The notes under the pieces: generated by a model
The model's input: the letters and a program-made list of their open reading frames with translations, nothing else
What the model was told of the DNA's origin: nothing
Databases searched by the model: none
In this document: in pieces, positions 1-64,000 of the stretch
Position numbering within the stretch: position 1 is the first letter of the stretch
Layout: every line of letters begins with the position of its first letter
Translations under genes and position numbers: made by a program
Assembly (NCBI GenBank): GCA_944320555.1
Contig: CALUHX010000007.1
Span: forward strand, 1 to 64,000
Direction: 5' to 3'
Length of the DNA: 64,000 bases
Origin: an uncultured Butyricimonas sp.
GTDB taxonomy: Bacteria > Bacteroidota > Bacteroidia > Bacteroidales > Marinifilaceae

Positions 1-206
1 TACTGACCATAGTTTGCCTTTTTCAAAGCGAACAACAATAAAGATGGCATGTGAAATGAAAAACTAAGCTCATTTACCCATGCCGACTTATATTTTTTGA
101 ACATTTACTGAATGTCCCTTGTTTTTTGAATGTAGCAAATTTTCTGGTTGTTTGTAAGAATAGGAAAAGATGTGTATCTATTTCGTAAACTATTGTGAAT
201 ATATAG
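1..206. other. No gene seen at the left edge
   Basis: This stretch before the hydE stop codon is AT-rich. It holds no convincing reading frame and no clear terminator. It may be the intergenic end of a gene lying outside the window. Confidence 0.5.
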
Positions 207-1289
207 CTAGTCTTTTGGAGGTGAGAGTATGTTTCGATTGCGGGTGGTAAAATGAAGAGAGTCACCCCATTTAGAATATGCTATGTGGCAACCGCTTTGG
301 AGAATACTTTGTTCTAAGGCATGCATGGTTTCTTGAGCGCCTTCATGGGTATTGGGTTTGTTTTCATAAAGGGCGTATAAGGAGCGATTGGAGGTGGGGG
401 TAATATTGGGCATGACAACATTGGCTCCAATTTGCAAAGCTTTTTCCCGGCCAAAAGGATCTATGGCTTGAAGTGCGGTAGTTGCGGCGATATTGATATT
501 TGGCATCATGAGACGCAGAAGAGCAATCATACGAAGAGAAAGAGAGAGACGTTCTTCTTGGGAAAGAAGTAAATGGCGGACAGCATAGAGAGGAGTGTTG
601 TGGTGCTCAAGATAGGGACCCATGCCGACCATGTCGATGTCTATATCTTGAAGGAATTGGAGGTCGCAGGCTAAATCTTCCAGTGTTTGAAAAGGGAGGC
701 CGATCATAACTCCTGTGCCGATTTGGTAATCGCATTCTCGTAAAAGGTTTAGACAATGGCGGCGTACGTTGAAAGAATGGAGGGCATTTTGGGGATGTAT
801 GCGTTTATAGAGGTGCGGATTAGAAGATTCTATGCGTAAAAGGTAACGATGTGCACCTGCCTCTCGCCATTGGCGATAAACTTCAAGCGTCTGCTCTCCG
901 AGTGAAAGAGTGATGCCTAGTTCGCCGTTGCTTTGTTCTTTGATTTGATGAAGCAGGCGGGTTATGCGTAGAGTGAAGTCATGGTCTGAACGTTCTCCGC
1001 CTTGGAGAACAATAGAGCCGAAATGATGTACGTGGGCGAAATGGGCGGCCTCAAGGACTTCCTCGTCAGAAAGAGAGTAACGGGTAGTAGCGTTGTTAGA
1101 ATGGCGTATTCCGCAGTAGAGGCAATCTTTGACACAAATGTTGGATATCTCAATCAAGCCGCGTAGATAGACGAGGTTACCTACATTCTCGTTTTTTACT
1201 TGTTGAGCTTTATGGAAAAGCGCTTCTTCTTCCTGCCCCTCGCAGCTGAGAAGGCTGACTAATTCTTGAATGGTAAATGTTTTTTTCAT
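207..1289 (-). CDS. hydE: [FeFe]-hydrogenase maturase HydE (radical SAM)
   Basis: HydE is a cytoplasmic radical SAM enzyme that works with HydF and HydG to build the H-cluster of [FeFe]-hydrogenase. The 360-aa length fits the family. The 4Fe-4S/SAM motif CX3CX2C is visible at C52, C56 and C59 (CVKDCLYCG), preceded by YLRGLIEISN as in HydE of Thermotoga. The block GAHRYLLRIE and the later IAATTALQAIDP also match HydE rather than BioB. I chose the ATG at 1289, because the 21 residues upstream of it are promoter-region sequence lying over a -7 box. The gene is divergent from the next one. No hydrogenase, HydF or HydG lies in the window, so its partners are elsewhere. PylB or BioB-like enzymes are less likely alternatives. 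Confidence 0.9.
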   Translation of the reverse strand: MKKTFTIQELVSLLSCEGQEEEALFHKAQQVKNENVGNLVYLRGLIEISNICVKDCLYCGIRHSNNATTRYSLSDEEVLEAAHFAHVHHFGSIVLQGGERSDHDFTLRITRLLHQIKEQSNGELGITLSLGEQTLEVYRQWREAGAHRYLLRIESSNPHLYKRIHPQNALHSFNVRRHCLNLLRECDYQIGTGVMIGLPFQTLEDLACDLQFLQDIDIDMVGMGPYLEHHNTPLYAVRHLLLSQEERLSLSLRMIALLRLMMPNINIAATTALQAIDPFGREKALQIGANVVMPNITPTSNRSLYALYENKPNTHEGAQETMHALEQSILQSGCHIAYSKWGDSLHFTTRNRNILSPPKD

Positions 1290-1367
1290 TTGCGAATGCT
1301 TTTCGCAAAAGTAGTAAAAAAGAACGGGATATTTTTTTAAATTTGTTCTCATAAATATTGAACACGT
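1290..1367. promoter_or_regulatory. Divergent promoter region hydE / propeller protein
   Basis: This 78-bp gap separates divergent genes. On the minus strand, positions 1306-1313 read TACTTTTG, a perfect TAnnTTTG -7 box facing hydE. On the plus strand, 1338-1345 read TAAATTTG, facing the 910-aa gene. Neither has a convincing TTTG at -33, so these are -7 boxes only. Confidence 0.5.
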
Positions 1368-4100
1368 ATGATTAAGAAAATAGTCTTTATATTATTAGGT
1401 TGCGTGATAATTGGTTTTATTGCTGCAGCTTTGTGGTGGGTGAATTTGAAAGAAAAGGGGGCGGAAATTCCGAAAGAATCCTTTATTCCTTATAATTCGG
1501 CATTGGTGATGAATGTAAACACGTCTTTTAAATTGCCTGCTAAATTGAAAAATGTGTTTGGAGAAGAGTTGACAAAAGTTTGTGGAGAAGGAATATTTCG
1601 GATAAAAGATTCGTTGTGTTTGTATCGTTTGGCGGACACAACAGCTTACACTTTAGGCGTGCGTGTAGAGGGAAAAACTACGGTTCGGCATTTGATGGTA
1701 TTGGATTGTGGAAATTTGTTTTCTCGAGGAAAAGTGTATTCTTTTTTGATGGGAATAGAGGGATTTGGAGAAAACGGCGAGAAAGAGTACGATGGTCATC
1801 GGATTTGTGTGTTGAAAGGGAAAAAGGAGGAAGAATTGTATGCGGTGGTGGTAGAGAATATGATTTTGCTTTCGAATTCAAGTTTGTATATCGAGGATGC
1901 ATTGAGACAACTGGGCGACAAGAGTTTGGAAAGGAATGCTAAACCTGTGTGTTTTCAAAATGTCAGTCGTTATTTTTCGGCTACGGCGGGAATTAATGTT
2001 TATTTGAATACTAGTTGTTTTTCGGAATTGTTGCCGTTGTATGTGGAAATGAAATTGCCGAAAGGACGGGGAAACGTGTCTTCGTGGTTTAAGTGGGGTG
2101 CAATGGATGTGAATGCGCAGGAAGAGGGAATTAATTTTAATGGTTTTTTGAATTATAAAGACATGCGGGAATCATTTCCTGCGGTCTTGGAGGGACAACG
2201 TCCTGTTGTGATGCGGTCGGATGAAGTGTTGCCATCAGCTTCTTTAGGTGTGAGCATCTTGGCATTAAGTGACGTGGAGGGATATTTGAAAGCCTTGGAT
2301 GATTTTCGACAGCGGGCAGGATTGGACGGACACGTTCGAAAACGAAAACAAGGATATGTTGATTTGTATGGAAAAGAAATTGCGGAGTCATGGAAAAAGT
2401 TGTTGAGTGGAGAGTGGGCGGAGTGCTTGCTTTATTATGACGAGAGGGAGAAAAAGGCGGATGGAGTGGTTGTCGTGCGGGTGAAAGCGGGTAGCTTAGG
2501 CAAAGAACTGGTGGATAAGATGCTTGGACAATATGTTAAGCATGCGGGAGTGTCCAAAAAGTCATTGGAGAAGGTTTATCGTGTGGACGACACAGAGGAA
2601 ATGAAGTATTACACATTTCCAACGAGTGATTTTGTGTCTGTGATGTGGGGAGAGATTTTTGGAGGGATAGCAAACAATTATGTGTTTGTGAAAGATAATT
2701 ATGTGGTATTTGCTTCTTCCACAGAGGCGGTGCATCAGTTTGTGCGGGATTATGTGCGTCACCAGAGTGTGCGGGAGCAGGAGTGGTATCAAGAGATAAG
2801 GGATAAACTCTCTCGGGAGGGCAATTGGATGTATTTGTCGAAAGTGCCTTCGATGCTGCCTTTTTACAGGAGTATAAGTAAAGGAAAATGGCAAAAATAT
2901 TTGACTCGAAATGGAGAGAAAATGTCTTCTTTCTCCTCATTGGGATGGCAATGGGCGAATGAGGGAGATATGTTGTATAACATTCTGTTTTTGAATACAG
3001 AGGAACTGGAACAGCAACAAAAACAGGTGATGTGGCAGACCAGGTTGGAAGCGCCTCTTGCCATGAAACCAGCCATAGTGACCAACCATAACACGGGAGA
3101 ACGGGAACTTTTCGTACAGGACGAGAACAACACGATATATTTAATCAACGATATAGGTCGGATATTATGGAAATTGCCTGTGGATGGAAAGATTAATAGT
3201 GACGTTTACCAAGTGGATGCTTACAAGAATGGGAAATTGCAGTATTTGTTTTCGACATCGACGCGTATTTACCTGATAGATCGAAATGGAAATTATTTGC
3301 CTCGCTATCCATTGTCGTTATCCTCCTCCTGTGAGCGGGGTATCACGCTTTACGATTATGAGGGGAATCGGGATTATCGGATATTTGTTCCTTCTGCCGA
3401 TCGTCGGGTATGTCTTTATGATTTGACGGGAAATGCTGTGAAAGGATGGAAGGTCCCCCGTAGTGATAACGACATTGTTTCACAGGTTTACCATTTCCGT
3501 GTGCAGGGGAAAGATTACATCGTTTATGCTGGCGAGCATCGCTTGTATGTCTTGGATCGGCGGGGAAATGAACGGGTACATGTGTCTACGTTGCTTAATC
3601 TGGCGGCGCCTACTTATTTATATCTCACAAGAGTGGCGGGAAAACCTTGTATGGCGATGAACGATGCGGAAGGGAACTTTCTGTTAGTGGACTTTGAGGG
3701 AAGAGTCACGACTATGGTTCCAGAAAAGGTCGCGTCCGGAGGAGACTTGAACGTGGAGGATTTGGATGGTGACGGCGTTGATGAGTTCATTTACGCTTGT
3801 GGAGAAAGCGTGGGGATATATGATGGCAAAGGCAAATTGAAAGGCGAGTATGTCTGGAAAGATGCTCGCTTGGGCTTTCCTTACACATATCGGTTTTCTG
3901 CGCAAGATATTCGAGTCGGTTTGGTGGATGTCGCAAAAAGGAGGCTTTTCCTGACTTGTGGCGCAGGATTGTCGAAAGGTTTCCCGATTTCGGGCAATGC
4001 TCCTTTCTCGATAGCATTCTTTGACAAAGGAACGACTGGCTTTTATCTTTTTGCCGGCAACGAGGAAAAACAATTGTTGAAATACCGTGTGGTGAGATAA
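1368..4100 (+). CDS. Membrane-anchored protein with C-terminal beta-propeller, function unknown
   Basis: This is a 910-aa protein with one hydrophobic segment at about residues 4-25, so it is probably anchored in the inner membrane with the rest outside the cytoplasm. Residues about 35-560 form a large unknown region that resembles DUF3352-type proteins of Bacteroidetes; this is a tentative match. From about residue 570 the chain shows PQQ/WD-like propeller repeats such as YLINDIGRILWKLP, YLIDRNGNYLPRYP and CLYDLTGNAVKGW, then a VCBS-like EDLDGDGVDEFIYAC near residue 800. The propeller suggests a binding or scaffold role. No catalytic motif is visible. It is transcribed alone, divergent from hydE, with no obvious terminator before the next promoter. 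Confidence 0.7.
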   Translation: MIKKIVFILLGCVIIGFIAAALWWVNLKEKGAEIPKESFIPYNSALVMNVNTSFKLPAKLKNVFGEELTKVCGEGIFRIKDSLCLYRLADTTAYTLGVRVEGKTTVRHLMVLDCGNLFSRGKVYSFLMGIEGFGENGEKEYDGHRICVLKGKKEEELYAVVVENMILLSNSSLYIEDALRQLGDKSLERNAKPVCFQNVSRYFSATAGINVYLNTSCFSELLPLYVEMKLPKGRGNVSSWFKWGAMDVNAQEEGINFNGFLNYKDMRESFPAVLEGQRPVVMRSDEVLPSASLGVSILALSDVEGYLKALDDFRQRAGLDGHVRKRKQGYVDLYGKEIAESWKKLLSGEWAECLLYYDEREKKADGVVVVRVKAGSLGKELVDKMLGQYVKHAGVSKKSLEKVYRVDDTEEMKYYTFPTSDFVSVMWGEIFGGIANNYVFVKDNYVVFASSTEAVHQFVRDYVRHQSVREQEWYQEIRDKLSREGNWMYLSKVPSMLPFYRSISKGKWQKYLTRNGEKMSSFSSLGWQWANEGDMLYNILFLNTEELEQQQKQVMWQTRLEAPLAMKPAIVTNHNTGERELFVQDENNTIYLINDIGRILWKLPVDGKINSDVYQVDAYKNGKLQYLFSTSTRIYLIDRNGNYLPRYPLSLSSSCERGITLYDYEGNRDYRIFVPSADRRVCLYDLTGNAVKGWKVPRSDNDIVSQVYHFRVQGKDYIVYAGEHRLYVLDRRGNERVHVSTLLNLAAPTYLYLTRVAGKPCMAMNDAEGNFLLVDFEGRVTTMVPEKVASGGDLNVEDLDGDGVDEFIYACGESVGIYDGKGKLKGEYVWKDARLGFPYTYRFSAQDIRVGLVDVAKRRLFLTCGAGLSKGFPISGNAPFSIAFFDKGTTGFYLFAGNEEKQLLKYRVVR

Positions 4101-4200
4101 TGGTCCGTATTTAAGACAATCTTTGTAAACTAGTGGGGGTGTTTAGGGGTAGATTAAGAAAGAAGCAGGGAGGATTAACACAAAATTAAAATGTATAGAT

Positions 4201-4231
4201 TTTGTTTTCTCATCCGAAGCCGTTATTTTTG
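4201..4231 (+). promoter_or_regulatory. Bacteroidota-type promoter of the exported TldD/E-like pair
   Basis: TTTG at 4201-4204, a 19-nt spacer, then TATTTTTG at 4224-4231 match the -33 TTTG and -7 TAnnTTTG consensus exactly. Transcription should start near 4238, about 57 nt before the ATG at 4295. Confidence 0.75.
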
Positions 4232-4294
4232 CTTACGAAATTAGTGCGTGATCTTCAAAGATCGTTTTTGTTGAATTGATTAAACAAATTACAA

Positions 4295-5995
4295 ATGAGA
4301 AAAACAAAATTCTTTTTTATCTGTTGCTTCCTGCTTCTGGCTTCAGCGTCGGGAGTTTTTGCGCAGCAAGACGACAAGTTGCTGCAGGTGTTGAAAGATG
4401 AACTGAACAAGGAAATGCAGGAGTTGCAAAAAACGGAGAACCCTCCGTATCACATGAATTTCAGAGTGATGGACGAGAAGGTCGTGAATATCTCTGCGAA
4501 CTTCGGTGTCTTGCAAGGGGTGCGAGAGCAGCACACGCGGACGTTGGTGCCTCAAGTCCGCGTGGGAAGCATGGAATTGGACAATTTCAAGTACAATCCC
4601 ATGGGCTCGCCCACTACGACTCGCACCTCAAGCTCGATGGCTTATTTGCCCATTGAAGGGGACAATTGGGAGGATGCCATCCGTCAAGCTATTTGGGCGG
4701 AAACAGAAAGTCGTTATGAATTCGCCGTGGAGTCTTATCAACAAGCGAAGACCAAAAGCACGGTGAGTGTGGCCGATGAAGACAAAGCTCCTTGTTTCTC
4801 CGAGGCTCCGGTGGAAAAATATTATGAGGCTCCGCTTCCCGCAGATAAGCAAACCATAGATAAAGAGGTTTGGGAAAAGCGTATGAAAGAAGTGTCTGCC
4901 GCCTTTAAAGAATTTCCCCAATTGCAGATGGGAACGGCCGGCATTACTTTTAAAGTGTTGCGCACTTATTTTGTCAATACGGAAGGGACAGAGGTCGTGC
5001 AAAACCGCACCTATGCCCGCGTAATGCTTTCCGCTACCTTGAAGGCTGATGACGGCATGGAATTGCCTCTTAACATGGATTTCTTCGCCTACGATCCAAA
5101 CGATTTGCCGGACAATGCCACGATGATTGCTGGAGTGAAGGATATGATAGAGCGTTTGAAGGCTTTGGAGAAGGCTCCGGTTGCCGATCCGTATACTGGT
5201 CCCGCTATTCTTTCGGGCCCGGCGAGCGGTGTGTTCTTCCATGAGATTTTTGGCCATCGTATCGAGGGGCACCGTTTGAAAGGAGGTGGCGAAACCTTTA
5301 AGAAGATGGTTGGCGAGGAAGTGCTCCCGAAAGAGTTTCAGGTGTATTGCGATCCGACAATGCGTGATTATCATGGGGTGAAATTGAACGGATTCTACTT
5401 GTATGACGACCAAGGAGTGAAGGCTCGTCGCGTGGATGTGGTGAAAGACGGCGTGTTGAGAGAATTCTTGATGAGCCGCGTGCCGTTGGATGGTTTCCCG
5501 CAGAGTAACGGACACGGACGCACCTCCGGTGGCGGCGACCCCGTTTCCCGTCAATCCAATTTGGTGGTGGAGACCACGGCGCCTTACACCGAGGCTGATT
5601 TGCGCCAAATGCTGTTAGAGGAGGCTAAAAAGCAAGGCAAAGAGTATGGTTATTATTTCCGGACTGTCACCAGTGGGTTCACGTTGACAGGAGAAGGCGG
5701 TTCTTTGAATTCCTTTAACGTGACACCGTTGGAGGTTTACCGGGTGTTCGTGGACGGGCGTCCCGACGAGTTGGTCCGCGGCGTGGATTTGATTGGAACT
5801 CCGCTTTCCATGTTCTCCAATATCAAGGCCGGAGGCGATACTCCGAGCACCTTCACCGGGGAGTGTGGCGCCGAGTCCGGTTGGGTGCCGGTGACGGCAA
5901 GCTCGCCCATGATTTTCTGCACCAAGATCGAGACTCAGCGTCGGGAGAAGTCTAAGGACCTGCCTCCAATCTTGCCGGCTCCGGATGCCAAATGA
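4295..5995 (+). CDS. Exported TldD-like metallopeptidase
   Basis: TldD proteins are zinc peptidases (family U62/M103) that act with a TldE/PmbA partner on unfolded or modified peptides. This 566-aa copy has a clear signal peptide at residues 1-23 ending ASGVFAQ, so it should act in the periplasm or at the surface, unlike cytoplasmic E. coli TldD. The HExxxH motif is at H316, E317 and H321 (HEIFGHRIEGH). A candidate third ligand, C524 in GECGAESGW, sits where TldD has its metal-binding cysteine. It lies 46 bp upstream of a paralogue without the motif, behind a strong promoter and before a shared terminator, which suggests the pair forms a heteromeric enzyme. The substrate is unknown. Confidence 0.88.
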   Translation: MRKTKFFFICCFLLLASASGVFAQQDDKLLQVLKDELNKEMQELQKTENPPYHMNFRVMDEKVVNISANFGVLQGVREQHTRTLVPQVRVGSMELDNFKYNPMGSPTTTRTSSSMAYLPIEGDNWEDAIRQAIWAETESRYEFAVESYQQAKTKSTVSVADEDKAPCFSEAPVEKYYEAPLPADKQTIDKEVWEKRMKEVSAAFKEFPQLQMGTAGITFKVLRTYFVNTEGTEVVQNRTYARVMLSATLKADDGMELPLNMDFFAYDPNDLPDNATMIAGVKDMIERLKALEKAPVADPYTGPAILSGPASGVFFHEIFGHRIEGHRLKGGGETFKKMVGEEVLPKEFQVYCDPTMRDYHGVKLNGFYLYDDQGVKARRVDVVKDGVLREFLMSRVPLDGFPQSNGHGRTSGGGDPVSRQSNLVVETTAPYTEADLRQMLLEEAKKQGKEYGYYFRTVTSGFTLTGEGGSLNSFNVTPLEVYRVFVDGRPDELVRGVDLIGTPLSMFSNIKAGGDTPSTFTGECGAESGWVPVTASSPMIFCTKIETQRREKSKDLPPILPAPDAK

Positions 5996-6041
5996 CGAGT
6001 GAAAAAATAGTAGAAATATAACCTTTAAATTAGAAATAGTA

Positions 6042-7691
6042 ATGCGTTATTATATATTGCTTCTTTTGACAATCCTGTTTATGGGGCCGCTTTCCGCCCA
6101 GAATGAAACGGACGATATCATATTCAAGGCCATGCAGGATGAAATGAAACGTACCCAGGAACAGTTGGTGTTGCCGAACTCGCCCAAGCCGTTCTATGTG
6201 TCTTACAGCGTGGCTCGCTCGCGGAGTTTTGAAGTGGTCGGAACCTTGGGTGGTGTTACGACTTCGAATGCCACGGGTTGGCAGACAGTGTGCGCGTCTC
6301 AATTGCTGCTCGGCGATTACCAGCATACGAACGACACTCGTTATGCCGGAGCCTCTCCCGCCATCGGTGCCTCGGAAGAGGTGGACTATGACATGCTTCG
6401 CCGCGCGTTCTGGATGGTGTCCGACGCTTCCTATAAATTCGCCTTGCAAGAGCAGGCTGCCAAGGACGCTTATTTGAAAGGCAACCCGCTCCCGGCCGAA
6501 GTGGCCGCGCTTCCGGAATTGACGAAGGCCGAGCCGGTGGAAAGAATAATCAACCGGACGGTTCCTTTCGAGTTCGACCAGGCGAAGTGGGAGAGTGTGG
6601 TAAGCGAGGTGTCCAAGATATTCGAGGAATATAAAGACATATACAACTCTTCGGTCGGCGTGTTTGGCACGGAAATCGAATTTTATAAAGAGACCAGCGA
6701 GGGAGTGAAGTTGAAACAACCGGTGTCCTACGCTTCGTTTTATGCCACGGCTTACGTGATGACGGACGATGGCGTGAAAATTGCGGACACGTATTCTCTT
6801 TTGGCTGAGAATCCACAAGACTTGCCTTCTCTTGAGGAGTTAAAGAAGGGGGTGCGGAACTTTGCCGAAGAGTTGTTGAAATTGAAAAACGCTCCGGTAA
6901 TCGACGAATACTACTCCGGTCCGGTGTTGTTTGAAGACGGTGCGAGCTCGGGCATATTTGTGAGCAACCTGTTGAATCAAGGCGGATTGTTTGCCCTTCG
7001 CCAGGCCATCGGAGCCAAGCAGGCCGCCACGTTGGAAAACCGCGTGGGACGTAAAATCATCGACAACCGGTTGACAGTGAAGAATTACACTACGCTGGAC
7101 AAATATAACGGTGTGAACTTGATGGGTGCTTACGAGATTGATGCCGAGGGTGTCGTTCCCGCCAAGGAAATGACGCTCGTGGAGAACGGCATTTTGAAGA
7201 CCTTCTTGAATGGGAGAATCCCGACCACGATGGCTCCCCAATCGACGGGTAGCTCAAGATTTGTGGCTGCCGGAAACAACGTGCTTTTCACTACGGCGCC
7301 CGGAACAATCCACATCCAAGTGGAAGACGGGTTGAAGCCCGAAAAAATGAAAAAAGCGCTTATCAAGGCCGCCAAGGAAGAAGGATTGGATTATGCCTAC
7401 ATCGTGCGTGATTTTGGTGGTTTGGCTTCCCACATATATAAGGTGGATGTCAAAGACGGTAGCGAGACCCAAGTGCGTTTCGGCACTGTTTCGGCTATCA
7501 ATTTGGCCAAAATGAAGCGTATGCGCGAGATTTCCAGCAAAGAGAACGTGTCCAACTACATATTGAACCGTCAAGTGCTGTCTTCTTTGATATATCCGGC
7601 TGCCGTGTTGATTGACGATGTGGAAATCAACGAGGCCAAACCGAACAAGGAAAAGGCTCCGGCTTTGACCTTCCCCTTGCAGCGCCAGTGA
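6042..7691 (+). CDS. Exported TldE/PmbA-like partner lacking the zinc motif
   Basis: This 549-aa protein has a signal peptide at about residues 1-19 (ending LSAQ) and the same overall plan as the gene before it. The region that holds HEIFGHRIEGH in the neighbour here reads FVSNLLNQGG, so the zinc ligands are missing. The equivalents of NGFYLYDDQGVKARRV and FLMSRVPLDG are still present as MGAYEIDAEGVVPAKEM and FLNGRIPTT. This is the TldD/TldE relationship: one catalytic subunit and one degenerate subunit. It ends just before a strong terminator, so the two genes probably form a complete operon. Its role as the non-catalytic half of a periplasmic complex is inferred. Confidence 0.82.
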   Translation: MRYYILLLLTILFMGPLSAQNETDDIIFKAMQDEMKRTQEQLVLPNSPKPFYVSYSVARSRSFEVVGTLGGVTTSNATGWQTVCASQLLLGDYQHTNDTRYAGASPAIGASEEVDYDMLRRAFWMVSDASYKFALQEQAAKDAYLKGNPLPAEVAALPELTKAEPVERIINRTVPFEFDQAKWESVVSEVSKIFEEYKDIYNSSVGVFGTEIEFYKETSEGVKLKQPVSYASFYATAYVMTDDGVKIADTYSLLAENPQDLPSLEELKKGVRNFAEELLKLKNAPVIDEYYSGPVLFEDGASSGIFVSNLLNQGGLFALRQAIGAKQAATLENRVGRKIIDNRLTVKNYTTLDKYNGVNLMGAYEIDAEGVVPAKEMTLVENGILKTFLNGRIPTTMAPQSTGSSRFVAAGNNVLFTTAPGTIHIQVEDGLKPEKMKKALIKAAKEEGLDYAYIVRDFGGLASHIYKVDVKDGSETQVRFGTVSAINLAKMKRMREISSKENVSNYILNRQVLSSLIYPAAVLIDDVEINEAKPNKEKAPALTFPLQRQ

Positions 7692-7723
7692 GAGAGTCTG
7701 AATTTTATAACAATAAAGTGAAA

Positions 7724-7760
7724 GGGTCCGCCTCGGAAACAAAGGCGGGCTCTTTTTTTT
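7724..7760 (+). terminator. Rho-independent terminator after the TldD/E-like pair
   Basis: A 10-bp stem pairs GGGTCCGCCT (7724-7733) with AGGCGGGCTC (7743-7752), with two G-U pairs, followed by eight T residues. Confidence 0.85.
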
Positions 7761-7770
7761 GTTCTTTATT

Positions 7771-7799
7771 TTTGCGAATGAGGAAAATTGTTATCTTTG
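7771..7799 (+). promoter_or_regulatory. Probable promoter of the aminopeptidase P gene
   Basis: TTTG at 7771-7774 and a perfect -7 box TATCTTTG at 7792-7799 are separated by 17 nt, slightly short of the usual 19-20. The gene start follows about 40 nt downstream. Confidence 0.6.
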
Positions 7800-7837
7800 C
7801 ATGAATAAGTGGAAGCGAGAGGGGCGAGGAAACAAAT

Positions 7838-9250
7838 ATGAACTTAAAAAATACGATTATGTTCGATAAAAGCGTGTATGTGAATAGAAGAGAGCAGCTT
7901 GTCAAAAAGATGAGCGGAGGCTTGATTTTGATTCTCGGTAATGGGGAGGCACCCGCGAACTATACCGACAATACTTACAAATTCCGTCAGGACAGTTCTT
8001 TCCTTTACTTCTTCGGGTTGAATCGTCCGGGTTTTGCGGGTGTGATGGACGCTGACAGCGGAGACACTTGCTTGTTCGGCGACGACGTGGACATGGACGA
8101 CATCATTTGGATGGGGCCGCAGCCCAGCGTGAAAGAACAAGCCGCTGGTGTCGGAGTGGCCAATTCCGCCCCCTTCGCCAAATTGGCCGAGGTTTTGCGG
8201 CTGGCAATCGCTCAAGGCCGGAAAATCCACTTCTTGCCCCCCTACCGTTTCCGCAATATGCTTTTGTTGGAGGATTTGTTGGGAATCCACCATTCCGTGG
8301 TGAAGCAATATGCGTCTTTGGAGTTGATCAAGGCGGTCGTCTCCTTGCGTTCCGTGAAGGAGCAATGCGAGATTGACGAGATAGACAGGGCTTGCGAGAT
8401 CGGCTACGAGATGCACGTGGCCGCCATGAAGAACGCCCTTCCCGGAGTGAAGGAACAGTACATCGCCGGATTGATTGAAGGCATCGCGGCTTCTTACGGC
8501 AGCATGGTGTCTTTCCCGGTGATTCTTTCGCAAAACGGAGAAACCCTTCACAACCATGACCATAGCAAGACGCTGGAGCTGGGCCGCATGATGCTGACTG
8601 ACGCCGGCGCCGAGACGGTGATGAATTATTGTTCCGACTTCACGAGAACGGTGCCCGTGGGAGGCCGTTTCAATCAACGCCAGAAAGATGTTTACAATAT
8701 CGTGTTGGCTTGCAATAACAAGGCCATCGAGATCGCTCGTCCGGGAGTCACTTATCAGCACGTTCACTTGGAAGTGTGCAAGGTGCTGGCCCAAGGATTG
8801 AAAGATTTGGGCCTGATGAAGGGCGACGTGGACGATGCCGTGGCCGCCGGCGCGCACGCCTTGTTCATGCCCCACGGTTTGGGCCACATGATGGGCATTG
8901 ACGTGCACGACATGGAAGACTTGGGACAAATCTACGTGGGATACGACGACGAGACCCGTCCCATCCAGCAATTCGGCACCTCTTCCCTGCGCATGGGCCG
9001 CCGCATAGAAAAAGGCTTTGTCATCACTGACGAGCCGGGCTGCTACTTCATTCCGGCATTGATTGACCAATGGCGGGGGCAGGGATTGCACAAGGATTTC
9101 CTTGTTTACGACAAAATTGACACGTACAAGGATTTCGGAGGCATTCGTCTTGAGGACGACATTTTGATTACGGACGACGGTAGCCGCTTCATGGGGAAAC
9201 GGCGCGCCCCGATAACCGTGGAGGAAGTGGAAAACACGATAAACGGATAA
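7838..9250 (+). CDS. pepP: Xaa-Pro aminopeptidase (M24B, aminopeptidase P)
   Basis: This cytoplasmic metallopeptidase removes an N-terminal residue that precedes proline. It has 470 aa with two domains: an N-terminal creatinase-like domain (about 1-175) and the pita-bread catalytic domain. The metal-binding pattern is visible: ETLHNHDHS near 245, LTDAGAE, DFTRTVPVGG, HGLGHMMGIDVHD near 350, then DEPGCYF and GIRLEDDILIT. There is no signal peptide. The ATG at 7838 sits behind GAGG, but the ATG at 7859 (MFDKSVYVNRREQL) is equally possible and gives a more usual N-terminus. It stands after a terminator and its own promoter and is followed at 18 bp by dnaN. Confidence 0.93.
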   Translation: MNLKNTIMFDKSVYVNRREQLVKKMSGGLILILGNGEAPANYTDNTYKFRQDSSFLYFFGLNRPGFAGVMDADSGDTCLFGDDVDMDDIIWMGPQPSVKEQAAGVGVANSAPFAKLAEVLRLAIAQGRKIHFLPPYRFRNMLLLEDLLGIHHSVVKQYASLELIKAVVSLRSVKEQCEIDEIDRACEIGYEMHVAAMKNALPGVKEQYIAGLIEGIAASYGSMVSFPVILSQNGETLHNHDHSKTLELGRMMLTDAGAETVMNYCSDFTRTVPVGGRFNQRQKDVYNIVLACNNKAIEIARPGVTYQHVHLEVCKVLAQGLKDLGLMKGDVDDAVAAGAHALFMPHGLGHMMGIDVHDMEDLGQIYVGYDDETRPIQQFGTSSLRMGRRIEKGFVITDEPGCYFIPALIDQWRGQGLHKDFLVYDKIDTYKDFGGIRLEDDILITDDGSRFMGKRRAPITVEEVENTING

Positions 9251-9268
9251 AGAAATAAAATCTAAGAC

Positions 9269-10393
9269 ATGAAGTTTGTAGTATCAAGCAGTACCTTTTT
9301 CGCCCGGTTGCAGGCCGTGAGCAAAGTGATTAGCGCCAAGCCTGTGCAGCCGATTTTAGATAACATCTTGCTGGTGGCCAAGGATGGCGTGCTCTACGCC
9401 ACCGCCTCCGACAAGGAAACGACGATGGAGGCCCGCGTGGAGCTGGAGCAATTGGAGGAGCCGGGTAGCATAACCATACCGGCCAAGTCGTTGCTCGACA
9501 TCTTGAAAGAATTTCCGGAGCAGCCGCTTACCTTCGACATCAATCCGGACACGTGGCAGGTGGTCATCCGCTCCGACCGCGGCGAGTATTCCGTGGCGGG
9601 CGCGAGTGCCGACGACTATCCCGTGCAGACGGCCTTGAATCAGGAATGCGTGCGGCTTTCGATGTGTTGCGGCATGTTGCTGGACGGCATCACGCGCACT
9701 GTGTTCGCCACGGCCAATGACGATTTGCGTCCCGTGATGAATTGTATCCTCATGGAAATGGGATCGGACAATTTCACCTTTGTGGCCTCCGACGCCCACA
9801 AACTGGTGCGCTACAAGCGGTTTGACGCCAAGACCGAGGGCGACCAATATTCGCTCATTCTGCCGAAGAAGCCCTCCTTGATGTTGAAGAACATCCTGCC
9901 GAAGGACGACAGCAGTCTGCGTCTCGAGTTCAACGACAAAATGGCCTGCTTCACGTTCGGCGACTACAAGATGGTGTGCACCCTCGTCGAGGGACGCTTC
10001 CCGAACTATAATTCCGTGATTCCTCAGAACAATCCCCGCAAGGTCGTCGTGGAGAAAAAGGAATTGTACAGCACCTTGCGGCGCGTGTCCGTGATGGCCA
10101 ATCAGGCGAGCAACCTCGTGAAATTCGATCTCTCCGCCGGTTCCATGGTGATTTCCGCCCAAGACATGGACTACGCCATGGCGGGCCACGAGACGATTAA
10201 TTGCGAGTACGACGGCGACGGCCTTTCCATCGGTTTCAAGGCCCCGTTCGTCTTGGAAATTCTGTCCAACATCAGCACGGACCACGTGACGATAGAATTG
10301 TCCGACCCCAGCCGTCCCGGTCTTTTCGTCCCTTACGAGAACGACAACGAGGACGAGGATTTGTTGATGTTGTTAATGCCCATGATGGTGTGA
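9269..10393 (+). CDS. dnaN: DNA polymerase III sliding clamp, beta subunit
   Basis: DnaN forms the ring that tethers DNA polymerase III to DNA. The 374-aa length and the typical start MKFVVSSSTFFARLQAVSKV, the block YSVAGASADDYP, and the DAHKLVRYKR region in the second domain are all characteristic. The C-terminus ends LLMLLMPMMV, close to the usual hydrophobic C-terminal tail. It is followed 25 bp later by a DnaQ-like exonuclease, so two replication-related genes are probably co-transcribed. It is not next to dnaA here, as is common in Bacteroidales. Confidence 0.97.
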   Translation: MKFVVSSSTFFARLQAVSKVISAKPVQPILDNILLVAKDGVLYATASDKETTMEARVELEQLEEPGSITIPAKSLLDILKEFPEQPLTFDINPDTWQVVIRSDRGEYSVAGASADDYPVQTALNQECVRLSMCCGMLLDGITRTVFATANDDLRPVMNCILMEMGSDNFTFVASDAHKLVRYKRFDAKTEGDQYSLILPKKPSLMLKNILPKDDSSLRLEFNDKMACFTFGDYKMVCTLVEGRFPNYNSVIPQNNPRKVVVEKKELYSTLRRVSVMANQASNLVKFDLSAGSMVISAQDMDYAMAGHETINCEYDGDGLSIGFKAPFVLEILSNISTDHVTIELSDPSRPGLFVPYENDNEDEDLLMLLMPMMV

Positions 10394-10418
10394 TTGCGAA
10401 CCTGTAAAACGAACGACT

Positions 10419-11198
10419 GTGAAATTACAATTGAAGAGTCCGATAGTATTTTTCGACTTGGAGACCACCGGCACGAATATCGCCAAGGATAGGATTGTGG
10501 AGGTTTCCGTGTTGAAAATCAATCCGAACGGGACGGAAGAGCAATGGACGAAGCGCGTGAATCCGGAAATGCACATCTCGGAGGAGGCCACAAGAATCAC
10601 CGGCATCCACGACGAGGACGTGAAGGACTGCCCCACGTTTAAGATGATTGCCAAGGAGCTGGCCCGCCTTATCGAAGGGTGCGACCTCGGCGGTTACAAC
10701 TCCAACCGCTTCGACATTCCGTTGTTGGCCGAGGAGTTCTTGCGCGCCGGTGTCGATTTCGACATGCGGAAACGTCGTTTTGTGGACGTGCAGACGATAT
10801 TCCACAAGATGGAGCAGCGCACGCTGAGCGCGGCTTACCGCTTCTACTGCGGCAAGAATCTGGAGGACGCCCATGCCGCTGCCGCCGACACGATGGCGAC
10901 CTACGAAGTGTTGCAGGCGCAATTGGACCGTTACCCGGACACCTTGCAGAATGACATCGACTTCCTCAGCAAATTCTCCACCCAGCACAAGACGGCGGAC
11001 CTTGCCGGCTTTATCGTCTACAACGACGCGGGCGAGGAGGTGTTCGGTTTTGGCAAGAACAAGGGCGTGTCCGTGGCGGAGGTGCTCAAAAAGCAACCCG
11101 GGTACTACTCGTGGATGCTCAACGCCGAGTTCCCCTTGTACACCAAAAAGGTGCTCACCGAGATTAAACTTAGAGCTTCAGGATTATTAAAATCATAG
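10419..11198 (+). CDS. DnaQ-like 3'-5' exonuclease
   Basis: This 259-aa protein has the DEDDh exonuclease fold of the DNA polymerase III epsilon family. ExoI is visible as VFFDLETTGTN (D and E near residues 12-14), ExoII as GYNSNRFDIPLL and ExoIII as HAAAADTMATYEV. About 70 residues after the exonuclease domain carry a small extra region (IVYNDAGEEVFGFGKNKGVSVAEVL) that is typical of the stand-alone Bacteroidetes form. The start is a GTG at 10419; I see no better ATG. It follows dnaN closely and ends at a strong hairpin. It may proofread or act in repair; the exact partner cannot be told from the sequence. Confidence 0.9.
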   Translation: MKLQLKSPIVFFDLETTGTNIAKDRIVEVSVLKINPNGTEEQWTKRVNPEMHISEEATRITGIHDEDVKDCPTFKMIAKELARLIEGCDLGGYNSNRFDIPLLAEEFLRAGVDFDMRKRRFVDVQTIFHKMEQRTLSAAYRFYCGKNLEDAHAAAADTMATYEVLQAQLDRYPDTLQNDIDFLSKFSTQHKTADLAGFIVYNDAGEEVFGFGKNKGVSVAEVLKKQPGYYSWMLNAEFPLYTKKVLTEIKLRASGLLKS

Positions 11199-11220
11199 TT
11201 TAAAGTTTGTGTAAGTTGTG

Positions 11221-11245
11221 GGTGTGGCTATCGCCACACCTTTTT
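11221..11245 (+). terminator. Rho-independent terminator after the exonuclease gene
   Basis: A perfect 8-bp stem GGTGTGGC/GCCACACC with loop TATC is followed by TTTTT (11241-11245). Confidence 0.9.
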
Positions 11246-11770
11246 CCTTTTCCCGCCCCGGAGCTCCCCGGAAATGTCGTGCGACGCGGGAAAATTCATT
11301 AAGGAAGTCTTAGGGGGGCAGGCGGGCTTTTCGAAAAGGAGGGTATGCGTGATGTGTGACGAGTGAGGTATAGGAGGAATATGTGGAAGAGCCTGCCTTG
11401 AGTGCGTGGCGTGAGGAATGGGGTCGGGATGCGTCGGGGCCGCGCCATTCATGGGCCGCTTTTCCGCCCGCGTGCATGCGCGTGAGCCATGTTTCCGACA
11501 CGTTGGGTGCACGTTTGCGAACATGCGTCATGCGTGCCTCGTGCGTGCGTCATGCGTGTCAATGGGAGCGGAGCCCCGGTGTCGGCGTGGCGAAGATGTG
11601 AGTCGGGATAAGGTGTGGATTCAATTTAATTTCGTAATATTGCGCTTGCTGATTGACTCCGCATCCGGGGCGTGTGGACGTGTTCTTTGCGGGGTGTCGG
11701 GATTCGGGAGAGGGGCGGGGCGTGCGTGTCTGCGTGTTTGCGAATGAGGCAAGGAGAATGTATATGAATC
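11246..11770. other. Gene-free GC-rich stretch with purine-pyrimidine alternation
   Basis: I see no convincing gene in these 525 bases. Short frames on both strands have no family features and overlap each other. Positions 11469-11484 alternate pyrimidine and purine perfectly (CGCGTGCATGCGCGTG), and 11520-11565 repeats variants of GCGTCATGCGTG. Confidence 0.55.
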
Positions 11771-12835
11771 ATGATAATTGACAGAAAGATGAGCAAGAGA
11801 ATGAACATTTGGTTTGGCGGGATAATGGCGGCGGTGATGATGCTGGCGGGGTGCGGTGGCGGGGAGACGGGGGTGTCGGTGTTGCAGTGGAACGTGTGGC
11901 AGGAGGGGACGAAGGTGCCGGGCGGCTATGGGGCGATTGTGGAGGAAATTGCCCGTTTGCGTCCGGATTTCGTGACGCTGAGCGAGGTGAGGAATTATGG
12001 AGGGGTGGATTTCACGGGACGGTTGGTGGATTCGCTGCGGGCGAGGGGTGTGACGTACTACTCTTTCCGCAGTTACGACTCGGGAATTTTGAGCCGCCAT
12101 CCTCTCGTGGACACGGCCACGGTGTTCCCGGAGCGGGATGACCACGGGAGCGTTTACAAGGCCGTAGTGATGGTGGACGGTCGGCGGGTGGCGGTGTACA
12201 CGGCGCATCTCGACTGGCAGGACTGTTGTTATTACAACACCCGGGGGTTGGACGGAAGGACGTGGAAGGCGTGCGATGTGCCGACGGATACCGGGGAGTT
12301 GTTGGCGATGAGCGACGCCTCGTTGCGCGACGATGCGATTCGGTTGTTTGTCGAGGACGCCCGACGGGAGACGGAGGCGGGCGCTGCGGTGGTGCTGGGC
12401 GGTGATTTCAACGAGCCGTCGCACCGGGACTGGGTGGAGGAGAACCGGGACATGTACGACCACGCCGGATTGGTGGTGGAGTGGACGGTCACCCGGCTGT
12501 TGGAGGAGGCCGGATTCCGGGACGCTTATCGGGAGGTGTGGCCTGACCCGCTGGCGTGTCCGGGGTTCACTTATCCGGCTTGGATTGACGGTGTGGACCC
12601 GCTGCGGGTGACGTGGACGCCCCGGGCGGACGAGCGGGAGAGGATAGATTATGTCTTTGTCGGTGGCGGCGGGGTGAGCGTGGCGCGTGCGGCGGTGTTT
12701 GGCCCGAAAGCCTCCATCGTGCGGGGAAAGCGGGTGAAGGAATCATCGTCGGACGAGTTCGTGGAGCCGTTGGGCGTGTGGCCCTCCGACCACAAGGGCG
12801 TGTGGGTGGAGTTGCGGTTGGGGAAGAATGTGTGA
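11771..12835 (+). CDS. Endonuclease/exonuclease/phosphatase-family lipoprotein
   Basis: The protein (354 aa from this start) has a lipobox, LAGC, after a short hydrophobic segment, so it is probably an exported lipoprotein. The rest is an EEP-fold hydrolase (the DNase I/sphingomyelinase superfamily). LQWNVWQEG carries the N of the fold's first motif, TLSEVRNYGG the catalytic E, GGDFNEPSH the D-x-N motif, RIDYVFV the next D, and WPSDHKGVWVEL the terminal SDH motif. All main catalytic residues are present. In-frame ATGs at 11789 and 11801 are also possible starts and leave the lipobox intact. The substrate could be a phosphodiester or phosphomonoester; the sequence does not decide. It stands alone, after a long gene-free region. 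Confidence 0.85.
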   Translation: MIIDRKMSKRMNIWFGGIMAAVMMLAGCGGGETGVSVLQWNVWQEGTKVPGGYGAIVEEIARLRPDFVTLSEVRNYGGVDFTGRLVDSLRARGVTYYSFRSYDSGILSRHPLVDTATVFPERDDHGSVYKAVVMVDGRRVAVYTAHLDWQDCCYYNTRGLDGRTWKACDVPTDTGELLAMSDASLRDDAIRLFVEDARRETEAGAAVVLGGDFNEPSHRDWVEENRDMYDHAGLVVEWTVTRLLEEAGFRDAYREVWPDPLACPGFTYPAWIDGVDPLRVTWTPRADERERIDYVFVGGGGVSVARAAVFGPKASIVRGKRVKESSSDEFVEPLGVWPSDHKGVWVELRLGKNV

Positions 12836-12953
12836 GGTAAAATATTCTTGGCGGGGCTTGGGGGCGGATATGGATTTTGTTTCTGGGGTTTGATTTTTAA
12901 GTGTTTTTTTGTAACTTACCCCCGAAATAAAATGTTTTATTAAAAAGATAGTT

Positions 12954-13526
12954 ATGAGGAAAAATGTTTTTATGGCGGGAATTGTGGCTTGCCTGTTGGC
13001 GGGAATGTCCGTGAGCGCGAAGGAGGATAAAACAGTGGGCGGGCTGGTGATTGAGTTGAATGCGGATTCCACGAGGAGCGACACGTTGCTGTGCGTGGGT
13101 GACGCGGTGTATCGGCTGGAGCGCAACGGGTTGTTGCGGAACGTGGAAAATACGCAGGTGGTGAAGGAACCGACAACATGTACGGCGGAAGGATGCGTGA
13201 GCGGGGATGCCGTTGGACAAGCGGACGGCGAGGGTGGTTTCACGGGTGATTGGGCGAGGATGGGGAGTGCGAGAGAAAACTTCGGGGAGTTTCTTCCCGC
13301 AAGAGAGCTGAAGAAATTGGCGGGCGAGGATTTGTTCCTGCTGGTGTGTTGCGATGCGGAGGGGCGGGTGCTGGAGGTGAGTTTCCAGATGTCGGAGAAA
13401 AGCGGTTTCACGCTGGAACAAGTTGTTGCGTTGGAGCGTTATCTGAAAAAACGCCACCGGGTGGACATGAGCGCCAAGAAAGGGGACAAGGACGTTTACC
13501 GGGTGATGTACATGCTGAGCGTGTAA
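12954..13526 (+). CDS. Small exported protein of unknown function
   Basis: This 190-aa protein has a signal peptide at residues 1-22 (MRKNVFMAGIVACLLAG, cleavage near SVSA). I do not recognise a family. The mature part has a pair of cysteines in TTCTAEGC near residue 77 and an adjacent CC near 123. The C-terminus FTLEQVVALERYLKKRHRV looks helical. It is followed by an 870-bp stretch without genes, then by two more small exported proteins that also lack known domains. The group looks lineage-specific. Reading is supported by the signal peptide and the absence of any competing frame with domain features. Confidence 0.6.
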   Translation: MRKNVFMAGIVACLLAGMSVSAKEDKTVGGLVIELNADSTRSDTLLCVGDAVYRLERNGLLRNVENTQVVKEPTTCTAEGCVSGDAVGQADGEGGFTGDWARMGSARENFGEFLPARELKKLAGEDLFLLVCCDAEGRVLEVSFQMSEKSGFTLEQVVALERYLKKRHRVDMSAKKGDKDVYRVMYMLSV

Positions 13527-14400
13527 AGGAAGGTGAGTTTTTGAAATGTACATGATGTTTTGGATATTGTAGTGAAATGGTTAGGAAAGTAGACTGTCTT
13601 TTTTATAGTGTCAGAAAAAAGGAAAATAGAAATCCATAAGTCTTGTTTTTGTGGTTATTTTTATTTACTTTTGAAGAGAATAAAAAGAATAGCTAACGTT
13701 AGAGTTCTTTTTTAGAAATGTTCTTGTGCTTTTTGCAGTGTTGTTGTTTGTATTAATTTTAAAGAAGAGTTCTTTTACATAAAGAGTGAAATCGTTTTTT
13801 CGCCATTATTCGTATTGGTGCCGGATATGGCAGTGATAATAGCGTTTTGAGAATAGTATGGTTTGATATAATGAAAGAAAAGAAAAAGGTGTGATGTGGT
13901 GGTTTGTGTTATGACTTATGGTTAGAGATTTTAATTATTAATGCGGTCTTTCAAAATTCAAATTCATATTTGTTCAAAGAGAATTGTGCTCTAAATTGAA
14001 ATGTTTCCTGTAAACTTGCTTTTAGATCATTTGTTGGTATGGTTATTTTTCGGAGGAATAGAAGGTTGTTTTAGGAAGAGTTGATTATCAATTTTTATGT
14101 TCAATGATGAATGTTGACGATAAAAGAAAGAGTGTGTTTTACTGAAAAACTAAAAAGAGAATGGTTATGAAAAAAAAGTATTTGGATTTCATTTTCAGAG
14201 AAGATATGTGGCAAAGAGGGACGTGTTTTCTCTGCTTTCTCTGCTTTGGCGATGTTGGATATATCTGAATAAAATATTTTTGATGTAATGAAAAGGATAG
14301 GAGTGGGAGGTTATTATTGTGACATATTGTTGGGAGTATTTATTGTATGTCGTTAATGTTATCGAATATGGTATTAGGTCGAGAGAATGTGATTAGAAAA
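13527..14400. other. Long AT-rich stretch without a gene; orphan promoter inside
   Basis: About 870 bases are visibly richer in A and T than the coding DNA on both sides, with stops in all frames. TTG at 13643-13645, a 20-nt spacer and a perfect TACTTTTG at 13666-13673 form a good plus-strand promoter with no gene for 700 bases. The longest frame beginning with ATG that I inspected (14161-14268, 35 codons) has no supporting feature. Confidence 0.5.
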
Positions 14401-14997
14401 ATGATTGTTGGTTATCTTCAAGTTTTGGGGATAATCACATTGTTTGTTTCGTGTGCGGTTAAAGATGGGATGACGAGGGAGGAGTATCACGAGGCGGTGA
14501 AGGAGAGGGTGGCGAACCGGGATTTTGCGGTGTGGATTGATTTGAACGTGTATAACGGGCGGCAGAACGGGCCTTCCCTCAACGGTTTTTTGAGCACGTC
14601 GTTGGTTTTGAAAGTGGCGGGCGACTCGGTGTATTCGACGTTGCCGCCTGATTTCTTCGTGTTTGGAAGAGAATTTTCGAACGCACCGGTGGTGACGGGG
14701 CGGATTGAGAATTACCGGCAGAGGGAGCTTGGCGGGGGGCGGACGGAGGTGTTGTTTTCGTTTGTTCCTTGTGACGGGACGACGGGAAAGAAGTTGGGCA
14801 GGGAAGGCGGAACGGCGGAGCCGCTGGAGTATCGTTTGGTGTTCGGCCCGTGGGATTACGTGGGCGTGCGTTTGCATAACCAGTTTTTCAACGGGCGGCT
14901 GTATGAGGAACGGCATGTGGACGCAACAATCTCGACGCTGAACGGGGAGGAAATGTTGAAGTATTTACGGGAGATCGGGTTGATGGAACGGGAGTAG
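14401..14997 (+). CDS. Small lipoprotein, possibly DUF4251-like
   Basis: From the ATG at 14401 this is a 198-aa protein with a hydrophobic leader and a lipobox-like LFVSC near residue 18, so it is likely a lipoprotein. An upstream in-frame ATG at 14347 would put 18 polar residues before the leader, so I prefer 14401. The plan (an EAVKERVANRDFAVWIDLNVYN segment, then a beta-rich body ending with RLHNQFFNGRLYEE) is reminiscent of DUF4251 proteins of Bacteroides, but the match is weak. The function is unknown. It precedes another small exported protein by 59 bp and may be co-transcribed with it. Confidence 0.55.
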   Translation: MIVGYLQVLGIITLFVSCAVKDGMTREEYHEAVKERVANRDFAVWIDLNVYNGRQNGPSLNGFLSTSLVLKVAGDSVYSTLPPDFFVFGREFSNAPVVTGRIENYRQRELGGGRTEVLFSFVPCDGTTGKKLGREGGTAEPLEYRLVFGPWDYVGVRLHNQFFNGRLYEERHVDATISTLNGEEMLKYLREIGLMERE

Positions 14998-15056
14998 CGT
15001 GGCGGGACGAGGAATGTGTTTTTGAAAAAATGTTGAACGATTTAAATAGATGAGGC

Positions 15057-15566
15057 ATGAAAAGATTGGTATTGATGTTATTTGTGGTGGGAGTGATGAT
15101 GTCGTCGTATGCTGTGGGGCGGGAGAAAAGGCAGACTGTGAGCTATACGCATAAGGCGTTGGCGGCGGAAGGGTGTTCGGTGCTTTATAGCGTGATGAAG
15201 CATGACTCGGTGTATTATGTTGTCGTGTCGGTGAAGTCCGACAGGATGAAATTTCAGAAAGAACCGAGGATGTTGATAAAAACATTCAGCGGCAAGGTGT
15301 TGGAATTGAAGGGGACGTTGTTCGACACGGATGCGAGCTCGTTCAGCGTCGACGTGGGCGACTTCTCGGTTCCCATGAGGATGGTCAATACGATGGCCCA
15401 GTTCAAAGTGACCCGTGAGCAGTTCGAGTTGCTGAGGGAGGGAGTTGCCAAGGTGCGACTGTCCACACTGCCGATAGAACACGAGCGCACCTTCAAGAAG
15501 GACAAGCTCGGCAAGAAGTTGTACAACTTTTACCTGCACCAAATGAACAAGGACATTAGTTTTTAG
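15057..15566 (+). CDS. Small exported protein of unknown function
   Basis: This 169-aa protein has a signal peptide at about residues 1-20 (MKRLVLMLFVVGVMMSSYAVG). The mature part alternates beta strands such as SVLYSVMKHDSVYYVVVSV and MLIKTFSGKVLELKG with a helix at 121-130 (REQFELLREG) and a lysine-rich C-terminus. I do not recognise a family. It lies just downstream of the DUF4251-like lipoprotein and upstream of the toxin-antitoxin-like region. Nothing in it suggests an enzyme. Confidence 0.6.
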   Translation: MKRLVLMLFVVGVMMSSYAVGREKRQTVSYTHKALAAEGCSVLYSVMKHDSVYYVVVSVKSDRMKFQKEPRMLIKTFSGKVLELKGTLFDTDASSFSVDVGDFSVPMRMVNTMAQFKVTREQFELLREGVAKVRLSTLPIEHERTFKKDKLGKKLYNFYLHQMNKDISF

Positions 15567-15648
15567 GCTTCGTGTTTCCGTTGCGAGGATATTGTCGCAG
15601 GAGAGAGGAGGAGAGGGCGGAGAAGTTGGGAAAGTATTTGTTTCTTTT

Positions 15649-15792
15649 TTACTTCATTAACGCTTTCATTAAGGTGTCCACGGTGGCGAATGTTTCTTCT
15701 TCTTTTGCGGTGCGGGCTTCTTCGATGGCAGCCTTTGTCTTTTCGTTGGGTTCGTCATACAGGATATCCGTCAAAAAAATTGTTGTTTCCAT
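15649..15792 (-). CDS. Orphan antitoxin-like small protein (47 aa)
   Basis: Reading the minus strand from the ATG at 15792 to TAA at 15649 gives a 47-aa acidic peptide starting METTIFLTDILYDEPNEKT, followed by an E/K-rich helix (AAIEEARTAKEEE) and a C-terminal VDTLMKALMK. Small Bacteroidales peptides of this pattern, with a DEPNE block, occur as antitoxin-like partners of RelE/HigB-type toxins; this is family recollection, not a search result. No toxin follows: the next 80 bases on this strand are not coding. It is too short for routine gene calling and lies next to another toxin-antitoxin-like cassette. It could be a leftover of a degraded module. Confidence 0.5.
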   Translation of the reverse strand: METTIFLTDILYDEPNEKTKAAIEEARTAKEEETFATVDTLMKALMK

Positions 15793-15864
15793 CGTGTCTC
15801 GATTGTTTAGAGCACAAATGCACGATAGAATGATGATATGTGAAGTGAGATGAATGTGAAAAAA

Positions 15865-15931
15865 TGCATTATTTGGGGGGAAGAAGTGTGGATTTTTTGC
15901 TGGAAATTGTATTTTCGCGTATGAATGGATA
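15865..15931. repeat. Direct repeat, left copy (argS leader-like)
   Basis: These 67 bases match 17065-17130, the leader of argS. The last 31 bases (15901-15931) are identical to 17100-17130. The left part matches with small changes (TGCATTATTT, then AAGAAG). Confidence 0.85.
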
Positions 15932-16071
15932 TTATGATGAAAATGGGAAAGGCATGAGGAGACAGCACAAATGTGGAGAACGACGAAAAAGCATGTTTTG
16001 AGGCTTTATATTTCTACAGGGTGGCTGTGTTTGGTGAACGTGCGATTGCCGTATTTCAAAAACATAAAACC

Positions 16072-16299
16072 ATGAGCAGGGAAAATCAAGACAAGGCATA
16101 TTTCATTTCGTTCTGTGTCGAGCAGTATAAAAATGAAAAAGGATTGACAGGGGCGGAAGCCATGCAGGTATTCAACCGGTATGGTGTTTTGGAATATTTG
16201 CAAGAGTTTTTTGACGTGCTGCACTCGCAAAGCAGCCAATGGATATTGGCAGACATTGACGAATACATTAATATCAGGAAGAAGGAGGAGGAATCATGA
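16072..16299 (+). CDS. DUF3791-type protein (putative antitoxin component)
   Basis: From the ATG at 16072 this is a 75-aa protein matching the DUF3791 pattern: YFISFCVEQYKNEKGLTG, FNRYGVLEYLQEFF, then WILADIDEYINIRKK. DUF3791 proteins are commonly encoded next to DUF3990 in Bacteroidetes and Firmicutes. A longer frame opens at a GTG at 15973 and adds 33 residues (ENDEKACFEALYFYRVAVF), but the family length and the ATG favour 16072. It overlaps the DUF3990 gene by four bases (ATGA), so translation is coupled. By position it is the likely antitoxin or a regulatory partner; this is inferred from context. Confidence 0.75.
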   Translation: MSRENQDKAYFISFCVEQYKNEKGLTGAEAMQVFNRYGVLEYLQEFFDVLHSQSSQWILADIDEYINIRKKEEES

Positions 16300-16781
16300 A
16301 GATATATCATGGGAGTTTGGAAAAGGTGTGTTGTCCTGAAATCAGAACGACCAATCGACGCTTGGATTACGGGGCAGGATTCTATGCGACCACTTCATAC
16401 GAGCAGGCCGTGCGTTGGGTGCAACGCAAAATGTGGGAGAGTAAAGCGGACGAGGGGTTTGTCAATGTCTATGAATTTGACGAGCGGGCCATGCGCATGT
16501 TGAAGACCCTTTCCTTTTCCAATCCGTCGGAAGAGTGGCTTGATTTTGTGATGCAAAACCGAACGAAAGAGGATTTCACGCACGATTATGACATTGTGTG
16601 CGGACCGGTGGCCAACGACCGCATTTATGCCGCTTTTGCCCTTTACGAAGGCCGGGTGCTAAGCAAGCAGGCCCTCATAGCCGAGTTGCGGACGTATAAA
16701 CTGGTCGACCAGTTTTTGTTCCATACGAAGGAGTTGTTGAATAGTATAACATTTGTGGAGGCTAAGGAGGTTGGGGGATGA
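16296..16781 (+). CDS. DUF3990 protein (ADP-ribosyltransferase-like putative toxin)
   Basis: This 161-aa protein fits DUF3990, a family thought to share the ADP-ribosyltransferase fold. It starts MKIYHGSLEKV, with the H and GS that the ART fold often uses for NAD, followed by DYGAGFYATTSYEQAVRWVQ, the 'G-GFY-T' signature of DUF3990, and later DYDIVCGPVANDRIY. It is sandwiched between two small partner genes with ATGA overlaps on both sides (16296-16299 and 16778-16781), the layout of a tightly coupled toxin-antitoxin operon. The toxin function and target are inferred, not shown by the sequence. Confidence 0.78.
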   Translation: MKIYHGSLEKVCCPEIRTTNRRLDYGAGFYATTSYEQAVRWVQRKMWESKADEGFVNVYEFDERAMRMLKTLSFSNPSEEWLDFVMQNRTKEDFTHDYDIVCGPVANDRIYAAFALYEGRVLSKQALIAELRTYKLVDQFLFHTKELLNSITFVEAKEVGG

Positions 16782-17008
16782 TAGGAGAAATAAACCAGGG
16801 TAATATTTATTTGCTGTTGCCGTCTAAGGTGAGCCGGATGGCGGAGATGCTTGCCGACCAGGAAAATATCAGTCTGATAGAGGCTATAAAGCAGATTTAT
16901 TTGTCGGACACGTACAGGAGGTTGGAAAATGAGGCAAGCAAGTTGTGGCATTTGGGCCCGGTAGATTTATGCCATGATTTGAGAAACGAATCCGTTCCGG
17001 GGAAGTGA
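16778..17008 (+). CDS. Small partner protein of the DUF3990 cassette
   Basis: This 76-aa protein begins MIGEINQGNIYLLLPSKV and contains ISLIEAIKQIYLSDTYRRLE and SKLWHLGPVDLCHDL. Proteins of this kind are the third gene of DUF3791-DUF3990 operons in Bacteroidales. They look all-helical and lack a clear DNA-binding helix-turn-helix. It overlaps the DUF3990 stop by four bases. Together with the 75-aa DUF3791 protein it may neutralise the putative toxin. The gene ends 57 bp before the right copy of the direct repeat. Confidence 0.7.
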   Translation: MIGEINQGNIYLLLPSKVSRMAEMLADQENISLIEAIKQIYLSDTYRRLENEASKLWHLGPVDLCHDLRNESVPGK

Positions 17009-17064
17009 GAGCGGGTTGACAAACATGCCGGGGAAGGGGCGGGACACGGGTGGATGAGAAAGAT

Positions 17065-17130
17065 TGCATTATTTCAGGGAAGAAGCATTGTTTTTTTCGT
17101 GGAAATTGTATTTTCGCGTATGAATGGATA
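17065..17130. repeat. Direct repeat, right copy (argS leader)
   Basis: This is the partner of 15865-15931. The 31 bases 17100-17130 are identical in both copies and include TATTTTCG, one base from the TAnnTTTG -7 box. The copy lies 22 bp before the argS ATG, so the repeat probably carries the argS promoter. Confidence 0.85.
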
Positions 17131-17152
17131 ATACGATAAAAACGAAAGAGAT

Positions 17153-18943
17153 ATGACGATAGAGAAAATGCTGACCGAACAGGTGCTGGCGGCCGTGAAG
17201 GCGTGCTACGGGGCGGAGTTGACGGAGAAAGACGTGCAATTGCAGGAAACGAGAAAAGAATTCAAGGGGGACATGACGGTGGTGGTGTTCCCGATTTTGC
17301 GCTATTCCCATAAAAGGCCGGAGGAGACGGCGGAGGAGTTGGGCCGGTATTTGAAGGAGCATGCGGAGGCGGTGAAGGATTACGAGGTGGTGAAAGGGTT
17401 CTTGAACATCGAGATTTCCTCGGTCTATTGGATGGAGATGCTGAATTCCGTGGCGGGGAATGAGCGAATCGGCCTGGACGCGAAGCCGACGGGCAAGACC
17501 ATCATGATAGAGTATTCGTCGCCGAACACGAACAAGCCGCTGCATTTGGGGCACATGAGGACGAATTTTCTCGGTTGGTCTGTGTCGCAGATTTTGAAGG
17601 CGAACGGACACCGGGTAATCATGGCGAACCTGGTGAACGACCGGGGCATACACATCTGCAAGAGTATGATTGCCTGGAAACGCTACGCCAACGGAGCCAC
17701 GCCGGAGAGTGCGGGAGTAAAGGGCGACCATTTCGTGGGCGATTATTACGTGCGTTTCGACCGGGAGTACAAGGCCGAGGTGAAGGAGTTGATGGAGAAG
17801 CAGGGAATGGACGAGGAGGAGGCCAAGCGAAAAGCCCCGATATTGCAGGAGGCGCAGGAACTGTTGCGCAAGTGGGAAGCCGGCGACGAGGAGACGGTGG
17901 CCTTGTGGCGCGTGATGAACGACTGGGTGATGAAGGGCTTCGAGGAGACGTATAAGATGATAGGCATTCATTTCGACAAGATATATTTTGAGTCGCAGAC
18001 ATACAAAAAGGGACGGGACATCGTGCTGAAGGGACTGGCCGACGGGGTGCTCTACCGCAAGGAGTCGGGGAGCGTGTGGGCAGACTTGACGGGCGATGGG
18101 CTCGATCAAAAGCTGCTCCTGAGGGACGACGGCACGTCGGTCTACATGACGCAGGACCTCGGGACGGCCTACGACCGCTTCAAGGAGTTCGACCTCGACG
18201 AGGAAATTTACGTGGTGGGCAACGAGCAAAATTACCATTTCCAAGTGCTGAGGCTGATTTGCAAGAAATTGGGTTTCCCGTGGGCGGACAAAATCACACA
18301 CTTGTCGTATGGGATGATTGAGCTGCCCGAGGGCAAGATGAAATCGCGCGAGGGGACGGTGGTGGATGCCGACGACCTTATCGCGGAGATGGTGGACACG
18401 GCCCGGACGATGGCGGAGGAGCTTGGAAAGTTGGACGGTTATTCGAAAGAGGAGGCCGAGGACGTGTACCGTAAGGTGGCCCTCGGGGCGTTGAAGTATT
18501 TCATCCTGAAGGTGGACCCGAAGAAGACCATGCTGTTCAATCCGAAAGAGTCCATTGACTTCAACGGGAACACGGGACCGTTCATTCAATACACTTACGC
18601 CCGTATCCGGTCGCTAATGCGGAAGACGACAGAGAGGAATCCCAAAGTGTTTGTCCTTGACTTCCATACGCCGTTGACGGACAAGGAGGAGGATTTGATA
18701 CGAATGCTCGGCAAGTTTGCGGACGTGGTGCGGGAAGCGGGAGAGATGTTGAGTCCGGCTTTGGTGGCCAATTACGCGTACGAGCTGGCGAAAGCGTTCA
18801 ACCAGTTCTATCACGATTATCCGATACTGCGCGTGGAGGACGAGAAGGTGTTCTTGACGCGCATGATGATAGCCCAAACGTGCGGTCAGGTGCTGAAGAA
18901 TGCGATGGAGCTTTTGGGCATCGAGATGCCGGAACGGATGTAG
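17153..18943 (+). CDS. argS: Arginyl-tRNA synthetase
   Basis: ArgS charges tRNA-Arg in the cytoplasm. The 596-aa length is normal. The class I HIGH motif is HLGHMRTN near residue 127, after SSPNTNKPLH, and the KMSKS-like loop is KMKSREGTVVDADD near 400. The N-terminal Arg-specific domain and the C-terminal anticodon-binding DALR domain (YAYELAKAFNQFYHDYPIL) are both present and the chain ends EMPERM, so it is complete. It is the first gene of a run with a PHP phosphatase 11 bp downstream. Its leader is the right copy of a direct repeat that also stands before the DUF3791/DUF3990 cassette. Confidence 0.97.
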   Translation: MTIEKMLTEQVLAAVKACYGAELTEKDVQLQETRKEFKGDMTVVVFPILRYSHKRPEETAEELGRYLKEHAEAVKDYEVVKGFLNIEISSVYWMEMLNSVAGNERIGLDAKPTGKTIMIEYSSPNTNKPLHLGHMRTNFLGWSVSQILKANGHRVIMANLVNDRGIHICKSMIAWKRYANGATPESAGVKGDHFVGDYYVRFDREYKAEVKELMEKQGMDEEEAKRKAPILQEAQELLRKWEAGDEETVALWRVMNDWVMKGFEETYKMIGIHFDKIYFESQTYKKGRDIVLKGLADGVLYRKESGSVWADLTGDGLDQKLLLRDDGTSVYMTQDLGTAYDRFKEFDLDEEIYVVGNEQNYHFQVLRLICKKLGFPWADKITHLSYGMIELPEGKMKSREGTVVDADDLIAEMVDTARTMAEELGKLDGYSKEEAEDVYRKVALGALKYFILKVDPKKTMLFNPKESIDFNGNTGPFIQYTYARIRSLMRKTTERNPKVFVLDFHTPLTDKEEDLIRMLGKFADVVREAGEMLSPALVANYAYELAKAFNQFYHDYPILRVEDEKVFLTRMMIAQTCGQVLKNAMELLGIEMPERM

Positions 18944-18954
18944 GAGAGCGGACG

Positions 18955-19794
18955 ATGGATTTGTGCAATTATCATACCCATTGCGATTTCTGCGACGGGA
19001 AGGCTCCGGCGGAGGAGTTCGTGAAGGCGGCCGTCGCCGCGGGATTCCACAGTTATGGAATCTCGTCGCACGCCCCGCTGCCGTTTCGCACGAACTGGAC
19101 GCTGGAGCGGGAACGGGTGCCCGCGTATTTGGCGGAGGTGGAGCGGTTGAAGCGGAAGTACGCCCCGGTGATGGAGTTGTACGTGGGCATGGAGATTGAT
19201 TACGTGACGGAGGAATGGAATCCGTCGTCGGCTTATTTCCGGGAGTTGCCGTTGGACTATTGCGTCGGGGCGGTGCATTTCGTGGCGGGGGCCGGCGGTG
19301 AGTTTATGGACATCGACGGGCCGGCGGATATTTTCCAAGCCAATATGCGGCGCTTGTTCGACGGCGATTTGCGGCGGTTGGTGGAGGCTTATTTCGATGC
19401 GTCGGAACGGATGGTGGAGGCGGGGGGCTTTGATTTCATTGCCCATCCGGACAAGATAGCGATGAACGCTTTGACGGTGGACGCGGAGGTGACGGAGAGG
19501 GAGTGGTACGAGAATAGGGTGAGGGCGTATTTCGCCCTCGTGGCGGACCGGGGAGTGATGATGGAGGTGAACACGAAAGTTTACCGTCAGCGGGGCATGA
19601 TGTTTCCGGACAGGCGTTATTTCAAATGGCTGGGGGAGATGGGCGTGCCGTTGCTGGTGAACGCCGACACTCACGTTCCCGAGTATGTGAACGATGGGCG
19701 GGCGAAGGCGTTCGAGTGGCTGAGCGAGGCGGGGGTGAGGAGCACGATGCGTTTGCGGAAGGGAAAATGGGAAGAGGTGGCGATTAACGATTAA
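18955..19794 (+). CDS. PHP-domain phosphatase (histidinol-phosphatase type)
   Basis: This 279-aa protein has the metal-binding motifs of the PHP family in order: NYHTHCDFCDG at residues 4-14, SSHAPLPF, ELYVGMEIDYV, VGAVHFV, DFIAHPDKIA and LVNADTHVPEY. The best match is the HisJ/HisK type of L-histidinol-phosphate phosphatase. The reading frame is open further upstream inside argS, but the ATG at 18955 starts directly before the first motif and gives the expected length. No other his genes lie in the window, so a different phosphoester substrate is possible. It lies between argS and two FKBP-like lipoproteins, all closely spaced. Confidence 0.85.
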   Translation: MDLCNYHTHCDFCDGKAPAEEFVKAAVAAGFHSYGISSHAPLPFRTNWTLERERVPAYLAEVERLKRKYAPVMELYVGMEIDYVTEEWNPSSAYFRELPLDYCVGAVHFVAGAGGEFMDIDGPADIFQANMRRLFDGDLRRLVEAYFDASERMVEAGGFDFIAHPDKIAMNALTVDAEVTEREWYENRVRAYFALVADRGVMMEVNTKVYRQRGMMFPDRRYFKWLGEMGVPLLVNADTHVPEYVNDGRAKAFEWLSEAGVRSTMRLRKGKWEEVAIND

Positions 19795-19795
19795 A

Positions 19796-20809
19796 ATGAA
19801 AGATATGAGAAAGAGAATCATGACGGTGTTTTGTTGTGCGTTGGCTCTGCTGGCGGGATGCGGGGACGGGGAGGAGATTGATTTGCTGGATGTCCTGGAG
19901 GACGACCGCGCGGCCATACAGGAGTATTTGTCGCAAGTGACGACACCGATTCTGACCGTCCCGAAATATAGCCGGACGGGACAACTGATAGACTCGTTAT
20001 ATATTTTCAATTACACGGAGTCAGACAGGAAACCGGCGCACGGCAATTGCCTGTTGCTTGACTATAGCCACATGCGGCTGGACGGGACGTACGACGATTC
20101 CACGTTTCCGAACCGCGACGTGATAGATTCCGTGTATGTGAACGGTGGGCCGATTTACCATTGGGTGTCTGATTCGCTGCTGTATGATTATTACGCCGAT
20201 GCGGCCCGCGTTATCGGGGCGGAGGGGGCGGAATGCGACATGCTGGTGCCCATGCAGTTGGTGTTGACTAACGGGGAGGGGACCACCCGGGTGTGGCATT
20301 TGAAGTTTTACCGGCTTATCGAGGATTTGCTGGCCTACGAGGAGGAGTTGATTGACAGTTACGTGCGGCAGATGGCTCCGGATACCCTGCGGACGTTCCG
20401 GGACGTGCAGGGCGACAGCGTGGCGACCCGCACGCTGGTGACCCGCGAGGCCACAGGCGACCGGCAAATCCAGACGGGCGACACGCTGACGTTTTCCTAC
20501 ACGGTGCACATTCTGGACGAGGTGCACATGGCTGACTCGTTGCGCATGGTGATGGACCCGGGCGAGCAGACAATCGTGTTCAATGGCTCGGCGAGCGGCA
20601 CTCCTGTCGGTTATCTGCTGGGAATGCAGCATTTGTGCGAGGGCAATGCGGCGGAAATAGTGATTCCTTACGCTATGGCCTACGGTGCCACGGAACAGCG
20701 CACGACGAACGGGCAAAGGATAAGGATTCCCGCCTACTCGACGCTGGTGTACCGGGTGGACGTGACTCAAGTGAGGGCCGCTGTGGCGCAGGAGGAAACA
20801 CAAGAGTGA
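19796..20809 (+). CDS. FKBP-like lipoprotein (DUF4827-like)
   Basis: This 337-aa protein has a lipobox LLAGC near residue 22, so it is an exported lipoprotein. The C-terminal part resembles an FKBP-type peptidyl-prolyl isomerase: TGDTLTFSYTVHILDE, MQHLCEGNAAEIVIPYAMAYG and IPAYSTLVYRVDV correspond to the main FKBP strands. The N-terminal half looks like a second diverged FKBP-like or DUF4827 domain. Several FKBP active-site aromatics are not evident, so it may be a chaperone without isomerase activity. An ATG at 19805 is an alternative start. It starts 1 bp after the PHP gene stop and is followed by a paralogue. Confidence 0.72.
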   Translation: MKDMRKRIMTVFCCALALLAGCGDGEEIDLLDVLEDDRAAIQEYLSQVTTPILTVPKYSRTGQLIDSLYIFNYTESDRKPAHGNCLLLDYSHMRLDGTYDDSTFPNRDVIDSVYVNGGPIYHWVSDSLLYDYYADAARVIGAEGAECDMLVPMQLVLTNGEGTTRVWHLKFYRLIEDLLAYEEELIDSYVRQMAPDTLRTFRDVQGDSVATRTLVTREATGDRQIQTGDTLTFSYTVHILDEVHMADSLRMVMDPGEQTIVFNGSASGTPVGYLLGMQHLCEGNAAEIVIPYAMAYGATEQRTTNGQRIRIPAYSTLVYRVDVTQVRAAVAQEETQE

Positions 20810-20847
20810 CAGTTATTTTATGAAAATGATATAAAGGAGATAGTGAT

Positions 20848-21861
20848 ATGAGAAAGAATTATTGGATGGGAACGCTTTGTTGTGTGGCAGCCATTGTGTT
20901 TGGGTGTTCCGACGACAACCATGGTGTCGATGTGGAACAAATATGGCAGGAAGAACGAGAGACAATCTGGAAGTATCTGGACGAGCATGCGGACGGAGAG
21001 GTGACGAAATACGCCTATACGTTTGGCGACTTGACCGACACGATTTACATTTTCGGAGTGGAGGGCGGAAGCGGAGAGGCGGGGGCCGCCCCGTGGGCTT
21101 TGGTGGATTATGACCTTTACACCATCGCCCGGCTTTCCGGGGAGCGCGGTTTGTATGACTCGAGCAATCCCGCCTATTGCGCCGGAGAGGGCATAGAGGC
21201 TTCTTACCGGTTGGGAGGTCCGATTGTTTGGGCTGCCGACACGCGCTATGTGGACGGCGTGTTGCCCACTTTTGTCAAGGCGGGCGGGAGCGGCAAGGCC
21301 ATCATCCATTCCCGGCTGTTGGGAGGAAATGCCGGCACTTCGAGATTGTTTGAGATGAGCGTGAGGGAATTCATCGACGACCTGCTGCGCTACGAGTATG
21401 CTCAAATGGAGGCGTTCGCCGCGGACAGCGGCCTGGATATGGAACTGGCTGTGAAGTTGCCGTTGCGCGAGGGAGAAACGGATGTCGCGGCGGGTGACAC
21501 GCTGGCCTATCTCTGCTTCACGAACGACGTGGATGGCGTGGCGCGAATTGCTGAGGGCGACACGGTGGGCATCCAAGCCCGGGCTTACGTCTTGGATTCA
21601 TACAACGACCCGTTGCGGGAAGTGTTTGGCGAAGACGAGGACGGCGACGGAGAGCCGGACGTGGCGGAGATGGTGGTGCGGGACAACGTCCTCCCCGGTT
21701 TGAGGTTGGCCGTGATGCAAATGGGGCAGGGCGACGAGGCTTGGGTGCTCATGCCTTCCCGAATGGCGTGGGGGAGTGCGGGTGACAATTATGTCGGCGT
21801 GCCGCCTTATTCCGCGGTGGCCTACTGGTTGAAAATAGTGGAGCACAGACCTAAAAAATAA
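20848..21861 (+). CDS. FKBP-like lipoprotein, paralogue of the previous gene
   Basis: This protein has the same length (337 aa) and plan as its upstream neighbour. The lipobox is VFGC near residue 20. The N-terminal EQIWQEERETIWKYLDEH parallels DVLEDDRAAIQEYL in the neighbour. The FKBP-like end is GDTLAYLCFTND, VMQMGQGDEAWVLMPSRMAWG and PPYSAVAYWLKIV. It probably sits in the outer membrane facing the periplasm. The tandem arrangement points to a local duplication that has diverged strongly. It runs on to the inositol-phosphatase-like gene 6 bp later, so the operon probably extends from argS to 22641. Confidence 0.72.
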   Translation: MRKNYWMGTLCCVAAIVFGCSDDNHGVDVEQIWQEERETIWKYLDEHADGEVTKYAYTFGDLTDTIYIFGVEGGSGEAGAAPWALVDYDLYTIARLSGERGLYDSSNPAYCAGEGIEASYRLGGPIVWAADTRYVDGVLPTFVKAGGSGKAIIHSRLLGGNAGTSRLFEMSVREFIDDLLRYEYAQMEAFAADSGLDMELAVKLPLREGETDVAAGDTLAYLCFTNDVDGVARIAEGDTVGIQARAYVLDSYNDPLREVFGEDEDGDGEPDVAEMVVRDNVLPGLRLAVMQMGQGDEAWVLMPSRMAWGSAGDNYVGVPPYSAVAYWLKIVEHRPKK

Positions 21862-21867
21862 ACGACT

Positions 21868-22641
21868 ATGGACATTTGTTTGGAAGACGCGTTGGAACGG
21901 GTTGTCGCGTGGGCAAAGGAGGTGGGGGAGGTGCAACGCTGCCATTTTCGCGGTTATGACTTGGGAATAGAGACGAAATCCAACGCTTACGACGTGGTGA
22001 CGAAGGTGGACAAACTGAGCGAGAATATGTTGCTGGAGCGAATCGGGGCGGCCTTCCCCGGCCACGGCGTGTTGGGTGAGGAGAGCGGCGGGCATCGGAC
22101 GGACAGCGACTACCTTTGGGTGGTGGACCCGTTGGACGGCACCAATAATTACAGTCAGGGATTGCCGATTTTCACCATTTCCGTGGGATTGCAATACCGG
22201 GGTGAGACGATGTTGGGTGTGGTCTACGCCCCTTATTTCGGCGAGATGTACACCGCCGTCCGCGGTGGAGGTGCGTGGCTCAACGGGAAGAGGATTCACG
22301 TGGGCGACAAGGACATGCTGAAGTATTGCGTGTTGGGGACGGGATTCCCTTACGACAAGGATGTGAATCCAGCCAACAACGCTGACAACCTTGCCCGCAT
22401 ACTGCCGCACATCCGGGGGGTGCGCCGCATGGGCTCGGCGGCCTACGACCTGTGTTGCGTCGCTGCCGGTTTCTTGGACGGCTATTGGGAAATATGCCTG
22501 CATCCGTGGGACATTTGTGCCGGACTGCTGGTTTTGGAGGAAGCCGGCGGGGTGGTGGAACAGTTCCGCCCCGATCGGGAGATAAACCTCGTGGCGGGTA
22601 ATCCCCGCGTGGTGGAGCGGATGAAGGAATACATTCGCTGA
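21868..22641 (+). CDS. Inositol monophosphatase-family phosphatase
   Basis: This 257-aa cytoplasmic enzyme has the two metal-binding motifs of the family: WVVDPLDGTNNYSQGLP near residue 88 and WDICAGLLVLEEAGG near 212, plus GEESGG at about 70. The family includes SuhB (inositol-1-phosphatase) and CysQ (PAP phosphatase), and the sequence does not separate these clearly. It follows the FKBP-like lipoproteins and ends 10 bp from the stop of a convergent gene, leaving no room for a terminator between them. Confidence 0.88.
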   Translation: MDICLEDALERVVAWAKEVGEVQRCHFRGYDLGIETKSNAYDVVTKVDKLSENMLLERIGAAFPGHGVLGEESGGHRTDSDYLWVVDPLDGTNNYSQGLPIFTISVGLQYRGETMLGVVYAPYFGEMYTAVRGGGAWLNGKRIHVGDKDMLKYCVLGTGFPYDKDVNPANNADNLARILPHIRGVRRMGSAAYDLCCVAAGFLDGYWEICLHPWDICAGLLVLEEAGGVVEQFRPDREINLVAGNPRVVERMKEYIR

Positions 22642-22651
22642 ATTGTCCTTT

Positions 22652-23449
22652 TTACTGGATGCCCAGCAGAGCTTTTACCTTGGGTCGGGAAAAAACCGTG
22701 AGCGCCTGCTTGTAGCCCTCCTCGTACAAGATGTCCATGTTCGACAGGTCGAACATGTTGTATTGGCTGATGTGCTTGGGCATGACGACCACGTCGCACA
22801 GGCGGGTGTCCTCGTTCATGTTCGAGAGAATGCCCATGTGGAACGACCGTTCCGCCATTTGCAGCATGTTCTTCACGTGGCTGTTGGGTTCGACGGGGTC
22901 GATGTGCACGCCGATGACCACCTCGCACAAATCCCGGATGGGTCGCACCGGCAGATTCATGAACACGCCGCCGTCCACATACTGGAACCCGTCTATGGTC
23001 ATGGGGGAAAACACGATGGGCACGCTGCACGATGCGATAATCCTCGGGATGAGCTCCCCCTCCTTGAAATGGGCGGGAATGCCGAGGTTCAGGTTCGTGG
23101 CGGTTATCACGAGTGGGATTCGCAATTCCTCCATGCGCTTCACTTCGATGAACTCGGCCAAATGCCTTTCCAGCCCGTTCATGTTCATCAATCCCGTGCG
23201 GGACATTGTGGGACGGGCGAAATCGAGAAGTTTCTTTTCCTTGAAAAAGGTCATCGCCTCCTCGGCTGTGCGGCCCGAGGCGAACATGGCTCCGGTGATG
23301 GAACCCGCGCTCGTGCCGGAAATGATGCCCGGACAGATGCCCAGCTCCTCCATCGCCTTGTACACGCCGATGTGGGCGAAACCCCTTGCCCCGCCGCCGC
23401 TCAACGCCAGTCCGATGCGGTAGGGCGGGTGTGGTGATTGTCTTTCCAT
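22652..23449 (-). CDS. Patatin-like phospholipase
   Basis: This 265-aa protein has the patatin fold of the RssA/NTE type. The oxyanion block is LALSGGGARGFAHIGV near residue 14, the nucleophile elbow GTSAG near 47 and the catalytic aspartate is in VDGGVFMNLP. These make up the Ser-Asp dyad. The frame is open for 34 more codons upstream, but the ATG at 23449 starts just before the motif and avoids overlap with the terminator of gap. It has no signal peptide, so it is probably cytoplasmic or peripheral on the inner membrane. It converges with the inositol phosphatase gene. Confidence 0.9.
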   Translation of the reverse strand: MERQSPHPPYRIGLALSGGGARGFAHIGVYKAMEELGICPGIISGTSAGSITGAMFASGRTAEEAMTFFKEKKLLDFARPTMSRTGLMNMNGLERHLAEFIEVKRMEELRIPLVITATNLNLGIPAHFKEGELIPRIIASCSVPIVFSPMTIDGFQYVDGGVFMNLPVRPIRDLCEVVIGVHIDPVEPNSHVKNMLQMAERSFHMGILSNMNEDTRLCDVVVMPKHISQYNMFDLSNMDILYEEGYKQALTVFSRPKVKALLGIQ

Positions 23450-23460
23450 GGTCAAAGAAG

Positions 23461-23486
23461 AAAAAAGCCGGTGTCCAACCGGCTTT
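23461..23486 (-). terminator. Terminator of gap
   Basis: The stem AAAGCCGGT (23464-23472) pairs with ACCGGCTTT (23478-23486). On the minus strand the hairpin ends in a run of T residues (A run at 23461-23466 on plus), just after the gap stop codon. Confidence 0.85.
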
Positions 23487-23493
23487 CGTTCGT

Positions 23494-24516
<1,023 letters not shown>

Positions 24517-24558
24517 TTAATAATGAAGTTTGTGTTCTCTTTGAGTGTTTCTCACTTA

Positions 24559-24589
24559 CAAAAGTAGCGATAAAAATGGTAAAACCAAA
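24559..24589 (-). promoter_or_regulatory. Promoter of gap
   Basis: On the minus strand TTTG (24586-24589), exactly 19 nt, then TACTTTTG (24559-24566) fit the Bacteroidota consensus fully. The start codon is about 60 nt downstream. Confidence 0.8.
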
Positions 24590-24635
24590 GAAGTTTCGGA
24601 TAAGTTGCCCGATGACGATTTTTTTGCGAAAAAAC

Positions 24636-24666
24636 TTGGTGCAAACGTTGCAATGTGTTATATTTG
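24636..24666 (+). promoter_or_regulatory. Plus-strand promoter with only a hairpin downstream
   Basis: TTG at 24636-24638, a 20-nt spacer and a perfect TATATTTG at 24659-24666 form a good plus-strand promoter. The next plus-strand feature is the bidirectional hairpin at 24735-24759, so a short RNA of roughly 90 nt could be made. No gene lies between. Confidence 0.4.
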
Positions 24667-24734
24667 CATCCGCAATCTAAGGAATGTTTTTTGCTTTTAT
24701 AAGTGTAGTAAATTTATTGTTAGTGTGTTAAACA

Positions 24735-24759
24735 AAGGCCCCCGTTCCCGGGAGGCCTT
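24735..24759 (-). terminator. Terminator after tilS, possibly bidirectional
   Basis: On the minus strand an 11-bp stem, starting AAGGCC and closing GGCCTT with one G-U pair, carries a GGAA loop. It follows the tilS stop by three bases and is trailed by TTTGTTT. Confidence 0.75.
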
Positions 24760-24761
24760 AT

Positions 24762-26090
24762 TTATTTCGCTGTCACGGTTATTTTCAGCGCCCGTCTCGT
24801 GCGGGGCGTGATTTTGTAGCGGTCGTCAAGACGGTGCCCGACCACCCAGACGATGTCTTTGTCCGATTGGAGGATGAGGCATTCCTTCTTTTGCTTCGCG
24901 CTGAATTTCAGGTCGGTGAAAAAGTCGCTCAACTTCTTCCTGCTCCGTTTCATGCCGAGGGGGCAGAACCAGTCGCCCGTGGACCAGTGGCGCAGCACGA
25001 GCGGATAGATAAGCTTGTCGAGGTCGAAGCCCCCCACGTTGCTCTCCCTCGGGATTTCAAAGTCCGGTGTCACTTCCGCCTCCTCCACGAGGAACGTCTG
25101 GTCGCCCATGCGGTACTCGCCGCAGTCGGCCAGCAGCGTCCGCCCCGTGTCGCGCTCCAGCAGGTTGAACAGCCGCCAGTACGTCCGCCCCTTCGTCAGC
25201 AGGAACTCGCCCGCCTCGAACTGTTTGCCCGGCGTGGCGGCGTGGCTGTTCAGCACGGCCTCCACCTGCGCGCCGTTGAAGCCGTAGGGCTTCAGTATCT
25301 CGCGCAGCAGCGTGGCCGGGGCGGGTGAGCCCATGGTCTCCCGGATGTTGATGAGAGTCTCCCCGTTCTCCTCGTGGACCACCTTCCGCTTCAACTGCTC
25401 TATGCCGTACTGGTAGATTTGCTCCACTTCCCTCAGATTCCGCGCGTTCTCCTCCACCGTCCTCAGGAACGAGGGATTGATTTCTTTCATCACGGGCACC
25501 ACCAAGTGGCGGATTTTGTTCCTCGTGTAGTCCAGCGAGTTGTTCGTCGAGTCGGTGCGGTAGCCCAACTGGTGTTCCTGGATATAGGCGAGAATCTCCT
25601 CCCTCGACTTTGCGAGCAGCGGGCGCAGGATTCGCCCGTTCACGGGGCGTATGCCCGTCAGCCCCCTGACGCCCGTCCCGCGGCACAGGTTCATGAGCAC
25701 CGTCTCGGCGAAGTCGTCGGCGTGGTGGGCCACCACGATGTAGTCCATTTTTTTCTTGACCCGCATTTCTTCGAACCATGCGTAGCGCAATTCCCGCGCC
25801 GCCATCTCCACGCTCATCCCGTGCTCTTTGGCGTGGCCCGTCGTGTCGAATTTCTTCACGCTCAAGGCGATGCCGTAAGTGTCGCAGAACCGCTTCACGA
25901 ACTGCTCGTCCATGTTCGATTCCTTGCCCCGGAGGTTGAAATTGCAATGCAGGGCGAGAATCCTCAAGTTCAGGTATTTGAACGCGTGCAACAGCGTGAT
26001 GGAGTCCGCCCCTCCGCTCACCGCGATGACGAAGCCGCTGCGTTCGTCTATTTCGTGTTCTTTCAGAAAGTTTCTAATCGTGTCCAACAT
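24762..26090 (-). CDS. tilS: tRNA(Ile)-lysidine synthetase
   Basis: TilS modifies C34 of the CAU-anticodon tRNA-Ile to lysidine, which lets it read AUA. The 442-aa length is usual. The PP-loop ATP-binding motif VIAVSGGADSITLLHA is at residues 22-37, and HHADDFAETVLMNLCRGTG follows near 140. The C-terminal TilS domain (WFCPLGMKRSRKKLSDFF) is complete. It is an essential gene and stands alone, with a terminator just after it. Confidence 0.95.
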   Translation of the reverse strand: MLDTIRNFLKEHEIDERSGFVIAVSGGADSITLLHAFKYLNLRILALHCNFNLRGKESNMDEQFVKRFCDTYGIALSVKKFDTTGHAKEHGMSVEMAARELRYAWFEEMRVKKKMDYIVVAHHADDFAETVLMNLCRGTGVRGLTGIRPVNGRILRPLLAKSREEILAYIQEHQLGYRTDSTNNSLDYTRNKIRHLVVPVMKEINPSFLRTVEENARNLREVEQIYQYGIEQLKRKVVHEENGETLINIRETMGSPAPATLLREILKPYGFNGAQVEAVLNSHAATPGKQFEAGEFLLTKGRTYWRLFNLLERDTGRTLLADCGEYRMGDQTFLVEEAEVTPDFEIPRESNVGGFDLDKLIYPLVLRHWSTGDWFCPLGMKRSRKKLSDFFTDLKFSAKQKKECLILQSDKDIVWVVGHRLDDRYKITPRTRRALKITVTAK

Positions 26091-26527
26091 AAGCCTTCGT
26101 TTTTGCTTTCGCTAAGATACGCCTTTCCATCCGCATTCCGAAATCTTTCCGCGGGAAAATTCGCGCCCGCCCTTTGCCTCCTTTCTCCCTGCCTTCTCCC
26201 ACCCATTTCCCACCTTCCGTCATAATAATATGTATGAATACAGTCAGGAGTCAGTTATGAACGCTTATTTTAGTAAGGGAAGAGTAAGAGGAGAGTAAGG
26301 GCAGGGTAAGAGATGGCAGCCGTGTAAGTGGGAGATAGGTGCGGAATGGCAGGGAAAAAGGCGCGGGACAGGAGAGATGGGAAAGGGGGTGGGAACGGGG
26401 GCGGAAAATCTGTGGGGGACGGGGCGGGGAAGGAGGAAAGCGGCCGGGAAGGGGCCGCTTTTCTTGTGGGGGAGCGGAGGGGCAGGGGTGGATTTGTGGA
26501 GAGGAAGGGGAGGGGCTTGGAGGAGGG
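26091..26527. other. Intergenic stretch with a strongly purine-rich plus strand
   Basis: No gene is supported in these 437 bases. From about 26270 to 26527 the plus strand is mostly G and A, with repeated AGAGTAAG-like units (26274-26320). It contains the terminator hairpin of the ABC-F gene. Confidence 0.5.
26437..26463 (-). terminator. Hairpin after the ABC-F gene
   Basis: A perfect 9-bp stem AAAGCGGCC (26437-26445) and GGCCGCTTT (26453-26461) lies downstream of the ABC-F stop on the minus strand. The T run is better on the plus side, so it may act in both directions. Confidence 0.6.
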
Positions 26528-28402
26528 TCAGAGGTCGCTGAGTTCGAGCCAGCGTGTCTCCTTCTCGTCGAGGAGGGCGGTGATTTCGCCGTGGCGGCGG
26601 GAGGTGGCCATGAGGCGGTCCGGGGTGAGGGAGCCGGAGGAGAGGTCGGCTTCGAGGGTGGCCCGCTCGGCGGTGAGGGTGTCGATGTCGGCCTCGAGCT
26701 GGCGCAGTTCCTGCTGTTCCTTGAAGGAGAGGCGGCGGGGCTTGGGGGCTTCCTGCGCGGCGCGGGGCTTGGGGGCGGGGGCCGGGGCGGCGGCGCGCTC
26801 GGCGGAGCGGGCGAGGCGTTCTTCCTCCTCGCGCTTGTCGGCGTACTGGGTGTAGTTGCCGGGAAAGTCGCGGATGGCGCCGTCGCCCTCGAAGGCGAAG
26901 ACGTGGTCGACGATTTTGTCGATGAAGAAGCGGTCGTGGGAGACGACGAGGAGGCATCCGGCGAAGGAGCGGAGGTAGTCCTCGAGGACGTTGAGGGTCA
27001 TGATGTCGAGGTCGTTGGTGGGCTCGTCGAGGACGAGGAAGTTGGGGTTTGCCATGAGGACGGTGAGCAGGTAGAGCCTCCGCCGTTCGCCCCCGCTGAG
27101 TTTGGCGACGGGGGTGTATTGCAATTTGTCCGGGAAGAGGAAGTATTCGAGGAATTGGGAGGCGGACATGACGCGGCCGTTGCCGAGGTCGACCCGCTCG
27201 GCGATTTCCCGCACGATGTCGATGGGACGGTCGTCGGGGCGGAAGGAGATGCCGGCTTGGCGGTAGTAGCCGTATACGACGGTCTCGCCTATGTCGATGG
27301 CGCCGCTGTCCGGCTCGATGGCGCGGGTCACGATGTCGAGGAACGTGGACTTGCCGATTCCGTTTCTGCCAATGATTCCGATTTTCTCGCCGCGGATGAA
27401 TTTGTAGGAGAAGTCGCGGATGAGGCAGCGGCCCTCGTAGCTTTTGCTGACATGGTGGAGCTCGAGGATTTTGCTGCCGAGGCGTTGTCCCTTGATGTCG
27501 AGTTCCAGTCGTTTTTCTTCAGGGCGGTGCGCCGCCGCGTCTTTCAGTCTGTAGAAATTGTCGATGCGGTAGCGGGCCTTGTGTCCTCGCGCCTGGGGCA
27601 TGCGGCGCATCCATTCCTGCTCGACGCGGAGGAGGTTGCGCGCCTTGTCGACGGCGGCGTTGGCGGCCTCTACGCGCTCGGCGCGCTTTTCGAGGTAGTA
27701 GGAATAGTTGCCCGCGTAGGTGTAGAGGCCGTAGTCGTCCAGTTCGATGATGTTGTCGCACACGCGGTCGAGGAAGTAGCGGTCGTGGGTGACCATGAGG
27801 AGGGTCGTCTGCGTGTCGTGCAGGTAGTCTTCAAGCCATTCTATCATGTCCGTGTCGAGGTGGTTGGTGGGTTCGTCGAGGATGAGGAAATCGGGATTTT
27901 TGATGAGGACTTTGGCGAGTCCGACCCGTTTGCGTTGTCCTCCGGACAGTTCCCGGATGGGTTGCCCGTAGTGGTTGATTTTTAATTTGGAGAGGATTTG
28001 CTTGATGTCGTTCTCCAGGTTCCACGCGTTGAGGGCGTCCACTTTGGGGATGAGGGTGGCGAGGGCGTCCGTGTCGTTGGCGGCCACGGCTTGCTCGTAT
28101 TCTTTGATGAGGCGCAGCACGGGCGTGTCGGTGTTGAAGACTTCCTCGATGACGGGGGTGTCGAGGTCAAGGCGGGGGTCTTGTTCGAGGTATCCCACGG
28201 TGATGTCATTACGGAAAATGACGGAGCCCGTGTCCGGCGATTCTTCCCCGGCGATGATGCGGAGGAGGGTGGATTTGCCCTTGCCGTTCGGGGCGATGAG
28301 GGCTGTTTTTTGGTTTTTGGCGATGCCGAAGGATATGTTTTCGAAGAGAAGTCGCTCGCCGAAGCGTTTGGAGAGGTTGTCCACTTGCATGAAGCTGATC
28401 AT
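26528..28402 (-). CDS. uup: ABC-F ATPase, Uup type
   Basis: ABC-F proteins are soluble twin ATPases that act on ribosomes. This one has 624 aa from the ATG at 28402; the frame is open upstream across the AlkD gene, but that part is an overlap. The two ATP-binding cassettes are complete: Walker A APNGKGKSTLLR and GRNGIGKSTFLD, signatures LSGGQRKR and LSGGERRR, and Walker B LILDEPTNHLD and LVLDEPTNDLD. The end (about 560-624) is an E/L/R-rich coiled coil, as in Uup, reached through an Ala/Pro-rich linker. Uup is linked to precise excision of transposons and to ribosome function. It lies 15 bp after the AlkD-like gene. Confidence 0.9.
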   Translation of the reverse strand: MISFMQVDNLSKRFGERLLFENISFGIAKNQKTALIAPNGKGKSTLLRIIAGEESPDTGSVIFRNDITVGYLEQDPRLDLDTPVIEEVFNTDTPVLRLIKEYEQAVAANDTDALATLIPKVDALNAWNLENDIKQILSKLKINHYGQPIRELSGGQRKRVGLAKVLIKNPDFLILDEPTNHLDTDMIEWLEDYLHDTQTTLLMVTHDRYFLDRVCDNIIELDDYGLYTYAGNYSYYLEKRAERVEAANAAVDKARNLLRVEQEWMRRMPQARGHKARYRIDNFYRLKDAAAHRPEEKRLELDIKGQRLGSKILELHHVSKSYEGRCLIRDFSYKFIRGEKIGIIGRNGIGKSTFLDIVTRAIEPDSGAIDIGETVVYGYYRQAGISFRPDDRPIDIVREIAERVDLGNGRVMSASQFLEYFLFPDKLQYTPVAKLSGGERRRLYLLTVLMANPNFLVLDEPTNDLDIMTLNVLEDYLRSFAGCLLVVSHDRFFIDKIVDHVFAFEGDGAIRDFPGNYTQYADKREEEERLARSAERAAAPAPAPKPRAAQEAPKPRRLSFKEQQELRQLEADIDTLTAERATLEADLSSGSLTPDRLMATSRRHGEITALLDEKETRWLELSDL

Positions 28403-28416
28403 AGGCCGTTGTGTTT

Positions 28417-29124
28417 TTAGAGTTGTGATTTGAGGAATTGTTGTCGTTTTTGTTCGGGAAAACGCTCGATGGCGTACCGGAGCATGGTGCGGGGCATGCG
28501 GCGGTAGCGGGGAAGGAGGTAGGCGGTGAGGGCCTCCTCGTCGCGCTTGCCGGCCTCGCGGAGTATCCATCCGACGGCCTTGTGGATGAGGTCGTGGGGA
28601 TGGTCGAGGAGGATGTCGGCGATGGCGAAGGCGTCGGAGAAGTCGCCCCGGCGCACGGGGTGCATGCAGGTGACGATGGCGACGCGCTGGCGCCAGAGGC
28701 GGCCGGAGCGCGCCCACTCGTAAAGGAGGGAGCGGTCGGCGAGCCAGGGGCCGAGTATCTTGTAGCAGGTGAGGTCGACGAGGTCCCAGTTGTTGAGGGC
28801 GTCGACGTGGTCGATGTAGAAGCGGGCGCACTCGTCCCGCTCTTCCCCGCTTTCCGCTTTTTCGAAACGGAGAACGAGGATGAGGAGGGCGGTGAGTCTT
28901 GTCTCGTGGACGGGGGAGGCGAGGAGCTCGCGGATGGTGGGAAGGGGGGCCTCCCGGTGGCGTTTCGCGATTTCTCTGGCGATGGGCACGGGCACGCCGA
29001 CGAAGAGGTCGCCCTCGCCGTATTCGCCCGGCCCGGTCTTGAAGAAGCGGGCGAGCGTGGCGGCTTTCGCGGGGTCGGCGCGCCTATTGAGTTCGTTTAT
29101 AATTTCTTGCGCGATAGGTTCCAT
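28417..29124 (-). CDS. AlkD-like DNA alkylation repair protein
   Basis: This 235-aa all-helical protein matches the AlkD family of HEAT-repeat DNA glycosylases. It shows the repeats with FVGVPVPIAREIAKRH, NNWDLVDLTCYKILGPWL and WRQRVAIVTCMHPVRRGD; the W and D of NNWDLVD and the R of WRQR correspond to residues that contact the lesion in AlkD. It would remove bulky or cationic alkylated bases. It is probably co-transcribed with the downstream ABC-F gene. Confidence 0.87.
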   Translation of the reverse strand: MEPIAQEIINELNRRADPAKAATLARFFKTGPGEYGEGDLFVGVPVPIAREIAKRHREAPLPTIRELLASPVHETRLTALLILVLRFEKAESGEERDECARFYIDHVDALNNWDLVDLTCYKILGPWLADRSLLYEWARSGRLWRQRVAIVTCMHPVRRGDFSDAFAIADILLDHPHDLIHKAVGWILREAGKRDEEALTAYLLPRYRRMPRTMLRYAIERFPEQKRQQFLKSQL

Positions 29125-29267
29125 GTGCGTTTCTCATCGTGTTCGGGGAGCAAAGGTAGCGATTGTTAGTAAAAAAGCGGCCGCTGTTATTAAAAAAAGG
29201 GCGGAAAATGGGGGCTTGTTTCTTTTTTATGTGTACTTTTACCCACGTAATAGTAAAATAGGAGATT

Positions 29268-30038
29268 ATGTCTAAGATTATAGCGATTGCTAATCAAAAA
29301 GGAGGCGTGGGAAAGACGACGACTTCGGTCAATTTGGCGGCAAGCCTGGCTATTTTGGAACAAAAGGTGTTGTTGGTGGACGCTGACCCGCAGGGGAACG
29401 CGACCACGGGGGTGGGTTTTGATTTGAAGGAACTGGAGGGGACGATTTACGAGTGTCTGGTGGAAGGGCTGGAGCCGGAGAAGGCCATATTGAAGACGGA
29501 GGTGGAGCACATGGATTTGTTGCCTTCCAATATAGATTTGGTGGGGGCGGAGCTGGAGATGTTGAATTTCGACGACAAGGAGCGGGTGATGGCGCGGATG
29601 CTGGGTAAGGTGAGGGAGAGGTATGACTATGTGCTGATAGACTGCTCGCCGTCGCTGGGGCTGTTGACGGTGAACTCGCTGGCGGCGGCGGATTCGGTGA
29701 TGATTCCGGTGCAGTGCCAGTATTTCGCTCTTGAGGGGCTGGGCAAGCTGCTGAACACGGTGAAAATCATTCAGAAGCGGCTGAACACGGGGCTGGAGAT
29801 AGAGGGGTTCGTGCTGACGATGTACGACGGGCGGGTGCGGTTGTCGAACCAGGTGGCGGCGGAGGTGAGGAAGCATTTTGGCGACATGGTGTTCAAGACG
29901 CCGATCCAGCAGAACGTGAAGTTGGCGGAGGCCCCGAGTTTCGGGCAGCCGGTGGTGTTGTACGACGCGGGCTGCCGCGGGGCGGAGAATTATTTGAGCC
30001 TGGCGAACGAGGTGGTGGAGAAAAACAATAAGAAATAG
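29268..30038 (+). CDS. parA: Chromosome partitioning ATPase ParA/Soj
   Basis: ParA drives separation of replicated chromosomes with ParB and parS sites. The 256-aa length is that of the short chromosomal (Soj) type. The deviant Walker A KGGVGKTTTSVNLAAS is at residues 10-25, and Walker A' and B are VDADPQGNATTGVG and VLIDCSPSLGLLT. It lies 17 bp before parB and starts the typical Bacteroidetes order parA-parB-DUF5683-lytic transglycosylase. No parS consensus was noticed nearby. Confidence 0.96.
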   Translation: MSKIIAIANQKGGVGKTTTSVNLAASLAILEQKVLLVDADPQGNATTGVGFDLKELEGTIYECLVEGLEPEKAILKTEVEHMDLLPSNIDLVGAELEMLNFDDKERVMARMLGKVRERYDYVLIDCSPSLGLLTVNSLAAADSVMIPVQCQYFALEGLGKLLNTVKIIQKRLNTGLEIEGFVLTMYDGRVRLSNQVAAEVRKHFGDMVFKTPIQQNVKLAEAPSFGQPVVLYDAGCRGAENYLSLANEVVEKNNKK

Positions 30039-30055
30039 TTTATTAATCAGGATAT

Positions 30056-30949
30056 ATGGCGAAGAAGAACGCTTTGGGAAGAGGTTTGAGCGCCTTGCTG
30101 GAGGACGCGGCCGGGCAGGTGAAGCCGAGGGAAGGGGCCGTTTCCACGATGCAAGACGAGTTGAAATTGAGTGATATACGTCCGAACCCGCGTCAGCCGC
30201 GCACGGAGTTTGACGAGGAGGCTTTGCGGGAGTTGGCGGCGTCCATCAAGTCGATAGGCGTGGTGCAGCCGATCACGGTGCGCGAGGCGGGGGAAGGGAA
30301 GTATGAAATCGTGGCGGGAGAGCGGCGTTTCCGCGCGGCCAGGTTGGCAGGGCTGGAGACCATACCGGCCTACGTGAAGAAGGTGGGCGATGAGTCGGTG
30401 CTGGAGATGGCGTTGATAGAGAATATCCAGCGGGAGGATTTGAACGCGATAGAAATTGCGCTGAGTTACGAGCGGCTGATAGAGGAGTGCAATCTGACGC
30501 AGGACGCGTTGAGCGAGCGGGTGGGGAAGAAGCGGACCACGATTTCCAATTATTTGCGCCTGCTGAAGTTGCCGGCGGCCATCCAGTTGGCGATAAAGGA
30601 GAAGAAAATCAGCATGGGACACGCCCGGGCGATAATCGGAATCGAGGACCCGGAGACGCAGTACATGGTGTTCGAGCAAATCATGAAATATGATTTCTCG
30701 GTGCGCAAGGTGGAGGAAATCGTGCGGGAGCTTATGAAGCCGGAGGAGGCCAAGGAGGAGGCGGAAAAGGCGAAGCCGAGGCCCATAGGCGATTACGCGG
30801 AGCTGCAGTCGCATTTGTCCCGTTATTTCGACACGAGGGTCGATTTGAAACGGAACGAGAGGGGAAGGGGCAAGATAGTGATTTCCTTCAAGTCCGACAG
30901 TGAGTTGGAACGTATTGTCGCTTTGTTGGATAAGATGAACACGAAATAG
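30056..30949 (+). CDS. parB: Chromosome partitioning protein ParB
   Basis: ParB binds parS and loads onto DNA as a CTP-dependent clamp. It has 297 aa. GRGLSALLED is at the N-terminus, and the ParB/sulfiredoxin-like CTP-binding domain has LAASIKSIGVVQPITV and GERRFRAARLAGLETIPAYV. The helix-turn-helix LTQDALSERVGKKRTTISNYL is near residue 150 and a C-terminal dimer domain follows. A charged E/K-rich linker sits around 225-240. The gene starts 17 bp after parA. Confidence 0.96.
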   Translation: MAKKNALGRGLSALLEDAAGQVKPREGAVSTMQDELKLSDIRPNPRQPRTEFDEEALRELAASIKSIGVVQPITVREAGEGKYEIVAGERRFRAARLAGLETIPAYVKKVGDESVLEMALIENIQREDLNAIEIALSYERLIEECNLTQDALSERVGKKRTTISNYLRLLKLPAAIQLAIKEKKISMGHARAIIGIEDPETQYMVFEQIMKYDFSVRKVEEIVRELMKPEEAKEEAEKAKPRPIGDYAELQSHLSRYFDTRVDLKRNERGRGKIVISFKSDSELERIVALLDKMNTK

Positions 30950-30952
30950 GAC

Positions 30953-31738
30953 ATGGGCGTGAGAGTTTTTTTGTTCAAAGGAATGTTGTGCGCGGCGTTG
31001 CTGTTGGCGGGAGGCGCGGCGGCTTCCGCGGGGGAAGGGACGCGCGCCTGTTGGGGGCGCGACACTTTGCCGGACCTTGGGCTGCCGGTCGTGGAGCCCG
31101 CGGAGGGGATTGACTCGCTAATCAACGAGATGGGACTTGCCGCCGACACGCTGAGCAAGAGAAAGAGGAAAATCATGGCGGAGCGGGCCGCCGGGAAGGT
31201 GCACTCGCCGCGCAAGGCCACGATTCTGGCCATGGTGCTTCCCGGATCGGGGCAGATTTACAACAGGGAGTGGTGGAAGGTGCCCATCCTTTACGCCGGG
31301 GTGGGGGCGGCCGTTTACGGCCTTTCCTGGAACGCCAGTTATTATAAGAAGTACCGGACGGCTTTCGTGGACTATACGGCCTATCTGAACCAAATCGCGG
31401 AGGACCAGGAGAACGACAGGGAGACTCCCTATCCCGCGGACAATTCGTGGGACAAGCTGATGGCGCCGGGTAGGACGGCGGAAGGCTATTCGGAGTCGAT
31501 GCGGACGCGTTTCCAGGACGTGCTCCAGACGAAGAAGGACCGTTACAAGCGTTACCGCGACATGATGTATATCGTGTGTGCGGGCATTTACGCCATCCAA
31601 ATCATAGACGCGGTGGTGTTCGCCCATTTCTATGATTTCGAGATTAATGAGGATTTGTCGATGAAGGTGTCGCCTTCGGCGGGGTTTTCTCCGGTGTGCG
31701 GGGGGACGGTCGGTTTGACATTGTCGTTTAAGTTTTGA
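30953..31738 (+). CDS. DUF5683 membrane protein
   Basis: This 261-aa protein has an N-terminal signal segment (residues 1-25) and the DUF5683 core: KATILAMVLPGSGQIYNREWWKVP, then a hydrophobic helix LYAGVGAAVYGLSW and a later segment MMYIVCAGIYAIQIIDAVVFAHF. It is likely an envelope protein. The family is always near parB and a lytic transglycosylase in Bacteroidetes, but its job is unknown. It starts 3 bp after parB and its stop is 11 bp before the transglycosylase start. Confidence 0.85.
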   Translation: MGVRVFLFKGMLCAALLLAGGAAASAGEGTRACWGRDTLPDLGLPVVEPAEGIDSLINEMGLAADTLSKRKRKIMAERAAGKVHSPRKATILAMVLPGSGQIYNREWWKVPILYAGVGAAVYGLSWNASYYKKYRTAFVDYTAYLNQIAEDQENDRETPYPADNSWDKLMAPGRTAEGYSESMRTRFQDVLQTKKDRYKRYRDMMYIVCAGIYAIQIIDAVVFAHFYDFEINEDLSMKVSPSAGFSPVCGGTVGLTLSFKF

Positions 31739-31749
31739 ATATTAAGGAT

Positions 31750-33318
31750 ATGCGTTTTACTATATTGCTATGTGTGGCGGGCCTTTTGGCCGCCGGCCCT
31801 GTTTTTGGGGAGGCGCGCGACACGCTGCGCTTGAAAATCGCCCCGCCGCGGGTGATGGTGCCGGAGACGGTGGTGCTGACGGATTCCATTCCGGGCGCGT
31901 TCATCGAGAAGTTGGACGCCCTTTACGAGATGTGGTATGTGACGAAACACGGGGGAGAGGGGGACGGAGGGTTGTTCTACGAGCCGGAGGGAGGGCAGGT
32001 CAGCATGCCCGATTCCGTCTATCTGGCCCGCCTCGACTCGTTGAACTCGGCCATCCGCTTGTCGTACAATGATATCGTGCGCAACTACATCGAGGTGTAC
32101 GTCGTGAGGGGAAGGGCGCAGTCCGGGGCGTTGCTTGGACTGAGCGACTATTATTTCCCCATTTTCGAGGAGGTGCTGGCGCGTGAGGGGTTGCCGTTGG
32201 AGTTGAAGTACCTGCCTGTCATCGAGAGTGCGCTGAATCCCAGGGCTTTCTCCCGGGCGGGGGCTTGCGGGTTGTGGCAATTCATGTACGCCACGGGGAA
32301 GATGTACGGGCTGGAGATTACTTCCTTTGTGGACGAGCGGCGCGACCCGGTGAAGTCGTCCGAGGCCGCGGTCCGTTATTTGAAGGATTTGTACAAGATT
32401 TATGAGGACTGGATTCTGGTCATCGCCGCCTACAATTGCGGCCCGGGCAATGTGAACAAGGCCATCCGGCGTTCCGGAGGCAAGAAGAATTATTGGGACA
32501 TTTATTACCTGCTTCCGCGGGAGACGCGCGGGTACGTGCCCGCGTTCATCGGCGCGATGTACCTGTTCAATTATTATGACAAGCACAACATCGCCGTGGT
32601 GGGGAACGAGTTGCCGTCGATGTGCGACACGATTATGGTGTCGGACGCTTTGCATTTCGAGCAGGTGACGAGCTTGCTCGACATTTCCGTGGAGCAGCTC
32701 CGGGACCTTAATCCGCAGTACAGGGCGGACATCGTGCCCGCCGGTTTCGGCAAGGTTTATCCGTTGCGGATGCCGTATAATTATGTCACGGAGTTTATCG
32801 ACCGGCAGGACACCATTTTCGCTTACCATCGTGCCGCCTATTTCGACGAGAGCGACCGCATGGCGGACCCCCGCGCGCGGTTCAAGAAGCATGCCCACGT
32901 GGCTCCGGCCAATCGCGCGAAGCTGGTCTACACGGTGAGGGAGGGGGACGTCATCGGAGGAATCGCCATGAAATTCGGCGTGCGGCTCAACGATTTGAAG
33001 TATTGGAACGGGAAGACGCGCAATCTTATCCGGGTGGGGGAGAAGCTGGTGGTGTACGTGCCCAAGGACAAGGTGGATTATTATAAGTCGAAGGCGGACA
33101 CCCGTTACGTCGGCCCGGCCTCGAACAACGACGCGGAGGTGGAGCCCCTCAACGAAGGCGAGTATTTCTACTACACGGTCAAGCAGGGTGATAATCTGTG
33201 GAGCATAGCCAAGAAATTCGAAGGAATATCGAATCGAGATATCATGAGGTGGAACGGCCTGAGCGAAAAGGCCGTCCGCAAGTTGAAACCAGGTCAAAAA
33301 CTAAAAATCAAGATTTAG
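31750..33318 (+). CDS. MltD-like lytic transglycosylase with two LysM domains
   Basis: This envelope enzyme cleaves glycan strands of peptidoglycan. From the ATG at 31750 it has 522 aa; a TTG 15 bp upstream overlaps the DUF5683 gene and is unlikely. The leader is a signal peptide. The SLT (lysozyme-like) domain has the catalytic Glu159 in LPVIESALNP, then AGACGLWQFM and IAAYNCGPGNVNKAI. Two LysM peptidoglycan-binding domains follow at about 393-437 (YTVREGDVIGGIAMKFG) and 474-520 (YTVKQGDNLWSIAKKF). This is the MltD layout. Confidence 0.92.
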   Translation: MRFTILLCVAGLLAAGPVFGEARDTLRLKIAPPRVMVPETVVLTDSIPGAFIEKLDALYEMWYVTKHGGEGDGGLFYEPEGGQVSMPDSVYLARLDSLNSAIRLSYNDIVRNYIEVYVVRGRAQSGALLGLSDYYFPIFEEVLAREGLPLELKYLPVIESALNPRAFSRAGACGLWQFMYATGKMYGLEITSFVDERRDPVKSSEAAVRYLKDLYKIYEDWILVIAAYNCGPGNVNKAIRRSGGKKNYWDIYYLLPRETRGYVPAFIGAMYLFNYYDKHNIAVVGNELPSMCDTIMVSDALHFEQVTSLLDISVEQLRDLNPQYRADIVPAGFGKVYPLRMPYNYVTEFIDRQDTIFAYHRAAYFDESDRMADPRARFKKHAHVAPANRAKLVYTVREGDVIGGIAMKFGVRLNDLKYWNGKTRNLIRVGEKLVVYVPKDKVDYYKSKADTRYVGPASNNDAEVEPLNEGEYFYYTVKQGDNLWSIAKKFEGISNRDIMRWNGLSEKAVRKLKPGQKLKIKI

Positions 33319-33319
33319 T

Positions 33320-34726
33320 ATGAACAAAAGTGTTGTGTTAATGGTCGCTTTACTCATCGCCGCTTTTTGGAGTTGCGGCACGGCGGCCGATCAAAAGAAA
33401 AATGAGCAGCCTGGAGTGATCCGGGTTGAAGTGCCTGAACGTCCCGAGGGACAAAAAGATGTCGTCGCGTTGCGTTGCGCGCCGCTGGATACCGTGCGCG
33501 TGGGATTTATCGGACTGGGAATGCGCGGTCCGGGAGCAGTGGAACGTTTCACCTACATTCCCGGCACCAAAGTGGTCGCTCTTTGTGACTTGCTTCCCGA
33601 GCGGGCGGGCAAGGCCAACGAGATTCTGACGAAGCGGGGTTTGCCCAAGGCTGTCGAGTATTCCGGAGAGGAGGGATGGAAAGCCCTTTGCGAGCGGGAC
33701 GATATCAATCTGGTGTATATCGTCACCCCGTGGCAGACGCACGTGGAGATGGCCGTTTACGCCATGGAGCACGGGAAACACGTGGCCGTGGAGGTGCCCG
33801 CCGCCATGGATCTTGACGAGTGCTGGCAGTTGGTGAACACCGCCGAGAGGACCCGCCTCCACTGTATGATGTTGGAGAATTGCGTGTACGACTTTTTCGA
33901 GCTGACCACGCTCAACATGGCCCAGCAGGGACTGTTCGGGACCATCGAGCACGTGGAGGGAGCCTATAACCATAATCTGGAGGAGTTCTGGCCTTACTAT
34001 CAAGGCAATTGGCGTCTTGATTTCAATGAGAAGCACGGGGGCGATGTTTATGCCACCCACGGCCTTGGGCCGGCCTGCCAGTTGCTGGACATCCACAGGG
34101 GCAACCGCATGACCCGCCTCGTTTCCATGCAGACGCAGGCCATCAACGGGCCGAAGATGGTGGAGAAGTTCAACAAGCGCAAGAGCGAGAACTTCCAGAA
34201 CGCCGACCAGACCTTGACGTTTATTCAGACGGAGAAAGGCCAGGTCATTCATCTGCAGCACAATGTGATGACTCCGCGTCCGTATAGCCGTATGTATCAA
34301 GTGACCGGCACCGAAGGGTTCGCCAACAAGTATCCCGTGGAAGGGTACTGTTTCCATTCGGCCGGAGCCATCGAGGGCGTGCCCGACCATGAGAATCTCA
34401 GCATGCACGATTTTGTCCCGGAGGACGTGAAAGAGGCGTTGATGGACAAATACAAGCACCCGATTCATAGGGAGTTGGAGGAAATGGCCAAGAAAATAGG
34501 CGGCCACGGGGGAATGGACTTTATCATGGACTACCGTCTTGTCTATTGCCTGCGTAACGGATTGCCGCTCGACCAGGACGTGTACGACGCCGCCGAGTGG
34601 TCGTGTATCGGGGCCTTGACCCGTCTTTCGCTTGAGAACGGCAACATGCCGGTGGAGTTCCCCGATTTCACCCGCGGGGCTTGGCAAAAGTTGAAAGGTT
34701 ATCACCACTATATGGCCGGAGAGTGA
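33320..34726 (+). CDS. GH109-type Gfo/Idh/MocA lipoprotein (putative alpha-N-acetylgalactosaminidase)
   Basis: GH109 enzymes use tightly bound NAD to hydrolyse alpha-N-acetylgalactosamine, for example from blood-group A antigen or mucin. This 468-aa protein has a lipobox-like FWSC near residue 19, so it is exported and lipid-anchored. The Rossmann motif VGFIGLGMRGPGAV is at about residue 60, EHGKHVAVEVPAAMDLDECW follows, and the catalytic region has GGDVYATHGLGPACQLL. The GH109 features GAYNHNLEEFWPYY and QHNVMTPRPYSRMYQ are present. It starts 2 bp after the transglycosylase. It could instead be a related oxidoreductase acting on another sugar. Confidence 0.85.
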   Translation: MNKSVVLMVALLIAAFWSCGTAADQKKNEQPGVIRVEVPERPEGQKDVVALRCAPLDTVRVGFIGLGMRGPGAVERFTYIPGTKVVALCDLLPERAGKANEILTKRGLPKAVEYSGEEGWKALCERDDINLVYIVTPWQTHVEMAVYAMEHGKHVAVEVPAAMDLDECWQLVNTAERTRLHCMMLENCVYDFFELTTLNMAQQGLFGTIEHVEGAYNHNLEEFWPYYQGNWRLDFNEKHGGDVYATHGLGPACQLLDIHRGNRMTRLVSMQTQAINGPKMVEKFNKRKSENFQNADQTLTFIQTEKGQVIHLQHNVMTPRPYSRMYQVTGTEGFANKYPVEGYCFHSAGAIEGVPDHENLSMHDFVPEDVKEALMDKYKHPIHRELEEMAKKIGGHGGMDFIMDYRLVYCLRNGLPLDQDVYDAAEWSCIGALTRLSLENGNMPVEFPDFTRGAWQKLKGYHHYMAGE

Positions 34727-34762
34727 GCGACAGGGCTCGCTTCTCCGTGTGAGGGAAAAAGA

Positions 34763-34794
34763 CAGAGGCGCGCTTCTCGGGAAGCGCGCCTCTG
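34763..34794. terminator. Bidirectional terminator between convergent genes
   Basis: A perfect 14-bp stem CAGAGGCGCGCTTC/GAAGCGCGCCTCTG with loop TCGG lies between the GH109 gene and the TlpA-like gene. Confidence 0.88.
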
Positions 34795-34830
34795 TTTGTG
34801 TTTTCCTTGCGTTAAGGAAGGAAACACTCG

Positions 34831-36147
34831 TTATATCAGTTGATTGAATAGATCCGAGATGGCGGGGTCGGATGGCCGGGGGGCGTTGGCGTCGTACACC
34901 CGCCCTTCCTTGTCGAGAATGATGAAGCGGGGGATGCCGCTTATTTTGAAATACGCCGAGAATGGCGAGTTGGTGGGGCATTTCTCGATGAGCTGCGCGC
35001 CGCCGAGCCGTTCGTCGCAGACGGTGCGCTGCCATTTCTCCCGGTTGGAGTCGCTGGAGATGCTGACGAAGGCGATGTCCTTGCCTGCGTATCGCTCCTC
35101 CAGTTTCTTCAAGTGGGGGATTTGTGCCCGGCAGGGGCCGCACCAGGTGGCCCAGCAGTCGATGTAGACGTATTTGCCCTTGAATTGCGACAGGGCGATT
35201 TCGTTGCCGTCCGTGTCGATGAAGGTGAAGTCGGGTATGGCTTTGCCCCGGAGGATGCGGCTCCATTCCTCGTATTCCCGTCTGATTTCTTTCCGGAGGG
35301 TGGCGGATTTCACTTTCCTGTCGAAGACGGCCATCAGTGGGGCGATTTCTTCCGCGCCCCGGAGAAGCATGTGGTTGGTCAGCACGGACTCCATGAGGAA
35401 GTCGGCCACGCCGCCTTGGGTGAAATGGGTGTCGATGTAGTCCATCTGGCTTTTGTTCACGTGATAGGTGTCATGCTCCGGAGCGGCGAACCACGCCACG
35501 AAATAGAGGGCTGCGCTCATGAAGTCCCGGTAGTCCGTGGTGGGCAGCAGGGTCGAGTCCTGCGTCATTTGTTCTTGCAGGAAGGGAATGATGTCCTTGG
35601 TCCATTGCCGGTATGTGAACATGCGGCTGAGTCCTTGGTAGCGCAGCCGTTTTTGCTCGAGCGCCTTGAAGGGGGCGGAGAGCGACGGTGTCGTTTCCAA
35701 CGCTTGGTGGTGGCGGTCGATTCTGTCCCGGATGATGCCGAGCACCTCCTCTTCCGTCATGTTTTGGCGGAGGGGGATGATGGATTGGCCGTGTCCGTCC
35801 AGGAACTCGTTTTCCGCCGCGCCTTTTCCCTCGAACTGGAAACGGGAGGCTCCTGTCGTTGGCTTGCCGTAGCGCATTGTGAAGTCGCATCCTGGCTCCA
35901 CATAGATGAGTTTTTTCATGCTTCCCGCCTGGAGTTGGGCATAGGCGGGTGCGTTGAGTTCGGTCCGCAGGACGGCTCCGTTCACGGTGTCATAGGGCAC
36001 TGCGAGGGTGTCGCCGTTGACGACGAGGCTCACCTTGTCGATGTTGTCGATGTAGCTTTTAAAAGTGACGGCGGCCTGCCGGGATTGGCATCCCGACAGG
36101 ATTCCCGCCGTCGCAATGAGAATGATTCGTATGGTAAATGTTCTCAT
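34831..36147 (-). CDS. TlpA-like thiol-disulfide lipoprotein (second copy)
   Basis: This 438-aa protein has a lipobox LSGC near residue 20 and is probably outer-membrane anchored on the periplasmic side. An N-terminal beta domain of DUF4369 type (about 25-120) is followed by a helical region. The C-terminal thioredoxin-like TlpA/AhpC domain has WCGPC with W335, C336 and C339. Both redox cysteines are present. Its match to the gene at 39686-41020 is close in design: both have W335. It is the last gene of the SusCD locus. Its substrate is unknown; TlpA proteins reduce or resolve disulfides. Confidence 0.85.
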   Translation of the reverse strand: MRTFTIRIILIATAGILSGCQSRQAAVTFKSYIDNIDKVSLVVNGDTLAVPYDTVNGAVLRTELNAPAYAQLQAGSMKKLIYVEPGCDFTMRYGKPTTGASRFQFEGKGAAENEFLDGHGQSIIPLRQNMTEEEVLGIIRDRIDRHHQALETTPSLSAPFKALEQKRLRYQGLSRMFTYRQWTKDIIPFLQEQMTQDSTLLPTTDYRDFMSAALYFVAWFAAPEHDTYHVNKSQMDYIDTHFTQGGVADFLMESVLTNHMLLRGAEEIAPLMAVFDRKVKSATLRKEIRREYEEWSRILRGKAIPDFTFIDTDGNEIALSQFKGKYVYIDCWATWCGPCRAQIPHLKKLEERYAGKDIAFVSISSDSNREKWQRTVCDERLGGAQLIEKCPTNSPFSAYFKISGIPRFIILDKEGRVYDANAPRPSDPAISDLFNQLI

Positions 36148-36149
36148 GT

Positions 36150-38477
36150 TTATTCGTTTTTATAGTCTTCCATTCCGATGTAATAGTCCGCCCGGTCGTC
36201 GCCCAGCAGGTGCTTGGCGAAGTAGAACCATATCTTGCGCCGCCAGAAGAGGTCCTTCGCGCCTTTGTACTGGTGGCCTTGTCCGGGCAGCACGAGCATG
36301 TCGAAGTTCTTTCCCGCGTCGATGAGTGCGCTGACCAGCCGCAAGGACTGTCCCGGGTGGACGTTGTTGTCCTCGTCGCCGGTGATGACCAGCAGGTGGC
36401 CTTGCAGCTTGGGCGCCAGTTCGGCCGTCGTCGGGATTTTGCAGGTGAACACGGTGTCGGCTCCCTTGACGGTCTGGGTGACGCCGTGGAAGGTCTCGCC
36501 CCACGCCCGGTTGTAGATGTTGCTGTCGTGGTTGCCTGAGGAGGCGACCGCCGCCTTGTAGAACCCGGGGTAGGCGCAAATCGCCGCCGCCGACATGAAT
36601 CCGCCGCCGGAGTGGCCGAATATGCCCACCCGGTCGAGGTCGATGTAGGGGTGGCGTTCCGCCAGTTGCTCGATGCCGCGCTTGTCGTCGGCGAGGGCGT
36701 AGTCGCGGAGGTTGCCGTATCCGTAGGTGCGGTAGGCCTTGTCGCGGAGGGGGCTTCCTCCCCGGTGGCCGAAGTTGACCACGATGAAGCCCACTTGGGC
36801 GAGGGCGGCGTTATGGTTGCCCGTCACGGTGAAGTCCAGGTCCACGGCCTCCATTTGGGGACCGGGATAGACGTAAGAGATGACGGGGTATTTCTTTGTG
36901 GAGTCGAAGTCGATGGGTTTCCACATCACGCCGTAGAGGTCGGTCTTGCCGTCCGCCGCCTTCACGGTGAAGCGTTCCGGCATTCTCCAGCCTGTGGCGA
37001 GAAGGGTGGAAAGGTCGGCTTCGGCCAGCGCGCGGACGAGTTTTCCGTTCTTGTCGCGGAGGACGGAGCGGGGAGCCATGTCCACCCGGGAGAAGTTGTC
37101 GGTGAAATAGTCGCCCGAGGGGCTGAACTCCACGTGGTGGTTGGCGTCCTCGGGGGTCAGCAGTTTCACCGCGCCGTCGCCGTCGAGGGTGGCTTTATAG
37201 AGGCAGGCGTAGTAGGGATTCATGCCCTCTTCCCGTCCGTGTCCGATGACGTAGACCTCCCGGCGGGCGGTGTCGATGCGGACGATTTTCTCCGCCATCC
37301 ACTCGCCTGCGGTGACGGGGCTTTTCAGTTGCCCGTCGGCGGAGTAGAGGTAGTAGTGGCCCCAGCCGGAGCGTTCGGACCACCAGATGAATTCCGTGTC
37401 GTCGTTGATGAAGGCGATGGACTGGTTGCGGTCGTTGAAATAGGGCTTGCACACTTCGTTGAGGATGACCGTCACCTCGCCGGTTTCCGTGTCGACGCGG
37501 CAGATGTCCAGCTCGTCGCGGGTGCGGCGTGTACGCTGGAGGTAGAGGTAGCGGCTGTCGGCGGAGACGTGGAGGAGTTTTAGTTCCTGGTCCTGCCATT
37601 TGGCGATGTCCACCTTCCTCACCTCGCCCGTCTCGGCGTCGAGGAGGGAAAGCTCGTATTGGGGCACGCGCTTGTCGCCCGGCATGATGTATTTGTCGCC
37701 GCCGATGGAGGTGACCAGCCGGGGCCGTCCGAATGAGGAGGAGACGACGGGCAGGGTGCCGATGCCGCGGTTGTCCACGCGGATGGCGAAGAGGCGGTGT
37801 GTGCCTTTCAGCCAGCGCGCCTTGGTGGTGAATATGCGGTCGTTGTCGTCCATCTCGTTGTCGGAATAGGAGAATTCCTTCACGCCGTCCGTCGTCAGGG
37901 GACGGGCGAGGGAGTCCGGCTCGTCGCTGCGGCGCAGCCACACGTTGTGTCGTTTGGAGAAGGCCACGTAGGCCCTGTCGGACGAGACGGAATACATCAT
38001 GGCCGTCGGGTTGTAGGGCTTGGCGGGCCGGTTGCCCGGTTTCTGACGGGGGATTTCCGTGCAGGTCCGGGTCTTCATGTCGTAACGCAGTTGCTTCTGG
38101 TTGGCCCAGAAGGTGAACTCGCCTTCCTTGCCCTCTTCGAAAATGGGGTTGATGTTCAGGTTGACGGTGTCACACGCCTTGCCTGTCAGCTCGGCGATTT
38201 GGGTGGCCATGCGTTCGTTGTCGAAGAGGGGTTCCATTTTCTTTTTCCGGGGATCCACGAGGTAATAGCTCGTGCCTTGGCTCGTCTTGTAGGAGAACCA
38301 GAAACGGTCGGTGCCCGGCAGGTAGCTGGGCTTCATCTCCTTGGAATAAATGAGGCTCCCGGCGTTCGACGGCAGGAATTGGTCGGCGGCCTTGTAGTTT
38401 GCCCGCTCCTGTCCGTGGAGTGCGAGGCTCCACAGACAGGTGGCGAGGCAGATAATTCCTAAGTGCAAAATCTTCAT
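36150..38477 (-). CDS. S9-family peptidase, DPP-IV-like
   Basis: This 775-aa exported serine peptidase has a signal peptide (residues 1-22, ending LALHGQ). The N-terminal DPP-IV beta-propeller spans about 60-480. The C-terminal alpha/beta-hydrolase domain has Ser623 in GHSGGGF, Asp near 701-703 in GDEDNNVH and His735 in GQGHQY, so the triad is complete. DPP-IV-like enzymes remove X-Pro dipeptides in the periplasm. The gene starts 3 bp before the TlpA-like stop... and is in one direction with thioredoxin-like and SusCD genes, which points to a role in peptide use. Exact specificity (DPP-IV versus prolyl tripeptidyl peptidase) cannot be told. Confidence 0.9.
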   Translation of the reverse strand: MKILHLGIICLATCLWSLALHGQERANYKAADQFLPSNAGSLIYSKEMKPSYLPGTDRFWFSYKTSQGTSYYLVDPRKKKMEPLFDNERMATQIAELTGKACDTVNLNINPIFEEGKEGEFTFWANQKQLRYDMKTRTCTEIPRQKPGNRPAKPYNPTAMMYSVSSDRAYVAFSKRHNVWLRRSDEPDSLARPLTTDGVKEFSYSDNEMDDNDRIFTTKARWLKGTHRLFAIRVDNRGIGTLPVVSSSFGRPRLVTSIGGDKYIMPGDKRVPQYELSLLDAETGEVRKVDIAKWQDQELKLLHVSADSRYLYLQRTRRTRDELDICRVDTETGEVTVILNEVCKPYFNDRNQSIAFINDDTEFIWWSERSGWGHYYLYSADGQLKSPVTAGEWMAEKIVRIDTARREVYVIGHGREEGMNPYYACLYKATLDGDGAVKLLTPEDANHHVEFSPSGDYFTDNFSRVDMAPRSVLRDKNGKLVRALAEADLSTLLATGWRMPERFTVKAADGKTDLYGVMWKPIDFDSTKKYPVISYVYPGPQMEAVDLDFTVTGNHNAALAQVGFIVVNFGHRGGSPLRDKAYRTYGYGNLRDYALADDKRGIEQLAERHPYIDLDRVGIFGHSGGGFMSAAAICAYPGFYKAAVASSGNHDSNIYNRAWGETFHGVTQTVKGADTVFTCKIPTTAELAPKLQGHLLVITGDEDNNVHPGQSLRLVSALIDAGKNFDMLVLPGQGHQYKGAKDLFWRRKIWFYFAKHLLGDDRADYYIGMEDYKNE

Positions 38478-38511
38478 GAGTACGTAGTCTTTTACAAAGG
38501 GTTACGTTGGT

Positions 38512-39678
38512 TTATTTGGAGAGGTAGCCCCGGATAGGGATGCTCTTGCGGAATTGTCCTTTTTGGAGGATAGGCCTGTCGGAGGTGGTCAGGTCGTTCA
38601 GCACGGCTTCCGCCTCTTCTTGCATGGAGGGGTCCACGCCCGCCTCGATGGCCCGTTTCATCCATTCCGCCATTTTGCGACGGATTTCCCCGTTGTCTCT
38701 TGTGAACCGTTCGCCGAGCGTTGCCCAGTTGCAGAGTGTGCGGGCGTCGGCGTCCGCCAGGGCTTTCTCGCCGAGGGCGCAGGCCTCCTCGTATTGATGC
38801 GCCCGCAGGAGAAGGATGAAGTCGATTTCCTGTTGCAGCATCTCATAGTGAGGCACTTTCCGCTCGGCCATCACGGCGAAAAGGGAATCCTTCTTCGCCT
38901 GGCTCACCACCTCTTTCCGGCCCTGCCGGTCGTAGAGGGTCAACACCTTGGCGATGCTGGCGTAGAGGTTGCGCGCTTTCTGGTCCACGGCGAACGCCCC
39001 GTGCGTTTTGCGGAGTTTCTTGTAGTCCTTCAGGAAGGCGAGCGAGAGGGGGGCTTCCGTGTCGGCGGCGCAACAGTCGAACGCCGTCCAGTATACGCTG
39101 TCCCGCAGGATTTTCGCGCCTTGCTCCTCGTAGAGTTGGTTCAGTATGTTTTCCACGAGGTCGGCGGCGTGAGAGTCCACGGAGGCGCTCACGTATTCCT
39201 TCAGAAAGGCCTCGTCCCGCTCGCCCTTGGCGAAGCGTTCCTCGTAGCCGTTGTTCCCTATTTCCAAGGCTTTTTGGCCGATGGCGATGAATTTGTCCGC
39301 CTCTAAGAACCCGCTACTCCGGTAGGCTGCGTAGCCTTCGCTCGTGATAAAGAGGTAGGTCGGGTAGGCCACGACGTTGTAACGCTCCCGGAGCATGATG
39401 CCGTCTTTCTCTTTTTCCATTTCGCTCTTCATGCAGATGAAGTGCTTGTTGAAGAAGTCGCCCACTTCCTTGAGCGGGAACACATTCTTCGCCATATTGG
39501 CGCAGGGGCCGCACCACACGGTGTAGCAGTCCACGAATATCAGTTTGTTCTCCTGCTTGGCTTTTTGAAGGGCTTCCTCCCACGTGCCGTGGAAGAATCG
39601 GATGCCTTCGCCCTCTTGGGCCGCCAGGGGGAGCGTGAGGCTGAATAATAGGATAAGGTTGATGAATATTCTGTTCAT
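38512..39678 (-). CDS. Exported thioredoxin-fold protein
   Basis: This 388-aa protein has a signal peptide ending near LPLAAQ (residue 20), then a thioredoxin domain with VDCYTVWCGPCANMAK; W55, C56 and C59 form the CXXC active site, preceded by FFHGTWEEALQKAKQE. The pattern is that of the DUF255/DsbD-gamma type of thiol:disulfide proteins. The remaining 250 residues are helical and unassigned, a common build in Bacteroidales SusCD loci. It lies between two TlpA-like or peptidase genes, with 8-bp spacing to the upstream TlpA gene. Confidence 0.85.
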   Translation of the reverse strand: MNRIFINLILLFSLTLPLAAQEGEGIRFFHGTWEEALQKAKQENKLIFVDCYTVWCGPCANMAKNVFPLKEVGDFFNKHFICMKSEMEKEKDGIMLRERYNVVAYPTYLFITSEGYAAYRSSGFLEADKFIAIGQKALEIGNNGYEERFAKGERDEAFLKEYVSASVDSHAADLVENILNQLYEEQGAKILRDSVYWTAFDCCAADTEAPLSLAFLKDYKKLRKTHGAFAVDQKARNLYASIAKVLTLYDRQGRKEVVSQAKKDSLFAVMAERKVPHYEMLQQEIDFILLLRAHQYEEACALGEKALADADARTLCNWATLGERFTRDNGEIRRKMAEWMKRAIEAGVDPSMQEEAEAVLNDLTTSDRPILQKGQFRKSIPIRGYLSK

Positions 39679-39685
39679 GGTGTTA

Positions 39686-41020
39686 TCATTTTTCGTTGTT
39701 CAACAATTCTCTGAATTTCTCGGCGGTCGCCTTGTCGGAGGGGCGGGTCATGCTGGAGTTGATGAACTTGCCCTCCCGGTCGAGCAGCACGAAGCGGGGC
39801 ACGGACATGGAGGCGGGCATGAATATCTTCAACCACTCCCAGTTCTCGCCCAGGTGCAATTGGATGCCGCCCAGTCCCATCTCCTCGATGGTCTTTTTCC
39901 ACAGGTCGATGTCCTTGTTGCGGTCGATGGAGAGGCTGACGAAGAGGATGTCCTCCCCGGCGAACTCCTTCTCTAATTTCAAGAGGCTGGGCATCTCCCC
40001 TTTGCAGGGGCCGCACCAGGTGGCCCACATGTCGATGTAGACATACTTCCCTTTCAGGTCTGCCAGCGTCACCGTGTCGCCGTGGTTGTCCGCAAATCGG
40101 AAGTCGGGGCAGGGTTGTCCCGGAGCGATGCGCTCAGCCTTTTTGCACGCCTCGGCGTAAAGGGCGAGCCGTTCGGGGTCGGTCACGTATTGGTTGTACA
40201 ACCGGTCATACCGCTCGATGCCCTGCTCCCCGAAGTGGAAGAGAGTGATGTCCACGAGGTAGGAGCGGGCTGCGGGTTCCGAAATGTTTTTCAGGATATA
40301 TTTCATCCGGATGTCGGCCAATCCGGCCCCCTCCGGTATGCGTCCTCCCTGTCGGTCGGCGGACACGCATTTGCGGATATATTGGTCCAATGCTTCCCGG
40401 TATGCCGGAATGGAGAGGTAGGTGGAGTCGCGGTTGATTCGTTCCGTCAGCAGCTTGACATGGTCGGGCGCGTTCATCAGCGGGACGCGCATCAAGGCGT
40501 TTAACGCTTCCACCTGTACTCGTTTGCTTTCCCATTCCTTGAAAGTGGCGGATTGGTCGCTTTCGGCCACTTTCTGGAGATTGACGGCCAGCACGGAGTC
40601 GATGGTCCGCACGTTCTTCTGCGGGTTTCTCTCCTGGTAGTCGAGTCTGTAGGGAAGGTAGTCGTTTTGATAGATGAAACGGTTTTCTGGAGCCAATGCG
40701 CCGTCGAACGTCACCGCTTTCTCGCCTTTCTTCATACTGTAGGTGAGAATGAGGTCCTTGCCTGGTTCGAGGTAGCAGAGTCTCCGGTCGTATTTACGCA
40801 CCTCCACGGTGGCGTAGGTGGGGGCTTTCAAGTTGAGGGAGAGCGCGCCTTTGCCTGCGGAGTCGATTGCCACGCTTTGGTTGTCCCAGCCGATGATGAC
40901 CCGGGGGGCGTTGCCATCGTAGTCGCTCACGTTGAAGCGGAGCGTGGTCGCCGTCTTTTCTTGTCGGCAAGAAGCCAGAAGGAACGGGAGGCATCCTATG
41001 AGTAATAGTATTCTTTTCAT
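39686..41020 (-). CDS. TlpA-like thiol-disulfide lipoprotein (first copy)
   Basis: This 444-aa protein has a lipobox LLASC near residue 17, an N-terminal DUF4369-like beta domain (FNVSDYDGNAPRVIIGW) and a C-terminal TlpA domain with WATWCGPCKGEMPS; W335, C336 and C339 sit exactly as in the paralogue at 34831-36147. Both redox cysteines are intact. It lies downstream of a large hairpin that may reduce read-through from the metalloprotease genes, so expression could differ from the upper part of the locus. Confidence 0.85.
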   Translation of the reverse strand: MKRILLLIGCLPFLLASCRQEKTATTLRFNVSDYDGNAPRVIIGWDNQSVAIDSAGKGALSLNLKAPTYATVEVRKYDRRLCYLEPGKDLILTYSMKKGEKAVTFDGALAPENRFIYQNDYLPYRLDYQERNPQKNVRTIDSVLAVNLQKVAESDQSATFKEWESKRVQVEALNALMRVPLMNAPDHVKLLTERINRDSTYLSIPAYREALDQYIRKCVSADRQGGRIPEGAGLADIRMKYILKNISEPAARSYLVDITLFHFGEQGIERYDRLYNQYVTDPERLALYAEACKKAERIAPGQPCPDFRFADNHGDTVTLADLKGKYVYIDMWATWCGPCKGEMPSLLKLEKEFAGEDILFVSLSIDRNKDIDLWKKTIEEMGLGGIQLHLGENWEWLKIFMPASMSVPRFVLLDREGKFINSSMTRPSDKATAEKFRELLNNEK

Positions 41021-41038
41021 AAATCTTTTTTTGAGAAA

Positions 41039-41093
41039 GGGGCCTGTCGAAGCGCGGATTCATATTCTTTCCTTGCCCATGTTGACAGGCCCC
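41039..41093 (-). terminator. Large-loop hairpin inside the SusCD locus
   Basis: GGGGCCTGTC (41039-41048) pairs with GACAGGCCCC (41084-41093) around a 35-nt loop. On the minus strand the hairpin is followed by TTTCTC. It may be a partial terminator between the metalloprotease pseudogene and the TlpA gene. Confidence 0.6.
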
Positions 41094-41120
41094 GTGTTTA
41101 TACATGAATTATTGTTACTG

Positions 41121-43532
41121 CTATTTCGTTAGCAGGCTGGATACGGAACCCTTGTTCAGGCTGCGGGTCAGGAATATGCTAAGCCCGCGGTAGTATATGC
41201 GGCTGGCGGCGTCGCTGTGGGTCTTGCTCAGACGCTCCAGTTTCTTCTCCATCTCCTTGGCCTTGTTCACGAGGAAGAAGGACAGCGGGTCCTCTCCCTG
41301 CGCGGCTTTCGTGTTGCTGTAAGTCAGCATGAATTCCCGCACCATGTTGTATTGGAGCAAGGCCCGGAAGCGGTCCACGCGCTGGGTGGTGCTATAGTTC
41401 AGGAACACGTAGCGGTCCACGTCGTTGAAGAGGTCGGTCAGCGTGTAGGTGCCGGTGATTCCGTTCTCCTGCGGGGTCAGCAGGCGCGCCAAGGTGTTCT
41501 TTCCCATGAGCCCTCGGCAGACGTTCATGATGACTCCGGCCGATTTCGACTCGCCCACCAGGCCGATGACATCCTCCTCCAAAGGAACGGTCCGCCATTC
41601 GGGCGCACCTTGGAAAAGGTAACGGTTGAGGAATGCCATGGTCTCCTGTCCCTGTTTCCGGGGAAGGTAGGTCAGGGCCTTGTCGTTGTATTCCCTTAGG
41701 ACGGGGGCGACAGCCACACCGCCGAGGTCGTTCATCACGCCGCTCAGGTAGTTTTGGTACAGGCTGTTGTATTGGGCCATAAGTCCCACGAAATCGGTCC
41801 ACGGGGCGTCTGCCCGGTGGGTCTTCTCGAATATTTCGGGCAGTTGGGGTGCCAGCCGTTCCATGTTCTTCAGTCCGAGGGTGGCGGTCTCCAGCTTGTT
41901 GTTGCCGAGGTCCGCCTCTATCTTGTCGCTGTCGGTGCCGTTGATGCGGTAGTCGCCAGAGGTTGCGGCTGCGTAGAAGAGGGCGGGCTTGTCCTTAGCC
42001 TTGGCGGCGAGGTGGCTCAACGCCTCTGTCTCCGCCTTGGCGTCCATGCCGGGCTATTGGCGGTAGCCCCATTCGATGGCCCAGCGGTCGTAGAGGGAGG
42101 CTTTGGCGAAGAGGTCGCTCAAGGTCATCCCGTCGCCGGGTTGGGCGGCGAAGTTGGTGGCGCATCCGTCCGTCACGGAGGCGGAGATGCCGTTCTTCCG
42201 GATCCACTCGGCGTCGCGCAGTTGTTCGGTGGTGAATGCGCTGCTTGCCGCCAGGTTGGGGAGCAGCCCGAGCATCAAGCCGGTCTGGTTGGACATCCGG
42301 TAGCGGATGTATTCTTCCCGCACGGCGGGCATGGAGTCGGTCAGGAAGGCGGGATTGTATCCGCCCACGCTCATGGCAATCAAATCCAGGTTGTCGTTAA
42401 GTTCCTGATTGGAAAGCGCGATGCGTCCGCAGAGAATCTCGCCCGTGCGGGGGTCGCTCACCTGCGAGAACACTTCCCTGCCCATGACGTAGGAGAACAC
42501 GAGCTGGTGGTAGGCCATGGCGGCTTCCGGCTCGCCCTCCTGTATTTGCAGGGCGTTCTTGAACCCGGCGGCCTCGAAGCAGGCGTTCCACTCGGCCACG
42601 GCGCGGGACACCGCCCGGCGTTCAGCCGCGCTGCTCAGCGTGCGGTCCAGATAGACCCGGATGGGGTTGGCGGGTTCCACCAATTCGCCCCGGTTGTAGC
42701 GGTCGGTGTCTTCGGGGCGCACTTCCAGGTTCCAGCGTTGGATTTGTCTCACCCGCGTCACGCCGTTGGGGTTGCGGTCGTAGTCGTTGAACGAGATGGT
42801 CGCATATCCGATTCTCGGGTCCGACTCCCGGGCGGCCACTTGGCGTTCGGGCAGGAGTTGCAGGGTCCATTCCACGAGGACGCTCGTGTGCTTGTCCCGC
42901 GGGGGGATAAACATGAATCCGGGGATGACGTCCGTCTGGGCGCGGAGCGAGATGAACTTCACGCCGTCACGGATGACGTACACGCTGTCCAGCCCGGAAC
43001 GGTCCGCCGCCGGTTTGTTGACCTGCGACACGTTCGGGAAGGAGAAGAGCTTGCCGGAGGCGTTCACGTCCGCCGTGATGTCGATGATGTAGCTGTTCTT
43101 GTCCGGGCCGTAGGCGGCGATTGGATAGGAGAACTTCACCGGCTGCATCCCGGCGGCCTCCACCGCCTTGGCGAGCTCGCCTTTCGCCCGGTCGGCGCAG
43201 ATTTGCTGGCGCACCACCAGCTCGTTCTTCTCGCCCAGCTCGAAGGCGAGGATACTGGTCACGGAAGACACCGCCCCGTAATACTCGCCCTGTGTCACGC
43301 TTCCGCTCACGAGCAGGTCTCGTCCCAGCGCGGAGGCGGGAATCTCGACGTAGCATTTCTGTTTGTCGCGGTAGACGGGGAAGATGCCCTCGGTCTTCCG
43401 CATGTCGTTCTTGAAGAAGGCCTGGTAGGCCATGGGGGCCTTCGCTCCCGGCTTGTTGTTTTGCGCCGGGGAAAGGAGGGGCAGGCCCGCCAGCAAGAAA
43501 ATGAGTGCTATTATAATTTTGTTCATAATCAT
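41121..43532 (-). pseudogene. DUF5117/DUF4953-like metalloprotease paralogue broken by one TAG and lacking the zinc motif
   Basis: Two halves, 43532-42054 (492 aa) and 42047-41121, lie in the same frame, separated only by an in-frame TAG at 42054-42056 and two codons. Joined, they give about 802 aa that align end to end with the 839-aa protein upstream. At the break the intact paralogue reads GYRYLPQF where this one reads GYRQ-stop-PGM, so the stop sits where Leu stands there; TTG to TAG is one change. The zinc site is also gone: HEIGHTLGLRHN corresponds to NQTGLMLGLLPN (N415-N426), with all three His and the Glu replaced. A signal peptide (MNKIIIALIFLLAGLPLLSP) is intact. It could be a recent pseudogene of a catalytically dead paralogue, a sequencing error, or a read-through gene. 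Confidence 0.85.
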
Positions 43533-43554
43533 TTCGCTCTTAAATGGTTCTCGT

Positions 43555-46074
43555 TTACTTGGACGCGGTTTCCTCGCCGTTGAGGCAGGTCTCGACGCGG
43601 TGGATGATGCCCTGCAGGTGGTTCTTGGTCACGAAGTCGTTCGTGCGAGCCATTTTCTTCTTGGCGTCCGCTACGATTCGGTCCATTTGGGCGGTGTAGA
43701 GGGCGAGGAGCTCCGGAATGACTTCCATGGGGCCGCTCTCCACGATGATGCAGATGACGGAGAGGTAGTTCCGTTGCATCATCCGCTCGAAGGGGGTCAG
43801 CGGCTTGGAGGTCGCAAGGCTTCCCCACACGGCCTCGTACATGTCGTCCGTGGCCTCCTTGCAGGTGTAGGTCTCGTTGCCCAGCATGGCCTCGTTCTTG
43901 GAGATGTATTGTAGGGAGGTCAGCAACTGGGCGAGGAATTTCCCGAACACCCGCTCGCGGTAGCGGTCGATGGACGGTTGCCCGAATAGGTGCGACGCCT
44001 CGCAATTGTACAACCACGGCAGCTCGCTGAAGAAATACTTCTTCAAGAAAGTCATGGCAGCCTCCTGTTTCTCCTTCTCCACCGGCTCGTAATTGTCCAT
44101 GCCTTCGGAGCGGAGGGCGGCGTTCGTGTAGCGTCCGCCGATGTATTTGATCGCATGGGTGAGGTAACGCAAGTGTTGTCCGAGCACGGCGTTGTACATG
44201 TTCTTCATCAGCGTGTACTTCTCGTCGTCTGCGGGGCCGGTCCAAGCCATCAGGCTGTCCATGATGACCTCCAGATTCTTCATGCCGAGGGTGTTGGCGG
44301 CGATGGCGTCGCTGCTCAGGTCCTCCGATTGGAATCGGGGGTCTTGCTTGTCGGTCTCCGTGCCGAAGAACACCTGCGGGTTGGCCTTCCGTTGGGCGGT
44401 CACCCAATCCTGGAGGTATTTCTGCTCTTCCCGGGCGTTCTTGAATTGCGGCAGGTAGCGGTATCCCCACTCGATGGCGAAGTTGTCGTAGTCGCCGATG
44501 CGGGGGATGAGGTCATCCGGGTCGATGTTGTCCCCCGGTTGGGCGACATAGTTGAAGCGGGCGTAGTCCATGAGGGAGGGGGTGTGTCCGTGCTCCTTCA
44601 CGTAGTCGCGGTTGCGGATGTCCTCCACGGAGCAAGTCCAGCTGGAGGCGAAGTTGTGACGGAGACCCAGCGTGTGTCCGATTTCATGGCATACGATGTA
44701 TCTCACTAATTCTCCCATCAGCTCCTCGCTGTACGGGAACTGGCGGGCGATCGGGTTGGCGGCCGCCGTCTGGGCGAAATACCAGCTTTGCACGAGGCTC
44801 AGCACGTTGTGGAACAATCCCACGTGCGAGCAGATGATTTCTCCCGAACGGGGGTCGGCCACGTGCGGCCCGTAAGCGTTGGGCATGGGCGACGCCTTGT
44901 AGGAGATGAAGGAATAGCGCGCGTCCTCCACGGAGAAGGTGGAATCCTCTTCCGGAGTGGGGGCGAGCTTGCCGATGATGGCGTTCTTGAATCCGATGCG
45001 CTCGAAGGCCGACTGCCAGGCGTTCACCGCCTCAATCACGTAGGGTTGCAGGTATTCCGGGGTGTTGCGGTCCACGTAGAACACGATGGGCTTCACCGGC
45101 TCCACCAGCTCGCCCCGCTTGTAGGCCTCCACGTCCTTCGGCTCCAGCCGCCAGCGGCTGACCATGCTGATTTTCTCCGCTTTCAGCGGGTCGCGGGTGT
45201 AGTCCGTCTTCCCGTAGGCGAAGTAGCCCACGCGGGAGTCGTAGTAGCGCGGTTGCATCGGCTCCTCCGGCAGCAGGTACCACGAGGCGGCCACTTCCCA
45301 TGTCGTCGGGTTCAGCGTCTGCGCCTTTTGTCCGGCTGCGGCCTTGGGCGGCTTCCCGGCGGCGTAGCTGCGCACGGAGCGGAAAATCACGTTGTTGGCG
45401 TAGGTGCTCACCGTCGTCGGGTAAGACTTGTCGGCCTGGTACGCCCCGAGGTTCAGCATGTTGGAGGCTCCCTTCAGCGAGAAATAGGAGTGGTCCGATT
45501 TGTACATGTCTGTGATGTCCACGAGGACGCTCGTGTCCGTCTTCGCCTTCACGTCGAACCCTTCCACAATCGGGGTCATGTTGGAAGCTTGGAGCGCGCC
45601 ATACATCTCCGAGGTGGAGTCCGGCATCACGGTCGAGAAAATCGGCTCTTGGAGGAAGAGTTTGTCCTTGCCTCCCTTGTCGAAGCGGATGACCTTGTTG
45701 AAGAGGGCGTCGCCGCCGAAGCCGTACATGTCCCGCGAGCTTCTGTTCTCCTGGGCGGAGCCGCGGATAAGGGACACGAACACGAGGATGTCGCGGCCCA
45801 ACAGTTTGTCGGGCACCTCCATGAAGTAGCGGTCGTTCTGCTCGTAGATGTTCACCATCCCGGCGTGGCGTTTCGCCGCGGGTTTGATGAAGTCTGCCAG
45901 CGAGGGGATGCCCTTCGGCTGCTGTTTCGTGCTGTCGGCCACCACCGCCGTGGGCTGGCCTTTTTTCTTCTTCTTGTTGTCTTTCTTCCGGTCGGCGCCG
46001 TTGGCGAACGGACTTGCCACAAGGAAGCATAGCAATAGTGCTAAGAGTTTCATGCTTAAATTAATACTTCTCAT
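43555..46074 (-). CDS. Zinc-dependent metalloprotease (DUF5117/DUF4953)
   Basis: This 839-aa exported protein has a signal peptide (ending near SPFANGA, residue 27). The order is a short basic linker, a DUF5118/DUF5117-like N-terminal region (about 55-300), then a metzincin-like domain with HEIGHTLGLRHN: H463, E464, H467 and H473 are the expected ligands and catalytic base. After it comes SLMDYARFNYVAQPGDN, the family's M-turn-like block. This type is common with SusCD pairs in Bacteroidales. It is the intact paralogue of the broken gene downstream, 23 bp away. Confidence 0.9.
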   Translation of the reverse strand: MRSINLSMKLLALLLCFLVASPFANGADRKKDNKKKKKGQPTAVVADSTKQQPKGIPSLADFIKPAAKRHAGMVNIYEQNDRYFMEVPDKLLGRDILVFVSLIRGSAQENRSSRDMYGFGGDALFNKVIRFDKGGKDKLFLQEPIFSTVMPDSTSEMYGALQASNMTPIVEGFDVKAKTDTSVLVDITDMYKSDHSYFSLKGASNMLNLGAYQADKSYPTTVSTYANNVIFRSVRSYAAGKPPKAAAGQKAQTLNPTTWEVAASWYLLPEEPMQPRYYDSRVGYFAYGKTDYTRDPLKAEKISMVSRWRLEPKDVEAYKRGELVEPVKPIVFYVDRNTPEYLQPYVIEAVNAWQSAFERIGFKNAIIGKLAPTPEEDSTFSVEDARYSFISYKASPMPNAYGPHVADPRSGEIICSHVGLFHNVLSLVQSWYFAQTAAANPIARQFPYSEELMGELVRYIVCHEIGHTLGLRHNFASSWTCSVEDIRNRDYVKEHGHTPSLMDYARFNYVAQPGDNIDPDDLIPRIGDYDNFAIEWGYRYLPQFKNAREEQKYLQDWVTAQRKANPQVFFGTETDKQDPRFQSEDLSSDAIAANTLGMKNLEVIMDSLMAWTGPADDEKYTLMKNMYNAVLGQHLRYLTHAIKYIGGRYTNAALRSEGMDNYEPVEKEKQEAAMTFLKKYFFSELPWLYNCEASHLFGQPSIDRYRERVFGKFLAQLLTSLQYISKNEAMLGNETYTCKEATDDMYEAVWGSLATSKPLTPFERMMQRNYLSVICIIVESGPMEVIPELLALYTAQMDRIVADAKKKMARTNDFVTKNHLQGIIHRVETCLNGEETASK

Positions 46075-46120
46075 ACATTGATTTTTATTACATACAGTTA
46101 GTCTTCTTCATTGGCGTGCG

Positions 46121-46168
46121 AGGGGGGAGGGAAGGAGGCTATAAGCCCGCCTTCCGCCTCTCGCGGTC
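46121..46168 (-). terminator. Possible hairpin after the SusCD-lipoprotein genes
   Basis: GGAAGG and CCTTCC, extended by CGAGG/CCTCTCG pairs, flank AGGCTATAAGCCC. No T run follows on the minus strand, so it could be only a partial terminator or an RNA-stability element. Confidence 0.35.
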
Positions 46169-46188
46169 GTTATTCACAACCTACATCT

Positions 46189-47217
46189 TCATTTTATCGT
46201 GAAGCCGTACTCCTCCAGCTTGGCGCGCATCACGTAGTATTTCTCCTTAACCACGGGGAACTCCACTTCCTCCGAAGATACGACTTGTTCGTATCCATCT
46301 ATGGTTTCAGTCGTGTAGATGGTTCCCTTGGCGTAACGTTCCATGAATTCCTCCTCCGGATAGGCCAGGATGGCTTGGCAATACTGTTGCACGTCTTGTG
46401 CCTGAGTGGGTTGAAGCCACATGTTCGAGTGGTAAGGATCGTCGGGTAACCTATTTCCAGTGCCGACAGTGGAAGGTTCTGTTTTGGTTCCAATCATGCC
46501 CAAAAATCCGATGTGTTTGACTCCGGCTCTGTAAACCCCACTACCTTGAGCGTCCGTGGAATAGACCCTGCCTGTTAGATTTGAAGGCACCGTCGCATAA
46601 GACAGGGCGTAGAATTCATTCTCCAGCCATTCTGCCTCGTTCAAGCTCAACGTGGACATGATGCAGGAGGCCAAAAACGCTCCTTTCATCAGGTCTTTCT
46701 CCGCATCGGTCATTTCTTGGAAGCGGTGGGCCTGTCCGAGCACGGTGGTATTCAATCCCTTATAGGCAAGACTGTCGCCCGTTGGAGTGATAAGCGTGTC
46801 TACTACTAGGATGCTGGGCAGATAGGTGTTCTCTGGCACTTCCGGAAGAACCTTGTCGCGGAGGAATATAAGAAGGTCTTCTAACGAGTTCTTGTCTTTG
46901 ACGAGCGTATATCGTGCGGAGGAAGAGCCTGGCGTAGGTGCTCCCGGGGAGTAGAATACTTGCAATACCTCATAGTAAGTGTAATACAGCCCGCTACCCG
47001 CCGAGTAGCGTTCCTCGCTGCCGACCGTGTCGTTGTAGTAGATGGGATAACCCGTCTGCGTGTAGATTTCGTAACGCAAATGGTCTATCGGGTCCTCGGA
47101 GTCCTCCAGAACCAGCCAGTCTTTCTCCAATCCGGATGGCGTGAGGTCGTCCTCGTTCTTGCCGCAACTCCAGGCGAACAGGCAAAATAGGCTGAGAAAT
47201 AAGATATGTTTCTTCAT
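46189..47217 (-). CDS. SusCD-associated lipoprotein, possible degenerate zinc metallopeptidase
   Basis: This 342-aa lipoprotein has a lipobox-like AWSC near residue 18. Its general plan resembles the putative zinc-binding metallopeptidases (Mx1, PF15890) that often follow SusD: DHLRYEIYTQTGYPIYYN near the start and GFLGM plus a later helical CQAILAYPEEEFMERY. The HEFGH motif expected in that family is not there; the position reads MKGAFLASCIMSTLSL. This family assignment is tentative. It lies 12 bp after the SusD gene and may bind a substrate or be an inactive relative. Confidence 0.55.
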   Translation of the reverse strand: MKKHILFLSLFCLFAWSCGKNEDDLTPSGLEKDWLVLEDSEDPIDHLRYEIYTQTGYPIYYNDTVGSEERYSAGSGLYYTYYEVLQVFYSPGAPTPGSSSARYTLVKDKNSLEDLLIFLRDKVLPEVPENTYLPSILVVDTLITPTGDSLAYKGLNTTVLGQAHRFQEMTDAEKDLMKGAFLASCIMSTLSLNEAEWLENEFYALSYATVPSNLTGRVYSTDAQGSGVYRAGVKHIGFLGMIGTKTEPSTVGTGNRLPDDPYHSNMWLQPTQAQDVQQYCQAILAYPEEEFMERYAKGTIYTTETIDGYEQVVSSEEVEFPVVKEKYYVMRAKLEEYGFTIK

Positions 47218-47229
47218 GTTCTTCTTGTT

Positions 47230-48834
47230 TTAGTTTATGGGTTGTATTGGTCTTTCCGGGCGAACCTCATTGCTCAGGTTACCCTTGTTGAAGTCAATGG
47301 CGTCTTGCGGGATGGGTAACACGTAGGCCGCCTTGTCTTGCGAGTAGGGTTGCAGTACATACACGCCTTCCGTCGAAACTGTTCCATTGGTGTTCAAGTA
47401 ACTGATGTGACGGATTTCTTTCTCGAATGGGCACACGCTGTTCACGGCGTAGCGGCGCAGGTCGAACCAACGGTGTCCTTCAAAGCAGAGTTCCCGCCGA
47501 CGCTCGTCGCGGATGAAGTTGATGAGGTCGTCCCCGCTTTTGTCGGTGGCCTTGAAGTCGTTCGGGCTGAAACGCAACGCCCGCAGCTCGTCCAGCGTGG
47601 CGATGGCCTCCGCGTCGCGGTGGAGGCAGGCCAGGGCTTCCGCCTTGTTCAGGTAGGCCTCCGGCAGGCGAATAGCAAACTTGTCCGACACTTCCCGCTC
47701 GCAGTCAAGCATCTTCCAGCAGCAATAGCCGTTTGTCCCGGCCAAGGTGCGCTCCTTGAAGAACACATTTAGCCGCAAATCCGTCTGATCGTAACTGTTC
47801 ATTAAATCGTCCGAGCAAGTGTATCCGGTGCATTTGTTTACGTATCCTTGTCCGCTGACATACGCCCTGACTGCGTTAGGGAGCAGGGTGTGCATCATGT
47901 ACAGGCCGTGAGTGAAGATTGTCTCCGTGGAGTTGATGTCCACTGCGTTTGTCCCTTTTTCGTGGGCGTTCAAGTCGTTTAATGCGTAGTCTTTTTTGGC
48001 CAATACGCTGTCTGCGGCGGTGATGGCCGCTTCGTAATTCTCCATGTATAGGTGCACGCGGCTCAGCAGCAGGAAGGCTGCCGCCTGGTTGGTCCGGTAT
48101 TTGGTGGTCTGCGAGATTCCCCGCAGGCATTCCGCCGCCCGCGTCAGGTCCTCCACCATAAGCCCGTAGACTTCCTCGGCAGTGGCGCGCGAGAAATAGC
48201 GGTCCTCTACCTCCTCAGTGGTTTTCAATGGGATGCAGAGGTCAGTTGTGGCGCTTTCCTTGCGGTAGGGCTGGCCGTACACGTTCGCCAGCCAGAAGTA
48301 GAACTGGGCGCGCAGGAAACGGGCCTCGCCCTCCACCTTTCGGGCCATCTCCTGCTCGTCCTCGCCGATGGATATTTCTCCCAGTTGGAAGATGATGGAA
48401 TTCATGGCGGCGATGCGTTCCCAGGTCTCGGTCCAGTTGTTGTCGGTTATTTCTGCGTTTTGTGGGTTGCGGAAAGGATCGGGCTGCCAGTGGTGGAGAT
48501 TGGCGGCGTGCATGCGGATGTAGTTGTCGGTCTCGTCTGCGATGCCGGCGGTGTATTCCTGTGCGTCATCGTCCATCAGATGGATGTATGGGAAATAGTT
48601 CGGGGACGTGTTGGCGAGGTTTCCCCAAAAGGTGGTACTTGTAGTGTCGTCGAGATTTTTGCCAGTGGTTTCACCGCCCGTGAAGTATCCTTCCCCGATG
48701 AGAAGTTCGTTTAGGTCGGTCACGTTTTCCACGTAGGCTTTGTTCTGGGAATACTCTTTCAAAAAGTCGCCGCATGCGCCCAGTGAAAGAAGCGTCACGC
48801 TCATGACCAATGTCTGGAATAATCTGATTTTCAT
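47230..48834 (-). CDS. SusD/RagB-family outer-membrane lipoprotein
   Basis: SusD proteins cap the SusC transporter on the cell surface and capture the nutrient. This one has 534 aa, with a lipobox GAC near residue 21 (LSLGACGDFL). The SusD core is helical with TPR-like repeats such as EARFLRAQFYFWLANVYGQPYR near residue 173 and the later DELRALRFSPNDF and GHRWFDLRRY. The sequence gives no sign of glycan specificity. It starts 10 bp after the SusC gene ends. Confidence 0.92.
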   Translation of the reverse strand: MKIRLFQTLVMSVTLLSLGACGDFLKEYSQNKAYVENVTDLNELLIGEGYFTGGETTGKNLDDTTSTTFWGNLANTSPNYFPYIHLMDDDAQEYTAGIADETDNYIRMHAANLHHWQPDPFRNPQNAEITDNNWTETWERIAAMNSIIFQLGEISIGEDEQEMARKVEGEARFLRAQFYFWLANVYGQPYRKESATTDLCIPLKTTEEVEDRYFSRATAEEVYGLMVEDLTRAAECLRGISQTTKYRTNQAAAFLLLSRVHLYMENYEAAITAADSVLAKKDYALNDLNAHEKGTNAVDINSTETIFTHGLYMMHTLLPNAVRAYVSGQGYVNKCTGYTCSDDLMNSYDQTDLRLNVFFKERTLAGTNGYCCWKMLDCEREVSDKFAIRLPEAYLNKAEALACLHRDAEAIATLDELRALRFSPNDFKATDKSGDDLINFIRDERRRELCFEGHRWFDLRRYAVNSVCPFEKEIRHISYLNTNGTVSTEGVYVLQPYSQDKAAYVLPIPQDAIDFNKGNLSNEVRPERPIQPIN

Positions 48835-48844
48835 GGTGTGCTTT

Positions 48845-51800
48845 TTAGAAAGTTACGTTTAAGGTGAAAGAATAGTTCGGACGTAGCGACATGTTGACCG
48901 TGGGAGCGGCTCCCGACTGGGTCACGTCCTGGCCTTTGAGTGCCTTGTTCGTGATGGTGAACATGTTGGTGCCCGTGATGCTCAGGTAGGCGGATTGGAT
49001 GCCTATTTTCTTGCAGAATTCGTCGTGCACGTTGTAGCGGAACGACAAGGACTGCAGTTTCAGGTAATTCCCTTTCGCCACCCGGATGCTGGAATTGTCA
49101 TACATGGCGTAGACGTCGATTGGGGCGAATGTCGGCATCAGCCCGCTGGAGGTGTATTTTGTGTTGTTCCACCAAGGAAGTTCGTTTCCTGTTCTTAGCC
49201 CGGGAATGTTGGTTTTCAATTCGTCTCCAGATGTTCTCCAACGACGGGTAAATTCCCGGCGCATGTTCTTTTCCCCGGAAGGAGGAATGTCCATGGCGTT
49301 GTTGCCGAACAATTTCAGCAGCCGCACTTTGTTTCCGAAACTGTAGGTGAAGTTGAAGGAAAGGCCGAATTGGCGGTAGCCCAGATAGCTCGACACGCCT
49401 CCCTGCAGGGTCGGCACGCGGGTGCCCGATTCCTCCATGACCAGCTCGAACACTTCCTCGTCCTCTAATTGTGAGAATTGTTCATATAAAGCGTCGGCGT
49501 TCTCCTCTTCCAGGCCGGCGTACATGGGACTTCCGTCCTTGGAGCTCAAGCCCTTGAACCGGTAGGAGAAGAACGTGTTCAACGGACGGTCCACCAGTTC
49601 CACGTTGCCGGTCAGGTAGTCGGTGTAGGTGATTTCGTCGCGGATGGTGTTGCTTCGGTCGTCGATGGCTTTGGATATCAAGCTGTTCACCACTTGTCCC
49701 AACTGTGGGTCGATGCGCCACACGAAGCCCCGTTTCCCGCTGGCGTCCACCGTCTGGTTGACCGGTTCGATGTTCAAGGTGAGTTCCAGCCCTTGGTTCG
49801 ACAGTTCGCCCCGGTTGACCACGTAGGAGGTCACCCCGTTGATGTCGGACACTTTCTTGGTCAGGAAGGCGTCTTTCGTGTGTTTGTAGTAATAGCCGAT
49901 GGTGCCGCCGATTTTGTTGCGCCACAACGAGAAGGTCAGCTCCGCGTTGTAGGAGTGGGTGGTCTCCCATTGCAGGTCGGGATTTGGGTAGGTGTCGATG
50001 GTGGACTCGAATTCCCCGTACCAGGAATCCAGGTCGCCTTTGTTGATGATCATCCTGGTGGACTGGTTGTCAAGCATGTTCCCCTGAATGCCGTAAGAGA
50101 GTTTCAAAGCCAAGTCGTTCACGAAGTTGCTGTCCTCGAAGAAATCGCGCTTGATGTCCCAACGGCCGGAAACGGACCATATCGGCAACAGTTTCTCGTT
50201 GGCGCGGCTGCCGAATTGGTTCGAGCCGTCCATGCGGGTGTTGAAGTTAAACGTGTACCGGTCGTCGTACGTGTAGGTGACGGCCAGATAGGCGGAAGCC
50301 AGATTGGTCTTCGTGTCGGTGATTCTGGGTTTGTTCAAGGCTACCCATTGTCCGTAGCCATTATATTTTCTGAAAAGGTCCCCGATTAAAATGGTTCCGA
50401 AAGATTTTCCCCGTTCGGGATAATACCCGCGGGTGGTGTTCTGGTAGCCGTGGTATTCGTTGGAAGAGACTTCCCCTCCCAAGGCGATGTTCAACAGATG
50501 CTTGTCTGCGAACAGTTGGTTATAGTTGGCCTGCAACCGCAGCGTGTAGTTGTTCCGGCGGGTGTCCGACAACCGCAACTCGCCCCCGAACGGGCATTTG
50601 TTCGAGGAATGGGACGCATTACTGTCCTCGCCCGGGGTGGCGATGTCGTTCTGGCGCAAGGTGTGGATGTAATACGAGCCGTCCTCGAACACCGTCTCGT
50701 CGTTCGTCGAGCCGATGGTGTACGAGGCCGTTCCCTCCAGGTTCAGGCAGGAAAGTAGCCGGTATTTTAAGGTTCCCGTCAACGTGACCGAGTAGGTGTT
50801 TATGGTCTGGTAGGTCTTGTCCATTTCGTTTTCCATGTTGAACGGATAAGATAGTTCTTTCTTTCTTCCCCGTTGATAGAACCAGCGGTTGCCCTCCTCG
50901 TCGTAGGCGGGAATGGCCCGGCTCATGTTGTAGGCGTACTCGGTGATGCTGGTTTCCCCTCCCGAGCTGAGACTGGTGTTCGGGGTGTATTTCCGTTTGT
51001 TGTTGTTCGCTTGCAGGCTGAACTGGAAGTCCATCTTCTTGAAGTTTCCGTTCAGTTTCAAGTTGGCGGTGTAGTTCCGGTTGTATTCCTTCTTGATGAC
51101 GCCCTTCTCGTCGCCATACCCGATGGAGGCGTAGTAGCGGATGGTCTCCGAACCTCCGGACAAGCTCAGCGTGTGCTTGTTGGAGAACGAGTTTTGGCAA
51201 AGGATGTCAAACCAGTCCGTGTTCACTGTTTCGTAGTAGTCGGTGAGCCGTTGGAACTCGTCGAAGCCGATGCGCCCGTTCTTGTAGTCCACGTAGGCGG
51301 CCTCGTAGCCCACCCAGTTCGACACTTCCGTGAATTCCATGCCTCGGGCGAACAGTTCGCGCGACACGTCCACGCGTTCCTTGGAGTTCATCAAGTAAAC
51401 TTCCCGGTCGCTATAATAGGGACGGCGGTTTACGGTTCCCGAGAAGGAATAGGTCACATGGGGTTTGCCCACTTTCCCTTTCTTGGTCGTGATGACGATG
51501 ACCCCGTTGGCGGCCCGCGTTCCGTAGATGGCCGTCGCCGCGGCATCCTTCAGCACGTCGATTTGCTCGATGTCGTCCGGGTTCAAGCCCGAGATGGCGT
51601 TACCCAAGAGGTTCACAAAGTCCAGACTGTTCAACTCCGATGGGTCCACGTTCACCGGGTCGGTCTGTACGATACCGTCCACCACCCATAGCGGCTCTTG
51701 GTTGCCTAATACGGTGGATGTCCCTCTGATTCGTAGCTTCGGGGCGGCTCCCGCCTGTCCGGAGTTTTGCATGAAAATCATACCCGGCACGTATCCCTCT

Positions 51801-52561
51801 AGCATTTTGTCTACGGAGGACAGACCCGCCACGTTGATGTCGTCCATCTTGATGGTGGTGATGGCGCTCGTCAGCCTCCGGCGGTCGATGTCCTGGTATC
51901 CGGTCGACACCACGTTCACTTCCTCCAGGGCTTTCACGTCCTCCTCAAGGACAATCTCGTACTGCTTGTTGTCCGCCTTCTTGATGACGACCTCCTTGGT
52001 CTTCATCCCAATGAACGACACCACCAGCGTGTCCACCGCCTTGGGCACGTCCATCGAGAAGTCGCCGTTGCCGTTGGTGGCCGTTCCCACCGTCCTGCCT
52101 TTCAGTTGGATGGTCACGCCCGGAAGCGGGTTCTTCTGCTTGTCCACCACCTTGCCGATGACCACCCAGTTCTCGTCCTCTTTCCCCGCTGCGGGTTTCT
52201 GGCGGGCGGGTTTCAGGACGACGATGTTGTTCACGATGTCGTAGCGCAGGTTGAAGGACGGAAGCACGCGGTCCAACAGGACGAACAAATCCTCCTCCAC
52301 CGACTCCACGCTGACGCGCGTCTCGTTCCGCATCAGCGACGCATTGTACAGGAATTGCGTGCCGGTCTGATCCTTCAGCGCGGAGATGAACTCCGAAACG
52401 GTCGCGTCTTTCAGATTGAGCGACACCTTCGTCTGGGCGAAAGCGTTCGCGCTGAGGCTCAACTGAAAGGCCATGAGCAGTGCCGCGGTCAGCCGCAGCA
52501 TCATTTTCATTTTTCCGCAAGAAAATGAGAAAATGCGGTTCCTTTTGTGGGCTTTTTTCAT
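48845..52561 (-). CDS. SusC/RagA TonB-dependent transporter with STN signalling domain
   Basis: This 1238-aa outer-membrane transporter starts at the ATG at 52561 (a TTG five codons earlier is less likely). A signal peptide is followed by an STN domain (about residues 45-120, VSEFISALKDQTGTQFLYNA), which in Bacteroidetes passes signals to FecR. A carboxypeptidase-regulatory-like beta domain comes next (VVIGKVVDKQKNPLPGVTI), then the plug (GTSTVLGNQEPLWVVDGI, IYGTRAANGVIVITT) and the barrel ending in NYSFTLNVTF. SusD, FecR and the sigma factor are neighbours, so the transporter is likely induced by its own substrate. The substrate cannot be read from the sequence. Confidence 0.93.
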   Translation of the reverse strand: MKKAHKRNRIFSFSCGKMKMMLRLTAALLMAFQLSLSANAFAQTKVSLNLKDATVSEFISALKDQTGTQFLYNASLMRNETRVSVESVEEDLFVLLDRVLPSFNLRYDIVNNIVVLKPARQKPAAGKEDENWVVIGKVVDKQKNPLPGVTIQLKGRTVGTATNGNGDFSMDVPKAVDTLVVSFIGMKTKEVVIKKADNKQYEIVLEEDVKALEEVNVVSTGYQDIDRRRLTSAITTIKMDDINVAGLSSVDKMLEGYVPGMIFMQNSGQAGAAPKLRIRGTSTVLGNQEPLWVVDGIVQTDPVNVDPSELNSLDFVNLLGNAISGLNPDDIEQIDVLKDAAATAIYGTRAANGVIVITTKKGKVGKPHVTYSFSGTVNRRPYYSDREVYLMNSKERVDVSRELFARGMEFTEVSNWVGYEAAYVDYKNGRIGFDEFQRLTDYYETVNTDWFDILCQNSFSNKHTLSLSGGSETIRYYASIGYGDEKGVIKKEYNRNYTANLKLNGNFKKMDFQFSLQANNNKRKYTPNTSLSSGGETSITEYAYNMSRAIPAYDEEGNRWFYQRGRKKELSYPFNMENEMDKTYQTINTYSVTLTGTLKYRLLSCLNLEGTASYTIGSTNDETVFEDGSYYIHTLRQNDIATPGEDSNASHSSNKCPFGGELRLSDTRRNNYTLRLQANYNQLFADKHLLNIALGGEVSSNEYHGYQNTTRGYYPERGKSFGTILIGDLFRKYNGYGQWVALNKPRITDTKTNLASAYLAVTYTYDDRYTFNFNTRMDGSNQFGSRANEKLLPIWSVSGRWDIKRDFFEDSNFVNDLALKLSYGIQGNMLDNQSTRMIINKGDLDSWYGEFESTIDTYPNPDLQWETTHSYNAELTFSLWRNKIGGTIGYYYKHTKDAFLTKKVSDINGVTSYVVNRGELSNQGLELTLNIEPVNQTVDASGKRGFVWRIDPQLGQVVNSLISKAIDDRSNTIRDEITYTDYLTGNVELVDRPLNTFFSYRFKGLSSKDGSPMYAGLEEENADALYEQFSQLEDEEVFELVMEESGTRVPTLQGGVSSYLGYRQFGLSFNFTYSFGNKVRLLKLFGNNAMDIPPSGEKNMRREFTRRWRTSGDELKTNIPGLRTGNELPWWNNTKYTSSGLMPTFAPIDVYAMYDNSSIRVAKGNYLKLQSLSFRYNVHDEFCKKIGIQSAYLSITGTNMFTITNKALKGQDVTQSGAAPTVNMSLRPNYSFTLNVTF

Positions 52562-52651
52562 AGTTTTGTGAAACAAATTTGATGTTAAACATTGAGAGGA
52601 GATGCGAATGCCAGACCTGAGAAATTTGTCATTCGTGTCCCTCTTCTTTTT

Positions 52652-53824
52652 TTAGTATAGGATAACAGTATTTCCGTTGATTTGATATCGGACATCCTCC
52701 GACGCGGCCAGTGCCTCCAGAAAGGCCTGAAGGGAATTCTCGCGCCTCAGGTTGCCCGTGAAGCGGATGTCCCTCGCCCGCGAGTTCTGGAAAAACACCT
52801 CGATTCCGTACCGGTGGGCCAGCGTCGCCATCACGTCCTCCAGCCGCTCCTCCCGGAAGAAGTACCACCCGTCCTTCCATCCCACGAACTCCTCCACCCG
52901 CACCTTCCGCTTCTCCACCGGGCCGCTTGCCCCGGCCACGGCCTGTTCCCCCGCCGTCAGCTCGACGCGGTTCCCCTCCTTGTTGGTGAACCGCACGCGG
53001 CCCGACACCAGTGTCGTCAGCACTTCCTCGTCGTAGGCGCGGACGCCGAACGAGGTGCCCAGCACCCGCACGCTCCCCGCTTCCGTCTGCACGATGAAGG
53101 GCCGTCCGTCCTTCACCACCTCGAGGTAGACCTCGCCCTCCACCGAGATGTGGCGTTTGTCCCGGGCGAAGGCCACGGGATATCTCACCCGCGTGTTGGA
53201 GTTGACCCATAGTTTCGAGCCGTCGTCCAGCACCACCTGGAATTCTTTGCCTGTCGGCACGAACAGTTCGTTGTATCGCGCGGCCTCCCTTTCTTTCACC
53301 GTGTCCTGCCGGTAGGTCAACGCCCCGCCGCTCTGGTGTATCTTGGTTCCTTGCTCCACGTCCAGCACCGAGTCGGTCTGGAGGGAGGAGAGGTCGACGC
53401 GTTGGCCGTTGGAGAGGCGCAACTGGATGCTCTCTGTCCGCGCCAGGCTCGGCGTCTCCCGTTCGGCGCGGGCCCCGTCGCCCTTCCCCGTCAGCAGCCA
53501 CAGCGCGACCGCCGCAGGCAGCGCGACCGCCGCCGCGTATCCCGTGAGCCGCGCGATGCGGCGGAAACGCGCCGCACGCTTGCCGGCCCTCAGCCGACCC
53601 AGCAGCTCCTCGTGCTTCGCTTGCAACACCCGGGGAGGAAGTCCCTCCGCCGCGTCGGTCTCTCCGCCTTTCCTGGCCTCCTCGTAGAAACGGGCGTGCG
53701 CGGGCGACTCCTCCAGCCACCGGCGGAGCTCCCGCTCCTCCTCCTCCGAGAGTCCTCCCCGGAAGCTCTTCGAGATAAGCTCCCAGTCCACGAATCCGTT
53801 TGTCCTGTTCTTTTCCGTTGTCAT
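52652..53824 (-). CDS. FecR-family anti-sigma factor
   Basis: FecR spans the inner membrane, holds an ECF sigma factor and releases it when the STN domain of its SusC reports substrate. The ATG at 53824 gives 390 aa. A helical N-terminal cytoplasmic region contains LSEEEERELRRWLEESPAHARFYEEA, one transmembrane helix follows (about 85-105, TGYAAAVALPAAVALWLL), then the periplasmic FecR domain with LDDGSKLWVNSNTRVRYP and VLGTSFGVRAYDEE, and the DUF4974 end. The sigma factor gene lies upstream but is separated by a MITE-like element and a Bro-N remnant. Confidence 0.92.
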   Translation of the reverse strand: MTTEKNRTNGFVDWELISKSFRGGLSEEEERELRRWLEESPAHARFYEEARKGGETDAAEGLPPRVLQAKHEELLGRLRAGKRAARFRRIARLTGYAAAVALPAAVALWLLTGKGDGARAERETPSLARTESIQLRLSNGQRVDLSSLQTDSVLDVEQGTKIHQSGGALTYRQDTVKEREAARYNELFVPTGKEFQVVLDDGSKLWVNSNTRVRYPVAFARDKRHISVEGEVYLEVVKDGRPFIVQTEAGSVRVLGTSFGVRAYDEEVLTTLVSGRVRFTNKEGNRVELTAGEQAVAGASGPVEKRKVRVEEFVGWKDGWYFFREERLEDVMATLAHRYGIEVFFQNSRARDIRFTGNLRRENSLQAFLEALAASEDVRYQINGNTVILY

Positions 53825-54027
53825 ATCTTCTATTCTTTGACTTTTCACCTATAAAACACACTTCCCCCTCAAAATGTTTACAAGATTCCCGATTTTTTTT
53901 TGAGAAAAACGCGGACTACTTCCCCGCCGCTCCTCTAACGTATTGTCTTTCAACGTGTATCGAAGGAAAGAAAAAAGAGAATTTAACTATTCGTTTGACC
54001 ATCTGATTTAGCTTCTATCTCTTTGAT

Positions 54028-54242
54028 GAGGATGTGTCGGAATGCGATTTTCATCGGGGTGTGTCGAAATGGCCAATAATACCCCTCCGGCGGCTCTGCC
54101 GCCACCTCCCCTACTTTAGGGGAGGAGTTGCGGAACAATGATATTCAGCCGAATAACTCTACTCCGCAAACTCTCCCCTTAAGGTAGGGGGAGTACCCCG
54201 AAGGGGGGTGGGGGTATGAAAATCGCATTTCGACACACCCTC
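54028..54242. mobile_element. MITE-like element with 27-bp inverted ends
   Basis: Left end 54028-54054 and right end 54216-54242 are inverted repeats of 27 bp with two mismatches. An inner copy of the end, GGGTGTGTCGAAATG, lies at 54057-54071. The core holds a second inverted pair: CCCCTACTTTAGGGGAGG with CTCCCCTTAAGGTAGGGG, and TTGCGGA with TCCGCAA. No reading frame codes for a transposase, so any mobility would need one supplied elsewhere. The CTCCGGCGGCTCTGCCGCC core resembles a repeat that is common between genes in Bacteroidales genomes. Confidence 0.75.
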
Positions 54243-54445
54243 TGGATGCCGCTTTGTTTCAGCTTTCGTTTTATTCATCGCCAATAATTTCCTGCTTTCG
54301 TATAGTCCGGCTCGTTGTTGATTGCCCGTGCTATGTCAATGGCTGAAAACCACCAGCAGTTGTTTTCGTCATCCCATACAGCCCGTACTTTACGGTCATT
54401 AAAGAAGCGTATGGATTTCTTATGCTGTTTCCCCGAGTCTTCCAT
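54243..54445 (-). pseudogene. Truncated Bro-N (DinD/BRO-like) gene fragment
   Basis: From the ATG at 54445 the minus strand codes SIRFFNDRKVRAVWDDE, then WWFSAIDIARAINN and DYTKAGNYWR, the N-terminal part of a Bro-N domain as in DinD and BRO/phage antirepressor proteins. A TGA at 54275-54277 stands where these proteins have Trp in YWRW, and the frame then continues with IKRKLKQSG, which still fits the family, until it meets the MITE-like element exactly at 54242. So the gene has one nonsense change and is cut by the element. Only about 67 residues remain of some 250. Confidence 0.72.
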
Positions 54446-54457
54446 AAATGAGGAATT

Positions 54458-55045
54458 TTAAAGCCCCTTGTCAAAAAATTGCCACAGGAGCAGGCCGATC
54501 ATGACGCTGTCGCAATTGCCGAGGACTTCCTTGAAGCGCGCGAGCGCCCGGTGCAGGTGGGCCTTTACCGTGTTCTCTTTCATGCCCAGCGCGGCGGCGA
54601 TTTCCGCGTATTTGTAGCCCTCCACCATGCGCAGGCGCGCCACCTCCCGGCACTTCTCCGGCAGCTCCTCCATCACTTTCCGCACCTTCTCGAGGGCGTC
54701 CTCGTCCTCCAGCAGGTCCATGTTGTACGAGTCCACGCACGCCTCCGCGTACTTTCGGTTGTTCCGGTCCTCTATTTTCAAGTCCCGCAGATGGTTGATG
54801 CACCCGTTGCGCACCGCCGCGAACAGGTAGGAGCGCACCGGCAGCTTCCCCTTCAGCCGCTCCGCGTTCTCCCACATCCGCATGAACACGTCCTGCACGA
54901 TATCGTGCGCCTTGTCCGAGTCGTAGATGAACTTTTCGGCGAAAAGATACAGCCTCTCGTAATACGCCTTGAAAAGGCGCGTCACCGTCTCCTCGTCGCG
55001 TTGCCGCAGCTTTTCCCATATTTTCTCGTCTTCGCTCTCGTTCAT
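54458..55045 (-). CDS. ECF sigma factor (RNA polymerase sigma-70 family)
   Basis: This 195-aa ECF sigma factor starts at the ATG at 55045; the frame is open for 76 codons upstream, but these are low-complexity leader sequence before a -7 box. Sigma-2 is visible as DIVQDVFMRMWENAERLKG near residue 50, with the RNLFA-type AAVRNGCINHLR after it. Sigma-4 has ELPEKCREVARLRMVEGYKYAEIAAAL followed by the recognition helix KENTVKAHLHRALARF. It is the Bacteroidales kind that pairs with FecR and SusC. It probably directs expression of the downstream SusCD locus. Confidence 0.93.
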   Translation of the reverse strand: MNESEDEKIWEKLRQRDEETVTRLFKAYYERLYLFAEKFIYDSDKAHDIVQDVFMRMWENAERLKGKLPVRSYLFAAVRNGCINHLRDLKIEDRNNRKYAEACVDSYNMDLLEDEDALEKVRKVMEELPEKCREVARLRMVEGYKYAEIAAALGMKENTVKAHLHRALARFKEVLGNCDSVMIGLLLWQFFDKGL

Positions 55046-55098
55046 TGTCTTGGTTTGTCGTTGTGCGCTTTCGGGCGGATGCCCCGAGTTTATTTTGA

Positions 55099-55106
55099 CA
55101 AATTTA
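55099..55106 (-). promoter_or_regulatory. -7 box of the sigma-factor gene
   Basis: The minus strand reads TAAATTTG, a perfect TAnnTTTG match, 54 nt before the ATG. No clear TTTG lies 19 nt upstream. Confidence 0.5.
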
Positions 55107-55404
55107 CGGAAAATCTTCGGAATCCGAGCCTTGCCGGGCTTAATAATTCTTTCTTTGCGTTTTTCCTTGTTTTTTCTCTCCATTCCCCGCCGCCGCGGGG
55201 AGCCGCTCCGGGACGGCCCGGGGGGTGGCGGCGCGTTCCGCCCCGCTTCCCCGAAAAAACTCAGCTTGTTCATTATATATATAGTCCGTCCGTCACAAAT
55301 AATAGCCCGTCCGTCTTCCTTAATGACACCCCGGGAGGGGCGCGTGCGCAGCGGGGGAAAGTCGGGGGTAGGAGGCGGGTAGGTAGGGTGTAGCCTGGGA
55401 GTTG

Positions 55405-55448
55405 CTATTGACTTCCTATTGACTTCTTATTGACTTGCTATTGATTTA
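55405..55448. repeat. Tandem 11-bp repeat, four units
   Basis: Four 11-bp units follow each other: CTATTGACTTC, CTATTGACTTC, TTATTGACTTG and CTATTGATTTA, followed by TCAATAG, which is the reverse complement of CTATTGA in the last unit. It lies upstream of the promoter of the next gene. Confidence 0.8.
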
Positions 55449-55483
55449 TCAATAGAAATACAATATGAAATGAGATATTTTTT

Positions 55484-55491
55484 TATCTTTG
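55484..55491 (+). promoter_or_regulatory. -7 box upstream of the 217-aa gene
   Basis: TATCTTTG, a perfect TAnnTTTG match, with a T run before it. No strong -33 box is seen. The gene starts about 140 nt later, leaving a long leader. Confidence 0.5.
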
Positions 55492-55630
55492 CACCCAAGT
55501 TACACGCCTGCAAGGGGTGCGATAGTAGCAAGTTAGACACGGTTTGCACGGGTCGCAGATGTGGCTTGAAACAATGAGTGTGAACGGAAGGGGTGGCGGA
55601 GGGGATGGTAAAAAAAGAAAGGAGAACGAA

Positions 55631-56284
55631 ATGAAAGTGATTGATCCGGAAGGAAAATTGTTTAGAGGAAGAGTGGGAAACATGGTTTACTACGTGATGA
55701 ATGGAAAGACTTACGCCCGGCGCGCGGCAGAACCTAGCAAGCGGGAACGCACGGAGCGGCAGCGTGCCGTGGTGGCTCGTTTCACCACGATGCAGCAATT
55801 GTACAGTTATTTTCACCAGTGCGTGTCGGCGGACATTTGGCGGTTGGCCGGACAGGCGAAGGGAAAATTGGCGGCCAATCTGTTCCACTCGGTGAATTGT
55901 GGGTGCGTGGACGAGAAGGGGATGATTGTGCAGCCGGGGTTGTTCCGTTTTTCGGCGGGGAGCCTGGTGCTGCCGACGGGGGTGCGAGTGGAGCGCGCGG
56001 GGGATGGCGAGTGGCGGGTGACGTGGGACGCGGACGACGATTGGACGACGTCGGCCGCTGACGACCGGCTGATGGTGGGGCTGCTGTATGGCCGCAACAT
56101 GGACTCGCCCCGATGGGCCGCGGGTGTGACGGGCCGCCGCGGGGACGGGGCGGGGTCGTTCCGGACGGAGGAGGGAAAGTTCGGCGCGCCGGCGCACGCC
56201 TACGTGCTGTTCGCCCGGGAGGACGGGTCGGCTTATTCGCCGAGCTTGCATTTCCCGTTGGCCGACGGCGCGGCGGAGCGTTAG
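55631..56284 (+). CDS. Protein of unknown function, DUF6266-like N-terminus
   Basis: The ATG at 55631 has AAAGGAG eight bases before it, one of the few strong ribosome sites in the window, and gives 217 aa. The start, MKVIDPEGKLFRGRVGNMVY followed by GKTYARRAAEPSKRERTERQ, resembles the N-terminus of DUF6266-type Bacteroidales proteins (G-KVG--VY--GK-Y-R). The second half is a beta-rich domain with WRVTWDADDDWTTSAADDRLM and AYVLFAREDGSAYS. There is no signal peptide, and no catalytic motif is seen. Starts further upstream give N-termini with poly-glycine and lysine and are less likely. It converges with the LRR gene across a hairpin. Confidence 0.7.
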   Translation: MKVIDPEGKLFRGRVGNMVYYVMNGKTYARRAAEPSKRERTERQRAVVARFTTMQQLYSYFHQCVSADIWRLAGQAKGKLAANLFHSVNCGCVDEKGMIVQPGLFRFSAGSLVLPTGVRVERAGDGEWRVTWDADDDWTTSAADDRLMVGLLYGRNMDSPRWAAGVTGRRGDGAGSFRTEEGKFGAPAHAYVLFAREDGSAYSPSLHFPLADGAAER

Positions 56285-56327
56285 GGGTGGCGTTTGCCTC
56301 CGCGGCGGGGGAAAAGGGGGGGGCCGC

Positions 56328-56372
56328 AAAAAAAGGAGAGGCTGCCCCGGAATTGTCGGAACGGCCTCTTTC
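56328..56372. terminator. Hairpin between convergent genes
   Basis: AGAGGC pairs with GCCTCT, with inner CCG/CGG pairs. T-rich runs follow on both strands (A run at 56328-56334; TTTC after 56368). Confidence 0.6.
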
Positions 56373-56398
56373 AATTGTTCGACGATTGAAAAATTCCT

Positions 56399-57448
56399 TT
56401 ATGAGTACAGGCGGGGCAGGCGGGCGTATTTGTTGAAAAGCCGCTCGCATCCTTTCCGCAGGCGTTCGGGGAGGCGCACGCTTTCGAGGGCGCGGCAGTC
56501 CTTGAACACGAGGTCGCCCACGCGCTCCACGGAGTCGGGAATCTCGACGTGCCTCAGGTTGTAGCATTCGCTGAAGGCCTCGTCTTCGATTTCTTTCACG
56601 CCGTTCTCCACGACGACGGCCGACAGGCTCCAGCAGCGGGCGAATCCCCTCCGCGGCACGGCCCGCAGCGTGCCCGGGACGTTCACTTTGGCCAGGTTGA
56701 AGCAATTGGCGAAGGCCTCCCGTCCCATCTCCACGATCCGGGGCAGGCGAATCTCGCCCAGCAGGTGGCATCCGCTGAAGGCTTCCTCGCCGATTTCCTT
56801 CAGGCTGTCCGGCAGGCGCGCCTCCCGAAGGCTGTGGCATTCTTTCAGCGCGCCCCGTCCGAGCTCCGGCACGTTGCCATCGATGGTGACGGAGGCGATT
56901 TCGTCCCTCGAGTACGCCCAAAAGTCGGAGAGGGTCTCCACGCCCGGGGGGAAGGTGACCGCCCGCGCGCCGTCGTACCTGGCCCGCAGGTTTTCCAGGC
57001 ATTTCATGAAGCGCGACGAGGCCGCTTTCAGTCCCTCGCGCGCGTATCCGTAGAGGCGTCCGTCTTCCAGGTTCGGGAACACGCCCCGCAGCTCGTTCAG
57101 GCTTTCCTTGGCCTCCGTCTGGAGCATGGTGTAGGGCTGGTCTTCCGGGAATCTCACGGGTTTGAAGTATTCCCGCCCGTCGTACATGTTCACGGCGAGC
57201 TCGCGCAGGTCCATTTTCACCTCTTTGAACATGAACGCCAGTATCTCTTCCGAGCGGACGGGCTCCCGCTCTTTTTCCTCTTCCCATTGCTTTCGCAATT
57301 TAATCCAGTCTTTTTGCGAGCGTTCCCTTTCCAGCTGTTTTTCTTTTTGGCGCATCTTTTCTTTTTTTACTTCCCGGTACGCTTCGAGCAGTTTGTTTAT
57401 GACAATCAGGATTATAAAAAGCCCGACGACCGCAATCAGTATTTTCAT
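56399..57448 (-). CDS. Membrane-anchored BspA-type leucine-rich repeat protein
   Basis: This 349-aa protein has an N-terminal transmembrane helix (residues 2-19, ILIAVVGLFIILIVINKL), then a charged E/K/R coiled coil (30-55). From about residue 185 at least five LRR_5 (BspA) repeats follow with the pattern C-L-----P-------A---C: ALKECHSLREARLPDSLKEI, AFSGCHLLGEIRLP, AFANCFNLAKVNVP, GFARCWSLSAVVV and AFSECYNLRHVEIP. LRR_5 proteins bind protein partners. There is no signal-peptide cleavage site, so it is inner-membrane anchored. A long structured leader lies upstream. Confidence 0.85.
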   Translation of the reverse strand: MKILIAVVGLFIILIVINKLLEAYREVKKEKMRQKEKQLERERSQKDWIKLRKQWEEEKEREPVRSEEILAFMFKEVKMDLRELAVNMYDGREYFKPVRFPEDQPYTMLQTEAKESLNELRGVFPNLEDGRLYGYAREGLKAASSRFMKCLENLRARYDGARAVTFPPGVETLSDFWAYSRDEIASVTIDGNVPELGRGALKECHSLREARLPDSLKEIGEEAFSGCHLLGEIRLPRIVEMGREAFANCFNLAKVNVPGTLRAVPRRGFARCWSLSAVVVENGVKEIEDEAFSECYNLRHVEIPDSVERVGDLVFKDCRALESVRLPERLRKGCERLFNKYARLPRLYS

Positions 57449-57507
57449 GTTAGGTCAATTAGTATTTTTTACAATTCCCGTCGTGTCCTAAAGCGGGAAT
57501 CCACACA

Positions 57508-57760
57508 CAAAGAAAGCGCGGACACTTTTTTGTTTATTTCGTCCTGAAGTACGGCCAAGCACTCAACTTTGTAATAAACAGAAACCTCCGCGCTTGACCA
57601 GCGTATATGTGTAGTATATACTTGGCAAGCAGAAGGCGTTTTGGGTCTGTTATCCTACAAAGTTTGAAAATTGGCCGTTTCCAGAACGAGGATAGAGCAA
57701 AAAACGCTTCCAATACAATATGTTACGTCGGTCGCACGGCGGAAACCGCCTTTCCCCAAC
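57508..57760 (-). ncRNA. Structured RNA candidate upstream of the LRR gene
   Basis: Between purC and the LRR gene about 250 bases on the minus strand have an excellent promoter and several matched stems: GAAGCGTTTT (57701-57710) with AAAACGCCTTC (57632-57642), enclosing TATCCT/AGGATA (57689-57694 with 57651-57656); GCTTG-CCA...TGG-CAAGC (57592-57630); and GCGCGG...CCGCGC closing TGTTTATT/AATAAACA (57514-57595), followed by TTTCTTT. The second and third stems share bases 57592-57595, so they may exclude each other. The long imperfect helix recalls 6S-type RNAs, but I do not recognise a family. It could also be a 5' leader of the LRR gene. Confidence 0.5.
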
Positions 57761-57766
57761 GTCAAA

Positions 57767-57798
57767 CAAAAGTAGAAAAGATTTCGGGACCGCGCAAG
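57767..57798 (-). promoter_or_regulatory. Promoter of the structured RNA / LRR leader
   Basis: On the minus strand CTTG (57795-57798), 20 nt, then TACTTTTG (57767-57774). The -7 box is perfect. Transcription should start near 57760. Confidence 0.65.
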
Positions 57799-57850
57799 TT
57801 TGCGCCGTTTATTTTTTGTGAATATTGAGGTTTGTTGGCTTTTTAGGACG

Positions 57851-57887
57851 CGCGAGGGGCGCGACGTTTGGCGTCGCGCCCCTCGCG
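57851..57887. terminator. Very stable GC-rich hairpin after purC
   Basis: A perfect 16-bp stem CGCGAGGGGCGCGACG/CGTCGCGCCCCTCGCG with a 5-nt loop lies 20 bp beyond the purC stop. A small second palindrome, CCCCCGCGGGGG, lies at 57893-57904. No T run follows on the minus strand, so termination is likely but not certain. Confidence 0.65.
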
Positions 57888-57907
57888 TCTTGCCCCCGCG
57901 GGGGAGG

Positions 57908-58858
57908 TCATTTGAGCAGGGAGGCGAGGCAGGCGTCGACGTTGCGCTCGATGCGGCCCAGCACGTCGGGGGTCTCGGCTTTCTCGAAGCGGCTGCCCGT
58001 GATGTGCTCGTACAGCTCGATGTAGCGGTTGGTGATGTTGTCGACGACCTCGGGGGTCATTTCGGGCACCCGTTGGCCTTCTTTTCCTTGGAATCCGTTG
58101 TCCATGAGCCACTCGCGGACGAACTCCTTGGAGAGCTGGCGTTGTTTCTCGCCCCGGGCCAGACGCTCCTCGTATCCGTCGGCGTAGAAATAGCGGGAGG
58201 AGTCGGGGGTGTGGATTTCGTCGATGAGGTAGATTTTGCCGTCTTTCTTGCCGAACTCGTATTTGGTGTCGACGAGGATGAGTCCCATTTTGGCGGCGAT
58301 TTCGGTGCCGCGTTGGAAGAGGGCGTATGTGTACCGCTCGATGGCCTCGTAATCTTCGGGGCTGACGAGTCCTTGGGCGATGATTTCCTCGCGGGAGATG
58401 TTCTCGTCATGTCCCTCGGCGGCCTTGGTGGTGGGGGTGATGAGGGGGGAGGGGAATTTTTGGTTCTCGACCATGCCTTCGGGCAGGGGCAGCCCGCAGA
58501 GCTCGCGTTTTCCGGCCTTGTATTCCCGCCAGGAGCTTCCCGCAAGGTAGCCGCGGATGACCATCTCTACTTTGAACGGCTCGCACTTGTGGCCCACGGT
58601 GACCATGGGGTCGGGGGTGGCTATTTTCCAGTTGGGGACGATGTCCGCGGTGGCGTCGAGGAATTTGGACGCTATCTGGTTGAGGATTTGCCCTTTGTAG
58701 GGTATGCCCTTGGGAAGGACGACGTCGAAGGCCGATATGCGGTCGGTGACGAGCATGACGAGGTATTCGTCGTTGATGTTGTAGACGTCCCGCACTTTTC
58801 CGACGTATTCGTCTTTCTGTTTCGGGAATTTGAAGTTTGTTTTTACAATCGCTTCCAT
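57908..58858 (-). CDS. purC: SAICAR synthetase (phosphoribosylaminoimidazole-succinocarboxamide synthase)
   Basis: PurC joins CAIR with aspartate in purine synthesis. The 316-aa length is that of the larger bacterial/eukaryote-like form. Motifs include GKVRDVYNI at residues 20-28, [62 protein letters not shown] and [10 protein letters not shown] with [12 protein letters not shown]. All substrate and ATP loops are present. It starts 12 bp after the PhoH-like gene ends, and the two may be co-transcribed. Confidence 0.97.
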
Positions 58859-58870
58859 GTTACTTTAAGT

Positions 58871-59824
58871 TTATCGGTTATTATTATTTGTTTCTTTGTT
58901 GTAGGCATTGACAATTTCTTTCACAAGGCGGTGGCGCACGATGTCGTCGTTGTCGAATTGGACGATGGCGATGCCTTTGATGTCGCGCAGGATGCGGGAG
59001 GCGTGGGCCAGGCCGGAGTCCTCCCGGTTGGGGAGGTCGATTTGGCTTATGTCGCCGGTGACGATGAATTTGGCGTTGACGCCCATGCGGGTGAGGAACA
59101 TTTTGAGCTGGTTGCGGGTGGTGTTCTGCGCCTCGTCGAGGATGACGAAGGCGTCGTTGAGGGTGCGTCCCCGCATGTAGGCGAGGGGTGCGATCTGTAT
59201 GATTTCCGACTCGAGGTACTCCGCGAGCTTCCGGGGCGGAATCATGTCGGAGAGCGCATCGTAGAGAGGCTGGAGGTAGGGGTCGATTTTTTCTTTCATG
59301 TCGCCGGGGAGGAATCCGAGGTTTTCTCCCGCTTCCACCGCCGGCCTGCTGAGGATGATGCGTTTTACCTCTTTGTTGCGGAGTGCTTTCACGGCGATGG
59401 CGATGGCGGTGTATGTTTTTCCGGAGCCCGCGGGGCCTGTGACGAAGAGCAGGTCGTTCGTCTTCACGGCCTCGACGAGGGCGCGCTGGTGGGGGGTGCG
59501 CGCGCGGACGATTTTCCCGTTGTTGCCGAACACGATAATCGAGGATGGGTCCTCCGGATTCTCGACGGCGTTGTCCTCCAGGATGATGCGTTTGAGGTTG
59601 GCGAGGGTGAGCATGTTGTATTTGTTGTAGTGCTCGAGGAGGGCGTTGATTTTGGAGACGAGCAGGTCGATGTCTTTTTCCTCGCCCTGGATGATGATTT
59701 CTTCCCCCCGCGCGGTGATTTTCAACTTTGGAAAGAATTCTTTTAAGGTTGTGAATTTTGTGTTGTTAACGCCGTAGAATTCAACGGGGTCGATGTTGCC
59801 TATACTTATTTTCCTTTCTGACAT
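58871..59824 (-). CDS. phoH: PhoH-family ATPase
   Basis: This 317-aa cytoplasmic protein has the PhoH helicase-like ATPase core. Walker A is FVTGPAGSGKTYTAIAIAVK near residue 140, followed by RIILSRPAVEAGENLGFLPGD and the Walker B FVILDEAQNTTRNQLKMFLTRMG, then VTGDISQIDLP. A KH-like or nucleic-acid-binding N-terminal domain (FPKLKITARGEEIIIQGEE) matches the YbeZ type, which acts in RNA metabolism with YbeY. Its start is divergent from the mazG gene. Confidence 0.93.
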   Translation of the reverse strand: MSERKISIGNIDPVEFYGVNNTKFTTLKEFFPKLKITARGEEIIIQGEEKDIDLLVSKINALLEHYNKYNMLTLANLKRIILEDNAVENPEDPSSIIVFGNNGKIVRARTPHQRALVEAVKTNDLLFVTGPAGSGKTYTAIAIAVKALRNKEVKRIILSRPAVEAGENLGFLPGDMKEKIDPYLQPLYDALSDMIPPRKLAEYLESEIIQIAPLAYMRGRTLNDAFVILDEAQNTTRNQLKMFLTRMGVNAKFIVTGDISQIDLPNREDSGLAHASRILRDIKGIAIVQFDNDDIVRHRLVKEIVNAYNKETNNNNR

Positions 59825-59945
59825 GAAACTTCAAATAAATCGCTTATTTTTGCAGTTGCAAATTAGGCAAAATAATTTGGAAATCGGAATAGGGAGGGAA
59901 TATTTTTGTCTGGAGGTTTGCACGGGTTTAATAAGAAGAATTGTT

Positions 59946-60734
59946 ATGGACAAGGATTACGGAAAGCAGGAGGCGGCTTTCGCCGAGTTGCTGGAAATCA
60001 TGAAGACGCTGCGGTCGCGGTGTCCGTGGGACAAGAAGCAGACGATGGAGTCGTTGCGCAACCTGACGGTGGAGGAGGTGTACGAGCTGGGCGACGCGAT
60101 ATTGAGGGGTGACATGGAGGAGGTGAAGAAGGAGTTGGGGGACATTTTGATGCACGTGGTCTTTTACGCCCTTATCGGGCAGGAGAAGGGGGCGTTCGAC
60201 ATCACGGACGTGCTGGAGGAAATATGCGAGAAGTTGCGTTACCGCCATCCGCACATTTACGGGGAGGCGGTGGCGAGGGACGCGGGAGAGGTGGAGCGCA
60301 ATTGGGAGCGGCTGAAGCTGAAGGAGAAGGGGAGGAGCCACCGGGTGCTGGAGGGAGTGCCGGCGACGCTGCCGGCGATGGTGAAGGCGTGCCGGGTGCA
60401 GGAGAAGGTGAGTGGGGTGGGGTTCGATTGGGAGAAGCGGGAGGACGTGTGGGCGAAGGTGAAGGAGGAGGTGGGGGAGCTGGAGGAGGAGATGAGGCGC
60501 GGCGACGCGCGGAAGATGGAGGAGGAGTTCGGGGACGTGTTCTTCGCGCTGGTGAACGCGGCGAGGCTGTACGGGGTGAATCCGGAGGACGCGCTGGAGT
60601 GGACGAACCGCAAGTTCATGCGCCGCTTCTCGCACGTGGAGGACCGCGCGGAGGAGCAAGGGCGCGCGCTGACGGAGATGGGGCTGGAGGAGATGGAGCG
60701 TTATTGGGAGGAGGCGAAGGCAAAGGAAAATTGA
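59946..60734 (+). CDS. mazG: Nucleoside triphosphate pyrophosphohydrolase MazG
   Basis: MazG hydrolyses non-canonical or excess NTPs to NMP and PPi. The ATG at 59946 gives 262 aa with the usual start, FAELLEIMKTLRSRCPWDKK; the open frame upstream is non-coding leader. It has two MazG repeats: EEVYELGDAI with KKELGDILMHVVFYA, and EEVGELEEEM with EEEFGDVFFALVN. The EEXX...EXXD metal-binding pattern is intact in both. The gene is followed at 13 bp by a small unknown gene and a CvfB-like gene. Confidence 0.95.
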   Translation: MDKDYGKQEAAFAELLEIMKTLRSRCPWDKKQTMESLRNLTVEEVYELGDAILRGDMEEVKKELGDILMHVVFYALIGQEKGAFDITDVLEEICEKLRYRHPHIYGEAVARDAGEVERNWERLKLKEKGRSHRVLEGVPATLPAMVKACRVQEKVSGVGFDWEKREDVWAKVKEEVGELEEEMRRGDARKMEEEFGDVFFALVNAARLYGVNPEDALEWTNRKFMRRFSHVEDRAEEQGRALTEMGLEEMERYWEEAKAKEN

Positions 60735-60747
60735 AAGGAAACGAGTT

Positions 60748-61113
60748 ATGGATTTGACAGGAAAATGGCGGTACGAGGAGAATTACACTTACGGAAGGAC
60801 GAAAGGTGAGTTGTTGTTGAAGCAGACGGGCGACCGGCTGAGCGGGAAAATCATATTCACGGACGAGGTGAACGGGGAGTCGGCGTACATGATTCAGGAG
60901 ACGCTGACGGGGTACGTGGACGGCGACCGGGTGAAGCTGGACGCGGAGGATTACGACGTGATTTACGCGGAGCAGGAGGTCGCCTACGAGTTGGACAGCT
61001 GGTTCGGGACGATTGTGGACGAGGATATGATTTCCGGGCTGAGCAAGGACTTGCAAGGCGTGGTGGGCCATTTTTCTTTTGTGCGCATGAAGGATAACAA
61101 GAACAGGATATGA
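60748..61113 (+). CDS. Small conserved protein of unknown function
   Basis: This 121-aa protein starts MDLTGKWRYEENYTYG and is predicted to be a small beta-barrel: GELLLKQTGDRLSGKIIF, ESAYMIQETLTGYVDGDRVKL and a C-terminal GVVGHFSFVRM. The pattern is like small lipocalin/DUF4488-type sensor domains, but I cannot assign a family. It has no signal peptide. Its stop overlaps the ATG of the CvfB-like gene by four bases (ATGA), so translation is coupled. Confidence 0.7.
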   Translation: MDLTGKWRYEENYTYGRTKGELLLKQTGDRLSGKIIFTDEVNGESAYMIQETLTGYVDGDRVKLDAEDYDVIYAEQEVAYELDSWFGTIVDEDMISGLSKDLQGVVGHFSFVRMKDNKNRI

Positions 61114-61952
61114 TAAAATTAGGAGAATATAACAAGCTCCGGGTCGTGAAACTGGTCGATTTCGGGGTTTATTTGGACGGCGGGGAGTATTGGGGCGAGA
61201 TATTGCTGCCCCGGTCGACCGCGCCGGAGGATTGCAAGGAAGGCGACGAGTTGGAGGTGTTTGTTTATTTCGACTCGGAGGACCGGATTATCGCGACGAT
61301 GACGCGGCCGAAGGCCGTGGTGGGCGATTTCAAGGTGATGAAGGTGGTGAGCGTCAGTCGCGTGGGGGCTTTCATGGATTGGGGGTTGCGGAAGGATTTG
61401 CTGGTGCCTTTCCGGGAGATGCGCGACGGGGTGAAGGAGGGGCAGGAGTATCTGGTGTACGTGTACGTGGACAAGACGACGGACCGGATTGTGGGGTCGA
61501 TGAGGTGGTACAAGTTCTTGAACAAGGTTCCCGCGGAGTACGAGCCGGGGGAAGAGGTGTCGCTGATTGTGGGGCGGCGGACGGACGTGGGGTATATGGT
61601 GGTCGTGAACAAGACGCACGAGGCGATGATTTACGAGAACGAGATATTCCAGCCTCTGTCTATCGGTCAGGAGTTGACGGGGTACGTCAAGCAGGTGCGG
61701 AAGGACGGGAAAATAGACTGCATTCTCCAGCGCAACGACGGACACAGGCAGATAGACAGTCTGGCGGCGCGGATTCTGGACATGTTGCGGGAAAACGGGG
61801 GGAGGCTGCCGGTGTGCGACACGAGCGATCCGGAGTTGATATACGAGTTGTTCGGATGCAGCAAGAAGAATTACAAGAAGGCCGTCGGCGCTTTGTTCAG
61901 GCAACGCAAGGTGTATATCGGCGCAAAGGAGCTTATTCTGAATGAGAAGTAA
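61110..61952 (+). CDS. CvfB-like S1 RNA-binding protein
   Basis: This 280-aa protein matches the CvfB/YitL family. Three S1-like OB domains are followed by a winged-helix end. Blocks are VKLVDFGVYLDGGEYWGEILLP, VVSVSRVGAFMDWGLRKDLLVP and VNKTHEAMIYENEIFQPL, and the C-terminal helix ELIYELFGCSKKNYKKAVGAL. In Gram-positives CvfB affects virulence-gene expression; here it may bind RNA or ribosomes. It overlaps the gene before it by four bases and menA by 11. Confidence 0.88.
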   Translation: MIKLGEYNKLRVVKLVDFGVYLDGGEYWGEILLPRSTAPEDCKEGDELEVFVYFDSEDRIIATMTRPKAVVGDFKVMKVVSVSRVGAFMDWGLRKDLLVPFREMRDGVKEGQEYLVYVYVDKTTDRIVGSMRWYKFLNKVPAEYEPGEEVSLIVGRRTDVGYMVVVNKTHEAMIYENEIFQPLSIGQELTGYVKQVRKDGKIDCILQRNDGHRQIDSLAARILDMLRENGGRLPVCDTSDPELIYELFGCSKKNYKKAVGALFRQRKVYIGAKELILNEK

Positions 61953-62850
61953 GGCGAGGGCATACGTGATGAGTCTGCGTCTGCGGACGTTGCCGCTGTC
62001 GTTGGGGGGAGTGTTGCTGGGGTCGTTGCTGTCGGCGAGTGACGGACGGTTTGAGTGGGTCGTTTTCGCGTTGGTCATGGTGACGGCGGCGGCGTTGCAG
62101 ATTCTCTCGAACATGGCCAACGAGATTGGCGACCTGGACAAGGGGACGGACAACGAGCGGCGGCTGGGGCCTATCCGCGGGACGCAGAGCGGCGTGTTGT
62201 CGAGAAGAGAGATGGCGCGTGCGATGGTGGCCACGGGAGGGGTGGCGTTGGTGTCGGGGGTGGCCCTTGTGGCGGTGGCGTTCGGAGACTTGCTTGAGGG
62301 GAGGAGCGTGGCGTTGCTGGTGGCGGGGGGATTTTCCATGGCGGCGGCGGTGAAGTACACGCTGGGGCGGAACGCTTACGGGTACCATGGCCTGGGAGAC
62401 GTGTTCGTGTTCATATTCTTCGGACTGGTGAGCGTGGCGGGGAGTTATTTCGCGATGTCGGGCACGTTGCCGTGGGTGGTGTTGTTGCCGGCGGCGTCTG
62501 TCGGCCTGCTTTCGATGGGGGTGTTGAACATGAACAATATCAGGGACATGGAGAACGACGCGGCTTGCGGGAAACGGACGTTGCCGGTGAGGTTCGGGAT
62601 GGCGTGGGCCAAACGCTACGAGTTCGTGATTGTGATTTTGGCGTTCGCGCTGATGACGGCGTACGCGGCGTTGCATCCCGCGGGATGGGCGGGATATGTT
62701 TTCTGGCTGTCGGCCCCGTTGTTCGGGCTCCATCTCGCGCGCGTGCGCAAAGGGGAGGGGCGGCAGCTGGACGGGCAGCTGAAGTTTATCTCGTTGTCGA
62801 CGCTGTTGTTGGTGGCGCTTTGCGGGCTCGGGCAGTCGCTGGGATGTTAA
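61942..62850 (+). CDS. menA: 1,4-dihydroxy-2-naphthoate polyprenyltransferase
   Basis: MenA attaches the isoprenoid tail in menaquinone synthesis. It is a UbiA-fold inner-membrane enzyme of 302 aa with about eight or nine transmembrane segments. The first Asp-rich site is NMANEIGDLDKGTDNERRLGP near residue 53, and the second is NNIRDMENDAACGKRTLPV near 195. Menaquinone fits an anaerobic Bacteroidales with fumarate respiration. The start overlaps the CvfB-like gene by 11 bp, and a terminator follows, closing the run mazG-menA. Confidence 0.93.
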   Translation: MRSKARAYVMSLRLRTLPLSLGGVLLGSLLSASDGRFEWVVFALVMVTAAALQILSNMANEIGDLDKGTDNERRLGPIRGTQSGVLSRREMARAMVATGGVALVSGVALVAVAFGDLLEGRSVALLVAGGFSMAAAVKYTLGRNAYGYHGLGDVFVFIFFGLVSVAGSYFAMSGTLPWVVLLPAASVGLLSMGVLNMNNIRDMENDAACGKRTLPVRFGMAWAKRYEFVIVILAFALMTAYAALHPAGWAGYVFWLSAPLFGLHLARVRKGEGRQLDGQLKFISLSTLLLVALCGLGQSLGC

Positions 62851-62858
62851 GGACAAAA

Positions 62859-62880
62859 AAAACGGCCGGGGAGCCGTTTT
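62859..62880. terminator. Bidirectional terminator menA / DUF3127
   Basis: AAAACGGC/GCCGTTTT with a 6-nt loop; T runs follow on both strands. Confidence 0.85.
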
Positions 62881-62886
62881 TGTTTT

Positions 62887-63270
62887 TCAGAAAGGAAGGT
62901 CGTCGGCCTCCGGCATGGGGGGAATGTCCTCGATTTTGTAAGGAGGAGGAGCGGTTTGGACGGCGGACTCCTGAGGCTGCACTTTTTCAATCCGCCAGCC
63001 TTCAAGATTGGTGAAATAGGTGACTTGGCCTTTGTTTTCCCATTTCCGTCCGCGGAGGTTGAAGTATACTTTGATTTCTTCGTTGAGTTGGATGTTCTCC
63101 AACAAGTCGCACCGGTCCTGAATGAGTTGGATTTTCACGAAATCGTTCCATTGCGGATTCTTTTCGTTTTCCACCTCGATGACGAATTCCCGTTTTTGGA
63201 AACGGTCGCTGATGCGCTGCGTGTCTTCTTTTTGGATTAGTCTGCCTGTTACTTCGTAGTTCATTGTCAT
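62887..63270 (-). CDS. DUF3127 protein (SSB-like)
   Basis: This 127-aa protein has the DUF3127 OB-like core (MNYEVTGRLIQKEDTQRISD and FQKREFVIEVENEKNPQWNDF). A proline-rich linker is followed by an acidic tail ending EADDLPF, which mimics the C-terminal tip (DDIPF) by which SSB recruits partners. It probably binds single-stranded DNA or a repair complex; this is inferred from the family and the tail. An ATG two codons later (63264) is also possible. It converges with menA. Confidence 0.88.
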   Translation of the reverse strand: MTMNYEVTGRLIQKEDTQRISDRFQKREFVIEVENEKNPQWNDFVKIQLIQDRCDLLENIQLNEEIKVYFNLRGRKWENKGQVTYFTNLEGWRIEKVQPQESAVQTAPPPYKIEDIPPMPEADDLPF

Positions 63271-63278
63271 GAATTTAA

Positions 63279-63311
63279 AAGAGCGGGTATCACTTGCGGA
63301 TACCCCTCTTT
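63279..63311 (-). terminator. Terminator of the FKBP lipoprotein gene
   Basis: On the minus strand the stem AAGAG-GGGTATC pairs with GATACCC-CTCTT (one bulged G) and is followed by TTTT. Confidence 0.75.
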
Positions 63312-63334
63312 GCTTGGTTGTTTTTTATTGTTGG

Positions 63335-64000
63335 TTATTTTTCCGCTTTTTTGTCCTGCGGGGGCACGATGCCCAGAAGTTCTACCTCGAAAATCAAGGT
63401 CTCGTTCGGACCTATCAATTGTCCGGCTCCGCGGGGGCCGTAGGCCAGGTTCGAAGGGATGTACAAGGTCCATTTCGAGCCGACGGGCATCATCTTGAGG
63501 GCCTCGGTCCATCCGGCGATGACGCGGTTCACGGGGAATTCCGTGGGTTTGTTTCTCTTGTAGGAGGAGTCGAATTCCGTGCCGTCGATCAGCGTGCCGC
63601 GGTAGTGGACGCTCACCACGCTTGTGTCGGCGGGAATCTCGCCCTCGCCCTGTTTCTCGATTTTGTATTGCAGTCCGCTTTCGGTGGTTTTCACACCATC
63701 CTTTTTGGCGTTCTCGGCCAGGAAAGCCTTGCCCCGCTCTTCGGCGGCCTTGGCCCGTTCCTGTTGCAGTTCGCTGAGGTATTGGCGCACGTACATGTTC
63801 ATTTGCATCATGTCGGCGGGAGCCTCCGCCTTTTGCAGGCCGGCGTTCATACCCGCCACGAGCACTTCCATGTCAATCCCCTCCAGCCCCATTTGCTGGA
63901 GTTGCGAGCCGTTCATGTATCCCATGTAATAAGCGGCGGTGTCGGCTTTTGTCGACAATGTGGCGTGGGTGGAGTTCATGTTGCCCGTGCAACCGCCCAA
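63335..64000 (-). CDS. FKBP-type peptidyl-prolyl isomerase lipoprotein (5' end outside the window)
   Basis: The gene runs off the right edge, so its start is not seen. The visible part begins with LGGC, a lipobox, so the signal peptide lies beyond the window and the mature lipoprotein of about 218 aa is complete. An N-terminal helical dimerisation domain (AAYYMGYMNGSQLQQMG and a K/E/A-rich helix) is followed by a full FKBP domain: VVSVHYRGTLIDGTEFDSSY, VIAGWTEALKMMPVGSKWTLYIPSNLAYG and NETLIFEVELLGI. Active-site aromatics Y, F, W and Y are present, so it should be an active isomerase in the periplasm. Confidence 0.93.
   Translation of the reverse strand: MGGCTGNMNSTHATLSTKADTAAYYMGYMNGSQLQQMGLEGIDMEVLVAGMNAGLQKAEAPADMMQMNMYVRQYLSELQQERAKAAEERGKAFLAENAKKDGVKTTESGLQYKIEKQGEGEIPADTSVVSVHYRGTLIDGTEFDSSYKRNKPTEFPVNRVIAGWTEALKMMPVGSKWTLYIPSNLAYGPRGAGQLIGPNETLIFEVELLGIVPPQDKKAEK

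Follow-up and report, generated by a model that had tools for sequence, protein, structure and literature searches.

Immediately downstream of an intact metalloprotease gene, in a SusCD locus of an uncultured Butyricimonas sp., lies a homologous gene whose product is devoid of zinc ligands, and this pseudoprotease (PS) is, on balance, predicted from its sequence to be a conserved non-catalytic partner of the upstream metalloprotease (MP) in a peptide-uptake system. PS very probably has a job other than cutting, because its relatives keep it whole and it has long been co-inherited with an active MP. The copy in the window, as the whole stretch of 64,000 nucleotides analysed is called here, is interrupted by one in-frame TAG and is probably a recent truncation, i.e. 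a loss or reduction of function. The genes of the locus are listed below in the order in which they follow one another on the minus strand, each with the sites that lie within it.

54458-55273, minus strand: ECF sigma factor
52652-53824, minus strand: FecR anti-sigma factor
48845-52576, minus strand: SusC, TonB-linked outer-membrane transporter
47230-48834, minus strand: SusD
46189-47217, minus strand: lipoprotein
43555-46074, minus strand: MP, partner metalloprotease, intact (DUF5118-DUF5117-PF16313)
44653-44688, minus strand: active site of MP, HEIGHTLGLRHN
41121-43532, minus strand: PS, pseudoprotease gene, with a signal peptide recognised by eye, DUF5118 and DUF5117, a metzincin-like core devoid of zinc ligands, a helical domain at the C-terminus and one TAG
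42255-42290, minus strand: former active site of PS, NQTGLMLGLLPN, located from the sequence
42054-42056, minus strand: in-frame TAG, codon 493 of PS, in the linker that joins the metzincin-like core to the C-terminal helical domain
41121-42047, minus strand: open frame downstream of the TAG, which starts at an ATG after two intervening codons, lacks a signal peptide as judged by eye and encodes the PS-clade motif H-x-D-x3-R
39686-41020, minus strand: TlpA/AhpC-TSA-type lipoprotein, conserved beside PS in the equivalent loci L043, L044 and L164
38512-39678, minus strand: thioredoxin-like protein, in paired loci either conserved or fused with DPPIV
36150-38477, minus strand: S9 dipeptidyl peptidase IV (DPPIV), conserved in most paired loci
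34831-36147, minus strand: second TlpA/redoxin-type protein, present in the L043, L044 and L164 loci

This layout, with adjacent SusC and SusD genes, a surface lipoprotein, degradative enzymes and an ECF sigma factor with FecR, is that of a SusCD nutrient-import locus in which the enzymes are proteases, and the DPPIV encoded in it is nearest to solved bacterial DPPIV enzymes. A peptide-importing SusCD system is represented by RagAB. The SusC-SusD-surface lipoprotein-enzyme arrangement is shared with the SusCD utilisomes for levan and dextran (PMC7618045), to which the window locus adds the ECF sigma factor and FecR. It is unlike these utilisomes in that proteases (MP and DPPIV) replace the glycoside hydrolases and in that an inactive protease copy is included. 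The lipoprotein at 46189-47217, between SusD and MP, takes the position of the 'substrate import-associated zinc metallohydrolase lipoprotein'. Two of its homologues (L094:6514-7473 and L274:7031-7963) score above the cut-off of PF15890 (Peptidase_Mx1) and match TIGR04549 weakly, while HExxH occurs in none of 17 homologues and the window's own copy has no direct hit; the lipoprotein is possibly another degenerate zincin of the locus. At L094:12336-15551, L048:3748-6939 and L162:10815-14000, all in paired loci, a fusion protein of ~1060 aa combines the thioredoxin-like protein with DPPIV, which suggests that the two act together.

PS and MP share their domains and the order of these, namely DUF5118 (PF17162), DUF5117 (PF17148) and PF16313 (Met-zincin, DUF4953), which are those of the Bacteroidota 'zinc-dependent metalloproteases'. 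All three models score above their Pfam cut-offs, PS being matched in two pieces and MP whole, and the profile match between PS and MP is near full-length (E 6e-128). At the site where MP has HEIGHTLGLRHN, with the HExxHxxGxxH pattern, PS has NQTGLMLGLLPN, with NQTGLMLGLLP at the zinc-site position, which bears out the statement of the preliminary description that the zinc ligands are missing. In a comparison set of 28 MP-PS pairs from Odoribacteraceae, Mangrovibacterium and Chitinophaga, the three His and the Glu of the zinc site are present in every one of the paired MPs, whereas not one of the 28 PS has any of the three His. As the PS also form a single clade, these counts uphold the view that the loss of catalysis long preceded the stop, and a check of relatives across species likewise found no PS with a complete active site. 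The Met-turn reads SVTDG in the window PS versus SLMDY in MP, and its Met is found in all 28 paired MPs but only in a minority of PS. What sets PS apart from the PF16313 family is thus the absence of every zinc ligand and, in most cases, of the Met-turn Met; the models of this family do not separate the paired MP and PS clades. PS no longer has the catalytic residues or those that probably form the substrate rim; it retains scaffold residues and the C-terminal H-x-D-x3-R motif typical of the clade, which lies downstream of the TAG.

In the AlphaFold model of the L043 PS (pLDDT 84.8), a metzincin-like core (residues 244-494) is followed by a helical domain, and this core aligns with karilysin at Z 9.3 and with MMP3 at Z 8.8, over 140-143 residues. 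The model of the window MP (pLDDT 85.7) has a core at 282-540 (Z 9.1 to karilysin), again followed by a helical domain. The metzincin matches were obtained with VIA-align alone and, since Foldseek searches with the PS and MP models gave no match at E <0.001, they are fold resemblances of moderate strength; solved relatives were also sought by sequence and none was found. At these moderate scores, a metzincin fold is predicted for the PS core. Several ligands of the HExGHxxGxxHD motif are replaced in the ADAM pseudopeptidases of family M12 (for example ADAM2, ADAM18 and ADAM22), which have a metzincin fold (PMC11266112). PS resembles them in its fold and in its replaced zinc ligands, but the ADAM pseudopeptidases are animal transmembrane proteins with disintegrin domains, which usually keep the Met-turn and do not share an operon with an active copy.

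An equivalent locus, in which PS is intact and HExxH-less, is present in three genomes of one neighbouring genus (L043 in G023, L044 in G011 and L164 in G046), the PS proteins being 53%, 50% and 48% identical to the window PS, respectively. Additional paralogous MP-PS loci occur within the window's family. Outside this family, the pair is found in Mangrovibacterium lignilyticum (L094) and in Chitinophaga sedimenti and its genus (L112, L271-L275), in the order SusC-SusD-(lipoprotein)-MP-PS-(thioredoxin)-DPPIV, and the locus order is conserved in Odoribacteraceae, Mangrovibacterium and Chitinophaga. The MP-PS pair recurs across two classes of Bacteroidota, and individual genomes carry it at several paralogous loci. 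Among 295 sampled genomes of the order and 395 sampled genomes of the phylum, scores of >800 bits were restricted to the window's family, the other matches reaching at most 556 bits and those fetched having HExxH, while PS was found in six of the 60 sampled genomes of the C. sedimenti genus (at least 697 bits; next match at most 556). These bit scores across the genus, order and phylum samples point to a patchy distribution of the pair, by loss or transfer.

MP is always located upstream of PS in the 28 pairs, the two genes being -14 to 66 nt apart. Among the fetched loci, some of which overlap, 57 MP-clade copies have PS as the next gene, with one exception. This count is partly selected since the loci were collected by similarity to PS; no PS without MP was seen in these loci. 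A candidate orphan MP in L112 was rejected as a fragment of a frameshifted gene, and at L112:7403-9917 (Chitinophaga sedimenti) MP is split by a frameshift into two overlapping frames and PS is intact. In a quick FastTree phylogeny of 99 proteins, all PS form one clade with a support of 93, which rises to 100 when the long-branch row L170 is left out. Of the 28 paired MPs, 27 form a separate clade (support 100) that contains no unpaired protease. This tree is in agreement with that of an IQ-TREE run made earlier on 61 proteins. When MP and PS trees are built separately, 20 of 25 splits are common to both, and the distances among the MPs and those among the PS are correlated at 0.95, a value matched in none of 5000 permutations. 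As any two operon neighbours are expected to give matching trees, these figures show co-inheritance rather than contact.

Between L043 and L044, dN/dS is 0.071 for PS, as compared with 0.037 for MP, 0.10 for SusD, 0.14 for the lipoprotein and 0.13 for TlpA, and PS outside this genome is, judging by these ratios, under strong purifying selection. Two simpler accounts were rejected: that PS is a family-level relic pseudogene, on the basis of this dN/dS value and the lack of a substitution excess after the window TAG, and that the zinc-less copies reflect chance decay, on the basis of dN/dS together with the clade structure. At the level of the family, the structural or regulatory role proposed in the preliminary description is the better reading, given a dN/dS of 0.07 and the regular presence of an active copy alongside. 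The zinc site has also been lost elsewhere in the protease family of MP and PS. L175 (G006:C6:355000-374500) carries a tandem array of the form active-inactive-active-inactive-active, in which the loss is independent of the paired clade and the inactive copies adjoin active ones. In the genome of the window itself, a copy at L172:9451-11994 (L011; G000:C47) reads HEMGHVLGLDD, the third His being replaced by Asp; it is located between two active copies, has a long branch and falls outside the PS clade.

Partnerships between an active and an inactive homologue are known among the M16 peptidases. The alpha and beta subunits of MPP are homologous active and zinc-less proteins, the inactive subunit being essential for substrate binding, and the bacterial M16B heterosubunit peptidases consist of an active and a zinc-less partner encoded in two-gene operons (PMC11266112). 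MP-PS resembles MPP and M16B in comprising two homologues, one active and one zinc-less, and, at the level of the genes, these are adjacent and co-inherited, as in heteromers of the MPP/M16B type. M16 peptidases are, however, inverted zincins (HxxEH) with a different fold, whereas MP has HExxHxxGxxH, beginning with HEIGH, and matches PF16313 and no M16 model, and the MP-PS pair has a modelled metzincin-like fold and is encoded in a SusCD import locus.

In the proposed mechanism, PS and MP, whose signal peptides were judged by eye, would be exported and would associate in the cell envelope, where PS may help to hold or select the protein substrate, or may steady MP. MP would cut the substrate, the resulting oligopeptides would be imported by SusCD and DPPIV would trim the imported oligopeptides. 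PS might instead act alone as a substrate- or peptide-binding protein that feeds SusCD without binding MP, comparable to surface glycan-binding proteins in polysaccharide loci. This is considered rather unlikely, even though PS is located in a SusCD locus and combines a conserved scaffold with variable catalytic and rim residues, and a precedent exists in the levan system of B. theta, where a non-enzymatic binding lipoprotein is part of the transporter complex (PMC7618045). A free-standing receptor would be expected to be paired occasionally with other proteases, but the fetched MP-clade copies always adjoin PS and PS is not seen apart from MP; furthermore, PS has no lipobox Cys by eye. A non-catalytic partner of MP is therefore preferred as the role of PS. 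A further-reaching version, put forward tentatively as a possibility just short of probable, is that MP is a metzincin-type protease functional only as an obligate pair with its zinc-less twin inside a SusCD peptide-import machine, with the lipoprotein on the SusD side perhaps being another degenerate zincin.

The window PS at 41121-43532 (minus strand) is a single frame, the sole interruption of which is the TAG at 42054-42056. Its two halves, 42054-43532 (492 aa) and 41121-42047 (308 aa), are identical in strand and frame and are separated by TAG, then CCC GGC, then ATG; no frameshift was found at 41121-43532. The PF16313 profile (316 positions) is covered consecutively, at positions 7-97 by the first half, which also matches DUF5118 and DUF5117, and at 103-311 by the second, confirming the initial account of two halves in one frame with TAG and two codons between them. 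GC3 is 0.856 before the TAG and 0.826 after it, whereas the alternative frames of the second half reach at most 0.57. The preliminary description had further aligned the stop with a Leu of the intact paralogue and had explained it by a change of TTG to TAG. The Leu is indeed present in the neighbouring MP, as CTG, and Leu also occurs in one distant copy, but in the three true orthologues this column is occupied by Phe, Phe and Tyr, so that the TTG-to-TAG route is not established.

Relative to the outgroup L164, the substitutions unique to the window PS and to the L043 PS number 52 and 48 in the N-terminal half and 41 and 36 in the C-terminal half (Fisher p 0.88), and this lack of extra change after the TAG indicates that the stop is either young or an assembly error. 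Long free evolution of the second half should have given a clear excess of substitutions, contrary to these counts, and it is unlikely that the TAG is older than ~1/5 of this lineage's branch, according to a hand estimate from the substitution counts (95% upper bound of ~1.9-fold excess, dN/dS of 0.1 to 0.2). A 7-residue in-frame insertion downstream of the TAG in the window PS is missing from the three orthologues. Among the PS copies compared, the TAG is confined to this genome. A candidate second disrupted PS, with a TAG in G011:C14, and disrupted copies in G045 (TGA) and G047 (TAG) were rejected, as the matches had overrun the ends of intact ORFs. The 100-nt gap between PS and TlpA, which spans just 4-27 nt in the orthologues, contains a perfect 10-bp inverted repeat (GGGGCCTGTC...GACAGGCCCC; window positions 41039-41093, fold z-score -2.5), which was rejected as a repeated mobile element on account of its single occurrence in the genome.

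Recent decay, which the preliminary description had raised, fits this one copy, as does an error. The latter, a sequencing or assembly error in a gene that is really intact, is a minor possibility, to which the draft state of the genome (134 contigs), the absence of extra change after the stop and the maintained codon bias lend some weight. Nonsense errors nevertheless appear to be uncommon in this assembly, since no internal stop is found in any of the 56 SusC matches (~1000 codons each) or the 10 other PF16313 matches of the same genome. Read-through or recoding of the TAG, by which full-length PS would be made, had also been suggested at the outset; the sequence stays open in this frame before and after the stop and shows no loss of constraint. 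Yet no tRNA with a CUA anticodon is among the 49 found in this genome, which is 96.7% complete, and TAG is an ordinary stop, terminating 11 of the 45 long ORFs in the window and PS itself, so that read-through is unsupported. As internal stops are also absent from the other pseudoproteases compared, this explanation is regarded as extremely improbable.

The TAG aligns with residue ~495 of the PS model, in which the first Met is absent, and thus with the linker that follows the metzincin core, between helices at 482-492 and 500-516. A truncated product would, on the model, retain the core and lose the C-terminal helical domain, with the partner MP unaffected. The sequence TAG CCC GGC ATG and the position of the stop, between helices at the end of the core, could also be taken to mean that PS is now two genes, with the core and the helical domain made as separate chains after a restart at the ATG six bases past the stop. 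This is very unlikely, as no signal peptide is seen by eye on the second chain, which would remain in the cytoplasm, the Met in question is shared with L043 and L044 and is consequently not a new start, and the coincidence of stop and domain boundary was spotted post hoc.

Pseudopeptidases that are teamed with an active relative are already known from mitochondria and from a few bacterial M16 operons. The MP-PS pairs form a sizeable set that is supported by sequence, has a different protease fold and comes from Bacteroidota of the gut and the environment. They also supply context for DUF5117, DUF5118 and DUF4953, which are still so labelled; a literature search, covering few subscription journals, found no publication that names DUF5117 or PF16313. 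With the window PS as a probable natural truncation, and thus a ready test case, the contribution of an inactive protease to protein feeding via SusCD becomes testable.
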